Assembly: GCA_020850355.1 (NCBI GenBank)
Contig: JADZEX010000038.1
Location: 1-41,082, forward strand
Reading direction: 5' to 3'
From: Fimbriimonadaceae bacterium
Lineage (GTDB): Bacteria; Armatimonadota; UBA10988
DNA length: 41,082 nt
Below, piece after piece: positions 1 to 41,082 of the stretch. The notes below the pieces were generated by a model that saw nothing but the letters and a program-made list of their open reading frames with translations, ran no database searches and had not been told where the DNA came from. Position 1 is the first letter of the stretch; every line of letters starts with the position of its first letter. Both the position numbers and the translations under genes were made by a program.

Positions 1-332
1 CAGGACCATTGGAGTACCAATAGTCCAGACCCTTGTTTCGCCGCCGGTGCGTGGGGGGCTGGGCGGCGCGTCAGCTCTGCTCCTCCATCCTCCAACCCCA
101 ACCCGCTTGTCCTGAGGAGGCCGCAGGCCGTCTCGAAGGGCGAGGTTAGCGACGGTGAGCGGATCCTCCTGGATCGAGTGCCTCGCCCCGCAGATCGCCG
201 CTGCGCCACAGTGTGCGCCCGATCGGTCCGCGAGCGACGACTGCTGCGGGAGTTATCAGAGTCCGCTAACTTCGGCATCAAGGCCCGCCGGAGGACTGGT
301 GACAGGCTACGGTGTTCCGGGCGATCGCGGCG
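1..332. repeat. Gene-free left end: dispersed repeats plus left arm of a 46-bp direct repeat
   Basis: No convincing gene. Bases 1-62 are the exact reverse complement of 6881-6942, and bases 96-156 are a reversed copy of the TTCGAGACGG...CAGGACAAGCGG repeat that recurs at 6788, 7097, 7304, 40705 and 41036. The window starts inside the hairpin found complete at 6911-6946. Bases 253-298 are the left copy of the 46-bp direct repeat around the ATPase gene. Bases 157-252 and 299-332 show nothing I can name. The short open frames here have no ribosome-binding site or family resemblance. Confidence 0.8.
253..298 (+). repeat. 46-bp direct repeat, left copy
   Basis: Matches 1556-1601 at 44 of 46 positions (differences at 261 and 282), in the same orientation. 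The shared core includes TCCGCTAACTTCGGCATCAA and GCCCGCCGGAGGACTG. This copy lies 35-80 bp beyond the ATPase stop codon, so the two copies bracket the whole gene. Confidence 0.9.
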
Positions 333-1526
333 TCAGCGCTCGCGCCACTCGGTACCGGGCATCGTCCGCCGCATGAACTGGTCGAACAATGGCACCGTGA
401 ACGCCGTGTCGCCGTGGCTGGGGCTCCAGATCACCCCTTTGGCGATGGCCTTGCCCCGGACGGGCGCCAACGCCGAGACCGACTTGCCGAGCAAGTCGGC
501 CACATCGCCCGAACGGTGTGGACCAGGACCCAGCTCGGCCATCGCTCGCAGGTAGCGTTTCTCGGCCGGCGTCAGGCGGTCGAAGCGCACGCGGAAGAAG
601 CTCTCATCGAGTGCCGCGATCGCCACCAGGGACGCGCTCTCGACATCCGCACGGGTGATCGGCGAGGCGGCGGCGACGTCCCAGGTGTGCTTGCCCCACT
701 CCTGCAGGAAGTACGGGTAGCCCTGCGTGGCGGCAAAGACCGCCTCAAGGGCCTCGTCTTCGATCTGCACGTTCTGGTCGGCGGCCGGCTTGGCAATCGC
801 CCGGTAGGCCGCCTCGGCCGGCAGCGCGCCGACGGTTGGGAAGTCGAAGAGGCGCTCGGCATACGACTTGGCGCGGCCCATGCGGCCCCGCAACTGGGGC
901 AGGCCGGCGCCGACCAGGACCACCGGAAGCTGGCGCTGCGCCGCCCGATGCAGCGCGGTGATCAACGCCGCCAGTTGGTTCTCGGCGACGTACTGCAGCT
1001 CGTCGACAAACAGCACCAAGGCCGTGCCAGCCGCCTTGGCAGCCTCGCCGGCGGCCGCCAGCAGTGCGCCCAGATCGTGCTCCAAATCCCCGTTGTCGGC
1101 GAGGCCGGGCTCCGGATCGTAGTCGAGGCCGACCTGGATGTCCTGGTAGGTGACCTTCAGCGCCCGGGCAAACCCGGCCAGCGCCTGCAACGCCCGCTGC
1201 GCCAACTGCCGGGCCTGTTCAGTACGAGAGAGCCGCAGCAGCGTGACGCGCAGCTCGGGCGCCAGCAGAGCCGGCAGTGAGCGGTCCTCCGGCGCCTCGA
1301 TCCGGACGCAGTAGAGGCCTTCCTGCTCAGCACTGGCGCGCATCCGGTCCAGCAGCACCGTCTTCCCCACGCCGCGCAGCCCTACCAGCAGCACGCTCTT
1401 CGCAGGCCGCCCCTGCCGCGCGCGCTCCAACGCCACCGCGATCGTCTCCCGCAACTCGTCGCGGCCGGCCAGTTCCGGAGGCGGGGTCCCCGCACCCGGC
1501 GCAAACGGGTTGCTGAGCTGGTCCAT
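333..1526 (-). CDS. AAA ATPase (Orc1/Cdc6-like ATP-binding protein)
   Basis: A 397-residue soluble P-loop ATPase. Walker A is GLRGVGKT at residues 49-56, and Walker B is the hydrophobic run LVLFVDELQY near residues 145-155. The opening NPFAPGAG..PPELAGRDEL is typical of a family of roughly 400-residue bacterial Orc1-like ATP-binding proteins. The C-terminal half looks like a winged-helix region (LTPAEKRYLRAMAEL.GP, then SVSALAPVRGKAI). I chose the ATG at 1526, eight bases after GGAG. In-frame GTG codons at 1532 and 1535 are alternatives. No signal peptide or membrane segment is visible. The gene stands alone and is bracketed by 46-bp direct repeats, suggesting it arrived as a cassette. Its biochemical role is unknown: ATP binding is secure, while a DNA-related or defence role is only guessed from family resemblance. 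Confidence 0.85.
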   Translation of the reverse strand: MDQLSNPFAPGAGTPPPELAGRDELRETIAVALERARQGRPAKSVLLVGLRGVGKTVLLDRMRASAEQEGLYCVRIEAPEDRSLPALLAPELRVTLLRLSRTEQARQLAQRALQALAGFARALKVTYQDIQVGLDYDPEPGLADNGDLEHDLGALLAAAGEAAKAAGTALVLFVDELQYVAENQLAALITALHRAAQRQLPVVLVGAGLPQLRGRMGRAKSYAERLFDFPTVGALPAEAAYRAIAKPAADQNVQIEDEALEAVFAATQGYPYFLQEWGKHTWDVAAASPITRADVESASLVAIAALDESFFRVRFDRLTPAEKRYLRAMAELGPGPHRSGDVADLLGKSVSALAPVRGKAIAKGVIWSPSHGDTAFTVPLFDQFMRRTMPGTEWRER

Positions 1527-1555
1527 CGACACCACTCCGTTGAATGATGCCGATC

Positions 1556-1601
1556 TTATCAGATTCCGCTAACTTCGGCATCAATGCCCGCCGGAGGACT
1601 G
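1556..1601 (+). repeat. 46-bp direct repeat, right copy
   Basis: Right-hand copy of the repeat at 253-298 (44/46 identical; start-to-start distance 1303 bp). It begins 29 bp upstream of the ATPase start, so it lies in that gene's promoter region. It also lies upstream of the divergent beta-helix gene. Confidence 0.9.
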
Positions 1602-1778
1602 CGGACCGGCTCCGGATCGCGATATTCGGACCGGGGGATCCATCGGCGGTCGCCGCTCTTCTTGAGCCACCACCCGCATGGTCGCCGTGACCGGGTGCTC
1701 GGCCGACGATCGGGGCACTGGCGTGGCAGGACTCCCGGTCGGCGTGGCGGAGTAGGGGCCGGCTGGCGGAGGAACCCC

Positions 1779-4424
1779 ATGTCGCGCCTCTGGTTGTTGG
1801 CTCTGCTGCTGCCGCTGGCCGGTGGCCGGGCGGTGGAGTTGACGTTGGCGCCGGGGGCCGATCTGGCCGCGGTGCAGGCGCAGGTGCGGGCAGAACCGCG
1901 GCGGGGCAGCGAGGCGATCAGCGTGACGCTGCCGCCGGGCACCTGGCGATTGGCCGCGCCGCTGGAGTTCGGGCCGCTCGACAGCGGTGGGCCGGGGGCA
2001 CCGGTGACCTGGCAGGCGGCGCCCGGGGCGCAGGTGGTGATCAGCGGCGGCGCGCCGGTCGGCGGGTGGCAGGCGCGCGGTGACGGGCTGTGGGCCGCGC
2101 CCTTGCCGTGGGTGCGGCAGGCGCCCGAACCCTTCACCCAGCTTTGGGTCAACGGGCAGCGGCGCACTCTGGCCCGCAGTCCGAACGCTGGCAGCTACTT
2201 CTATTCGCAGCGACTGCTGCTGAACAGCCCGCCCGGCGGCTTCCCGGTGTGCGGCGGACTGACCGCCCGACCGGGGGATCTGGGGCCGTGGATCAGCGAC
2301 CCGGGCGCGCGGGTCTGCCTGTTCCACAACTGGGTCAACTCCTACAACCGCGTCGGGGCGGCCGATCTGGAGCGGCGCACCGTGCGCTTTGCCCGCGACG
2401 CCGGGATCTTCTTCCTGGGCCCGAGTGTGCGCTACTACGTTGAGAACGTCCGCGCCGCGCTCGACGCGCCGGGCGAGTGGTTCTGCGACCAGGCCGCCGG
2501 CGAGCTGCTCTACCGCCCGCTGCCCGGTGAGGACCTGACCACCGCCGAGGTGATCGCGCCGCGGGTCGGCCCGACCCTGCTGCGGCTGCGCGGCGAGCCG
2601 GCGCTGGGCCTGCCGGTCGAGCACCTGGTCTTCCGCGGTCTCAGCCTGCAACACTCCAGCGCCGACCTGGCGCCGACCTACGAGCACAGCGTGCAGGGCG
2701 CCCACACCCAGCGCGGCGCCGTCTTAGCCACCAACACCCGCTTCGTACGGTTCGAAGATTGCGAGCTGGCGCACCTCGGCGAACATGGCCTGAGTCTGCG
2801 CGAGGGCTGCACCGACAACGTCGTCACCGGCTGCCACCTCCACGATCTCGGCGGCGGTGGCGTCTACCTGGCGGGCGGCACCATCCACCAGCCGGCCGAG
2901 GCGCAGTTGACCCAGCGCAACCGGGTCGACGGCAACCTGATCCACGACGGCGGCTGGATCTACCGCGCCGGCTGCGGGGTCTTCCTGGGGGGCACCGCCT
3001 GCTACAACCAGATCCTGCGCAACGAGGTACTCAACCTGAGCTGGATCGGCATCCACCTCGGCTGGAGCTGGAGCGGGCGCGACCCCGCGGCGACGCATCA
3101 CAACGAGATCGCCTACAACCGGCTGCATCACCTCGGCAACGGCGTGCTCAACGACCTGGCCGGGATCTACACGCTGGGGGTGCAGCCGGGCACGGTGCTG
3201 CACCACAACCGGATCCACGACATCAGCCGCTTCCAGCGCGGCGACGGCGGGTACGGCGGTTGGGGGATCTACCTGGACGCCGGCAGCAGCGGCATCCGGG
3301 TCAGCGACAACATCGTCTCCGACACCCAGGACGGCGGCCTGCATCTGCACTGCGACGGCTTCCCGTGGGGCGACGAGATCGTCAACAACATCTTCGCCTT
3401 CGCCGACAGCGGGCAGTTGCAGCGCAACAACAACAAAGAGCCGGCGACGGTCCACGCCCACCTCGAACGCAATATCGTCTACAACCGCAGTCGTGCGATG
3501 TACGGCGGCAGCAACTGGGCGCCGGCCAGCCGGTTCACCGCCGAGCGCAATCTCTACTGGACCGAAGACCCCGCCGGGCCGGACTTCTACGACGGCACTT
3601 TCGCCGCCTGGCAGGCCACCGGGCGGGACGCCGCCGCGCTGGTCACCGACCCGCTGTTCGTCGACGCCGCGGCGCGTGACTTCCGGCTGCGCCCGGAGTC
3701 GCCGGCCCTGCGGTTGGGCTTCCGGCCGATCGATCTGAGCGGCGTCGGGCTGGTCGGGCAACCCGCCCTGCAGGCGATTGCCGCCCGGCTGACCGCGCGC
3801 GCGGTCGAGCTGGCACCGCCGCCGGACCCGGAAGACGCGACGCGGCGGATGGACTGGGAGGAGTTCGAACCGGGCGAGACCCCCGAGGGCGCGGTGGAAC
3901 CCGACGGCCCGGTCGGCGTCACCGTCAGCGACCGCCAGCCCGCCGCCGGCCGGCGCTGCCTGCGCTTTGTCGACGGCCCGGCGGCGCAGCCCTGGATGCC
4001 ACACTGGTACCTCCGCCGCCAGCCCGGCAGCGCCGCCTTGACGGTGCGCTGCGACCTGCGTCAGGACGCCGCGCAGCCGGCAGCCTGCGATCTGGAGCTC
4101 CGCGACTGGCCGGCGATGGGCCCCCGCTACAGCACCGGCCCGCTGCTGCGGCTGGCGGTCGACGGCACGCTGACCGCCGCCGATGGCCCGGACTGGCACC
4201 CCGTGGGGCGCGTCGCGCCGGGCACCTGGTGCCGCCTGGAACTGCGCCTCGACGAGCGCGAGGGCGCCCCGCCGACCTACACGGTGCGCCTCAACGACGG
4301 CCCGCCGAGCCCGCCGCTGCGCTACCTCAGCCCGACCTTCCGCCGCGCCAACTGGGTCGGCCTGGCCGGCCTGGGCACCGCGCCGGGCGAGTTCTACGCC
4401 GACAACCTGGTGGTCGGTCCCTGA
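1779..4424 (+). CDS. Secreted right-handed parallel beta-helix protein with C-terminal beta-sandwich domain
   Basis: An 881-residue exported protein. I chose the ATG at 1779 because it follows GGAGG by six bases and opens a good signal peptide (MSRLWLLALLLPLAGGRA). The longer frame from 1584 adds an Arg-rich leader that looks non-coding. Residues about 20-200 resemble the N-terminal part of pectate-lyase-like proteins. Residues about 281-590 form a beta-helix with recurring N-x-I/L-H-D and G-I-Y-L type coils. A linker leads to a concanavalin/LamG-like beta-sandwich from about residue 691. Related families act on polysaccharides (polysaccharide lyases, GH28, epimerases), but I cannot assign catalytic residues or a substrate. 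It is followed 66 bp later by the GH99-like gene and is probably co-transcribed with it. Confidence 0.85.
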   Translation: MSRLWLLALLLPLAGGRAVELTLAPGADLAAVQAQVRAEPRRGSEAISVTLPPGTWRLAAPLEFGPLDSGGPGAPVTWQAAPGAQVVISGGAPVGGWQARGDGLWAAPLPWVRQAPEPFTQLWVNGQRRTLARSPNAGSYFYSQRLLLNSPPGGFPVCGGLTARPGDLGPWISDPGARVCLFHNWVNSYNRVGAADLERRTVRFARDAGIFFLGPSVRYYVENVRAALDAPGEWFCDQAAGELLYRPLPGEDLTTAEVIAPRVGPTLLRLRGEPALGLPVEHLVFRGLSLQHSSADLAPTYEHSVQGAHTQRGAVLATNTRFVRFEDCELAHLGEHGLSLREGCTDNVVTGCHLHDLGGGGVYLAGGTIHQPAEAQLTQRNRVDGNLIHDGGWIYRAGCGVFLGGTACYNQILRNEVLNLSWIGIHLGWSWSGRDPAATHHNEIAYNRLHHLGNGVLNDLAGIYTLGVQPGTVLHHNRIHDISRFQRGDGGYGGWGIYLDAGSSGIRVSDNIVSDTQDGGLHLHCDGFPWGDEIVNNIFAFADSGQLQRNNNKEPATVHAHLERNIVYNRSRAMYGGSNWAPASRFTAERNLYWTEDPAGPDFYDGTFAAWQATGRDAAALVTDPLFVDAAARDFRLRPESPALRLGFRPIDLSGVGLVGQPALQAIAARLTARAVELAPPPDPEDATRRMDWEEFEPGETPEGAVEPDGPVGVTVSDRQPAAGRRCLRFVDGPAAQPWMPHWYLRRQPGSAALTVRCDLRQDAAQPAACDLELRDWPAMGPRYSTGPLLRLAVDGTLTAADGPDWHPVGRVAPGTWCRLELRLDEREGAPPTYTVRLNDGPPSPPLRYLSPTFRRANWVGLAGLGTAPGEFYADNLVVGP

Positions 4425-4490
4425 CCGCCGGTCCGCCGGCGCGGCCGGTCGACGGGAGGAGGCGGCCCGGCCGAGCGGAACCGGCGCACC

Positions 4491-6203
4491 ATGATCCACC
4501 TCTTGCCGGGAGTGCTGCTGATGCTCACCGCCGCGCCGCGCGACCTCGCGAGCGACACCTGGGCCGCCGTCGACGGGCTGGGCCGGCGCCTGCCCGACCA
4601 CGCCGCCGTGGGCGCGCCGCGACCGGACAAGACCGTCGGCATCTTCTACTTCACCTGGCTCGGCGAGCACACTCAGGGGGTCTACGACCTCTCCAAGATG
4701 CTCGCCGCGAACCCCACCGATCCCGCCTACGGCCCGCGCCACGCCTTCCACTTCTGGGGTGAGCCGCGCTTCGGCTACTACCGCAGCGACGACCCCTGGG
4801 TGCAGCGCAAGCACCTCCAACTGCTCGCCGACGCCGGCGTCGACGTGCTCTTTCTGGACGCCACCAACGCCTTCACCTACGATCACGTGGTGCGCAGCTT
4901 GTGTCAGCAGATGCGCGCCCTGGCCGCCACCGGCCGGCGGGTGCCACAGTTCGCCTTCCTGCTCAACAGCCGCCACCAGACCGTCGCGCCGAAGCTCTAT
5001 CAGGAGTGGTACCAGGCCGGCCTCTACCCGGAGTGCTGGTTCCGGTGGCAGGGCAAGCCCTTGCTGCTGAGCCCGTCGGAAGGCCTCAGCGACGAGCTGC
5101 GCGGCTTCTTCACGCTGCGCCAGTCGTGGGCCTGGACCAAGGGCGCGCAGTGGTTCGGCGATGGCCGCGACAAGTGGCCCTGGCTCGACCATCACCCCCA
5201 GGGCTACGGCTGGTCGGCCGCCCCGGACCGGCCCGAGATGGTCCCGGTGGCGATCGCGCAGCACCCCACCAGCAACATCGGCCGCAGCTTTCACGGCGGG
5301 CGGCAACCCGCCCCGGGCGACGTCCAGCCGGCCGTCGGGCTGTGCTTCGCCGAGCAATGGCAGCGCGCCCTGGCGGTCGATCCCGAGCTGATCTTCGTGA
5401 CCGGCTGGAACGAGTGGGTGGCCCAACGGTTCATCGTCGACGGCGAGCACGGCCCCGGGTTCCTGGGCCGCCGGACCAACCGCGGGGAGACCTTCTTCGT
5501 CGACCAGTACAACCAGGAGTTCAGCCGCGATGCCGAGCCGATGGTCGGGGGCCACGGCGATGCCTACTACTTCCAGTTGATCGACGGCATCCGCCGCTTC
5601 AAGGGCGTCCGCTCGGTGCCCCCGCTGAGCGCGCCGGTCAGCCTGAGGCCGGGCCAGGGCTTCGCTGGCTGGGCCGCCGTCGGACCCGACTACCTCGACG
5701 ACCTGGAGGACACCACCGTCCGCGACCACCCCGGCTTTCCGCCGCTCCCGAACTACGTCAACCGCAGCGGCCGCAACGATTTCGCCCTGGCCAAGGTCGC
5801 CCGCGACGCCCAGCAGGTCAGCTTCTACATCCGCTGCGCCGCGCCGATCAGCGCGCCGGGTCCGCACTGGATGACTCTGCTGCTGAACACCGCCGGCGAC
5901 CCGACCACCGGCTGGGAGGGTTACGACCTGATCGTCAACCGGCTGCCGCCCGAGAACGGCCGCGCCGTGGTCGAGCGCTGTACCGGCGGCTGGGCCTGGG
6001 AGCGCGTCACCACCGTGCCGCTGGAGGTCGCCGGCGCCGAGCTGCAGGTCGCCCTGCCCCGCGCGCTGTTCGGCCCCGGTCCGCTGCGCTGCTGGTTCAA
6101 ATGGGCCGACAACCTGCCGCCGGAGCCAACCGCCCTGGACTTCTTGGACCGCGGCGACTGCGCCCCGAACGCCCGCTTCGCCTACGTCGTGCGCGAGGAC
6201 TGA
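4491..6203 (+). CDS. Secreted GH99/WbsX-like (beta/alpha)8 protein with C-terminal carbohydrate-binding-like domain
   Basis: A 570-residue protein. The short hydrophobic start (IHLLPGVLLMLTAA) is a probable signal peptide. The body opens with GIFYFTWLGEH, followed by DVLFLDATNAF and the motif GWNEW at 305-309 (E308). GWNEW is characteristic of GH99-like and WbsX-like proteins, whose GH99 members are endo-mannosidases, so a retaining glycoside hydrolase is plausible but unproven. Residues about 400-570 look like a CBM9/DOMON-type sandwich (SFYIRCAAPIS, GWEGYDLIVNR). No strong ribosome-binding site precedes the ATG at 4491: GGGAGGAGG lies about 28 bases upstream. Translation may depend on the preceding gene, or may start at the internal ATG of MLTAAP. 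It ends 3 bp before the GNAT gene. Confidence 0.8.
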   Translation: MIHLLPGVLLMLTAAPRDLASDTWAAVDGLGRRLPDHAAVGAPRPDKTVGIFYFTWLGEHTQGVYDLSKMLAANPTDPAYGPRHAFHFWGEPRFGYYRSDDPWVQRKHLQLLADAGVDVLFLDATNAFTYDHVVRSLCQQMRALAATGRRVPQFAFLLNSRHQTVAPKLYQEWYQAGLYPECWFRWQGKPLLLSPSEGLSDELRGFFTLRQSWAWTKGAQWFGDGRDKWPWLDHHPQGYGWSAAPDRPEMVPVAIAQHPTSNIGRSFHGGRQPAPGDVQPAVGLCFAEQWQRALAVDPELIFVTGWNEWVAQRFIVDGEHGPGFLGRRTNRGETFFVDQYNQEFSRDAEPMVGGHGDAYYFQLIDGIRRFKGVRSVPPLSAPVSLRPGQGFAGWAAVGPDYLDDLEDTTVRDHPGFPPLPNYVNRSGRNDFALAKVARDAQQVSFYIRCAAPISAPGPHWMTLLLNTAGDPTTGWEGYDLIVNRLPPENGRAVVERCTGGWAWERVTTVPLEVAGAELQVALPRALFGPGPLRCWFKWADNLPPEPTALDFLDRGDCAPNARFAYVVRED

Positions 6204-6206
6204 GCG

Positions 6207-6638
6207 ATGTCCTTCGTCATCCGCCCCGCGGTCAGTCCCGCCGAGCGACAAGCCTGCCTGGACCTCCGCCGAACAGTGTTCATCGACGAACAGGGCGTTC
6301 GCGAAGAGGATGAGTGGGACGACCTCGACGCCTCCACCGAGCCGTTCCTGGCCCTGGCGCCGCAGCCGGTCGGCACGGCGCGGCTGCTGCTCCTCGGTGG
6401 GGGCATCGCCCGCGCGCAGCGCGTCGCGGTGCTGCCCCCCTGGCGCGGCGTCGGCGTCGGCACCGCCCTGATGGCCGCCCTCGAGTCCCGCGCCCGCGAA
6501 CACGGCTGCCACGAGCTGATCGTGCTGGCCCAGGTCGCCGCCTTGCCGTTCTACGCCCGCTGCGGCTACCACCCCGAAGGCGCCCTGGTCGACGACGTCG
6601 GCATCCCCCACCGCTGGGCGCGAAAGCTGCTGGACTGA
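6207..6638 (+). CDS. GNAT-family N-acetyltransferase
   Basis: A 143-residue single-domain acetyltransferase of the ElaA-like GNAT group. It shows an N-terminal LRRTVFIDEQGV segment, the acetyl-CoA pyrophosphate-binding loop RGVGVGTAL near residues 80-88 and a C-terminal ALPFYARCGYHPEG strand-loop-helix. Members transfer acetyl from acetyl-CoA to amines; the substrate cannot be read from sequence. It starts 3 bp after the stop of the upstream gene, so it is almost certainly translated from the same mRNA. It is cytoplasmic, unlike its secreted neighbours, so it is probably a housekeeping passenger. The gene-free repeat region follows. Confidence 0.9.
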   Translation: MSFVIRPAVSPAERQACLDLRRTVFIDEQGVREEDEWDDLDASTEPFLALAPQPVGTARLLLLGGGIARAQRVAVLPPWRGVGVGTALMAALESRAREHGCHELIVLAQVAALPFYARCGYHPEGALVDDVGIPHRWARKLLD

Positions 6639-6787
6639 TACCCGCCCACCGTCGCCAACCGCGCCCTTCGAGACGGCCTGCTCCGGTGCCGGTGTCCCAC
6701 CCGGTACTCCCCCCAACCGCTTGTCCTGAGCCGCCGCGCAGCGGCGAGTCGAAGGGCCAGGCACCCGATCCCAGCCGAGCCCCCCAG

Positions 6788-6846
6788 CCGTCGCCAACCT
6801 CGCCCTTCGAGACGGCCTGCGGCCTCCTCAGGACAAGCGGGTTGGG
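6788..6846 (+). repeat. REP-like unit (TTCGAGACGG...CAGGACAAGCGG), full copy
   Basis: About 60 bp: GTCGCCAACC, then CCCTTCGAGACGGCC, TGC, GGCCTCCTCAGGACAAGCGG and GTTGGG. The core GGCC-TGC-GGCC can fold as a small hairpin. It resembles the CTTGTCCTGAG...TCGAAGGG intergenic repeats found in many bacterial genomes. It is the reverse complement of 96-156. Confidence 0.85.
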
Positions 6847-6910
6847 TTCTATGGGTGGAGGAGCAGAGCGGCCAGGCCGGCCAGCCCCCCACGCACCGGC
6901 GGCGAAACAA

Positions 6911-6946
6911 GGGTCTGGACTATTGGTACTCCAATGGTCCTGACCC
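6911..6946. repeat. 36-nt hairpin with T-tract, repeat-borne
   Basis: Stem GGGTC/GACCC, GGAC/GTCC and ATTGG/CCAAT around a TACT loop, with two one-base internal mismatches, followed by TTTTT at 6947-6951. It has the form of an intrinsic terminator and lies 270 bp beyond the GNAT stop. The same structure is embedded in the repeats at 1-32 (truncated, inverted) and 40872-40907, with compensatory changes, so it belongs to the dispersed element rather than to one gene. Confidence 0.75.
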
Positions 6947-6955
6947 TTTTTCGTT

Positions 6956-7202
6956 GCCACCACGTCCGGCCAGACCCGCCAGCCGGCCTGCTCCGCTGCC
7001 GGTCTCCCACCCCGTATCACCCCCAACCGCTTGTCCTGAGCCGCCGCGCAGCGGCGAGTCGAAGGGCCAGGCACCCGATCCCATCCGATCCGCCCACCGT
7101 CGCCAACCGCGCCCTTCGAGACGGCCTGCGGCCTCCTCAGGACAAGCGGGTTGGGGTTGGTGGGTTGGCAAGGGAAGGCCGGCCGCCACCACGTAGGGCC
7201 AG
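6956..7202 (+). repeat. Inserted or duplicated 229-bp block with 18-bp terminal direct repeats
   Basis: GCCACCACGTCCGGCCAG at 6956-6973 and GCCACCACGTAGGGCCAG at 7185-7202 agree at 16 of 18 positions. Between them lie two REP-like units that are absent from the otherwise parallel element at 40.7-41.1 kb, where the equivalent GCCACCACCTCC sequence runs straight into AGCCCGAACCAGCG. This looks like an insertion or slippage duplication inside an older element. Confidence 0.6.
7097..7156 (+). repeat. REP-like unit, full copy
   Basis: Second forward full copy of the 60-bp unit described at 6788-6846, with the variant AACCGCGCCC in place of AACCTCGCCC. A reversed, diverged unit lies just upstream at about 7022-7067, with an inner GCCGC...GCGGC stem. 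Confidence 0.85.
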
Positions 7203-7292
7203 CCCGAACCAGCGCTGGCGAGCGGTCTGCGCCCTCCAGAAGCCCCGAAGGGGCGACTCACGCAAGCCCAGGGCAACGCCCTGGGCACGACA
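7198..7292 (+). repeat. Double-hairpin repeat module
   Basis: Two hairpins: GCCCC-GAA-GGGGC at 7242-7254 and GCCCAGGGC-AAC-GCCCTGGGC at 7266-7286, within a conserved block beginning AGCCCGAACCAGCG. A second copy at 40932-41028 keeps both hairpins, the second with a G-U pair and a mismatch. The pattern resembles REP/BIME-type elements mobilised by RAYT transposases. No RAYT gene lies in the window. Confidence 0.75.
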
Positions 7293-7303
7293 GTGTGCCC
7301 TCA

Positions 7304-7363
7304 CCGTCGCCAGCCGCGCCCTTCGAGACGGCCTGCGGCCTCCTCAGGACAAGCGGGTTGGGG
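7304..7363 (+). repeat. REP-like unit, full copy
   Basis: Third forward full copy of the 60-bp unit, directly after the double-hairpin module, the same junction as at 41036. Confidence 0.85.
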
Positions 7364-7421
7364 GTGGGGGGTTGGTGGGCAGATCGGCGCAGCCGGATCC
7401 CTCGCCGCCGCCCGGCTCGGG

Positions 7422-8351
7422 TCAGGTCGGTTGCCAGGCGGGGGGCAGGTGCAACGACCAGACCTCGCCGCTGAGGGGTTCGGCGTGGCCGGCGGCGAGC
7501 CAGAGGCGGTCACGGAAGACCCAGGTGCAGGGCTCGTGGCGTGGGGACCAGCAGGTGCTGGCGGGGACCGCGGTCCAGGTGGTGCCGTCGGGGCTGCACC
7601 AGGCGTCGCCGAAGTTGCCGTGCTCGCGGGACCAGCCGCCGAGGACCCACAGCAGGCCACGGTAGGGCTGGGCGCCGAACCAGAGGCGGGGTGCCCAGGG
7701 CGCCGCGGCGGTCAGGCAGGTCCAGTCGACGCCGTTGTCGGTGACCCAGACATCGTTCCGGGCGAGGTGTTCGGGGTGCCACAGCCCGCCGCCCAGGAGG
7801 TAGAGCCGGTCGTTGAGCACCAGCGCCTGGTGGTGCGCGCGGGCCGGCCAGGGGGCGTGGGGGGTGACCAGCTCCCAGTGCCGGCCGTCGGCTGAGCTCC
7901 AGACATCGTGGTGGACCTGGGTCGGGCTGTGGTCGTAGAAGTTGGCGGTGCCTCCGAGCAGCCAGAGGCGGTCGCGCCAGACGACGTGCGCCGCGGCCAG
8001 GCGCGGGCTCCAGGCGGCGGTCGCCTCCAAGGTCCACTCGACGCCGTCGGCCGACGACCAGCAGCGGCTGCTGCAGGCCGTTCCCGGCACGCTGCGCCCG
8101 CCGCAGATCCAGAGGCGGTCGCGGAAGGCATAGGCCGCCGAGAGGTCGCTCTGGACCCACGGCGCGGCCGGCTGCAGGCACTCCCAGGCGACGCCATCGG
8201 CGGAGCGCCAGACGTCGCAGGGGTTGGCAGTCTGCGGGGTGTACCAGCCGCCGAGCATCCAGAGCTGGTCGCGCCAGACCACCTCGCCGACCGAATCGCG
8301 CGGCGGCCAGGCGGCTTGCGGCTGTTCGAGAGTCCACTCAACCGGCGCCAT
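7422..8351 (-). CDS. Six-repeat kelch-type beta-propeller protein
   Basis: A 309-residue protein built of six tandem repeats of about 50 residues. Each has a kelch-like hydrophobic/GG element (VVWRDQLWMLGG, YAFRDRLWICGG, VVWRDRLWLLGG, LVLNDRLYLLGG, YRGLLWVLGG, WVFRDRLWLAAG), and five are followed by a W-x-S-x-DG-x-x-W segment like an Asp-box. This predicts a six-bladed propeller. No signal peptide or other domain is present, so it should be cytoplasmic. GGGAG seven bases before the ATG at 8351 supports the start. It follows RNase D by 50 bp on the same strand. Kelch propellers are usually binding or sugar-enzyme scaffolds (galactose oxidase, NanM); no catalytic residues are evident. Confidence 0.85.
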   Translation of the reverse strand: MAPVEWTLEQPQAAWPPRDSVGEVVWRDQLWMLGGWYTPQTANPCDVWRSADGVAWECLQPAAPWVQSDLSAAYAFRDRLWICGGRSVPGTACSSRCWSSADGVEWTLEATAAWSPRLAAAHVVWRDRLWLLGGTANFYDHSPTQVHHDVWSSADGRHWELVTPHAPWPARAHHQALVLNDRLYLLGGGLWHPEHLARNDVWVTDNGVDWTCLTAAAPWAPRLWFGAQPYRGLLWVLGGWSREHGNFGDAWCSPDGTTWTAVPASTCWSPRHEPCTWVFRDRLWLAAGHAEPLSGEVWSLHLPPAWQPT

Positions 8352-8401
8352 CGGATCGCTCCCGGCGGCGGCTTCGCCAAAGCGGCGGGGCGACCTGCTG
8401 C

Positions 8402-9556
8402 TCAGGCGTGCCAGCGCAGCTCGACCTGCCGGGTGCCCGGCCGGATGCGCGCCGTGGCGTCGCCCGCGAGGGTCGCCAGGAGGCGCTCACCAACGGCCTG
8501 ACGGCGCCAGCCGCGGAGCAGCGCGATGGCCGCGTCGGCGCCCTGGTGGGCCAACGTCTGGAGGTCGTCGCGGTTGGCCAGCAGGCCGGCCGCCAGGCTC
8601 AGTTCCTCGGCCAGCGCGCGCAGGCAGAGGGTCAGGAAGTCGACCGTCGGGTCGAGCGCCGGATCGACCGCGGCGCGGCGGATCCGCGGCAGCGGCTCGC
8701 CCTCCCAGCCACGCTGCGCCGCCGCCAGCAGCGCGCTGCCCCACCGGTCGGCCTGCGGCGGGGTCAGGCCGCGCACTTCGCGCAGCTCACGCGGCGAGTG
8801 GCGCGGGCGGCGGGCCAGCTCCAACAGCACCTCGTCGCGCGCCAGGCGGGGCACCGGGAGGTCCTCGCGGCGGGCGGTCTCCTCGCGCCAGGCGGCCAGC
8901 TCGCGGAGCGCCGCGAGGGCCTGGCCGTTGAGCCGGTCGAGGCCGCGGATCCGGAGGTACTGCTCTCGCGGATCGACCGGCAGGTGGCGCGGCGGGTCTT
9001 CCAGCGGGGCAAACTCCTCCGCCGCCCAGTCCAACCGGCCACGCGCCGTGAGGTCGGCCTGCAAGGCATCGTAGACCGGCGCCAGCAGCCTCACGTCGTC
9101 CAGGGCGTAGGCGATTTGCCCCGGCGAGAGCGGCCGGCGGAGCCAGTCGGTGAAGCCGTGGCCCTCGGCCGGGCGCTGCCCGGTGAGCCGCTCGACCAGG
9201 TTGTCGAAGCTGATCTGTTCTTCGCGACTGACCAGCCGCGCGGCCACCTGGGTGTCGAACAGCGGGGCGATCGGCGCGTCGAACAGGCGGTACAGAATCC
9301 GCAGGTCCTGCCCGGCGGCGTGGAACACCTTGGTCACCGCGCGGTCGGTCAGGAGCTCCCCGAGCGGGGTCAGGTCGCTGACCTTGACGGCATCGATCAG
9401 CGCCGCGCTGGCAGGGTCGGCGGTGCCCACCTGCACCGTGCCCAGCCGCGGGTAGTAGCGCCCCTCGCCGACGAACTCGGTGTCGATGAACACGGCCGGC
9501 GCCTGCCGCCAGGTCGCGCAGGCCGCCGCCAGGTGGGCCGTCGTTTCAATCAGCAT
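8402..9556 (-). CDS. rnd: Ribonuclease D (3'-5' exoribonuclease)
   Basis: A 384-residue protein, close to the E. coli enzyme in length. DEDDy exonuclease motifs are visible: FIDTEF (D25, E27) in Exo I, HAAGQDLRIL in Exo II, and YALDDVRLL in Exo III. An HRDC-type helical domain follows (LDRLNGQALAALRELAAWRE...LARRP...ELREVRG). RNase D trims the 3' ends of tRNA and other stable RNA precursors in the cytoplasm. I chose the ATG of MLIETT at 9556: a -10-like TACAAT ends 7 nt upstream and there is no ribosome-binding site, which suggests a leaderless mRNA. The longer ATG at 9595 would place the promoter inside the gene. Probably co-transcribed with the kelch gene. Confidence 0.93.
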   Translation of the reverse strand: MLIETTAHLAAACATWRQAPAVFIDTEFVGEGRYYPRLGTVQVGTADPASAALIDAVKVSDLTPLGELLTDRAVTKVFHAAGQDLRILYRLFDAPIAPLFDTQVAARLVSREEQISFDNLVERLTGQRPAEGHGFTDWLRRPLSPGQIAYALDDVRLLAPVYDALQADLTARGRLDWAAEEFAPLEDPPRHLPVDPREQYLRIRGLDRLNGQALAALRELAAWREETARREDLPVPRLARDEVLLELARRPRHSPRELREVRGLTPPQADRWGSALLAAAQRGWEGEPLPRIRRAAVDPALDPTVDFLTLCLRALAEELSLAAGLLANRDDLQTLAHQGADAAIALLRGWRRQAVGERLLATLAGDATARIRPGTRQVELRWHA

Positions 9557-9563
9557 GGCGGCG

Positions 9564-9572
9564 ATTGTACCA
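9564..9572 (-). promoter_or_regulatory. Extended -10 promoter of rnd (leaderless)
   Basis: On the minus strand the sequence reads TGGTACAAT, an extended -10 (TGn plus TACAAT). The last base is 7 nt before the ATG at 9556, placing the expected transcription start at or next to the start codon. No good -35 is seen. An 8-bp perfect hairpin (GGCTGGCC/GGCCAGCC, 9598-9620) lies immediately upstream. Confidence 0.5.
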
Positions 9573-9597
9573 GACCGTGGCCCGAACCGCGCCACCC

Positions 9598-9620
9598 GGC
9601 TGGCCGCTCACTGGCCAGCC
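9598..9620. terminator. Hairpin between PAP2 and rnd genes
   Basis: Perfect 8-bp stem GGCTGGCC / GGCCAGCC with a 7-base loop. There is no T-tract on either strand. It lies 136 bp beyond the PAP2 stop and 26 bp upstream of the rnd -10, so it may end PAP2 transcription or act as an operator. Function is not shown. Confidence 0.4.
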
Positions 9621-9755
9621 CGGCGACCGCCGGAACGGTCGGCGCCGGAGCGGCGTCAAGAAAAGGGCACGAAGGCGGGATCGCGACGGCCGGCCAGGCG
9701 AGGAGCAGCGCAGATGTCCGCCACCCCACCGGCCAAGCAGGCACCGGCGCGCTGG

Positions 9756-10649
9756 TCAGCCCGCGGGGGTGTCGGCTGGTGGCGCCAGGCGCCGTCGTTG
9801 CGCCAGGGCGGGCACCGCCGCCAGCCAGGCCCCAAGCAACGCATAGCGGGCGAAGCGCCACAGCAGGTCGGGCTGGCAGTCGGCCAGCAGCGCGCTGAGG
9901 CCGGCTCGGAGCGCCAGGGCACCGAGCAGGCCGAGCGGCCACCACCACCAGGCGCAGCGCGCTGCGGCCGGCCAGGCCGAGCGACCCAGCAGGACGCCCC
10001 AGAGCGTGCCGAGCGCCGCCGGCGCGGCGGATCGGAGTTGCTCGGGCGGCGTCAACAGGCCCGGAAACAGCAGCAGCGCCAGCCCCACCGCGGCGGTCCC
10101 CAGGAGCGCCCGGCGCGGCGCCGGCAGAGCCTCCCAGCGGCTGCCGCCGCGCCGCTCGGCCCAGTCGAGCAGCAGCGCCAGCAGCACGCCGAGGGCCGCG
10201 CCGAGCAGCACATCGCCCGGCAGGTGAACCCCGGCGGCGACGCGCGAGAAGGCCATCGCACCGGTCAGCAGCAGCCCGCCGGCGGCCACCTCGGGTCGGC
10301 GCCAGGTCAACCAGAGCAGCGTCGCCAGCAGCGCCGCCGACTGCGTGTGCCCGCTCGGCAGCCCCGGCCCACGTTCGACGAAGAGCTCGTGGACCGCCGC
10401 CGAGACGTGGAACGGGCGCGGCAGGTGCAAGGCCGTCTTGAGGGCGGCGTTGAGCCAGAACGAGGCCAGCAGCCCGACCGTCAGCCGCCGCCCGAGGGCC
10501 GGGTGCCAGCACCACCAGACCGCCGGCAGCAATAGCAGCACCGCCGACTCGCCGCCGAGCCAGTGCAGCAGCAGCAGCGGTGGCTCCCACAGCGGATTAC
10601 GCTGCGCCTGCAGCCAGAGCACCACCGTCAGGCCCCAACCCGTGTCCAT
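9756..10649 (-). CDS. PAP2-superfamily membrane phosphatase
   Basis: A 297-residue polytopic membrane protein. The three type-2 phosphatidic acid phosphatase signatures are present: KTALHLPRP (K-x6-RP), GLPSGHTQ (PSGH) and SRVAAGVHLPGD (SR-x5-H-x3-D). The catalytic residues are the histidines of the second and third motifs. An N-terminal LHWLGGE segment and a C-terminal run of three or four further membrane helices extend the core. Such enzymes dephosphorylate lipid phosphates such as undecaprenyl pyrophosphate or phosphatidate at the membrane. The ATG at 10649 follows GGAGG by four bases and opens with MDTGWGLTVVLWLQ. Upstream in-frame ATGs give an implausible polar leader. Its upstream region carries a diverged copy of the 17-bp motif and a possible TACATT -10 at 10666-10671. 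Confidence 0.9.
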   Translation of the reverse strand: MDTGWGLTVVLWLQAQRNPLWEPPLLLLHWLGGESAVLLLLPAVWWCWHPALGRRLTVGLLASFWLNAALKTALHLPRPFHVSAAVHELFVERGPGLPSGHTQSAALLATLLWLTWRRPEVAAGGLLLTGAMAFSRVAAGVHLPGDVLLGAALGVLLALLLDWAERRGGSRWEALPAPRRALLGTAAVGLALLLFPGLLTPPEQLRSAAPAALGTLWGVLLGRSAWPAAARCAWWWWPLGLLGALALRAGLSALLADCQPDLLWRFARYALLGAWLAAVPALAQRRRLAPPADTPAG

Positions 10650-10668
10650 CAGGCCTCCGCCGCCGAAT

Positions 10669-10685
10669 GTACCATGGTTGTCCGT
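10669..10685 (-). repeat. 17-bp motif copy, diverged (PAP2 upstream)
   Basis: Minus strand ACGGACAACCATGGTAC, matching 14 of 17 positions of the copy at 31351 (ACGATCAACCGTGGTAC). It points toward the PAP2 gene, and its TGGTAC continues into TACATT, a possible -10. It overlaps an imperfect inverted repeat (GGTTGTCCG / CGGACGAACC, 10676-10700). Confidence 0.55.
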
Positions 10686-10784
10686 ACCGCCGGACGAACC
10701 GGACTCAGCCCGACTCGCGACCCTCGCCGATCCCACGGCCGAACGCCGTTCAGCCGCTCCAGAGGCTCGTTTGCCGGCTGGTAT

Positions 10785-10801
10785 ACGATCATCGGTGGTA
10801 C
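10785..10801 (+). repeat. 17-bp motif copy (PAP2/sulfatase gap)
   Basis: ACGATCATCGGTGGTAC. It matches the copies upstream of rep at 31088, 31236, 31267 and 31351, which lie 20 kb away, and ends 3 bp before the sulfatase stop codon. It points to the plus strand, away from the PAP2 gene, back-to-back with the diverged copy at 10669-10685. No plus-strand gene follows it. Confidence 0.75.
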
Positions 10802-10803
10802 TT

Positions 10804-12246
10804 TCAGGGGGCCTCGGACGGGTCGGCCGCGACGCCGGGACCGTAGGCTGCCAGGCGCAGCGCGGCGTAGGTGCAGTGGCCCAGGGGGTGGTCACCGGTG
10901 GCTTCGAGCCGGCGGTAGATAGTCGCCATCATCCGCCGCACAACAGCGTCGTGGGCGTGGTCCTCGGCCAGGTTGTGCAGCTCGCCGGGGTCGTCGTCGA
11001 GGTGGTACAGCTCGTCGGCGTCGAAGCCGTTCCAGACGAACTTCCAGGGACCGTCCCAGAGCACCCGTTGCGACCACCAGTGGCGGGTGCCGCTGTATTC
11101 GGCGTAGCCCTGCTGCCAGCCGGCGGTGGCGCTCGGCGCCGCCAGCAGAGCGGCCGCGCTACGGCTGTCGGCGGTCGGCTCGGGGGTCAGGCCAACGGCT
11201 TCCAGGACGGTCGCCCCGAGGTCCTGCAGACCGACCCGCGCGTCGCTCACGGCGCCCGCCGCGACGCCCGGTCCGGCCAGCAGCAGCGGGACCTGGTAGG
11301 CTTCTTCGAAGGCCCCGACGTTCTTCTGGTAGAGCCCGTGAGCACCCAGGAAGTCGCCGTGGTCGGCGGTCAGGACGACCAGCGTGTCGTCCAACTGCCC
11401 CGCCGCGGCGACCTGCTCCAGCAGCCCGCCGAACTGCTCATCGACCTCGTCGCAGAGCGCCCAGTAGCAGACCGCCGCCTCGCGCTGCTGGGCCGGCGTG
11501 AGCTGCGCGAAGTTGCGAGCCGCCCGGCGGTAGAGGGTCGGCCGGCCGGCCAGGTCGTCGGACCAGTTCGGCGGCGGCTCCACGGCGGCCGAGTCGTAGG
11601 CGGCGAAGGCCGCCGCGCCGCAGTCGTAAGGGTCGTGCGGTTCGGTCAGGCTGACGAAACAGCACCACGGCTGATCACCGGCGGTGGCGCTGTGCAAGAA
11701 ATCGCTGGCCAGGCTGCAGGCGATGCCCAGCCCGCGAGTCTCGGGCGGGTTCGTGACGACCGACGCCAGGCGCGCCGGCGGGTAGCCCGGCGGGCCATGC
11801 AAGACGATCTCCCGCAGCCGCTGCGGCGGGGTCGCGAGCTGCTGGGCCCGCTGGCGGAACAGCGCGCTGTGGCTGTTGCCGTCGACGCTCCAGCCGAACC
11901 GGGTCAGGTCGTTGCTGCGTTCGACATGCCACTTGCCGAAGTAGCCGGTCTGGTACCCCGCGGCCTGCAGGTGCTGCGCCCAGTGCTGGCGATCGGTCTG
12001 CAGGTTGCTGCCGTACGAGTGGTCGCAGTGGTTGACCTGCACCACGCCGTGGTTGTGGGGCAGCAGGCCGGTCATCAGACTGGCCCGCGCTGGCGAGCAG
12101 ACGGGGTTCGGGGTGTAGGCCCGCGCGAAGCGCAGCCCCCGCGCGGCCAGGGCCCGGAGGTGCGGCAGCCGAGCCGGATGCGTCGACTCCAGCAGGCGGC
12201 CCTGCATCTGGTCGACCATCAAGAACAGCACGTTCGGGCGCGGCAT
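10804..12246 (-). CDS. Sulfatase (arylsulfatase superfamily, type I)
   Basis: A 480-residue type I sulfatase. The signature C-S-P-A-R at residues 50-54 makes C50 the residue converted to formylglycine. Metal and active-site elements include D12 (LMVDQ), K105/H107 (GKWHV), the TADHGDF block (D295, H296) and K308. A C-terminal YHLDDDPGELHNLA block is typical of the superfamily. It would hydrolyse sulfate esters of glycans or similar molecules. There is no signal peptide, so the enzyme appears cytoplasmic or relies on another route; many glycan sulfatases are exported. GGAGA precedes the ATG at 12246. It is 70 bp downstream of the large glycosidase gene on the same strand, which suggests a shared glycan target. 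No maturation enzyme (FGE or anSME) is in the window. Confidence 0.92.
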   Translation of the reverse strand: MPRPNVLFLMVDQMQGRLLESTHPARLPHLRALAARGLRFARAYTPNPVCSPARASLMTGLLPHNHGVVQVNHCDHSYGSNLQTDRQHWAQHLQAAGYQTGYFGKWHVERSNDLTRFGWSVDGNSHSALFRQRAQQLATPPQRLREIVLHGPPGYPPARLASVVTNPPETRGLGIACSLASDFLHSATAGDQPWCCFVSLTEPHDPYDCGAAAFAAYDSAAVEPPPNWSDDLAGRPTLYRRAARNFAQLTPAQQREAAVCYWALCDEVDEQFGGLLEQVAAAGQLDDTLVVLTADHGDFLGAHGLYQKNVGAFEEAYQVPLLLAGPGVAAGAVSDARVGLQDLGATVLEAVGLTPEPTADSRSAAALLAAPSATAGWQQGYAEYSGTRHWWSQRVLWDGPWKFVWNGFDADELYHLDDDPGELHNLAEDHAHDAVVRRMMATIYRRLEATGDHPLGHCTYAALRLAAYGPGVAADPSEAP

Positions 12247-12316
12247 CGCGGTCTCCGCCGGCGGCTTCGCGGGCGGGCGGGCAGCTCCTGCCGCCAGGGC
12301 CGCGCAAGAGGCCGGC

Positions 12317-15300
12317 TCAGCGGACCTCGACCTCGTACCAGAGCGTCCGCGCGGCCGGGCCGATCGTCAGCGTGCCGCGGCCGGCGGAGTCGCCCAGGGG
12401 CAGCTCGGCGCGGCGTTGGCCGCGTTCGTCGAGCGCCCAGGCACGGAGGCGGGCGGCCGGCAACGGGAACAGGATCCGCCCCGGAATCCCCTCGACCAGC
12501 GCCGGCGCGCGGCCCCACTGGTTGCCGACGGTGTCCTTGGCGGCGCTCTTCCAGCCCATCGCGGTGTTCTCGGCGTAGCCGGTCGCGGTCACCAAGATAC
12601 GCTTCGGTGCGGTCAGGTCGGCGGCGTCGATTTCGGTCAGCGTGACCGCCGCCCAGTTCTGCAGGTTCGGCTCCAGCTCCAGGACGATCTCACCAAGCTC
12701 CTGCGGCCCTTTGGCGATCTGGCCGATCCAGGCCTTCGACCGCGGCGTGTCGATCCGCACGGCGCCGCGGTCACCGACCGTGTGCCAGGTAAGCTGCCCG
12801 CCGCGGGAGACGATTGGGCCACCGTCGGGGATGGCCGGCAAGGCGCTGGCCGGGCCGGGCGCGAAGCTGAGCGCGACCGGCTGTTGCAGCGCCGCGCCGG
12901 GCGCCAGACCGAAGTGCTGCGCCCCGAGCCAGGGGCCGTGGGCGACGGTCGCCTCGAGCCACTTCTCGGGGGTCACCCGGACGACCACCGGATCGCCGCC
13001 CGGGGCGACATCGCCGCGCAGGAACAGCGCCGCGGCGGCGGGATGGGTGGCCATCTGGGTGGGGTGGCTGTCGACGCTGAAGAAGCCGGCGATGCGGGGC
13101 TCTTCGACGGTATCGTAGGCGAAGGTCCAGAGGCCGTCCCAGTCTTGGAACGCGGCGTAGGCCGCCAGCAGCAGGAAGGCCTCGCTGTTGTAGGTGTTCG
13201 GCGCCGGGTGGTTGTACTCGGTGACGAAGAACGGCTTGCCCTCGACGCGCTGGTTGGCCAACATGGTGAGGTTGCCGCCGCCCGCGACGCCGGCCATCGG
13301 GCGATTGGCGACGGTCCAGTTGTTGCTGTCCCAGGGCGCCCCGGGGAAGTGCGGGTGCTGCCAGTAGGCGTGGGTGTCGACCAGGTCGAGCTCGGCCTGC
13401 ACCGGCAGCGGGCTGAACCCGCCGGCGCTGCCGAAGACCAGGCCCTGGTAGCCCAGTTCCTCTTTCACGAAACGCGCCAGGCCGGTCCAGTAAGCGCGCT
13501 CGGTGTCCAGCAGGAAGGCGATCCAGTCGCGCTGCAGCCGCGGCGGGAGGGTGCTGCGGTCGGCCTGCTTGACCCAGTCGACGCGCCCCCAGGCGTCGCC
13601 TGCGCGGCGCTGGAAGCCGCCGCCGGGACGCAGACTGAGGTCGGCCAGCTCGATCCGCCCGAGCTGCTGGCCGAGGTTGCCGAAGGTGATCCGGGCGTTC
13701 TCGGCGGCGGCGCTGGGGGTGATCACGAAGCGGTAGTTGCGCCACTGTGTGGTCAGCTCGGCGGAGGACTCCCAGAGCGTCGTCCAGGGCTCCTGCGCCA
13801 GGCGGCAGTCGACGCTGATCCGGCGCGGCCGGTCGGCGCGGGCGCGGCAGGTGAGGGTGTAGATCTGGTCGGCGGCGACCGCCAGCCCGGCCTGGTGGAA
13901 CTGCACATGCCAGCCCTCGCCGCTGACGGCGGTGACCTCGAGCGCCACTGCGCCGCCCGGCTGCGGCGTGGCGGTGCCTTTGGCGCTGGCGTTCTGCTCC
14001 AGGGTCCAGCCGGTGGTGCCGGCGGCGAAGTCGCGGTTGCGCAGCAGCTCCGCGCCGAGCGGCCGGTCACCGCCGACCCAGGCGGTCTGCAGGGCCGCCG
14101 GGGTGGGGTAGCGGCGCGTCAGCCAGGCGTTCCACTGCTTCGTCAACTCGGCGGTGTAGACCTCGGGCATGGCGTCGAGCGAGCCCCAGGACCAGCTCGA
14201 AAGCAGCCCGTTCTCGTTGTTGAGCTCGACAAAGGCGACCGCCGGGTCGTCGGCCAGGCGGAGGCCGTTGGCAGGGTTGCGCCAGGTCAGCAGATCGCGG
14301 GCGTACTGCCGCTGCAGCTCGATCATCGGCGGGTAGAAGTTGTCGACGCCCTTGAAGAAGTCGGGCCGGCCGGGCCAGGAGGGCAGGCCGGGGTACTCGC
14401 GGCTGACGTGCAGGTTGAGATTGCTGTAAATGCCCTGCTGCTTCAGGGCGTCAATCAGGAAGCCGAGCCGTTCCAAGGACTGCGGGTTGAGGCGGCGGCG
14501 GTCGGCGGCGAAGATCGACGGGTTGGCCCAGCCGGCGTCCAGGTGATGGAAGCGCACGCCGTTGAGCCCAAACTTGGCCAGGCGGCCGGCCACGGCGGTG
14601 GCCTTGGCGGGAGTTGGGAAGCAGGCGCCGGAGGTGATGTTGGTGCCGAAGATGCGGAGGCGGCGGTCGCCGGTGAAGAGGTGCCCGTCGCGGACGACAA
14701 CGCGCCCGGCGGCGCCGGCGGGCCGCGGCAGCCAGGCGCTGATGTTGGTGACGCTGGGGCTGGCATCATCCCAGGGCAGCGCGAAGGGGATCAGGCCGAG
14801 GGGGTTGGCGGGCCGCTGGTCGGCCGGCAGGTCACCGGCGGTGGCGGCCCCGGCGGCAGTCAGGCGGACCGCGGTCAGCTCCACTTCGCCGGTCACGGCG
14901 CCGCACTGGATGTTGACGGAGGCCTGCCCCGCGGGCAGGTCCTGGGTCACCACGCCGGCCAAGGTAATCTCCCGCCAGGCGGGCGTCAGGGTGACCGTTT
15001 GGTTGAAGAAGTTGGACCAGGGCTCGCGATTGAGCTGCAGCAGCAGCGTGACGCGGGCGTCCTGGGGCCCGCGCAGCCAGAGCGCGATCTGGTACCGCTG
15101 CCCGGCCCGCAGCGGCGCGGCGGTGGCCAGGGCGGCCTGCAGGTCCCAGCCGTTGGCCCCCGGCTGCGGCGCGCAGCGCAGCCGCAGCACTTGCTTCGCC
15201 CCGCCGACCTGGCCCGGTTGCAGGCTGGCGCTGAGCTGGTCGGTCTGCGCGACATACCAGCCCTGCAGCCCGGCGGCGAAGTCGCCGTTGGCCACCAACG

Positions 15301-15433
15301 CCTCCTGCGCCGCGCTGGCCGTGACCAGCACGCCGATCAGACCACCGCCCACGATTGCCCTCACGACGATCTCCCGCCAGCGCGCGCTGTTCACCACGGC
15401 CAGCCCGACTCCTGCCCGCCCGCCGACTGTCAT
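12317..15433 (-). CDS. Secreted GH-A type glycoside hydrolase with two carbohydrate-binding-like domains
   Basis: A 1038-residue exported enzyme. A signal-like segment (VVRAIVGGGLIGVLVTASAAQ) ends near residue 43. The ATG at 15433 is used here, but a GTG just after GGGAGATCGTC could be the true start. Residues about 46-195 form a CBM4/9-like sandwich (LVANGDFAAGLQGW). The TIM barrel begins near 245 (LFTGDRRLRIFGTNIT) and contains ELNNENG (E407, candidate acid/base). It is interrupted at about 460-605 by a second CBM4/9-like domain (LLRNRDFAAGTTGW), then resumes to FVTEYNHP (E739, candidate nucleophile). A beta-rich C-terminus follows. Clan GH-A (GH5/GH2-like) retaining activity is likely; the substrate is unknown. 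The sulfatase gene lies downstream on the same strand. Confidence 0.85.
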   Translation of the reverse strand: MTVGGRAGVGLAVVNSARWREIVVRAIVGGGLIGVLVTASAAQEALVANGDFAAGLQGWYVAQTDQLSASLQPGQVGGAKQVLRLRCAPQPGANGWDLQAALATAAPLRAGQRYQIALWLRGPQDARVTLLLQLNREPWSNFFNQTVTLTPAWREITLAGVVTQDLPAGQASVNIQCGAVTGEVELTAVRLTAAGAATAGDLPADQRPANPLGLIPFALPWDDASPSVTNISAWLPRPAGAAGRVVVRDGHLFTGDRRLRIFGTNITSGACFPTPAKATAVAGRLAKFGLNGVRFHHLDAGWANPSIFAADRRRLNPQSLERLGFLIDALKQQGIYSNLNLHVSREYPGLPSWPGRPDFFKGVDNFYPPMIELQRQYARDLLTWRNPANGLRLADDPAVAFVELNNENGLLSSWSWGSLDAMPEVYTAELTKQWNAWLTRRYPTPAALQTAWVGGDRPLGAELLRNRDFAAGTTGWTLEQNASAKGTATPQPGGAVALEVTAVSGEGWHVQFHQAGLAVAADQIYTLTCRARADRPRRISVDCRLAQEPWTTLWESSAELTTQWRNYRFVITPSAAAENARITFGNLGQQLGRIELADLSLRPGGGFQRRAGDAWGRVDWVKQADRSTLPPRLQRDWIAFLLDTERAYWTGLARFVKEELGYQGLVFGSAGGFSPLPVQAELDLVDTHAYWQHPHFPGAPWDSNNWTVANRPMAGVAGGGNLTMLANQRVEGKPFFVTEYNHPAPNTYNSEAFLLLAAYAAFQDWDGLWTFAYDTVEEPRIAGFFSVDSHPTQMATHPAAAALFLRGDVAPGGDPVVVRVTPEKWLEATVAHGPWLGAQHFGLAPGAALQQPVALSFAPGPASALPAIPDGGPIVSRGGQLTWHTVGDRGAVRIDTPRSKAWIGQIAKGPQELGEIVLELEPNLQNWAAVTLTEIDAADLTAPKRILVTATGYAENTAMGWKSAAKDTVGNQWGRAPALVEGIPGRILFPLPAARLRAWALDERGQRRAELPLGDSAGRGTLTIGPAARTLWYEVEVR

Positions 15434-15558
15434 AATGCGCCTTATGTTGCCTGATGGTGCGGGCCGCCGCTGGGCAACGGGGCGCGCGGCGTGGTGGCGG
15501 CTGGCGGTCGGCGCCTGCGGCTGGGGGCGTGCCGTCCGCGCCAGACGGCGCGAGCGCG

Positions 15559-15573
15559 GGGAGCGACGCTCCC
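15559..15573. terminator. Small hairpin downstream of FG-GAP gene
   Basis: GGGAGC-GAC-GCTCCC, a 6-bp perfect stem in the 198-bp gap between the FG-GAP gene and the glycosidase gene, both on the minus strand. There is no T-tract. It could end or attenuate transcription; nothing else is recognisable in the gap. Confidence 0.3.
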
Positions 15574-15631
15574 AGGGGCCGCGCCCGCACCCGCGCTGCC
15601 GGGCCGCGCGGCGCGGACCGCCGGGCTTCGC

Positions 15632-16936
15632 TCAGTAGAGCGTCACGTTGCGACCGAGACCGAGCGGCTGGGTGCCGACGGCGCGGGCCGGGTTGCGGTA
15701 GACCCAGATCACGCCGCCGGGGTTGCTGTGGAGCAGCAGATCGGGCTGGCCGTGGCCGAACAGGTTGCCGGCCAGGCCGATCAGGTGGAACGCTCCGCGG
15801 TCGCGGTGTTCCTGCGGGTTGGCGCGCTGGTCGAAGCGAACCCCCGCCGGCAACGGCGTCTCGAAGCGCGCCAGCGGCTGGCCAGCGGCGCCATCGACCA
15901 GCAGCCGGTCCTCGCAGGCGACGAGTCGCGGCGTGGGGTCGTCGCCCCAGGTCAGCACCGGGTGGAAGCGGCTGTAGACCGTGTTCAGCACGACCCGCGG
16001 CGTGCCGTCGGCGGCGTACACCTCCAGCGGCGCGCGGCGCGGCTCGGTGTGGTCGATGTCGACCAGGATCTGCGGCTCCCCGCGTCCCGCGAAGTCGGCC
16101 AGGTGGAGCGACTCGAAGTGCCGCCCGGTCTGCCGCCAGAGCAGCTCGCCGCGGCCGTCGACGCAGAGCAGTTGGTGGTCGCCGCAGCAGGTCAGCAGCA
16201 GTCGCCAGGCGGCGGGCGTGGCGCCCCGGCGGAGCACCCGCGCGCAGTCGAGGTGACCCCGTCCGAGGCCCAGCGCGGCGGTCTCGAGCCGCCACAGCAG
16301 GCTGCCGTCGTGGTCCAGCACGGCGTAGCCCGCCAGCAGCTCGTCGCGGCCATCGCCGTCGAGATCCAGCGGCAGGGCCTGGTGCGCGGTGCGGCTGCCG
16401 CCGGGCTGGGTCACCTCCCACAGCAGCTCCCCGGCGGCGGTGTAGGCCCAGAGCCGCTGGTAGCGGGTCTTGAGCAGCAGATCGTCACGCGGGCCGCCGC
16501 TGAAGTTGGCGAAGGTCAGGCAGTCGACGGCGTCGGGCCCGGGGGTTGGCCAGCGCTGCAACTCGGCGCCGCTGCGGCCGTCGAGGGCGATCACGTGGGT
16601 GCGCGTGCCGATCACCACCTCGGGTCGCCCGTCGCGGTCCCAGTCATGGACCTGACAGGGCACGTCGCTATGCAGCGCGGCGACCCCGGGCGTCGGGTCG
16701 CCCCAGCGCCAGAGCAGCGTGCCGTCGAGCCGGTAGACGCTGACAGCGACCACCGCGTGGGTGTCCTGGTGCTCGTCGATGCGGGCCTGCACCAGCTCGG
16801 CGCGACCATCGCCGTCGAGGTCGCCGGCGGTGGTCCAGGCGCCGGCCCAGGCCGGGTCGACGGCCAGGCAGACGGTCGGGGCGATCGCCGGCAGGTCGGC
16901 CGGGGCAGCGGTCAGATCGACAGTCAGCGGCAGCAT
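15632..16936 (-). CDS. FG-GAP/VCBS-type beta-propeller protein
   Basis: A 434-residue protein with repeated calcium-binding loops DLDGDGRAEL, DWDRDGRPEVV and DLDGDGRDEL, each introducing a propeller blade. Alternating blades carry A-x-D-G-x-L-L-W type sequences as in PQQ/WD-like repeats. The fold resembles the propellers of rhamnogalacturonan lyases (PL11) and of integrin-like FG-GAP proteins. No obvious signal peptide is present (start MLPLTVDLTAAPADLP), so its location is uncertain. GGGAG precedes the ATG at 16936. It is divergent from the Wzz-like gene and sits upstream of the glycosidase and sulfatase genes on the same strand, so it may belong to that glycan cluster. No catalytic residues could be assigned. 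Confidence 0.8.
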   Translation of the reverse strand: MLPLTVDLTAAPADLPAIAPTVCLAVDPAWAGAWTTAGDLDGDGRAELVQARIDEHQDTHAVVAVSVYRLDGTLLWRWGDPTPGVAALHSDVPCQVHDWDRDGRPEVVIGTRTHVIALDGRSGAELQRWPTPGPDAVDCLTFANFSGGPRDDLLLKTRYQRLWAYTAAGELLWEVTQPGGSRTAHQALPLDLDGDGRDELLAGYAVLDHDGSLLWRLETAALGLGRGHLDCARVLRRGATPAAWRLLLTCCGDHQLLCVDGRGELLWRQTGRHFESLHLADFAGRGEPQILVDIDHTEPRRAPLEVYAADGTPRVVLNTVYSRFHPVLTWGDDPTPRLVACEDRLLVDGAAGQPLARFETPLPAGVRFDQRANPQEHRDRGAFHLIGLAGNLFGHGQPDLLLHSNPGGVIWVYRNPARAVGTQPLGLGRNVTLY

Positions 16937-17013
16937 CGGGGCGACTCCCGGCGCTGCTTTCGCCGCGACCGTTGCGAGGCCTGCGACGAGCGCCGCGGCC
17001 GGTGGTCCAAGAC

Positions 17014-17042
17014 TTGAGCGTTCGGCCCGCAGCGACTATAAT
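17014..17042 (+). promoter_or_regulatory. Sigma70-type promoter of the Wzz-like operon
   Basis: TTGAGC (17014-17019), a 17-bp spacer and a perfect TATAAT (17037-17042). The expected start is near 17049, giving a leader of about 22 nt that contains GGAG before the GTG at 17071. It lies in the 134-bp divergent gap. The ATG inside TATAATG is not a usable start. Confidence 0.75.
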
Positions 17043-17070
17043 GCGGCGCAGAAGCTGGAGCGGCCCGCAG

Positions 17071-18471
17071 GTGAGGCGCATCGATTGGCGATGGCGGTTG
17101 GCGCTGCGTTGTCTGCTCTGCGCAATCGGTTGTGCGGGGTGCGCGGCCCTCGGATCGCTGACCCTGGTCGCCCGCACCTACCGCACCGAGGCGACCCTGC
17201 TGTTCCCGCTGCCGGCCGCCTCGGCCAATGCCTCCGGGGTGTTCGGCCTGATTGCCAAGTCCGGCTTCGAGGTGCCGACCGGCGCGGCCTACCCGCTGAA
17301 CACCTACCAGGCCCTGCTGCGCAGTCAGCCGGTGCTGCTGGCGGTCGGGCAGAAGACGCGCTACCAGAAGGTCTACAAGGCGTTGCCCGACCCCGACCTG
17401 GTGCGCACGATGGGCCGCGTGGTCGACGTCAAGATTGATGTCGATCGCACGATTCATGTGGGGGCCACCCTCTCCGGCACGCCGCGCGTGCAGGCCCTGG
17501 GCGACTTCTTGAGCGGCGACGCGGCGAAGCGGCGCGATGCGCCCTACCGCGCGCTGACGCGCCAGATCGTGCTGCAGACGGTGGCCGAGATGCGCCAGAT
17601 CGCCGATCGGCTGGCGGTCGACTCGGACAAGGCGGCCTTCGAGTCGGCCAAAGAGGCCTACGAAGAGGCGGTCGACAAGGATCGCCAACTGCGCCTGAAG
17701 CTGCTGCAACTGCAACGCCAGTCGGGCCTCATCGAGCCGGGCATGTACGCCTCGGAGGCCACCCGTAGCCTGCTGTCGCAGCGCCAGACGGTGGCGGCGC
17801 TGGACGCTGAGATCCGCGGCGTGCAGCAAGAACTCAGCGCCGTGCAGCGGTTCGTGTCGCAGGCTGGGCGGCAGGCGACCAAGCTGCCCGAGGACGTGCC
17901 TTTCTTGGTGCAACTGCGTGTCGAGCACCGCCAGGCGGCGGCGCGGCTGACCTGGGCCCAGGAACGGTACGGACCGGAATCGCCGGAGGTGCTCGAGGCG
18001 AAGTCGGTGGCCGACCGGCTGCGGCGCGAGCTGGACGCCACCGTCAAGCTGACCGCACAGGGCTATCAGCCGACCGTGCTGGACCTCAACCGCAACCTGG
18101 CCGGGCTGCAGGCCAAGCGCCGCCAGACCAAGCTGCTGGCCGACCAGGCCGAGCGGCAGATCCGGCGACTGCCCCCGTTGCTCGCCACGATGTCGCAGGT
18201 GCAAGGCCAGATCGACGCCCTACGGCAGCAGTTGCCGGCCCTCAAAGACGCCATGGAGCGGGTCCGCGCGCGCTATGAAACCTCCGGACTGCGCTGGTCG
18301 GTGCTCAACGAGCCCTACGAGCCGACCCGCAAGAGCAGCCCGTCGACCCTCGGCGCGCTGCTGCTGGGCGGCGTGGTCGGGCTGGCGCTGGGCCTGCTGA
18401 GCGGGGCCGGGCGGATCTATGGGGCGCTGCTGACCCTCGGCGCCACCCCCGCCGCGGCAGCCGAGGAGTGA
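17071..18471 (+). CDS. Wzz/GumC-like polysaccharide chain-length determinant protein
   Basis: A 466-residue inner-membrane protein. It has an N-terminal membrane helix after WRWRLALR, a long periplasmic region with extended coiled-coil (about residues 170-400) and a C-terminal membrane segment (STLGALLLGGVVGLALGLLSG). This is the Wzz/polysaccharide co-polymerase layout. It lacks the C-terminal tyrosine-kinase domain seen in Wzc, ending shortly after the second helix. The usual proline-rich lead-in is short (NEPYEPTRKSSPS). I chose the GTG at 17071 because the TATAAT box overlaps every earlier start. It would set the chain length of an exported polysaccharide together with a polymerase. Its stop overlaps the next start (GTGA), implying coupled translation with the membrane protein that follows. 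Confidence 0.8.
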   Translation: MRRIDWRWRLALRCLLCAIGCAGCAALGSLTLVARTYRTEATLLFPLPAASANASGVFGLIAKSGFEVPTGAAYPLNTYQALLRSQPVLLAVGQKTRYQKVYKALPDPDLVRTMGRVVDVKIDVDRTIHVGATLSGTPRVQALGDFLSGDAAKRRDAPYRALTRQIVLQTVAEMRQIADRLAVDSDKAAFESAKEAYEEAVDKDRQLRLKLLQLQRQSGLIEPGMYASEATRSLLSQRQTVAALDAEIRGVQQELSAVQRFVSQAGRQATKLPEDVPFLVQLRVEHRQAAARLTWAQERYGPESPEVLEAKSVADRLRRELDATVKLTAQGYQPTVLDLNRNLAGLQAKRRQTKLLADQAERQIRRLPPLLATMSQVQGQIDALRQQLPALKDAMERVRARYETSGLRWSVLNEPYEPTRKSSPSTLGALLLGGVVGLALGLLSGAGRIYGALLTLGATPAAAAEE

Positions 18472-19901
18472 CCGTCGCCCCGGCCGCGGCGGCGCGCCTG
18501 CGGCAGTTTGGCTACCCCTTCGCCGCGGCCTGGCTGGCAGGCGTGATCTTGCTGCTGCTGGCCCCGCGCTGGGAGTACCCGACTCGCAACCTGCCGGCCG
18601 AACTGCGCGCCTGGAGCCTCGGGCTGCCGCTGCTGCTGCTGGTGGTGACGTTCCACGTGCGGCGCCGGCAGCCGCAGATGGTGGTGGCGGCCCAACGCCT
18701 GGCGCTCGGCCTGGCCGTGCTGCGCCTGGCCGCGCTGCTGGTCTTCACCGCGGTCAGCGTGCGCCTGAACCCTGAGAACCTCGGCCACACCAGCGATGAC
18801 GGCCACATCGGCTCGCTGGTGGTGCGCTCGGTGCTGCTGTACACCGGGGGCGAGGACACCAGTTGGCAGTACAGCACCATCGTCTACGGCTACGGCCTGT
18901 TCCTGCTGCAGGGGCCCGCCGACGAGACTCCGCGGCCGAAGCCGGTCTGGCTCTGGATGCACGGCATCTTGTGTCGCCTGATTGGTTTCTCGGTGGTCGC
19001 GGTGGCCCTGCCGCTGGCGCTGGTCAACGTCTTCTTTGTGGTGCAGATCTGGCTGTTACTGCGCCCCTTGGTCCACCCGGCGACTCACTTCCTGGTGACA
19101 GCCTGGCTGATCATCTCGCCCGACCAGGCGCTGGTGGCGGCGGGGTTCCACAAGGACTTCGCGTCGGGGATCGGGCTGCTCTACGTTTTGGAGTATGCCA
19201 GCCGCGGCCGGGTGCCGCAGCCCCGCCTGCGGCTCTGGCAGGCGGCCCTGGTGGTGTTCTGGATGGGCGCCTTTCGAGCCGACACCTGGCCGCTGCCCAT
19301 TGGCCTTTTCGTCTGGCTCTGGCTGCTACCGCGGCTGCCTCCCGCCGCACTGCGCCCGGTCTCGGTCGTGGTCGTCCTGCTGGCCCTCGGCGCGGGCGCG
19401 GTGGTGGGTTCCGGGGCGATCGGCCAGACCGAAGCCGAAGCGATGTGGCGCACCAACTTCCTGGGCAACTTCGCCTTCAGCCTGCTGGCCAGTCCGCTGC
19501 TCTATGCCTCGGCCTTTGGGCTGCACCGCAACCCGTTCCTGTACACCATGTGCGACCTGCCGGTGTCGCTGTTCTGGCCGCTCGTGGCGGCCCTGCTGAT
19601 CGTGGCTGTGCTGCTGGCACCGCACCGCCGACCGGCGCTGGGAGCAGGGGCGGTGTGGGTGATCTTCGGCTGGCAGCTCGCCATCGCCAGCAGCGGCCTC
19701 GGCCTGCTGCACCGCTTCCGCCTGCCGCTCGACCCGCTGCTGCTCGCCTTTGCGCTCGAGACCGCCCGCCAGATCGGCCGCCTGCAGCCCGCCCGCCGGG
19801 CCTGGCTGCTGAGCTTCGCGGTCAGCGTCGCCACCGTCATCTACCTGGTTCAGATTGCCCCGCTGCTATTCAAGATCGCCGACTACCCAGTGCTCTCCTA
19901 A
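18468..19901 (+). CDS. Polytopic membrane protein, GT-C glycosyltransferase or polymerase-like
   Basis: A 477-residue protein with about ten hydrophobic helices. The first large outward loop carries an acidic pair (HTSDDGHIG), the position where GT-C glycosyltransferases keep their catalytic acidic motif. A conserved-looking DTSWQYSTIVYGYG segment follows. With the Wzz-like gene directly upstream (GTG start overlapping its TGA), it is likely the lipid-linked sugar transferase or Wzy-type polymerase of the same surface glycan. I could not match a named family. The GTG at 18468 has GAGGAG abutting it, too close for a normal ribosome-binding site, so re-initiation is likely. Its stop codon overlaps the stop of addA, which runs the other way. 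Confidence 0.7.
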   Translation: MTVAPAAAARLRQFGYPFAAAWLAGVILLLLAPRWEYPTRNLPAELRAWSLGLPLLLLVVTFHVRRRQPQMVVAAQRLALGLAVLRLAALLVFTAVSVRLNPENLGHTSDDGHIGSLVVRSVLLYTGGEDTSWQYSTIVYGYGLFLLQGPADETPRPKPVWLWMHGILCRLIGFSVVAVALPLALVNVFFVVQIWLLLRPLVHPATHFLVTAWLIISPDQALVAAGFHKDFASGIGLLYVLEYASRGRVPQPRLRLWQAALVVFWMGAFRADTWPLPIGLFVWLWLLPRLPPAALRPVSVVVVLLALGAGAVVGSGAIGQTEAEAMWRTNFLGNFAFSLLASPLLYASAFGLHRNPFLYTMCDLPVSLFWPLVAALLIVAVLLAPHRRPALGAGAVWVIFGWQLAIASSGLGLLHRFRLPLDPLLLAFALETARQIGRLQPARRAWLLSFAVSVATVIYLVQIAPLLFKIADYPVLS

Positions 19902-22900
19902 CCGTTCGGGTGCGCTTCACACTGCCGGTAGGCACACCGCGCGCAGCGGCCGGGGTCCGGCCGGGGATCGAACTGCTGCTGCTGGATCCCGGCGACCACC
20001 TCCGCCGCGACGGCGTCGAGGGCGTTGAGGCGAGCGGCATCGAGGGCCCACAGCGCCGGACCGCGGAGGTCGGCGACGTAAGCCCGCCCCCGGCCGCTGC
20101 CGCAGGCGTAGGCCCAGACCTGTAGCTCGTGCTCGGCGGCGCTGACCTCGGCGCCGGTCTTGTAGTCCACCACGTAGTCGGCCCCCAGGCGGTCGATCCG
20201 CCCCACGATGGCCAGTCCGTGCAGCACCAGGTGCAACGGCTCCTCGCGCTGGTCGCCCGGCTGGCGGACCGGCTCGAAGCAGTCGGCCGCGTGCCACGCC
20301 TGCACCAGCCGCGCGGCCTCGGCGATCGCCTCGGCGGCGAGGTGCGGCATCACTCGGCGGAGCGCCGCGGCGTCGTGGAGGTCGTGCTCCAGCGCTTCGT
20401 GGACCAGCAGCCCGACCTGCCGGGCCGGCGCGCCGTGGCCGCCGCTGTGGCCGGGGTGGCCGTCGACGATCTGGTACCGGAACTGCCGCGGGCAGCGGCG
20501 CCAGGTGTCCAGCGCCGAGGCCGGCACGTCGTGCAGGCACGGTCCGACCACGCCGGTCAGCAGCTCGGCGGTGGCCGGGCGGGTGAGCGGCGGGGGCGTC
20601 GGCAGGCCCGGCGGCACGGCCCGCGCGGGATCGGCGGGGATCGCGGTGACCGGCCAGCCGGCGGCGTCCCAGCCGGCCTTCAGCAACCGCAGCAAGCTAG
20701 GGCTGGCCAGTTCGCCGGGTCCGACCGCCTCCTGGTCGCTGGCCGCCGAGAGGATCAGCCGGTCGCCGGCCCGAGTGCAGGCGACGTACAGCAGCCGCCG
20801 CGCCTCGTCCTCGTCGCGCTGCCGCGCGGCCCGGTCGAGGGTCCGCCAGAGGTACGACGGCGCCTCGCCCGCGGCCGGCGCCAGCGCCACGCCGCGCTGC
20901 CGGTCGAGCCGCGCGACCGGCCGGCGCCCGCTCGGCTGGCGAGCCAGGTCAGGCACGAAGACGATCGGGAACTCCAAGCCCTTGGCGGCATGAATCGTCA
21001 GCAGGCTGACGGCGTCGGCGGCCTGGGTGACCGGCCGCTCGATCTCGATCTGCAGCTCGCGCAAGTGCCGCAACCGGCGGCAGACCGTGAAGACGGCCGG
21101 GCCGCTGCGCTGCAGGTCCAGCACCAGGCCCTCGAAGGCGCGCCAGTCGGCCAGCCGGCGGTCGCCCAGCGGCAGGTTCGCCAGCACGGCCGTGTAGCCG
21201 GTCCGCTGGTCGGCCAGTTGCAGCAGCTCCAGCGCGGTGCAGCGGCCAGCCGCCGCGTGCAGCTCGCCGAGCACCTCGCGCGGTCGCGCCAGTTCACCGT
21301 GCCAGTTGTCTCGCTCGGCCCACCAGTTTGGGTGGCCCGCCAGCGACTGCAGCGCGCGGTCGCTGACGGCGCACCAGGGCGACCGCAGCACCGCCGCCAG
21401 CGCCAGGTTGTCGTTGGAGTGCGCCAGGAAGCGGAGCAGCGCCTCGCCGTCGAGCGCCTCGCGGGTCGCCAGCAGACTGCCGCCACCGCCGTGGACCGCC
21501 GGAATGCCGCGCGCCGCGAGGGCCTCCTGGACGGTGTCCAGCACGCTCCAGGCGCGGCCCAGGATAGCGATGTCCCCGTAGCTCGCCGGCCGCGGCCCGC
21601 GGCGGTCGCTGACCAGGCAACTCGCCCCGACGAAGTCCGCGATGCGGTCGGCGATCCAGTTCGCCTCGACCCACCGCCGGGCCCGCAGGCTGGGCCCCGG
21701 CGCCGCCTGCTCCGGCGTCGCCGCCGACGGCGTGACGACCGCCAGCTCGCTGTACCGCGCGGCGTCGTGGGGTGGCGGCTGCTCGCTGCGGACCGCCGCA
21801 TGGAGCGCGCCGAGGATCGGGCCGAACAGCGTGTTCAGCTCGCCGGCCAGCGCGGTGTGCTGCCGCCAGGTCTGCTCGAGCACCACCGGCGGCCGGCCGA
21901 TCACCTCGCGCTGCAGCCGCGCGAACTCCTCGACAGCGGCGCCGCGGAAGCCGTAGATGCTCTGCTTGGCGTCGCCGACCAGGCCGATCGACGGCCTTGC
22001 GAACAGCGTGATCAGCGCCTCGATCAGCTCCGACTGCGTGCGGTTGACGTCCTGCGTCTCGTCGACCAGCAGCACGGTCCAGCGCGCGGCGTACCACTGC
22101 CGGACCGCCGGATCGCCCAACGCCCGCAACGCCCCGACTTCGAGCCCGGCGAAGTCCAGCGCGCCAGCCTGCTCCAGCCGCGCCGCCAGCTCGGGCGCCA
22201 CGGCCTCGTGAATCCGCGCCAGTTGCCGCGCGGCGCGCCACTGCCACTCGTCGGACGGGCCCAGCGTCAGCTCCGCCAGCGCGCCGAGCAGCCCCTTGCA
22301 GCGGTCTCGCAACGCCCACAGCGGGTCCCGTACCTCCGACTTGACGTCGCGCGGCGCCCAGGCCTTGGCCGCCCCGGGAGAACCTTTGCCGCAACCGGCG
22401 ATCGCCCGCAGGTGCTCCTCGACGTCGCCCCCCGCGGCGATCGCCGCGACTTGCTCCAGGGCGATCCCCAGCGCGACCGCCAGGCGGTCCTCAGGGTCGG
22501 ACGACCGGAGGGTCTGCAGGTAGGCGACCGCCGCCGTCCACGCCGAATCGCCGACGGCCCCGAGCAGCTCGGTCCGCTGGGCGGCCAGGGCGGCTTCCCA
22601 AGCGGCGGCGACCAGCTCCCAAGGCTGGTCGAGCAGCGGCAGCGCAGTCGCCGCCAGCAGCGGCTCGGCCAGCAGTTGGCGAACCGCCGCGCGGGCCGTC
22701 CCGAACGACAGCATAGCCGGATCGTAGAGCTCGGGCCCGAGGCCGACCAGCAGGTCGTCGAGGTGCTCCTGCTGGAACAGCCGGCTCTGCTGCGCATCCT
22801 GAATCGTGAACCCCGGCGCCACGGCGGCGGCGGCCGGGTGCTCCCGACAGATCCGCCCGCAGAGCGTGTGGAAGGTGCTGATCGGGGCCAGGTCGAGTTC

Positions 22901-23149
22901 CGCCAGCCGGCTGCTATCGCGCCCGGACTCCTCGCGGACGGCCTGCCGGATCCGCTCCCGCAGCTCGCCGGCCGCTTTGTCGGTGAAGGTCACCGCGACG
23001 ATCTGCAGGGGCGAGCGGCCGGCCCGCAGTTCGGCCAGGTAGCGCGCCGTGAGGGTGCCGGTCTTGCCCGTGCCGGCCGAGGCCACCACCGCACAACACT
23101 GCCCGGCAGCGGCCGCCTGCTGTTGTTGCGGATTGAGTTGCAGCGCCAT
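19898..23149 (-). CDS. addA: AddA-type helicase-nuclease (UvrD/Rep superfamily)
   Basis: A 1083-residue SF1A helicase fused to a PD-(D/E)XK nuclease. Visible motifs are ASAGTGKT (23-30), VTFTDKAAGELRERI (53-67), DETQD (363-367), GDAKQSIYGFRG (392-403), EQTWRQH, TIHAAKGLEFPIVFVPD, and LLYVACTRAGDRLIL. The nuclease core appears as GRIDRLGADYVVDYKTG followed by ELQVWAYA. Unusually for AddA, a cysteine before the nuclease (RRCPRQFRYQ) and C1069, C1072 and C1077 at the end form a typical 4Fe-4S nuclease set. With AddB it should resect double-strand breaks to load RecA. The ATG shares a base with the AddB stop (TGATG), so translation is coupled. It is the last gene of the operon. Confidence 0.9.
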   Translation of the reverse strand: MALQLNPQQQQAAAAGQCCAVVASAGTGKTGTLTARYLAELRAGRSPLQIVAVTFTDKAAGELRERIRQAVREESGRDSSRLAELDLAPISTFHTLCGRICREHPAAAAVAPGFTIQDAQQSRLFQQEHLDDLLVGLGPELYDPAMLSFGTARAAVRQLLAEPLLAATALPLLDQPWELVAAAWEAALAAQRTELLGAVGDSAWTAAVAYLQTLRSSDPEDRLAVALGIALEQVAAIAAGGDVEEHLRAIAGCGKGSPGAAKAWAPRDVKSEVRDPLWALRDRCKGLLGALAELTLGPSDEWQWRAARQLARIHEAVAPELAARLEQAGALDFAGLEVGALRALGDPAVRQWYAARWTVLLVDETQDVNRTQSELIEALITLFARPSIGLVGDAKQSIYGFRGAAVEEFARLQREVIGRPPVVLEQTWRQHTALAGELNTLFGPILGALHAAVRSEQPPPHDAARYSELAVVTPSAATPEQAAPGPSLRARRWVEANWIADRIADFVGASCLVSDRRGPRPASYGDIAILGRAWSVLDTVQEALAARGIPAVHGGGGSLLATREALDGEALLRFLAHSNDNLALAAVLRSPWCAVSDRALQSLAGHPNWWAERDNWHGELARPREVLGELHAAAGRCTALELLQLADQRTGYTAVLANLPLGDRRLADWRAFEGLVLDLQRSGPAVFTVCRRLRHLRELQIEIERPVTQAADAVSLLTIHAAKGLEFPIVFVPDLARQPSGRRPVARLDRQRGVALAPAAGEAPSYLWRTLDRAARQRDEDEARRLLYVACTRAGDRLILSAASDQEAVGPGELASPSLLRLLKAGWDAAGWPVTAIPADPARAVPPGLPTPPPLTRPATAELLTGVVGPCLHDVPASALDTWRRCPRQFRYQIVDGHPGHSGGHGAPARQVGLLVHEALEHDLHDAAALRRVMPHLAAEAIAEAARLVQAWHAADCFEPVRQPGDQREEPLHLVLHGLAIVGRIDRLGADYVVDYKTGAEVSAAEHELQVWAYACGSGRGRAYVADLRGPALWALDAARLNALDAVAAEVVAGIQQQQFDPRPDPGRCARCAYRQCEAHPNG

Positions 23150-25878
23150 CACCCCACCCCTTTGCGGGCCACGCGCGCCCCGACACGGCAGACCGCGGCG
23201 TAGTCGCAGGCGCGGCAGGCCGCCTCGTCGACGTCCGGCTGCACCGGCACCCGCCCGCTGGCCAGCCGCTCGGCGACGCTTGCCACGAACTCCGTCGCCA
23301 GCGCCAGCTTCTCGACCGCCTGTGGCTGCCCGCGGAGCAGCTTGCGGCCCCGCAGGAGCAGGTAGCCGACCTCCGCCGGCTCGCCGCGGGCCTGCTCGTA
23401 GAGCGCCGCGTAGAGGGGCAACTGGAGGTCCACGTTGAGCTTGCCGGCGGCGTCCTGGATCCCCGCCGGCCGGCTGCTGCCGCTCTTGTAGTCGAGCAGC
23501 CGCACCGCGCCGGTGGTCAGCCGGTCGGCCCGGTCGACGCGCCCGTGGACCCGCAGGCCGGCGGACTCCCCGGCCAGCCCGAACTCCACCTCGCAGGGCA
23601 CCGCGTCGGCGGGCAGGAAGTCCGGGCAGCGTACCGCCAGCTCCAGGGTCTGGAGCACCTCGCGCCGCAGAATCGGCCAGTGCGCCCAACTCGCGAAGCG
23701 CGCCTGGCGCTGCTCGTCGTCGTCGGCCGGTCCCGTCGCGGGCCGCTGCGCCCAGATCGCCGCCAGCTTCTGCCGCACCGCGCTGCCGTCAGCGGGTTCG
23801 CCCAGGCAGGCAGCCAGCGCCGGGTCGAGGTAGCTCAGCAGCCGCTCGCGGTCGGTCGGCTGACCATCGTCCAGGGCGGCCCGCACCGCCAGCTCCAGCA
23901 CGCCGTGGTAGAGCGTCCCCAGCAGCAGCGCGTCAGGATCGGCGGCGGTTTCGTCGGGCGGCGCCAGCCGCAGCGCGTGGCGGGCGAACCACTTGAACGG
24001 GCACTGCCCCAACGTAATCAGCGCCGAAACCGCCAGCGACCGGCCGGCCGGCCAGACCGGCTCGTCGAGCACGCCGTCCCAGGCGTCGGGCGCGGCGGGC
24101 GACTCCCGGCGGCACTCGACTGCCCAGGCACCCGCGGCGGCCTGCTCGACCGCCGTGACGGGCGCCCCCAACCGGTAGCGGCGGTCCTCGGCCGGCGGCA
24201 GCAGCAGCGCGGGCGGACCGCTCGGCAGGCCCAGCAAATCGAGGTACGAGCTGACCATGGTGGGCGCGCGGTCTACCACCAGCGGCTGGTAGAACAGCAG
24301 TTGCCGCTGCGCCGCCTGCAACAGCATCCAGAAGCTGAGCCGCTCGCGTTGCGACTGCGCGGCGGCCGTTTCGAGCGGGTAGCCCAACGCGCTGACCGCC
24401 GCCCGCTCGACGGTGTCGAGGCAGGGATCCTCGCTGAGCGGCGGCGGCAGCAGCCCAGCCGCGGCTCCGAGCACCAGCAGGTGATCGCAGCGGCTGCCGA
24501 AGAGCGCCAGCGGCGTGTGCAGCGGCACGCCGCCGCGGCCGACGTCGAGCGCCACGGTGGTCGCGCGGAGCAGGTCGTTGACCTGCTCCACGAACTGCGC
24601 CGCGGTCAGCTCACGGCCCGGATCGGCGAGCAGGCGCAGCCCCTCGCGGAAGCGCTCGTGGGCGTGCAGCTCGCGGGGCCAGGCGACCAGCCGCTGGGGC
24701 AGCTCCGAGGCGGCCAGCAGCCCCTCCAGCCAGGCCAGCCAGGCCGGCAGCCCGCGCGGGGCACGGTCGGCCAGGCAGCCCAGCAGCGGCTGCCCCGGCA
24801 GAAGCTGTTGCCAGGCCGCCACGCCGTGCGCCCGGCGGTGCTGGGCAGTGGCGCGGGGCTCGTCGTCCAGGCCGCCGGCCAACGGGTCGGCGAAGGTCGC
24901 CAGCGCCAGTTCGTAGGGCGCGTCGTCCACCAGCAGCGCCAGCAGCCGCAGCAGGTAGCTGCCGAAGTGAGTCTCAGCCAGCGGCCCCTGCCCCTGCGGC
25001 CGGACGGGCAGCCCGTACTCGGCGGCAACCTTCTGCACCAGCGGCGCGTAGCGCTCCTCGTCGCGCGCGACGACGGTGATCTGAGAGGCCGCGACGCCGT
25101 CCAGCAAGAGCCGCTGCACCTCGGCCAGGGCCGCCCGGACTTCGTCCTCGGGGGAGGCGCAGAGGTTCCGCCGAACCCCCTCGACGGTCGCCGGCTGCTG
25201 CGCCACGAAGCAGGCGGCGAGCCGCTCGCCGACGGTCGCGGCGGCCGGCGTTGGGGCCTCGGCGATCGCCCAGCCGCGGGCGGCGAACCACTCGGCGGTG
25301 GCGCGATTCTCGGCGAACAGCGGCTCCGGGCCGCCAGGCAGCACGACCACGCTGCCGGCGCCAGCGGCCGCCAGCAAGAAGGCCCGGTCGTCGGCGTCGA
25401 GGCGGGCGTAGCCGGCCACCAGCAGCGCGTCCGGCGCGCCGACCCGGCCGGCGGCGCGGTGCAGCAGCTCTGCCGCGGCGACCAGACCCCGCTCCGCCAG
25501 CCGCTCGCGGTACCCCAGGCCGACCGCGGCGAGGTCCCGGACGCGCGGCGAGCCGACTTGCCGCAACTGCTCCAGATCGGCCCCCGCGCGCAGCAGGCGG
25601 GCCAGCGCACCGCCCAGCACCTGCGCCTGCCGCGCCGCGTGGCGCGGACCAAGCACCGCCGCCACGGCCGCCGTCAGCGCCTCGTTGGCGACCACCTCCG
25701 GCGCGACCTGCCAGTCTGGCCGCAGCCAGCGCGTCGCCAGCTCGACCAAACTCCGCGCCAGCGGCTGCCCGAAAGCCTCGCCCGCCCGGCGGTTCGGCGC
25801 CACCACCGCCCGCTCCGGCGACCGCAGCGCCCGCGCCACCACCCCCGGCGCGCCGCTCAGCACCACCTGCTGCACCAT
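23149..25878 (-). CDS. addB: AddB-type nuclease subunit with Fe-S cluster
   Basis: A 909-residue partner of AddA. The N-terminal helicase-like part has a degenerate P-loop (SGAPGVVARA) and a VVAPNRRAGEAF segment, as in AddB subunits that do not hydrolyse ATP. A C-terminal PD-(D/E)XK nuclease domain shows RVDRADRL..GAVRLLDYKSG and DLQLPLYAALY. The Fe-S ligands are the cysteine of LGQCPFKWFARHAL and C888, C891 and C897. AddAB processes broken DNA ends, pausing at a recognition sequence. The ATG at 25878 follows GGGAGTGGAGC. A longer open frame runs upstream, but into a region overlapping the MFS gene. It lies 56 bp after the MFS stop and overlaps addA by one base. Confidence 0.88.
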   Translation of the reverse strand: MVQQVVLSGAPGVVARALRSPERAVVAPNRRAGEAFGQPLARSLVELATRWLRPDWQVAPEVVANEALTAAVAAVLGPRHAARQAQVLGGALARLLRAGADLEQLRQVGSPRVRDLAAVGLGYRERLAERGLVAAAELLHRAAGRVGAPDALLVAGYARLDADDRAFLLAAAGAGSVVVLPGGPEPLFAENRATAEWFAARGWAIAEAPTPAAATVGERLAACFVAQQPATVEGVRRNLCASPEDEVRAALAEVQRLLLDGVAASQITVVARDEERYAPLVQKVAAEYGLPVRPQGQGPLAETHFGSYLLRLLALLVDDAPYELALATFADPLAGGLDDEPRATAQHRRAHGVAAWQQLLPGQPLLGCLADRAPRGLPAWLAWLEGLLAASELPQRLVAWPRELHAHERFREGLRLLADPGRELTAAQFVEQVNDLLRATTVALDVGRGGVPLHTPLALFGSRCDHLLVLGAAAGLLPPPLSEDPCLDTVERAAVSALGYPLETAAAQSQRERLSFWMLLQAAQRQLLFYQPLVVDRAPTMVSSYLDLLGLPSGPPALLLPPAEDRRYRLGAPVTAVEQAAAGAWAVECRRESPAAPDAWDGVLDEPVWPAGRSLAVSALITLGQCPFKWFARHALRLAPPDETAADPDALLLGTLYHGVLELAVRAALDDGQPTDRERLLSYLDPALAACLGEPADGSAVRQKLAAIWAQRPATGPADDDEQRQARFASWAHWPILRREVLQTLELAVRCPDFLPADAVPCEVEFGLAGESAGLRVHGRVDRADRLTTGAVRLLDYKSGSSRPAGIQDAAGKLNVDLQLPLYAALYEQARGEPAEVGYLLLRGRKLLRGQPQAVEKLALATEFVASVAERLASGRVPVQPDVDEAACRACDYAAVCRVGARVARKGVG

Positions 25879-25934
25879 GCTCCACTCCCTGCACCACGCG
25901 GCGACCGGCGACCGATCGCACGCCAGCTTCACGC

Positions 25935-27140
25935 TCAGCCCGCCGAGCTTGGTTCCTCGTCGCCGGCCGCGCGGGTGCGCGCTGGCGGTGGCAGGGCGCG
26001 GGTGACCAGCAGGGCGGCGGCGGTGGCCAGCAGCGCGCTGTAGACGAAAGGCGCGGGGCCGCCGACGTGTTCGGCCAGTTGCCCGCCGACGATGCTGGCC
26101 AACAGCAGGCCGACGCCCTCGACGGCGTGGAAGACGCCCATCCCGAGGCCGCGCCGGTTGGCCGCCAGCAGCCCGGCCACGGTGGCTCGCGAGCAGCCGC
26201 CGACGGCGCCCATCTGGAGGCCATAGACCGCGAACCAGAGCCATAACAGCGCCGGCTGGCTGGTCGCCGCGAAACCCAAGCAGGTCAGCGCCTGCAACAG
26301 GTAGGCGGTGACCTGGGCCCGCCGCGGCCCGAGGCGGTCAAGCAGCGCGCCGGCCGGGAAGCTGACCGCGGCATAGACGACGTTGTGCCACAGATAGAGC
26401 AACGGCACAACCGCCGCGGCGACGCCGCAACCCTCGGCGCGGAGCAGGAAGAAGGCGTAGCTGAAGTTGCCGGCCGAGTAGACCCCGTGCGCCACCAGGA
26501 ACAGCCGCAAGTTGCCGGCCAGCGGCGCCCGTGGCCGCTTGCCGCTGGCCGCACGTGGCGGCGGGTCGCGCACCAGGCCGGCCAGCAGCGCCACCGCGAC
26601 GACGCCAGCGAGGGTCGCCGCGAGGAACACCCGCCGGTAGTCGCCGCCGCTCCACCGCAGCAGCAGCACCGCCGCCAGCGTGCCCAGCACGGCGCCGCTG
26701 GTGTCCATCGCGCGGTGGAACCCGAAGGCCCGTCCAAGCTGCGCCGGGTCGACCGAATCGGCCACCAGCGCGTCGCGCGCCGCCGAGCGCACGCCCTTGC
26801 CGAAACGGTCGGCCAGCCGCACCGCAAGCACCTGCCAGCCCGCCGTGGCGAGACTCAGCAACGGCTTCGCGGCCGTCGACAGCGCATAGCCCAACAGCAC
26901 CACTGGCTGCCGGCGGCGGACCCGGTCCGACCACCAGCCCGAGACGATCTTGAGCAGACTCGCGGTACACTCGGCGAGCCCCTCGATCAGCCCAATCGCT
27001 GCCGGCCGCAGGCCCAGCACATGCGTCATGAACTGCGGCAGCAGCGCCAGGATCGTCTCGCTGTGGAGATCGGTGAAGAAACTCACCAGCCCCAGCGTGA
27101 CCACATTCCGCGACCGCCAGGAACCCCCGCTGGCGCTCAT
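25935..27140 (-). CDS. Major facilitator superfamily transporter
   Basis: A 401-residue, 12-helix MFS protein. The N-terminal helix carries the FFTDLHSETILALLPQF signature, and the 2-3 loop reads GWWSDRVRRRQP, the motif A type sequence (G-x-x-x-D-R-x-x-R). The second half begins near residue 210 (RAPLAGNLRLFLVAHGVYS). It would move a small solute with proton coupling across the cytoplasmic membrane; the substrate cannot be read from the sequence, but drug/proton antiport and sugar efflux are both possible. Its ATG overlaps the stop of the kinase gene (ATGA), so the two are translated together. It precedes addB in the same transcript. Confidence 0.88.
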   Translation of the reverse strand: MSASGGSWRSRNVVTLGLVSFFTDLHSETILALLPQFMTHVLGLRPAAIGLIEGLAECTASLLKIVSGWWSDRVRRRQPVVLLGYALSTAAKPLLSLATAGWQVLAVRLADRFGKGVRSAARDALVADSVDPAQLGRAFGFHRAMDTSGAVLGTLAAVLLLRWSGGDYRRVFLAATLAGVVAVALLAGLVRDPPPRAASGKRPRAPLAGNLRLFLVAHGVYSAGNFSYAFFLLRAEGCGVAAAVVPLLYLWHNVVYAAVSFPAGALLDRLGPRRAQVTAYLLQALTCLGFAATSQPALLWLWFAVYGLQMGAVGGCSRATVAGLLAANRRGLGMGVFHAVEGVGLLLASIVGGQLAEHVGGPAPFVYSALLATAAALLVTRALPPPARTRAAGDEEPSSAG

Positions 27141-27823
27141 CCCGCTGCTCCGGCACCGCGGTCGGGCGGCAGACCCTTGCCGATCCGGGCCTCGGCGCCG
27201 GCGGCGGTGGCGGCGATCAGGACGGCGTTGAGGCCGTCGTTGCTGGCGATCCGGTCGAGGGCCTGCTGCCGGGTGAAGCCCCAGGCGGCGATGTGGCGCG
27301 CGGCGAGGCGCTCCAGGGCGAGCTCCAGTGGGGTGTCGAGGTACCAGCGATGGTCGAACGCCGCGCGCACCGGCGCCCAGCCCTCCTGCTCGTAGAGCAG
27401 GTAGTTGCCCTCAACGAGCACGACCCGCGCGGTCGGGGGTACGGTCACCGCGTCGGCCACCGGATCGCCGACCTCGTGGGCGAACGCCGGCCAGCCGACC
27501 GGCCCGCGCTGGAACCCGTCCCGCACCGCCTGCAGCCGCGCGGCCAGCGCCGTCGCGTCGAAAGTGAACGGCGCCCCTCGGCGGGCGAAGGCGTGGTCCG
27601 GGTCGGGCAGCGCGGCGAGCACGGCTCGCGGGTGGTGGAAGCCGTCCATCCCCAGGGCGATCAGCGCGGGCTCGCCCGCCGCGGCGTTGACGGCGGCCGC
27701 GAGCTGCTGCGCCACGGTGGTCTTGCCGGCCCCCGGCACGCCCGCCAGGGCCACCAGCGTCCGCCGCGGCTGACTCGCCAGCGCGTGCAACACGGCGACC
27801 GGATCCACCAGCAGGGGTGGCAT
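27137..27823 (-). CDS. Uridine-kinase-like nucleoside/nucleotide kinase (P-loop)
   Basis: A 228-residue P-loop kinase of the phosphoribulokinase/uridine kinase/CoaA fold. It has Walker A GVPGAGKTT near residues 29-37, the substrate-loop motif MDGFHHPR, RGAPFTFDA and the Walker B-like strand VVLVEGNYLLYE. This set matches the small nucleoside/nucleotide kinase group represented by PRK09270 and yeast YFH7. It phosphorylates a small metabolite, probably a nucleoside, sugar or cofactor precursor. I chose the ATG at 27823, seven bases after GAGAGGAG. The longer frame to 28000 runs through parS and the methyltransferase. The start lies 26 bp from the parS site, and the stop overlaps the MFS start. 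Confidence 0.85.
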   Translation of the reverse strand: MPPLLVDPVAVLHALASQPRRTLVALAGVPGAGKTTVAQQLAAAVNAAAGEPALIALGMDGFHHPRAVLAALPDPDHAFARRGAPFTFDATALAARLQAVRDGFQRGPVGWPAFAHEVGDPVADAVTVPPTARVVLVEGNYLLYEQEGWAPVRAAFDHRWYLDTPLELALERLAARHIAAWGFTRQQALDRIASNDGLNAVLIAATAAGAEARIGKGLPPDRGAGAAG

Positions 27824-27848
27824 CGACCGCTCCTCTCCGCCGTTCCGC

Positions 27849-27864
27849 TGTTTCACGTGAAACA
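27849..27864. promoter_or_regulatory. parS: parS centromere site (perfect 16-mer)
   Basis: TGTTTCACGTGAAACA, a perfect palindrome identical to the canonical bacterial parS bound by ParB. It covers the TGA stop of the methyltransferase part of the fusion gene (27853-27855) and lies just upstream of the kinase gene, so ParB binding here could also affect that operon. Chromosomal parS sites normally cluster near oriC. No parA or parB gene is in this window. Confidence 0.93.
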
Positions 27865-29700
27865 GCGGCCGCACGCCGCCGGTCGCTGGGCGACGGCCAG
27901 GAAGATGCCAAACTCGCGCGTCCCACCGCTCGGGGTCGGCCGCCGGATCACGCTGGCGTCGGCCACCCCGACCGCGGTGCAGCCGGCGGCAGTCAGCCAC
28001 TGCGCCACCGCGGCGCGGTCGAAACCGAGGTGGTACACGTCGCTGGCCTCGGGGCCGTGGAAGCTGCCGTCCTCGCGATCCAGATCGGCCACGGCGATCC
28101 AGCCGCCGGGCCGCAGCGCGGCGACCAGGCGGCCGAGCACCAGCGGCACGTCGCGCAGGTGGTGCAGGGTCATCGCACTGACCACCAGATCGACCGGCCC
28201 GCCGGGCCAGGGGCCTTCGTGGAGGTCGGCCTGCACCGCCTCGACCCCGCTCAGGTCAGCCGCGGCGACCTTCTGCCGCAGCACCTCCAACATGTCGGCC
28301 GAGGTGTCGACCGCCTGCACCTGTCCGACGTGCGGCCGCAGCGCCAGCCCCAGCAGGCCGGTGCCGGCGCCGTAGTCGAGCGCCTGCCAGGCCGGCTGCA
28401 GCGGCACCCGCGCGGCGATCGCCGCGGCAATCGCCTGGGCATTGGCGACTCGCGCCGGGTTGTCGTCCCATTGCGAGGCTAGCTGATCGAAGCGACTGGT
28501 GGCCATCGGAGGCTCCTCGCGGGGGGACCGTTCGGGCGTTGGCACCAGCAGGCCCGGCGCCAGGTGGAGCGCCGCGCGCAGCCCGGCGGGGCCCCACAGA
28601 TCGTGGTAGGCTAGCAGGTTGGCGGCCTGTGAGGCGTGCGCCCAGAGCCAGCCAGCAGCCAGCGCCAGGGCGGCGGCCAGCCCGGCCTGCAGCAGCCGTC
28701 CGAGGTCGGGCGGTGGTCCACTGAGCAACGCGTACGGCGCGCCCAGCGCCAGTAGCAGCGCCAGCAACGGCGGCACCGTCGCCAGCAGCCACCAGAGCAG
28801 CCAGCCGAGTGGCCCGCCGGCGGTGCGCCGCCAGCTCTCGTCGGCCGCCGGCCAGAGCTCGCGGCCGTCCAGCAGCAGCAGCCAGCGGACGTAGACCAGC
28901 CGGGGTGCCAGCAGCAGCAGTGGTGAACTGAGCAGCAGGCTCCAGACCGTCAGCCGCCCCCGCGCCGGGGCCAGCAGGCTCTGCCCCAGCGCCAGCAGCC
29001 CAGCCTCCAGCTCGCCGGTGACGACCTGCCGTAACCGGACCAGCAGGCGCCCGGCGAGGTAGCGCGGCAGCCCGTAAGCCAGCCAGCCGCCGGCCGCCGC
29101 GGCGGTGATCCAGCCGCCCACGCCCTGCCCGCGCTGGACGCCCAGCAGGCCCAGCCCTAACAGCAGCGGGACCAGCAGCAGCACCGCCGCCAGGCCGTCG
29201 AGGAAGACCCAGGCCGCCAGGTCGCGCCCGGCCCAGCGCCAGCCGGCCCGTCGCCAGGTCGCCCAGGCCGGGCCCGCTGGCGCTGCCGCCGGCTCCTCCG
29301 GCGCGGGGTCCAGCGCCTCCAGCGCGCGGGCCAGCTCGACGTGCACGGTCGCCGCCGCCACCTCGCGCCGGGCGACGTGCAGCGCCGCCAGGACGGTGTG
29401 CACCAGCGCCAGCTCCGGCGCCAGCGCCAGCGCCGCCCGCGCCCGGCTGAGGGCAGCCGCCAAATCGCCGGCTGACTGCTGCGCGCTGGCCTCGCTCAGC
29501 AACGCCGTCGCCGCCGCCCAGCGGGCCGGTTGCTGGGCGCCTGGTTCGGCCAGCCGCCGCGCCAGCCCGCTCACCAGCGGATCGCCCGGATGGGCTGCCA
29601 GCCATTGCTCGCAGAGCGCGGCGGCCCGCGCAGAGTCCTGTCGGGCCGCCGCGACCGCCGCTGCGAACAGCTCGGGGAGGGTTGTTGGCAGGCTGCTCAC
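27853..29700 (-). CDS. Fusion of TPR-containing membrane protein and class I SAM methyltransferase
   Basis: One uninterrupted frame of 615 codons. Residues about 1-135 are Ala-rich helical repeats of TPR type (AAALCEQWLAAHPGDPLV; LALAPELALVHTVLAAL). Residues about 155-380 hold five or six membrane segments. Residues 399-615 are a complete class I methyltransferase with motif I ALDYGAGTGLLGLAL at about 440, AVDTSADML and VDLVVSAMTLHHLRDVP, resembling the UbiE/Methyltransf_11 type. The GTG at 29700 overlaps the rep stop (GTGA). The methyltransferase has its own ATG at 28506, six bases after GAGGAG, and could be made separately as a 217-residue protein. No stop separates the two parts, so this is a real fusion, a lost stop, or a sequencing error. 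The methyl acceptor is unknown. Confidence 0.75.
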   Translation of the reverse strand: MSSLPTTLPELFAAAVAAARQDSARAAALCEQWLAAHPGDPLVSGLARRLAEPGAQQPARWAAATALLSEASAQQSAGDLAAALSRARAALALAPELALVHTVLAALHVARREVAAATVHVELARALEALDPAPEEPAAAPAGPAWATWRRAGWRWAGRDLAAWVFLDGLAAVLLLVPLLLGLGLLGVQRGQGVGGWITAAAAGGWLAYGLPRYLAGRLLVRLRQVVTGELEAGLLALGQSLLAPARGRLTVWSLLLSSPLLLLAPRLVYVRWLLLLDGRELWPAADESWRRTAGGPLGWLLWWLLATVPPLLALLLALGAPYALLSGPPPDLGRLLQAGLAAALALAAGWLWAHASQAANLLAYHDLWGPAGLRAALHLAPGLLVPTPERSPREEPPMATSRFDQLASQWDDNPARVANAQAIAAAIAARVPLQPAWQALDYGAGTGLLGLALRPHVGQVQAVDTSADMLEVLRQKVAAADLSGVEAVQADLHEGPWPGGPVDLVVSAMTLHHLRDVPLVLGRLVAALRPGGWIAVADLDREDGSFHGPEASDVYHLGFDRAAVAQWLTAAGCTAVGVADASVIRRPTPSGGTREFGIFLAVAQRPAACGRCFT

Positions 29701-30977
29701 GGCGCCGGCAGAGCCTTCCGCGGCGCCACCCCGTTGCCGCCCAGATCGCCCGGCTGCAGGTTGTTGGTGAGCATGAAGCGCACCACCGCGCGCATCTCCT
29801 GACTCCACCCGGTGGGGTCCGGACGCCCATCGAAGAGCGTCCCGCTGCCGCCCACCAGCTTCAGCGCCGCAGCGTGATAGACCGCCTGGTCGACCGCCGG
29901 GAAGAGCTCCCAGATCGCCAGGAACTGCTCCCGGTCGTCGGGTCCGTAGGTCAGGTCCCAGTTGTTGCGGATCGCCTCCACCAGGAACCCGCCCTGCTTC
30001 TCGGGCCGCCCGCGCAGCCCGTGGCGGAGGCAGTCGCACTGCGCCATGATCACCGCCTCGTCGTAGGCCGAGACCAGTTCGCCGGCGGTCCGCGGGTAGA
30101 CGTCCAGTTCGACCAGCACGCGGCGCAGTTGAACCCGCAGGTAGTTGCGCAGGTGGTAGACGAAGACGCCGCCCCGCTGGTACTCCACCTGGTCGATCAC
30201 GCCGTGTTCGATCAGCCGCTGGTGGTGCGGGTCGAGGAGTTGCCGGAAGCGCGCTGGCCGGGCGTAGTTGGCGGTCGAGCCAACCATTGCCGCCAGTTGC
30301 TTCCAGCCCACTTCCCAGCGCGTCTCACCGTTCAGCAGCAGGCGGTCCAGGAGCCGGTAGAGATGCCCGGTGATCGGGTCGCCCAGGGCGTTCAGGAGGT
30401 CCCAGTCGAGCGACTTCAGATCGCCCAGCCGGATCGCATCCATCACCAGGTCGCCCCACTTCACGAGACACCGCCCGCCGGCGCGGGCGTCGCTGATGTC
30501 GTAGGTGTCGATCAGGTGGGAGCCGTGGGTCCGCCGCCCGTACTCTTGTCCGGTGCGTGAGACCAGGGCAGTCCGCAGCACGATCCGGACGGCGTGCAGC
30601 CGGTCCAGGCTGGCCTCCAGATTCTTGTAGCTCCGCCCGTGCCGCGGCCACTCCAGCAAGTCGAACAGGTCGACCCGGTCGAAGACCAGTTCGCGACGCG
30701 GTTCCTCCTCCCGCAGACTGAGCTGCAGCAACGCCAGGTAGGTCTTGTGGTCGCCCGCGTAGGGCAACGCCTTGCCGTCCTCGGTGTGCAGTTCCAACGC
30801 CAACCGCCGCTGCACCCCGCCGATCCGCAGGGTTTCGTCGATCCGGAGCGTACTCTCCCGCTCGCCGGGTTTGTGCAGCGCCATGGTGAACGGAATCAGC
30901 GCCAACGAGGCATGGTCGTAAGCTCGTGCAATCGCCGCCATCGGATGCTGTTCCTGGTGGCTCTCGATCACGCTCAT
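29697..30977 (-). CDS. Replication initiator protein A (RPA family)
   Basis: A 426-residue DNA-replication initiator of the RPA type found on plasmids of many bacteria. Diagnostic stretches are ALIPFTMAL (about 26-34), LPYAGDHKTYLALLQLS (71-87), FDLLEWP (105-111) and YKNLEASLDRLHAVRI (117-132). These correspond to the domain in which related initiators bind origin DNA. I chose the ATG at 30977 (MSVIESHQ), eight bases after GAGGAC. The ATG at 31013 lies inside the likely -10 (TACAAT, 31012-31017) and has no ribosome-binding site. The stop overlaps the GTG of the fusion gene. The upstream 0.4 kb holds GANTC clusters and repeats that could be its binding sites. No parAB or other plasmid backbone gene is adjacent, so it may act on the main replicon, on a chromid, or be a relic. 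Confidence 0.85.
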   Translation of the reverse strand: MSVIESHQEQHPMAAIARAYDHASLALIPFTMALHKPGERESTLRIDETLRIGGVQRRLALELHTEDGKALPYAGDHKTYLALLQLSLREEEPRRELVFDRVDLFDLLEWPRHGRSYKNLEASLDRLHAVRIVLRTALVSRTGQEYGRRTHGSHLIDTYDISDARAGGRCLVKWGDLVMDAIRLGDLKSLDWDLLNALGDPITGHLYRLLDRLLLNGETRWEVGWKQLAAMVGSTANYARPARFRQLLDPHHQRLIEHGVIDQVEYQRGGVFVYHLRNYLRVQLRRVLVELDVYPRTAGELVSAYDEAVIMAQCDCLRHGLRGRPEKQGGFLVEAIRNNWDLTYGPDDREQFLAIWELFPAVDQAVYHAAALKLVGGSGTLFDGRPDPTGWSQEMRAVVRFMLTNNLQPGDLGGNGVAPRKALPAP

Positions 30978-30995
30978 CGGGTCTGTCCTCGCTGC

Positions 30996-31036
30996 GAGTC
31001 TTTCTGACTCCATTGTATGAGAGTCAACTCAGACTC
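30996..31036. promoter_or_regulatory. rep promoter with four GANTC sites
   Basis: Minus-strand TACAAT at 31012-31017 is a plausible -10 for rep, with TAGTGA at 31035-31040 as a weak -35 (17-bp spacing). GAGTC or GACTC occurs at 30996, 31006, 31021 and 31032, forming two inverted pairs about 25 bp apart that surround the -10 and start point. GANTC is the CcrM methylation target in Alphaproteobacteria. Here the pairs could equally be an operator for Rep autoregulation. Confidence 0.5.
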
Positions 31037-31278
31037 ACTAGCGGATCGCCCAACTCCGCTCTGCGCGCGGCTTTCCAGGGCGGCGACGTACCACGGATGA
31101 TCGTAACGAGGTACCACTCCTCACCCCTTAAGGACCGCTCGATGTCCCAAGCGTCGACGATCTTGTTGCGCAGATCTTGCGAGGCCTTTGGCTCCCCGAG
31201 CCGAGTTGGCTCCCCGAGCGGGTCCGTGAGGGGGCGTACCACGCAAGATCGTTTTCCCAATGTGTTTCGATCAGGCAT
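31024..31278 (-). CDS. Doubtful small ORF upstream of rep (84 aa)
   Basis: ATG at 31278 to TGA at 31024, ending 46 bp before the rep start. The product is polar and basic, contains the repeat LGEPTRLGEP, and ends with KIVDAWDIERSLRGEEWYLV and then TIIRGTSPPWKAARRAEL. It has no recognised domain. Third-codon positions are much less G+C-biased than in neighbouring genes and no ribosome-binding site precedes the ATG. The frame coincides with DNA repeats that have their own pattern, so it may be accidental. It is listed because it is the only frame here with a protein-like composition. Confidence 0.2.
   Translation of the reverse strand: MPDRNTLGKRSCVVRPLTDPLGEPTRLGEPKASQDLRNKIVDAWDIERSLRGEEWYLVTIIRGTSPPWKAARRAELGDPLVSLS
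31088..31104 (-). repeat. 17-bp motif copy 1
   Basis: Minus strand ACGATCATCCGTGGTAC. Consensus over five copies: WCGATCWNSSRTGGTAC. It points toward rep, 111 bp upstream of the chosen rep start. Confidence 0.75.
31188..31219 (+). repeat. 14-bp direct repeat, 18-bp period
   Basis: TTGGCTCCCCGAGC at 31188-31201 and again at 31206-31219. The 18-bp period lies in the 17-22 bp range typical of plasmid iterons, but only two copies are present. Confidence 0.7.
31236..31252 (-). repeat. 17-bp motif copy 2
   Basis: Minus strand ACGATCTTGCGTGGTAC. It points toward rep and lies back-to-back with the plus-strand copy at 31267, with 14 AT-rich bases between them. Confidence 0.75.
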
Positions 31279-31283
31279 GGTAC
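31267..31283 (+). repeat. 17-bp motif copy 3
   Basis: TCGATCAGGCATGGTAC, pointing toward the secreted-protein gene at 31426. Start-to-start distance to the next copy is 84 bp, close to eight helical turns. Confidence 0.7.
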
Positions 31284-31350
31284 CACCCGCGTCGACTCCC
31301 TTCACAGGCCGCGCCGCCGGGCTGCCGGAGGGCCTGGCCGGGGTCGCGAT

Positions 31351-31367
31351 ACGATCAACCGTGGTAC
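31351..31367 (+). repeat. 17-bp motif copy 4
   Basis: ACGATCAACCGTGGTAC, pointing toward the gene at 31426 and ending 58 bp before its ATG. Confidence 0.75.
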
Positions 31368-31414
31368 CTCGCCCGAGTCGGCGCGGCGCTGAAACTCTGG
31401 GCGGCCGGGCGGTG

Positions 31415-31420
31415 TAGAAT
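31415..31420 (+). promoter_or_regulatory. -10 element of the 31426 gene (leaderless)
   Basis: TAGAAT preceded by TG, ending 5 bases before the ATG at 31426. There is no ribosome-binding site, so a transcript starting at or next to the ATG is likely, as for rnd. No convincing -35; a motif copy lies 48 bp upstream. Confidence 0.45.
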
Positions 31421-31425
31421 CCCCC

Positions 31426-34134
31426 ATGCGCACCTGCTGGCTGCTCGCTCTGCTCACCCTGCCGGCCGTCGCCGCCGACCTGCCGCGGCTGGCGCTGGTC
31501 GGGCCCTTGCGGATGGGTCCGTCCGGTGTGCTCCTGCGGGCTGGCCTGCCGGTCGACTGCCTGGGCGCCCACGAGGCCTGCGACAGCGCCGTGCTGCAGC
31601 GCTACGACGTGGTCCTGGCCGGCTCGATGTGGGACCGCGGCGAGCCCTGGCAGGACGACGCCAAGCAGGCCCTCGCCAGCTATCTTCGCCGCGGCGGCCG
31701 GGTCCTGGCCGAGGCCGGGGGGCTGCCGCGCGAGGTGCTCCCCTCCGGCCCGCGCTTTCGCCACCACGAGTCCGGCGACCAGGACGATCGGCCGTTCCGC
31801 CTGGCGGCCGGCGACCACCCCCTGTTGCGCCGCTTCGCGCCGCGGCAGCGCTTCGCCGGGACCGGGGCCTGGTTCAGCTTCCAGGAACTCGACGAGGTCA
31901 CCGTGCTGGCCACCTTCCTGGAGGGTGACGCCGCTGGCGAACCGGCGATCTTCGAGCACCGCGTCGGGGCTGGCCGGTTGATCGTGCTGGCCAGCCAACT
32001 GTTCTACGTGCAGGGCAACTGGCGCAACGATTACGACGAGCTGCTGCTGGCGTTGGTCGACGACCTCGCCGACGGGCGCGCCCGGCCCCAGTGGGACCTC
32101 GCCCGCGACGTCGGCGACGCGCCGCTCTGGCCGTCGGCGCCTCCGCCCGGCCGACCGGCGGGGAGCGGCTGGCAGGAGCTGGGTGACCTCGCCTGCGGCG
32201 CCTGGACGCTCGACCTGGGGGCTCAGCCGCGCGGCGCGCTGGTGGTGGGCGACCTGCCCCTGAGGGTCGCGGGCCGGCGGCTGCACGGTCTGCCGGGCGG
32301 CTCGTTGGGATTGCCCAACCCAGCCATCGTACGGGGCGACGACGCGGGCGGCGAGCTGCTCGGGCCGGACCGCGTGGCGGCCCGCTGGAGCTGGCCGCGG
32401 CCGTTGCGCGGGCGCCTCTGGTGGCGTGGCACGCCGGCCCGCTACACCGCCCGCGAGCCGCTTTGGGTGAGCGACGACTTCACCCGCACCGGGCCGCCGC
32501 AGCAGCCCGGCGGGATCTGGCAGCGCCACCGCGGCGCGGTCTGCCTGACCGGCACCGGGGAGCCCTTCGTGCGGGTCCCCGAGTTCGCCCTGCGGCTGCG
32601 TGACGGCGAGGTCGCCACCGGCGAGGCCGGCTGGTGCAACTACACCCTCGGCCTCAGCGTGCAGCTCCGCGACGCGCGCGAGGTGACCGTTGCCATTGCT
32701 CAGGACGCGGCCGGCCGGGAGCTCACCCTGCGCTGTCCGGCGCTGCGCGGCGGCCCCCGCCTGGTGCTCCGCGACGGCCGCGGCGAGCGCGAGCTGGCGC
32801 GCGGCCAGGAGCCGCTGCCGCCCCTTCAGTGGACGCGCCTGGAGCTCGGCCTGACCGCCGGGCAGGTCCAGGCGCGGGTCGGCGGGGAGGTCCTCACGGG
32901 GGGCCCCTGCGACCTGCTCGGCGGCTCCCTGCGGATCGGCTGCCGTGGCGGCGAGGTGATCGTCGACGACGTCCAGATCGCCGCGCCGCCCGGGGCGGCC
33001 GATCCGCTGCCGACGGTCCACCCGGCGCAGCTCGACAAAGGGCCCGAGAGCAAACTCGACCGCGACACCTGGGCCCACCCCGCGGCGGCCTGGCTGCCCA
33101 CCACCCGCCGCGGCGAGGTGTGGCATGCCGGCCGCTTCAACGGCCCCCTGACGCTCAGCGTGCCCTTCACGGTGCGCGGACCGCAGGACAGCCTGACCGT
33201 GCACCGCGGCCCGCAGCGCGTCGCGCGGCCCTGGCTGCGGGTCGGCCCAGGGCTGCCGCCGGGGCGGCACTGGCTGCAGGTCAGCCACCGCGGCCAGCCC
33301 GCCGCCTGGCTCGACGGCCGCCCGCTGCCGCCGCCCGCGGCGCCGGCCGCCGGCTCCGCGCTGGGGCTCTCCTGGACCCCCGGGGCCGCGCCGCTGATCG
33401 CCGGGGTCGAGGTCGCCTCGCCGCACGTCCAGGAGCTGACCTTCGAGCGGCAGCCGGTCGACTGGTGGGAGAGCGGCGGTACCTGGCAGATCGGCAGTCG
33501 CTGGCCCTGTCAGCCGCAGTACGCCTGGCTGATCGGCACCGCCCAGCCGCAGGCAGTGCTCTGGCACGACCGCCCCTGGACCGCTGACCTGGCGGTCCAG
33601 GCGCTGCTCGGCGTGCGCATGTTAGGCCGCTACGGCGACCCCGAGACCGAACCCTTCGAGCGGCTGCGGCTGCTGCTGGCCGGCAACGGCCGCGACCCCT
33701 GGAGCGGTTACACGCTCGAGCTGGGCAGCCCCATCGCGGGGTTCAGCCGGCTCTATCGCAAGCGGCAGGTGGTCGCCACCAGCACCCGCGAGCTGCCGCA
33801 CTGGCGAGAAGTCCACAACTACTGGGGCGACCTGCGGGTCGAGCTGGTGGATGGCCAGATCACTGCCTGGCTGGGCCGCCGGCCGTTGCTCTCCTGGGAG
33901 GATCCCGAGCCGCTCCCGCCCGGGCAGGTCGGCCTGGCCTGCGAGCGCAACAGCCTGGTGACGCCCTACGTGGCGATCTACGGTGAGCCCGGCGCGCCGC
34001 GCAGTTACCCCGCCGCGACCGCCAGCGAACTGCGCACGGCACGCCGCTGGGCGGCGGCCCGCGCCAACCACCGCCCGGCCCCGGTGCTCGGCGCGCTGAC
34101 CCGGCTGCTCGCCCGCCTGCAGGACCCCGCTTAA
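31426..34134 (+). CDS. Large secreted protein: amidotransferase-like N-terminus plus LamG-like domains
   Basis: A 902-residue exported protein with signal peptide MRTCWLLALLTLPAVAA. Residues about 18-220 look like a glutamine-amidotransferase/ThuA-like alpha-beta fold (RYDVVLAGSMWD; YLRRGGRVLAEAGGLPREV; GAGRLIVLASQLFYV), without an evident catalytic triad. The remainder is beta-rich, with at least three LamG/jelly-roll-like units, for example around WVSDDFTRTG..GIWQRHRGAVCL, TFERQPVDWWESGGTWQIG, and a final YTLELGSPIAGFSRLYRKR stretch. Such proteins are common in glycan-degrading bacteria, but no activity can be assigned. It lies upstream of the Gfo/Idh/MocA gene, separated by 108 bp. The ATG seems to be leaderless. 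Confidence 0.8.
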   Translation: MRTCWLLALLTLPAVAADLPRLALVGPLRMGPSGVLLRAGLPVDCLGAHEACDSAVLQRYDVVLAGSMWDRGEPWQDDAKQALASYLRRGGRVLAEAGGLPREVLPSGPRFRHHESGDQDDRPFRLAAGDHPLLRRFAPRQRFAGTGAWFSFQELDEVTVLATFLEGDAAGEPAIFEHRVGAGRLIVLASQLFYVQGNWRNDYDELLLALVDDLADGRARPQWDLARDVGDAPLWPSAPPPGRPAGSGWQELGDLACGAWTLDLGAQPRGALVVGDLPLRVAGRRLHGLPGGSLGLPNPAIVRGDDAGGELLGPDRVAARWSWPRPLRGRLWWRGTPARYTAREPLWVSDDFTRTGPPQQPGGIWQRHRGAVCLTGTGEPFVRVPEFALRLRDGEVATGEAGWCNYTLGLSVQLRDAREVTVAIAQDAAGRELTLRCPALRGGPRLVLRDGRGERELARGQEPLPPLQWTRLELGLTAGQVQARVGGEVLTGGPCDLLGGSLRIGCRGGEVIVDDVQIAAPPGAADPLPTVHPAQLDKGPESKLDRDTWAHPAAAWLPTTRRGEVWHAGRFNGPLTLSVPFTVRGPQDSLTVHRGPQRVARPWLRVGPGLPPGRHWLQVSHRGQPAAWLDGRPLPPPAAPAAGSALGLSWTPGAAPLIAGVEVASPHVQELTFERQPVDWWESGGTWQIGSRWPCQPQYAWLIGTAQPQAVLWHDRPWTADLAVQALLGVRMLGRYGDPETEPFERLRLLLAGNGRDPWSGYTLELGSPIAGFSRLYRKRQVVATSTRELPHWREVHNYWGDLRVELVDGQITAWLGRRPLLSWEDPEPLPPGQVGLACERNSLVTPYVAIYGEPGAPRSYPAATASELRTARRWAAARANHRPAPVLGALTRLLARLQDPA

Positions 34135-34242
34135 CCGGGCGGAGGAGTCCCGCCGGGCGGTGGCGAACCAACCGCGCGAGAGCAGCCGCCGCCAGCCAGG
34201 GCGACCGGGCCGCGGCGCCGCCACCGTCAGGGAGTAAGCGAC

Positions 34243-35334
34243 ATGGCATTGCGAGTGGGCGTGGTCGGCATGGGTGGGATCGGCAACCAGCATGCCACCT
34301 GCCACCAGGACAACGCGCTGGCCGAGCTGGTCGCCGTCTGCGATCTGAAACGCGACGTCGCCGACAAGGCCGCCGAGAAGTTCAAGGTCAAGGCCTACTA
34401 CAGCCTGGCCGACCTGCTGGCGCACGAGGAGCTCGACGTCGTCGACGTCACCACCTCCGGCTACGAGAACGGCAGTTGGCACTACGAGCCGACCATGGAG
34501 GCCCTCGCTGCCGGCCGCCACGTGCTCTGCGAAAAGCCGCTCAGCAACGACATCGGCGAGTGCCGCGAGATGGTCTGCTACGCCGCCGAGCGGAAGCTCT
34601 ATTTGGGCTGCAACCTCAACCACTACTTCACCCCGACCGCGGCGCAGGCCAAGAAGTACATGGACGAGGGCAAGATCGGCGAGGCCGCCTACCTGCTCTT
34701 CAAGATGGGCTTCGACGGTAGCGAGCACACCTACAAGTTCAACCCGTCGCCGCGCTTCAACCAGCCCTACGGCCACATGAAGGCCTTCCTGACCCACCCC
34801 TTCAGCGTGATGCGCTACTTCTGCGGCGATATCACCCACCTCCAGGCCTTCGCCGGCCGCCCCGGCGTGCGGCAGTCGGCCGGCGATCTGCTGCTGTCGA
34901 TCAACAGCGTCCACTGCAAGTTCGCCAGCGGCACCATCGGCTACCTGCTGAGCCAGCGCGGCGACACGATGTGGGGCCTCGGCGGCTGGTGGAGTTGCGA
35001 GGTCGGCGGCACCAAGGGCAGCTTCGCCATCGAGAACTGCATCGAAAAGCTGACCTACTACCCCGGTACCAGGCCCGGCGAGAAGTCCGAGCCGGAAGTG
35101 CTCGACACCGGCATCAAGGACTTCGGGGCGACCTTCCCGAACCGCATCCACGCCTTTCTGGAAGACGTCACCAACGGCGTCCACTTCGAGAAGCTGCGCT
35201 CCAGCGGCCGCGACGCGCTGGCCACCATGGAGTACATCTTCGCGGTGATCGAGTCCTACGAGCTGGGTGGCCAACTGGTCCGGCCGCATCCGCTGCCGAC
35301 GATCCACGGCAACCCCGCCGTCGAGCGGATCTGA
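34243..35334 (+). CDS. Gfo/Idh/MocA family NAD(P)-dependent oxidoreductase
   Basis: A 363-residue cytoplasmic dehydrogenase. The Rossmann fold starts with VGVVGMGGIGNQH (G-x-G-x-x-G at residues 9-14), and the family signature EKPL is at 97-100 with the catalytic-type lysine K98. The C-terminal alpha/beta domain includes GCNLNHYFTP and MKAFLTHPFSVMRYFCGD, where the histidine is a likely catalytic residue. Members oxidise or epimerise sugars, inositols and related polyols with NAD(P). A role in catabolism of a sugar freed by the neighbouring exported enzymes is plausible but inferred. The ribosome-binding site GGGAG lies eight bases before the ATG. It is probably transcribed with the upstream gene. 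Confidence 0.92.
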   Translation: MALRVGVVGMGGIGNQHATCHQDNALAELVAVCDLKRDVADKAAEKFKVKAYYSLADLLAHEELDVVDVTTSGYENGSWHYEPTMEALAAGRHVLCEKPLSNDIGECREMVCYAAERKLYLGCNLNHYFTPTAAQAKKYMDEGKIGEAAYLLFKMGFDGSEHTYKFNPSPRFNQPYGHMKAFLTHPFSVMRYFCGDITHLQAFAGRPGVRQSAGDLLLSINSVHCKFASGTIGYLLSQRGDTMWGLGGWWSCEVGGTKGSFAIENCIEKLTYYPGTRPGEKSEPEVLDTGIKDFGATFPNRIHAFLEDVTNGVHFEKLRSSGRDALATMEYIFAVIESYELGGQLVRPHPLPTIHGNPAVERI

Positions 35335-35446
35335 CGTCGCCGCGCGGCGCCGGCCAACCAGCCGGCGCCGCGTGGCGCCGCGTGACCCAGAAGTGACACC
35401 GATCCGCCCCGCACGGGCGATTTCTGACTACGTCGCGACCGTTTTG

Positions 35447-35455
35447 TGGTACAAA
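35447..35455 (+). promoter_or_regulatory. Extended -10 promoter of the Flp pilin gene
   Basis: TGGTACAAA followed by T, an extended -10 of the same form as the rnd promoter. The expected start is near 35463, about 43 nt before the GTG, leaving room for GAGGAG at 35494-35499. Confidence 0.45.
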
Positions 35456-35505
35456 TCGCCTTAGCCGCCCACCGGGCCTGGTCGGGGGCTCACGAGGAGA
35501 ACAGA

Positions 35506-35673
35506 GTGTTGCACCGTTTGTTCGGCGAGGAAGACGGCCAGACCCTGATCGAGTACGGCCTGCTCACAGCTCTCATTTCGATCGTCGCGATCGCCATTCT
35601 GACGGTCCTCGGCCGCAAGACCAAGGACGTCTACACCACCGTCAACGACTCGATGCGGACCAAGTCCAGCTAG
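35506..35673 (+). CDS. Flp/Fap-type pilin subunit
   Basis: A 55-residue Flp pilin. The short leader MLHRLFGEEDG is followed by QTLIEYGLLTALISIVAIAILTVLG, the prepilin-peptidase site and single hydrophobic helix of the Flp family, with the conserved E-Y pair. The mature pilin polymerises into adhesive type IVb (Tad) pili. The GTG at 35506 follows GAGGAGA by five bases; an earlier ATG in frame (35446) overlaps the promoter. No tad assembly genes (ATPase, TadB/C, secretin, prepilin peptidase) are in the window, so assembly depends on a distant locus. A strong hairpin follows the stop. Confidence 0.9.
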   Translation: MLHRLFGEEDGQTLIEYGLLTALISIVAIAILTVLGRKTKDVYTTVNDSMRTKSS

Positions 35674-35699
35674 CTCGCCGCGAGCTGCGGACCGTTGCC

Positions 35700-35733
35700 G
35701 ACAGCCGGCGCTGCCCAGGCGGCGCCGGCTGTC
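35700..35733. terminator. Strong hairpin after the pilin gene
   Basis: Perfect 12-bp stem GACAGCCGGCGC / GCGCCGGCTGTC with a 10-base loop, 27 bp after the pilin stop and between convergent genes. No T-tract follows on either strand. It probably stabilises or ends the short, abundant pilin mRNA and may serve both directions. Confidence 0.6.
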
Positions 35734-35763
35734 TGTCGTCCCACCCCGCTGCCGTCGCCGCTC

Positions 35764-38292
35764 TCAGGGCTGGTAGTAGGGCTTCAGCATCACGTAGTTG
35801 AGGGCCGTGGCGGTGCCGGGTGCGGCGGTGGCGTCGGTGAAGGTGATCTGGCAGGTGGCCGCAGTGGCGCGGAACCGCAGGTGGTGCAGGTTGACCCGCG
35901 CCCAGCCGGCCGCGGCCTCCGCGCCGGTCGTGCGGCGATCCACGTGGACGTAGGACTGGGCCGGGAGCAGCTCGGCCCCAGGGCCGAACTCGGCGCGCAG
36001 GCGGTGTTCCTGCGGGGCGACCCGGCGGGCCACCAGGTCGGGGTGATCGACCGTCACGAACTGCAGCGTGTAGACCTGGCCGGGGGTCAGGCCGGTGGCC
36101 GTCTGCGCCAAGGTGCTCGGCTGGTCGGCGCCGCGCTGCAGCACCGCAAAGGTGTCGCCGATCCGCCCGGTGGCGCCCCAGCGGCGTTGGCTGTTGGCGC
36201 CGTAGCCGGCCAACTGGTCCGGCCGCACCGCCGCCGCGGGGCTGGCGGTCCAGCCCTGCAGGCCGTCGGCGAAGTCGCCGTTGCGGAGGTGTCCGGGGTT
36301 GTAGCGGTAGCCGTAGCGCTGCGACAGGAGGGTCGTCTGGCCCTCGATGCAGTAGTGCCGCAGCAGCGCCATCGACCAGCGGTAGAGCTCCTCGTCGTCG
36401 TAGTAGCTGCCCCAGTAACCGGTCATCGCGAGGTCGCGGAACGGCGGCTGCGTGGCGATCCGCTGGAGCTGCAGGTCGAGGTAGACCTTGTAATCCACCG
36501 CCGGGTCGACATCCAGCGAGATGATCGGAATCTGGTTGAAGTTGCCCAGGATCATCGCCGACCCGGCGGCGGCGTTCGGGAAGTACTCGGCCAGCCGCAG
36601 CATCGTGTCGTCGAGCCGGCCGGTCAGGTAGTTCGTGGCGTCCTGCTCGTCGCGCCGGCTGGCGCAGTAAATCTCGAACAACAGCCGCCCACGGCCCCGT
36701 GAAGCGTTCAGGCTGGCGCTGATGAAGTCGCTGTGCAGGCCGGGCACCGCCGGCTTGCCGACGATCCAGGTGTAGATCAGCCGCTGCGCGGGGTTCGGCA
36801 CCTGGCGCAGGGCGGCGGTGTAGGGGATCAGCGCGGGGTGACCGAAGAACTGCTCGTCGTTGGTGATGCCGTCGTACCAGGGCGCCGTCAGGCCGGGGCT
36901 GGCGCTCATCCGGGCGACCAGATCGGCGGCGTCGCGAGGGTCCGTGGTGCCGACGTTGGCCAACCACTTATGGCCAAGCTGGCGGACCTCGGCGCGGTGT
37001 TGCTCAGGGAGATTGCCCCCGTTAAGGGTGGTCACCGCGGGCAAGACGTGCTGCCGGAGGAAGTCCCAGTCGTACTTCCCGTTCTGCGGGATCTGGCTGT
37101 CGGCGCAGGCCGGGTAGTTGAAGACCTCGGCAATCGACCGCACGACCAGCGTCCCGCCGCGGGCCCCGCGGACCTGCAGCGTGTGGCGCCCCCGCGGCAG
37201 CTCGCGAAAGACCTCGGGGCGGGCCAGGCCGGCGGTCACCACGACATCGTCCTGGTCCAGCCGCGCTTCTAGCGTGGCCGAGGCGGCGGCTGGGGCGATC
37301 TGGATCCAGACCCAGCCGTCGCGCGGGTTGTCGAAGGTGGCGCTGGTCGCCGGGCCGGCCGCCGGCAGCGGCTGGCGGAGCAGTTCGACAACCAGGTTGT
37401 TGAGCCGCCGGTGCGCCGTGGTGTCGACCGGCGCCAGCGGACGCAGGGTGATCGTCTGCACCGCCTGCCAGATCTTGGCCCCGGTGGCCCGTTCGACGAT
37501 CGCCAGGTCCAGTGTGTGATCGCCGGCCGCCAGGCCGGTCAGGTCCAACGTGTTCAGCTCCGGCGCCAGCGGTTGCGTGCGCGCCGGGCCGCCGTCCAGC
37601 GTGGCGACGCAGTCGTAGCCAGCGAGCGGGCGCGCGGTTTGGCCGAAGAAGCGCCAGGTGAGCTGCGGCTGGGCCAGCGGGATCTGGTTCAGCAGCGGCT
37701 GCCAGGCCACCAGGCGGGGGCGGAGCAACTCGGCCGCGGCCCGCGGCGGCGCGCTGCCGGCCAGCGCACCGGGGCTGATCGCCTCCAGCTTGACCCGCGC
37801 GAAGCGGATCTCGCCGACGTAGTCGACCGCGAAGATGGCCACGCCGTAGACGTTGTTCTGGCTCTCCGGCAGCTTGAAGGTCTGCTCGACATGCTGCCAG
37901 GCCGGCGCGTCGGCGGGAAAGGTCTGCGGGCCGACCGCCTTGTGCCAGCCGTTGTCGTGGATGATGATCCCGCAGTGCCCGCTCTTGAAGCCGCGCGTCA
38001 GGATGTCGGCGCTCAGCTTGTAGGTCTCCCCGGCGACGATCTGCTGATCGTGCTGCCGGCAGAACGACGAGATCCCGGGCCGGCCGTCGGGGTTGCTGAA
38101 GACCAGCGCCGCGGTCTGCTCGGGCCCGCCGGTCGGCAGGCGACTGGTGTTGCTGCCGCCCTGCTCCCAGAACGTCGGGAAGGCCGCCCCCGGGCCGTCC
38201 AGGTTGCCGTTGATCAGCAGGTTCTCACCGGGCTGCACGGCCGCCCCGGCGGCCGTCGCCAGCAACAGCGCAACGAGCAGTTTGGGTCGCAT
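35764..38292 (-). CDS. Secreted protein with terminal carbohydrate-binding-like domains
   Basis: An 842-residue exported protein. The signal peptide MRPKLLVALLLATAAGA follows GGAAGGAACC, which fixes the ATG at 38292; the longer open frame runs into the upstream gene. Residues about 22-180 form a CBM4/9-like sandwich (NLLINGNLDGPG; VGEIRFARVKLE). The middle (about 330-640) is a mixed alpha/beta region with NNLVVELLRQPLPAAGP, PWYDGITNDEQFFGHP, RLIYTWIVGKP, and MTGYWGSYYDDEELYRWS. The paired acidic residues suggest a TIM-barrel glycosidase, but I cannot name the family. Residues about 660-842 are a second CBM-like domain (LRNGDFADGLQGW). It follows the sialidase-like gene by 31 bp and is probably co-transcribed with it. 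Confidence 0.75.
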   Translation of the reverse strand: MRPKLLVALLLATAAGAAVQPGENLLINGNLDGPGAAFPTFWEQGGSNTSRLPTGGPEQTAALVFSNPDGRPGISSFCRQHDQQIVAGETYKLSADILTRGFKSGHCGIIIHDNGWHKAVGPQTFPADAPAWQHVEQTFKLPESQNNVYGVAIFAVDYVGEIRFARVKLEAISPGALAGSAPPRAAAELLRPRLVAWQPLLNQIPLAQPQLTWRFFGQTARPLAGYDCVATLDGGPARTQPLAPELNTLDLTGLAAGDHTLDLAIVERATGAKIWQAVQTITLRPLAPVDTTAHRRLNNLVVELLRQPLPAAGPATSATFDNPRDGWVWIQIAPAAASATLEARLDQDDVVVTAGLARPEVFRELPRGRHTLQVRGARGGTLVVRSIAEVFNYPACADSQIPQNGKYDWDFLRQHVLPAVTTLNGGNLPEQHRAEVRQLGHKWLANVGTTDPRDAADLVARMSASPGLTAPWYDGITNDEQFFGHPALIPYTAALRQVPNPAQRLIYTWIVGKPAVPGLHSDFISASLNASRGRGRLLFEIYCASRRDEQDATNYLTGRLDDTMLRLAEYFPNAAAGSAMILGNFNQIPIISLDVDPAVDYKVYLDLQLQRIATQPPFRDLAMTGYWGSYYDDEELYRWSMALLRHYCIEGQTTLLSQRYGYRYNPGHLRNGDFADGLQGWTASPAAAVRPDQLAGYGANSQRRWGATGRIGDTFAVLQRGADQPSTLAQTATGLTPGQVYTLQFVTVDHPDLVARRVAPQEHRLRAEFGPGAELLPAQSYVHVDRRTTGAEAAAGWARVNLHHLRFRATAATCQITFTDATAAPGTATALNYVMLKPYYQP

Positions 38293-38323
38293 CGCGGTTC
38301 CTTCCAGCCGGCTGGGGCCACGC

Positions 38324-40549
38324 TCAGTCGGCGGCTCCGGTGCGGGTGCGCAGGTTCGGCAGGTCGAGCTCCCAGACCGCCTCGGCCGGCAGCAGCCCCC
38401 GGCGGTAGGCTTCGCCGAGGTAGAGCCAGGTTCCTTGCGGGCCGGGCGGCAACGGCAGGCGGGCGGTGCCACAGGTGACCTGCTGGCCATCGTACTGCAG
38501 CGTCAGGTCGAACGCCGGGCCGACCGCGCCGAGCGGGCTACTGGCCTCACCCGCGGTCAGTTGCAGACGGCCGTCGAGGTGCTCCAGCCGCACCGCCCGA
38601 TCGGCGTCGCCGACCGTCAACAGGACATGCCGCGAGCCGCTGACCAGCCGCCCGCGGAGCTGCACCGCCAGGGGCAGGCCCGGATCGCTCTCGACGCCCG
38701 CCGAGGCTTCGCCGGCGAAGGTCACTCGCGGCCCGGCGACCCGGAGCCCACCGGCGGCCTGCTCGGCAGGCAGCTCCCAGTCCCGCGCCAGCGCCGCGGC
38801 GTCGGCCGGGTCGAGGACCAGCCGCGCGTCGGCCGGGGGCTGCCCGGCGGCCAGCGCGGCGTGCTCGGCGGGGGTCAGCAGGCGGTCGAACCAGTAAAGC
38901 CGCCGCACCCGGCCGTGCAGCCCGGACAGCGCCGAGCTGCTCAGCCGCTTGTGCCCGACCGCCGGGGCGCCACCGCCGAAACCGACCGTCGGCGGGCCGA
39001 TCCGCTGGCGGTCGGCCTGCTGGCCGACCCGGAACTCCGCCCAGCCGCCGGCGGCGTCCGCGCTGAGGGCCAGGTAACCGCCGTCGGGCGGCAACTGCAG
39101 CGCGCTGAACAGATTGCCCTCCGGCGTCCGCAAATGCGCGAAGGGCTTGCCGCCCGAGAGCACCAGCACCACCCCCGCGACAGCGTTCTCGGGCCGGTTG
39201 TCAAACACCACGCCCTCTCGCGCCTGCAGCAGCGCGGCCACCGTGAACTGGCCCTGGCAGGTCGCCGGCGCGCGGCCCGCCACGCGCTGCTCACCACCGA
39301 AGGTCAGCCCGCCGGCGGCGAACTGCGGCCGCGGGCTGGGCGGCAGGTTGCTGCGGGGCCAGAGGTACCAGCGGTCGGGGCGCGGCAGCGGGCTGATGCT
39401 GGCGACCTTGATGCTGCGGTACTGGTTGCCCTGCGAGTAACTTACCAACAGGCGGTCGCCGGCGATCCAGCCTTGGGGATAGGCGACCACCGGCTCGTCG
39501 CCGCTGAAGCCCGGCCCGGCGCTGAACGGTGGGCCGTCGCCACGGGCGAAGAACAGCGCCAGGTTGCGCCGGTCGCGCACGAACTGCGCCGCCGGCCAGT
39601 CGTTGTGCAGCAGCAGGTGGCGTCCACCCGCCAGCGGCAGGACCTGCATCCGGGACGACACCGTCTCGAGCGGCACCGGCTGGTGCGGCGTCCAGGTCGC
39701 CCCGCCGTCGGCGCTGCTGCTCAGCAGGAGCATCTGGCTCGGCCGCGGACCGCCCTGGGCGACCGTCCGCGGGTCGTTGTTGCGGGCCAGCATCAGCACC
39801 CGGCCGTCGGCCGCCTCCCAGACCGTGGGCTCCCACTGCGCCCAACTCCGCCCAGTCTGCCAGGCGCCCGGCGAGCAGCGCCAGGTCGCCCCGCGGTCGT
39901 CGCTGTAGAGCACGCTGTTGCGCTTCGGCTGGGCCCACCAGGAGTCGATCCCGGCCGGTGCATCGGCCGCCCGGCCGCCACGCTGGCTGATCGTCACCGG
40001 CGCCAGGACCCGCCCCGAGCGCAGCCGGACCGGGTTCTGGGTGGCAAAGATGCTCCACGGCGCGCCGTCCAACTGCGGGTCGGGCTGGCCGTCAAAGAGC
40101 AGCCGCTGGCAGCGCCACTGGCCGTCGGGGCGGTCCAGCCGGGCCAGGTAGGTGCCGGCCAGCGCGTCGCCGCTGAACTGCGTCCAAACCGCCCACAGCT
40201 CGCCCTCGACGACCAGCAGATTCGGCTGCCACTGCGTCCCGCGCGGGCACGGCACCGGCGTGGCGCAGGCCGCCGGGTCGCTGAAGCAGGCCACCGGCGT
40301 GCTCCAGCTCAGGCCGTCGCGGCTGGTCGCCTGATAGTTGAGCTGCCCCGGCCGCCCCTCCTCGGGCACGCTGTTGGCATTCCACAGACAGAACCAGCGG
40401 TCGCCGAACCAGGCCACCGCCGAGTCGTGGTTGTACTTCAGCCCCTGCGCGTCGCAGTCGTTGACATAGGCCCGCGCGATCGTCGGCTGATAGACCTCAT
40501 ACCCGCGCCACGGCCCGAGCAGCACCAGCGCCAGCAGCGGCAGGCTCAT
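38324..40549 (-). CDS. Exported sialidase-like BNR propeller protein with LamG-like domain
   Basis: A 741-residue protein with a short signal sequence (MSLPLLALVLLGPWRG). The N-terminal half (about 30-390) is a sialidase/BNR propeller with Asp-box motifs SRDGLSWS, SDDRGATW and SADGGATW, plus a catalytic-like NPVRLRSGRVLAPV region. The C-terminal half (about 400-741) contains LamG/concanavalin-like segments (QFTVAALLQAREGVVFDN; RVRRLYWFDRLLTPAEHAAL). Members cleave or bind sialic acid or related sugars, but the full Arg triad could not be verified by eye, so it may be a non-sialidase exo-glycosidase or binding protein. The ATG at 40549 lies 24 bp beyond the parS-like site at 40573-40588, so ParB bound there would overlap its promoter. 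Confidence 0.8.
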   Translation of the reverse strand: MSLPLLALVLLGPWRGYEVYQPTIARAYVNDCDAQGLKYNHDSAVAWFGDRWFCLWNANSVPEEGRPGQLNYQATSRDGLSWSTPVACFSDPAACATPVPCPRGTQWQPNLLVVEGELWAVWTQFSGDALAGTYLARLDRPDGQWRCQRLLFDGQPDPQLDGAPWSIFATQNPVRLRSGRVLAPVTISQRGGRAADAPAGIDSWWAQPKRNSVLYSDDRGATWRCSPGAWQTGRSWAQWEPTVWEAADGRVLMLARNNDPRTVAQGGPRPSQMLLLSSSADGGATWTPHQPVPLETVSSRMQVLPLAGGRHLLLHNDWPAAQFVRDRRNLALFFARGDGPPFSAGPGFSGDEPVVAYPQGWIAGDRLLVSYSQGNQYRSIKVASISPLPRPDRWYLWPRSNLPPSPRPQFAAGGLTFGGEQRVAGRAPATCQGQFTVAALLQAREGVVFDNRPENAVAGVVLVLSGGKPFAHLRTPEGNLFSALQLPPDGGYLALSADAAGGWAEFRVGQQADRQRIGPPTVGFGGGAPAVGHKRLSSSALSGLHGRVRRLYWFDRLLTPAEHAALAAGQPPADARLVLDPADAAALARDWELPAEQAAGGLRVAGPRVTFAGEASAGVESDPGLPLAVQLRGRLVSGSRHVLLTVGDADRAVRLEHLDGRLQLTAGEASSPLGAVGPAFDLTLQYDGQQVTCGTARLPLPPGPQGTWLYLGEAYRRGLLPAEAVWELDLPNLRTRTGAAD

Positions 40550-40572
40550 CCGCGTCTCCCGACCCGGCGCAC

Positions 40573-40588
40573 TGTTTCACGTGAAACC
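40573..40588. promoter_or_regulatory. parS: parS-like site (15 of 16)
   Basis: TGTTTCACGTGAAACC, differing from the canonical parS only in the last base, with the central palindrome GTTTCACGTGAAAC intact. It is 24 bp upstream of the sialidase-like gene and 12.7 kb from the perfect site. Confidence 0.85.
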
Positions 40589-40704
40589 CCGGGCTCCCCG
40601 CCATCATCGCCACCCCCGTCCCCGCCGTCAACGGCCCACCACGGCCAGCCAGACCGCGACGGGATCGGGTGGCGCCGTCGCCGGACCCCAGCCCGGGTTG
40701 AAGA

Positions 40705-40765
40705 CCGTCGCCGACCGCGCCCTTCGAGACGGCCTGCGGCCTCCTCAGGACAAGCGGGTTGGGGG
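40705..40765 (+). repeat. REP-like unit, full copy
   Basis: Same 60-bp unit as 6788-6846 and 7304-7363 (variant GTCGCCGACCGCGCCC). Confidence 0.85.
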
Positions 40766-40871
40766 TGTTGGGTTGGCGAAGACGGATGTGCAGCGGGCGC
40801 TGTCCCTGTAGCGGCAACCGTTGCGGTGGCCGACGCCGCCGACCACCCCCGGCGCACCGGCGGCGAAACAC

Positions 40872-40907
40872 GGGTCTGGACTGACGGTACTCCGACGGTC
40901 CTGACCC
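40872..40907. repeat. 36-nt hairpin, second copy with compensatory changes
   Basis: Same outer stem and TACT loop as 6911-6946, but the inner stem is GACGG/CCGAC instead of ATTGG/CCAAT. Two base pairs have changed on both sides (A-T to G-C, T-A to C-G) and one pair is lost. It is followed by GTTTTC. Confidence 0.75.
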
Positions 40908-40931
40908 GTTTTCGGCGCCACCACCTCCAGC

Positions 40932-41028
40932 CAGCCCGAACCAGCGGTCGCGGGCGGGCTGCGCCCTCCAGAAGCCCCAAAGGGGCGACTCAAGCAAGCC
41001 CGGGGCAACGCCGTGGGCACGACAGTGC
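40932..41028 (+). repeat. Double-hairpin repeat module, second copy
   Basis: AGCCCGAACCAGCG block with hairpin GCCCC-AAA-GGGGC (40974-40986) and a decayed second hairpin GCCCGGGGC-AAC-GCCGTGGGC (40998-41018). Parallel to 7198-7292. Confidence 0.75.
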
Positions 41029-41035
41029 GCCCCCA

Positions 41036-41082
41036 CCGTCGCCACCCTCGCCCTTCGAGACGGCCTGCGGCCTCCTCAGGAC
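41036..41082 (+). repeat. REP-like unit, cut by window end
   Basis: First 47 bp of the 60-bp unit, in the same position after the double hairpin as at 7304. Confidence 0.8.

Follow-up and report, generated by a model that had tools for sequence, protein, structure and literature searches.

A greatly expanded set of predicted parS sites concentrated on the dnaA and parAB contigs of a Fimbriimonadaceae genome

Background

Reviews put the usual number of chromosomal parS sites at 1 to 20-23, and why this number varies and why the sites are few and close together is a stated open question (PMC7333895). Closed Streptomyces chromosomes carry a mean of 22.8 parS (range 11-65, from position-matrix predictions), about 45% of which lie in an origin island of ~50 kb, ~5.6 kb apart (PMC8743542). 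In B. subtilis, eight parS are spread over ~0.75 Mb; the presence of more than one strong site at a distance is believed to lead to Smc collisions, and wide scatter of parS has been called counterproductive for collision avoidance (PMC8357415). ParB forms a CTP-bound clamp that loads at parS and spreads over about 15 kb (PMC9242446). Two recognition residues, R173 and G201, are absolutely conserved in ParB orthologs and are Q and R in Noc (PMC7383237).

The genome described here shares features with each of these systems. Like Streptomyces, it has many canonical parS around oriC and a single chromosomal ParB, ParA and Smc, but Streptomyces has 11-65 sites, whereas here ~160 were predicted across several hundred kb, mostly in tandem clusters whose members lie 25-60 bp apart. 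As in the ParB/Spo0J-parS system of Bacillus subtilis, parS are scattered over a wide origin region; in B. subtilis, however, these are eight single sites without tandem clusters. The Noc-NBS system, built on a ParB paralogue, also has many dispersed palindromes, including some away from oriC, but the Noc palindrome differs, and the ParB found here has the parS-type Arg/Gly and scores below the Noc cutoff. No report of more than 65 parS per genome was found in the literature, which was covered partially, and an earlier report is possible. By pattern counts, the present set would be the largest found, the maximum otherwise being the 65 predicted in a Streptomyces strain.

parS sites in the window and in the whole genome

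The window (the whole stretch of 41,082 nt that was analysed, contig C39) comes from a 6.67-Mb genome in 117 contigs that is 95% complete with 2.07% estimated contamination. The first-pass annotation had claimed one perfect and one near-perfect parS here, and both were found: an exact match to the palindrome TGTTTCACGTGAAACA at 27849..27864 and a copy with one mismatch, TGTTTCACGTGAAACC, at 40573..40588 (both without strand assignment), at a spacing of 12,724 bp. Scanning all 41,082 nt with up to 3 mismatches yielded no further parS, and 100 dinucleotide shuffles of the window yielded 0, in agreement with the claim that chance occurrence is negligible. The two sites are in all likelihood parS.

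As had been described, the perfect site covers a stop codon, the TGA (27853-27855, minus strand) of a gene whose product carries a class I methyltransferase domain at its C-terminus (27853..29574, minus strand; Methyltransf_25, E 2e-17). The same site precedes by 25 bp the probable ATG (27823) of the gene that follows downstream, which encodes a P-loop kinase-like protein of the PRK/uridine kinase family (27137..27823, minus strand; PF00485, E 4.9e-7). The second site, correctly placed upstream of a sialidase-like gene, is 23 bp from the ATG (40549, minus strand) of the gene encoding a BNR_2 protein (38324..40549, minus strand; PF13088, E 1.9e-16).

Several other features of the window were recorded. 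Directly upstream of the methyltransferase gene, positions 29697-31013 (minus strand) encode a product with similarity to replication initiator protein A (PF10134, E 1e-10), which is unusual for a chromosomal stretch. Adjoining UvrD-helicase/PD-(D/E)XK and PD-(D/E)XK nuclease genes at 19898-25878 (minus strand) form an AddAB-like pair. Six copies of a REP-like repeat of 32 bp (CCCTTCGAGACGGCCTGCGGCCTCCTCAGGAC) are present, at 109, 6803, 7112, 7319, 40720 and 41051; one copy, near the left end, is inverted, and the repeat stands at both ends of the contig in inverted orientation. Eleven copies were counted in the ~1.1 Mb of the genome examined, window included.

The whole-genome mismatch search that the first-pass annotation had proposed gave 159 parS at ≤1 mismatch and 168 at ≤2 mismatches, with 0 matches for the reversed pattern as a control. 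The 14-mer core of these sites is that of canonical parS, and the core GTTTCACGTGAAAC is nearly invariant, every position being ≥98% one base. The outermost bases are variable (T 82%, A 89%), and C (70%) and G (74%) are preferred immediately outside the site. The sites are thus the chromosomal 16-bp palindrome or close variants of it, but their number is far from the usual figure of about 1-24 per chromosome: at ~160 predicted sites, the genome would stand several times above any bacterium that we found reported.

The ParB, ParA and Smc proteins

Exactly one protein in the genome, of 299 aa, passes the ParB family model. It is chromosomal and encoded beside ParA, and a profile search found the ParB_N, HTH_ParB and ParB_C domains, i.e., the N-terminal CTPase, HTH and C-terminal domains of a chromosomal ParB. 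It contains the motifs GERRWRA and ENLQREN. In the alignment, the residues equivalent to Caulobacter 173, 179, 184 and 201 are R, T, K and G, so both Arg173 and Gly201 of parS-type recognition are present. Neither the Q, K, K and R residues of Noc nor the NBS palindrome were found, and the protein scored 235.6 bits against the Noc model, below the 315-bit cutoff. The parS-type identity proposed by the first-pass annotation is consistent with this single ParB, its recognition residues and its position next to ParA. The closest ParB is that of the same-family genome G001 (54% identity); a wider scan with the protein gave matches in distant phyla only, and the assembly contains no 16S gene. Additionally, Smc is encoded on contig C19 (TIGR02168, 903 bits).

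Distribution of parS over the contigs

The sequence examined, ~1.1 Mb of the 6.67 Mb, comprised contigs C96, C46, C22 and C41 in full, C19 almost in full and parts of others, and gene boundaries were taken from a simple purpose-written gene caller. Contig C46 begins with dnaA (648-1901), followed by dnaN (2216-3340). Contig C96 starts with yidC, jag (named from its sequence and not by a family search), parA (4022-4828) and parB (4828-5727). The two contig starts correspond to the two sides expected around oriC. In stretch L006, the interval 3861-4002, immediately upstream of parA and ahead of the probable start of that gene, contains three copies of parS; on translation these copies appear as FHVKQ/VSRET extensions, and parA starts in relatives may be misannotated.

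Contigs C96, C46 and C22 together hold 126 of the 168 sites in 476 kb, or 7.1% of the genome. Counted per 20 kb, the sites number 11, 13, 6, 4, 6, 5, 13, 0 and 2 along C96 and 11, 9, 12, 4 and 6 along C46, and they drop from 6 to 0-2 along C22. parS density was greatest on the dnaA and parAB contigs, in line with the concentration near oriC invoked by the first-pass annotation. C22 was put near the origin by site density only, and contig order is fixed only for the starts of C46 and C96, which flank the dnaA/parAB region. The right end of C22 carries a CRISPR-like array of at least four 37-bp repeats (GTCGACAAGGCAGCAGCGCCTACTCAGGCGTGGAAAC) that runs into the contig end.

Outside the three dense contigs, about 40 sites are scattered, those of the window included; more than 10 other contigs, among them that of the window, have one or a few sites each, usually single. 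Concentration near oriC/dnaA therefore applies to C46 and C96 and was not established for the window's contig. The suggestion that the window is probably origin-proximal was not confirmed: both of its sites stand alone, as do those on the sparse contigs, whereas the origin contigs carry tandem clusters every few kb. The window alone was rejected as an origin marker, as single sites occur on many other contigs too; it is an ordinary outlying stretch of the expanded parS set. The first-pass annotation had named two observations that would speak against its reading. One, a genome without ParB, does not apply, parA-parB being located at the start of C96. The other, a large number of scattered sites without relation to an origin, holds in part: the sites are very many, but ~75% lie on three contigs that make up 7% of the genome.

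With 117 contigs and an estimated contamination of 2.07%, the dense contigs might belong to another organism and have been brought in by assembly or binning. We consider such an artefact extremely unlikely. The single strong dnaA and the single parB that the genome has sit on these contigs, whose G+C content (0.714-0.716) is the same as that of the others; the ParB is closest to that of a same-family genome; and single sites also occur on many other contigs.

Arrangement of parS clusters relative to genes

In the stretches examined, the sites formed 61 clusters, comprising 16 singles, 19 pairs, 18 triples and 8 groups of four to six. The spacing inside clusters has its mode at 55 bp (52-60 bp), and two other groups of spacings lie at 24-25 and ~45 bp. 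Helical phasing of the spacings was weak (best period 10.3 bp, p 0.04 versus jitter), too weak a signal to be claimed. The median gap between clusters was 5.9 kb on C96, 4.5 kb on C46 and 11.7 kb on C22, and clusters on the dense contigs come one every ~4-12 kb.

The sites were wholly intergenic in 136 of 144 cases, versus ~92% coding sequence (binomial p 1e-137). Convergent gaps were enriched (18 of 58 clusters versus 8.5 expected by length, p 0.001) and divergent gaps were depleted (11 of 58 versus 20.8, p 0.006). In co-directional gaps, the median distance of clusters was 18 bp from the stop of the preceding gene and 61 bp from the start of the following one, and 21 of 29 were nearer to the stop than to the start. 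The perfect site of the window, on a stop codon, follows this placement just after stops, and the site at 40573 has no obvious fit to it.

These positions bear on the idea that the palindromes serve as operators for a large regulon under a transcription factor or ParB-related regulator, only the copies near parAB being a true centromere. Both window sites precede a likely start codon by 23-25 bp and some clusters occupy divergent gaps, as operators might. However, an operator set should prefer promoter regions, and such a preference was not found, because convergent gaps are enriched, divergent gaps are depleted and stops are nearer than starts. Moreover, the 14-mer core is nearly invariant and equal to canonical parS, the one ParB-family protein passing the family model is below the Noc cutoff, and density is greatest on the dnaA and parAB contigs. 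We regard an operator function of most copies as highly improbable. The placement avoids promoters and fits structural loading sites rather than operators. A gene-regulatory role for the sites is not supported: the first-pass annotation had raised an influence of ParB on the neighbouring genes, but genome-wide the sites shun divergent promoter regions and prefer convergent gaps and the proximity of stops.

Multiplication of the parS copies

The repeated structure of some clusters raises the question of whether a selfish or MITE-like element carrying parS has spread the sites, most copies having no segregation role. Tandem units of 59-60 bp, which are internal duplications, were found inside some clusters; the clusters at 76.7 kb and 89.4 kb of C46 have a 92-bp flank in common (92%); and C46 and C59 both terminate on the right, at a break in the assembly, with an identical ~130-bp array. 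All three could be traces of a mobile repeat, but once the sites were masked, nearly all of the 61 clusters had no flank in common with other clusters. The copies also gather around the origin and directly behind stop codons. Additionally, mutated copies are few, so that the sites are under selection or very young. A selfish repeat is thus a very unlikely source of the set. The copies may instead have multiplied by local tandem duplication and rare or occasional copying of arrays, followed by selection on the site, as the flank comparisons suggest.

parS expansions in the phylum

The 290 other genomes of the phylum were surveyed with the 16-mer, the 14-mer core and degenerate core patterns. 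At ≤1 mismatch, the canonical 16-mer was found at most 16 times in any of the 290. The 16-mer was rejected as the only yardstick, and the survey was redone with the 14-mer and the degenerate core, because the 16-mer undercounts genomes that use the variants CGTTTCACGTGAAACG or TGTTGCACGTGAAACA; genome G098, for example, has 14 sites by the 16-mer and 89 by the core. With the 14-mer core, the present genome had 156 sites, G098 had 89 and the next had 13, and the degenerate core GTTNCACGTGNAAC gave 161, 90 and 14, respectively. Under all three patterns, each genome apart from these two stayed within 0-16. Other genomes of the same family as the present one have 1-2 sites, some of them using TGTTGCACGTGAAACA beside parB.

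G098 resembles the present genome in having ~90 parS cores in tandem clusters, some beside parB and nearly all intergenic (58 of 59 sites). Unlike it, G098 is a 3.7-Mb genome of a different family (f9), whose other members have 0-3 sites, and its sites are mostly CGTTTCACGTGAAACG, spaced 58 and 72-80 bp apart. Two independent parS expansions in the phylum are probably the simplest reading, based on kinship labels rather than a tree. On several G098 contigs (C29, C37, C56, C82, C89 and C100), parS arrays were also seen no more than a few hundred bases from a contig end, which suggests that assembly stops at the arrays and that G098 has more parS than were counted.

A proposed regional parS centromere

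It is very likely, in our judgment, that the genome has an ordinary ParABS-Smc system with a hugely amplified, regional parS centromere, of which the window sites are outlying members. One ParB, together with ParA and Smc, would act at ~160 parS copies, rather than the usual 1-20, and ParB would bind all of them. The copies would form clusters of mostly 2-6 sites, ~25, 45 or 55 bp apart and repeated every 4-12 kb, within a domain that reaches out from dnaA/parAB in both directions over several hundred kb and thinning to isolated singles elsewhere. From every cluster, loaded ParB-CTP clamps would spread across the gaps. Because the clusters come every 4-12 kb, with gaps mostly shorter than the ~15 kb of spreading, neighbouring ParB zones should merge into one near-continuous and very large domain around oriC. 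Such a centromere would be regional and not point-like, moved by ParA and loading Smc at many places. The continuity of the ParB domain and its role in segregation and Smc loading are thus the expected, rather than observed, properties of this arrangement. Counting against it, the wide spread of parS conflicts with the idea that tight clustering avoids Smc collisions (PMC8357415).

We give about even chances to the fuller proposal that a regional centromere, in which ~160 parS in dispersed tandem clusters give an almost unbroken ParB domain several hundred kb long around oriC, arose two or more times in the phylum and provides dozens of Smc loading places without the collision damage predicted from B. 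subtilis. This genome and the second, apparently independent case would offer an extreme test of ParB spreading, condensate size, Smc flux and centromere evolution, and the genome itself may serve as a natural test of why bacteria limit centromere number.
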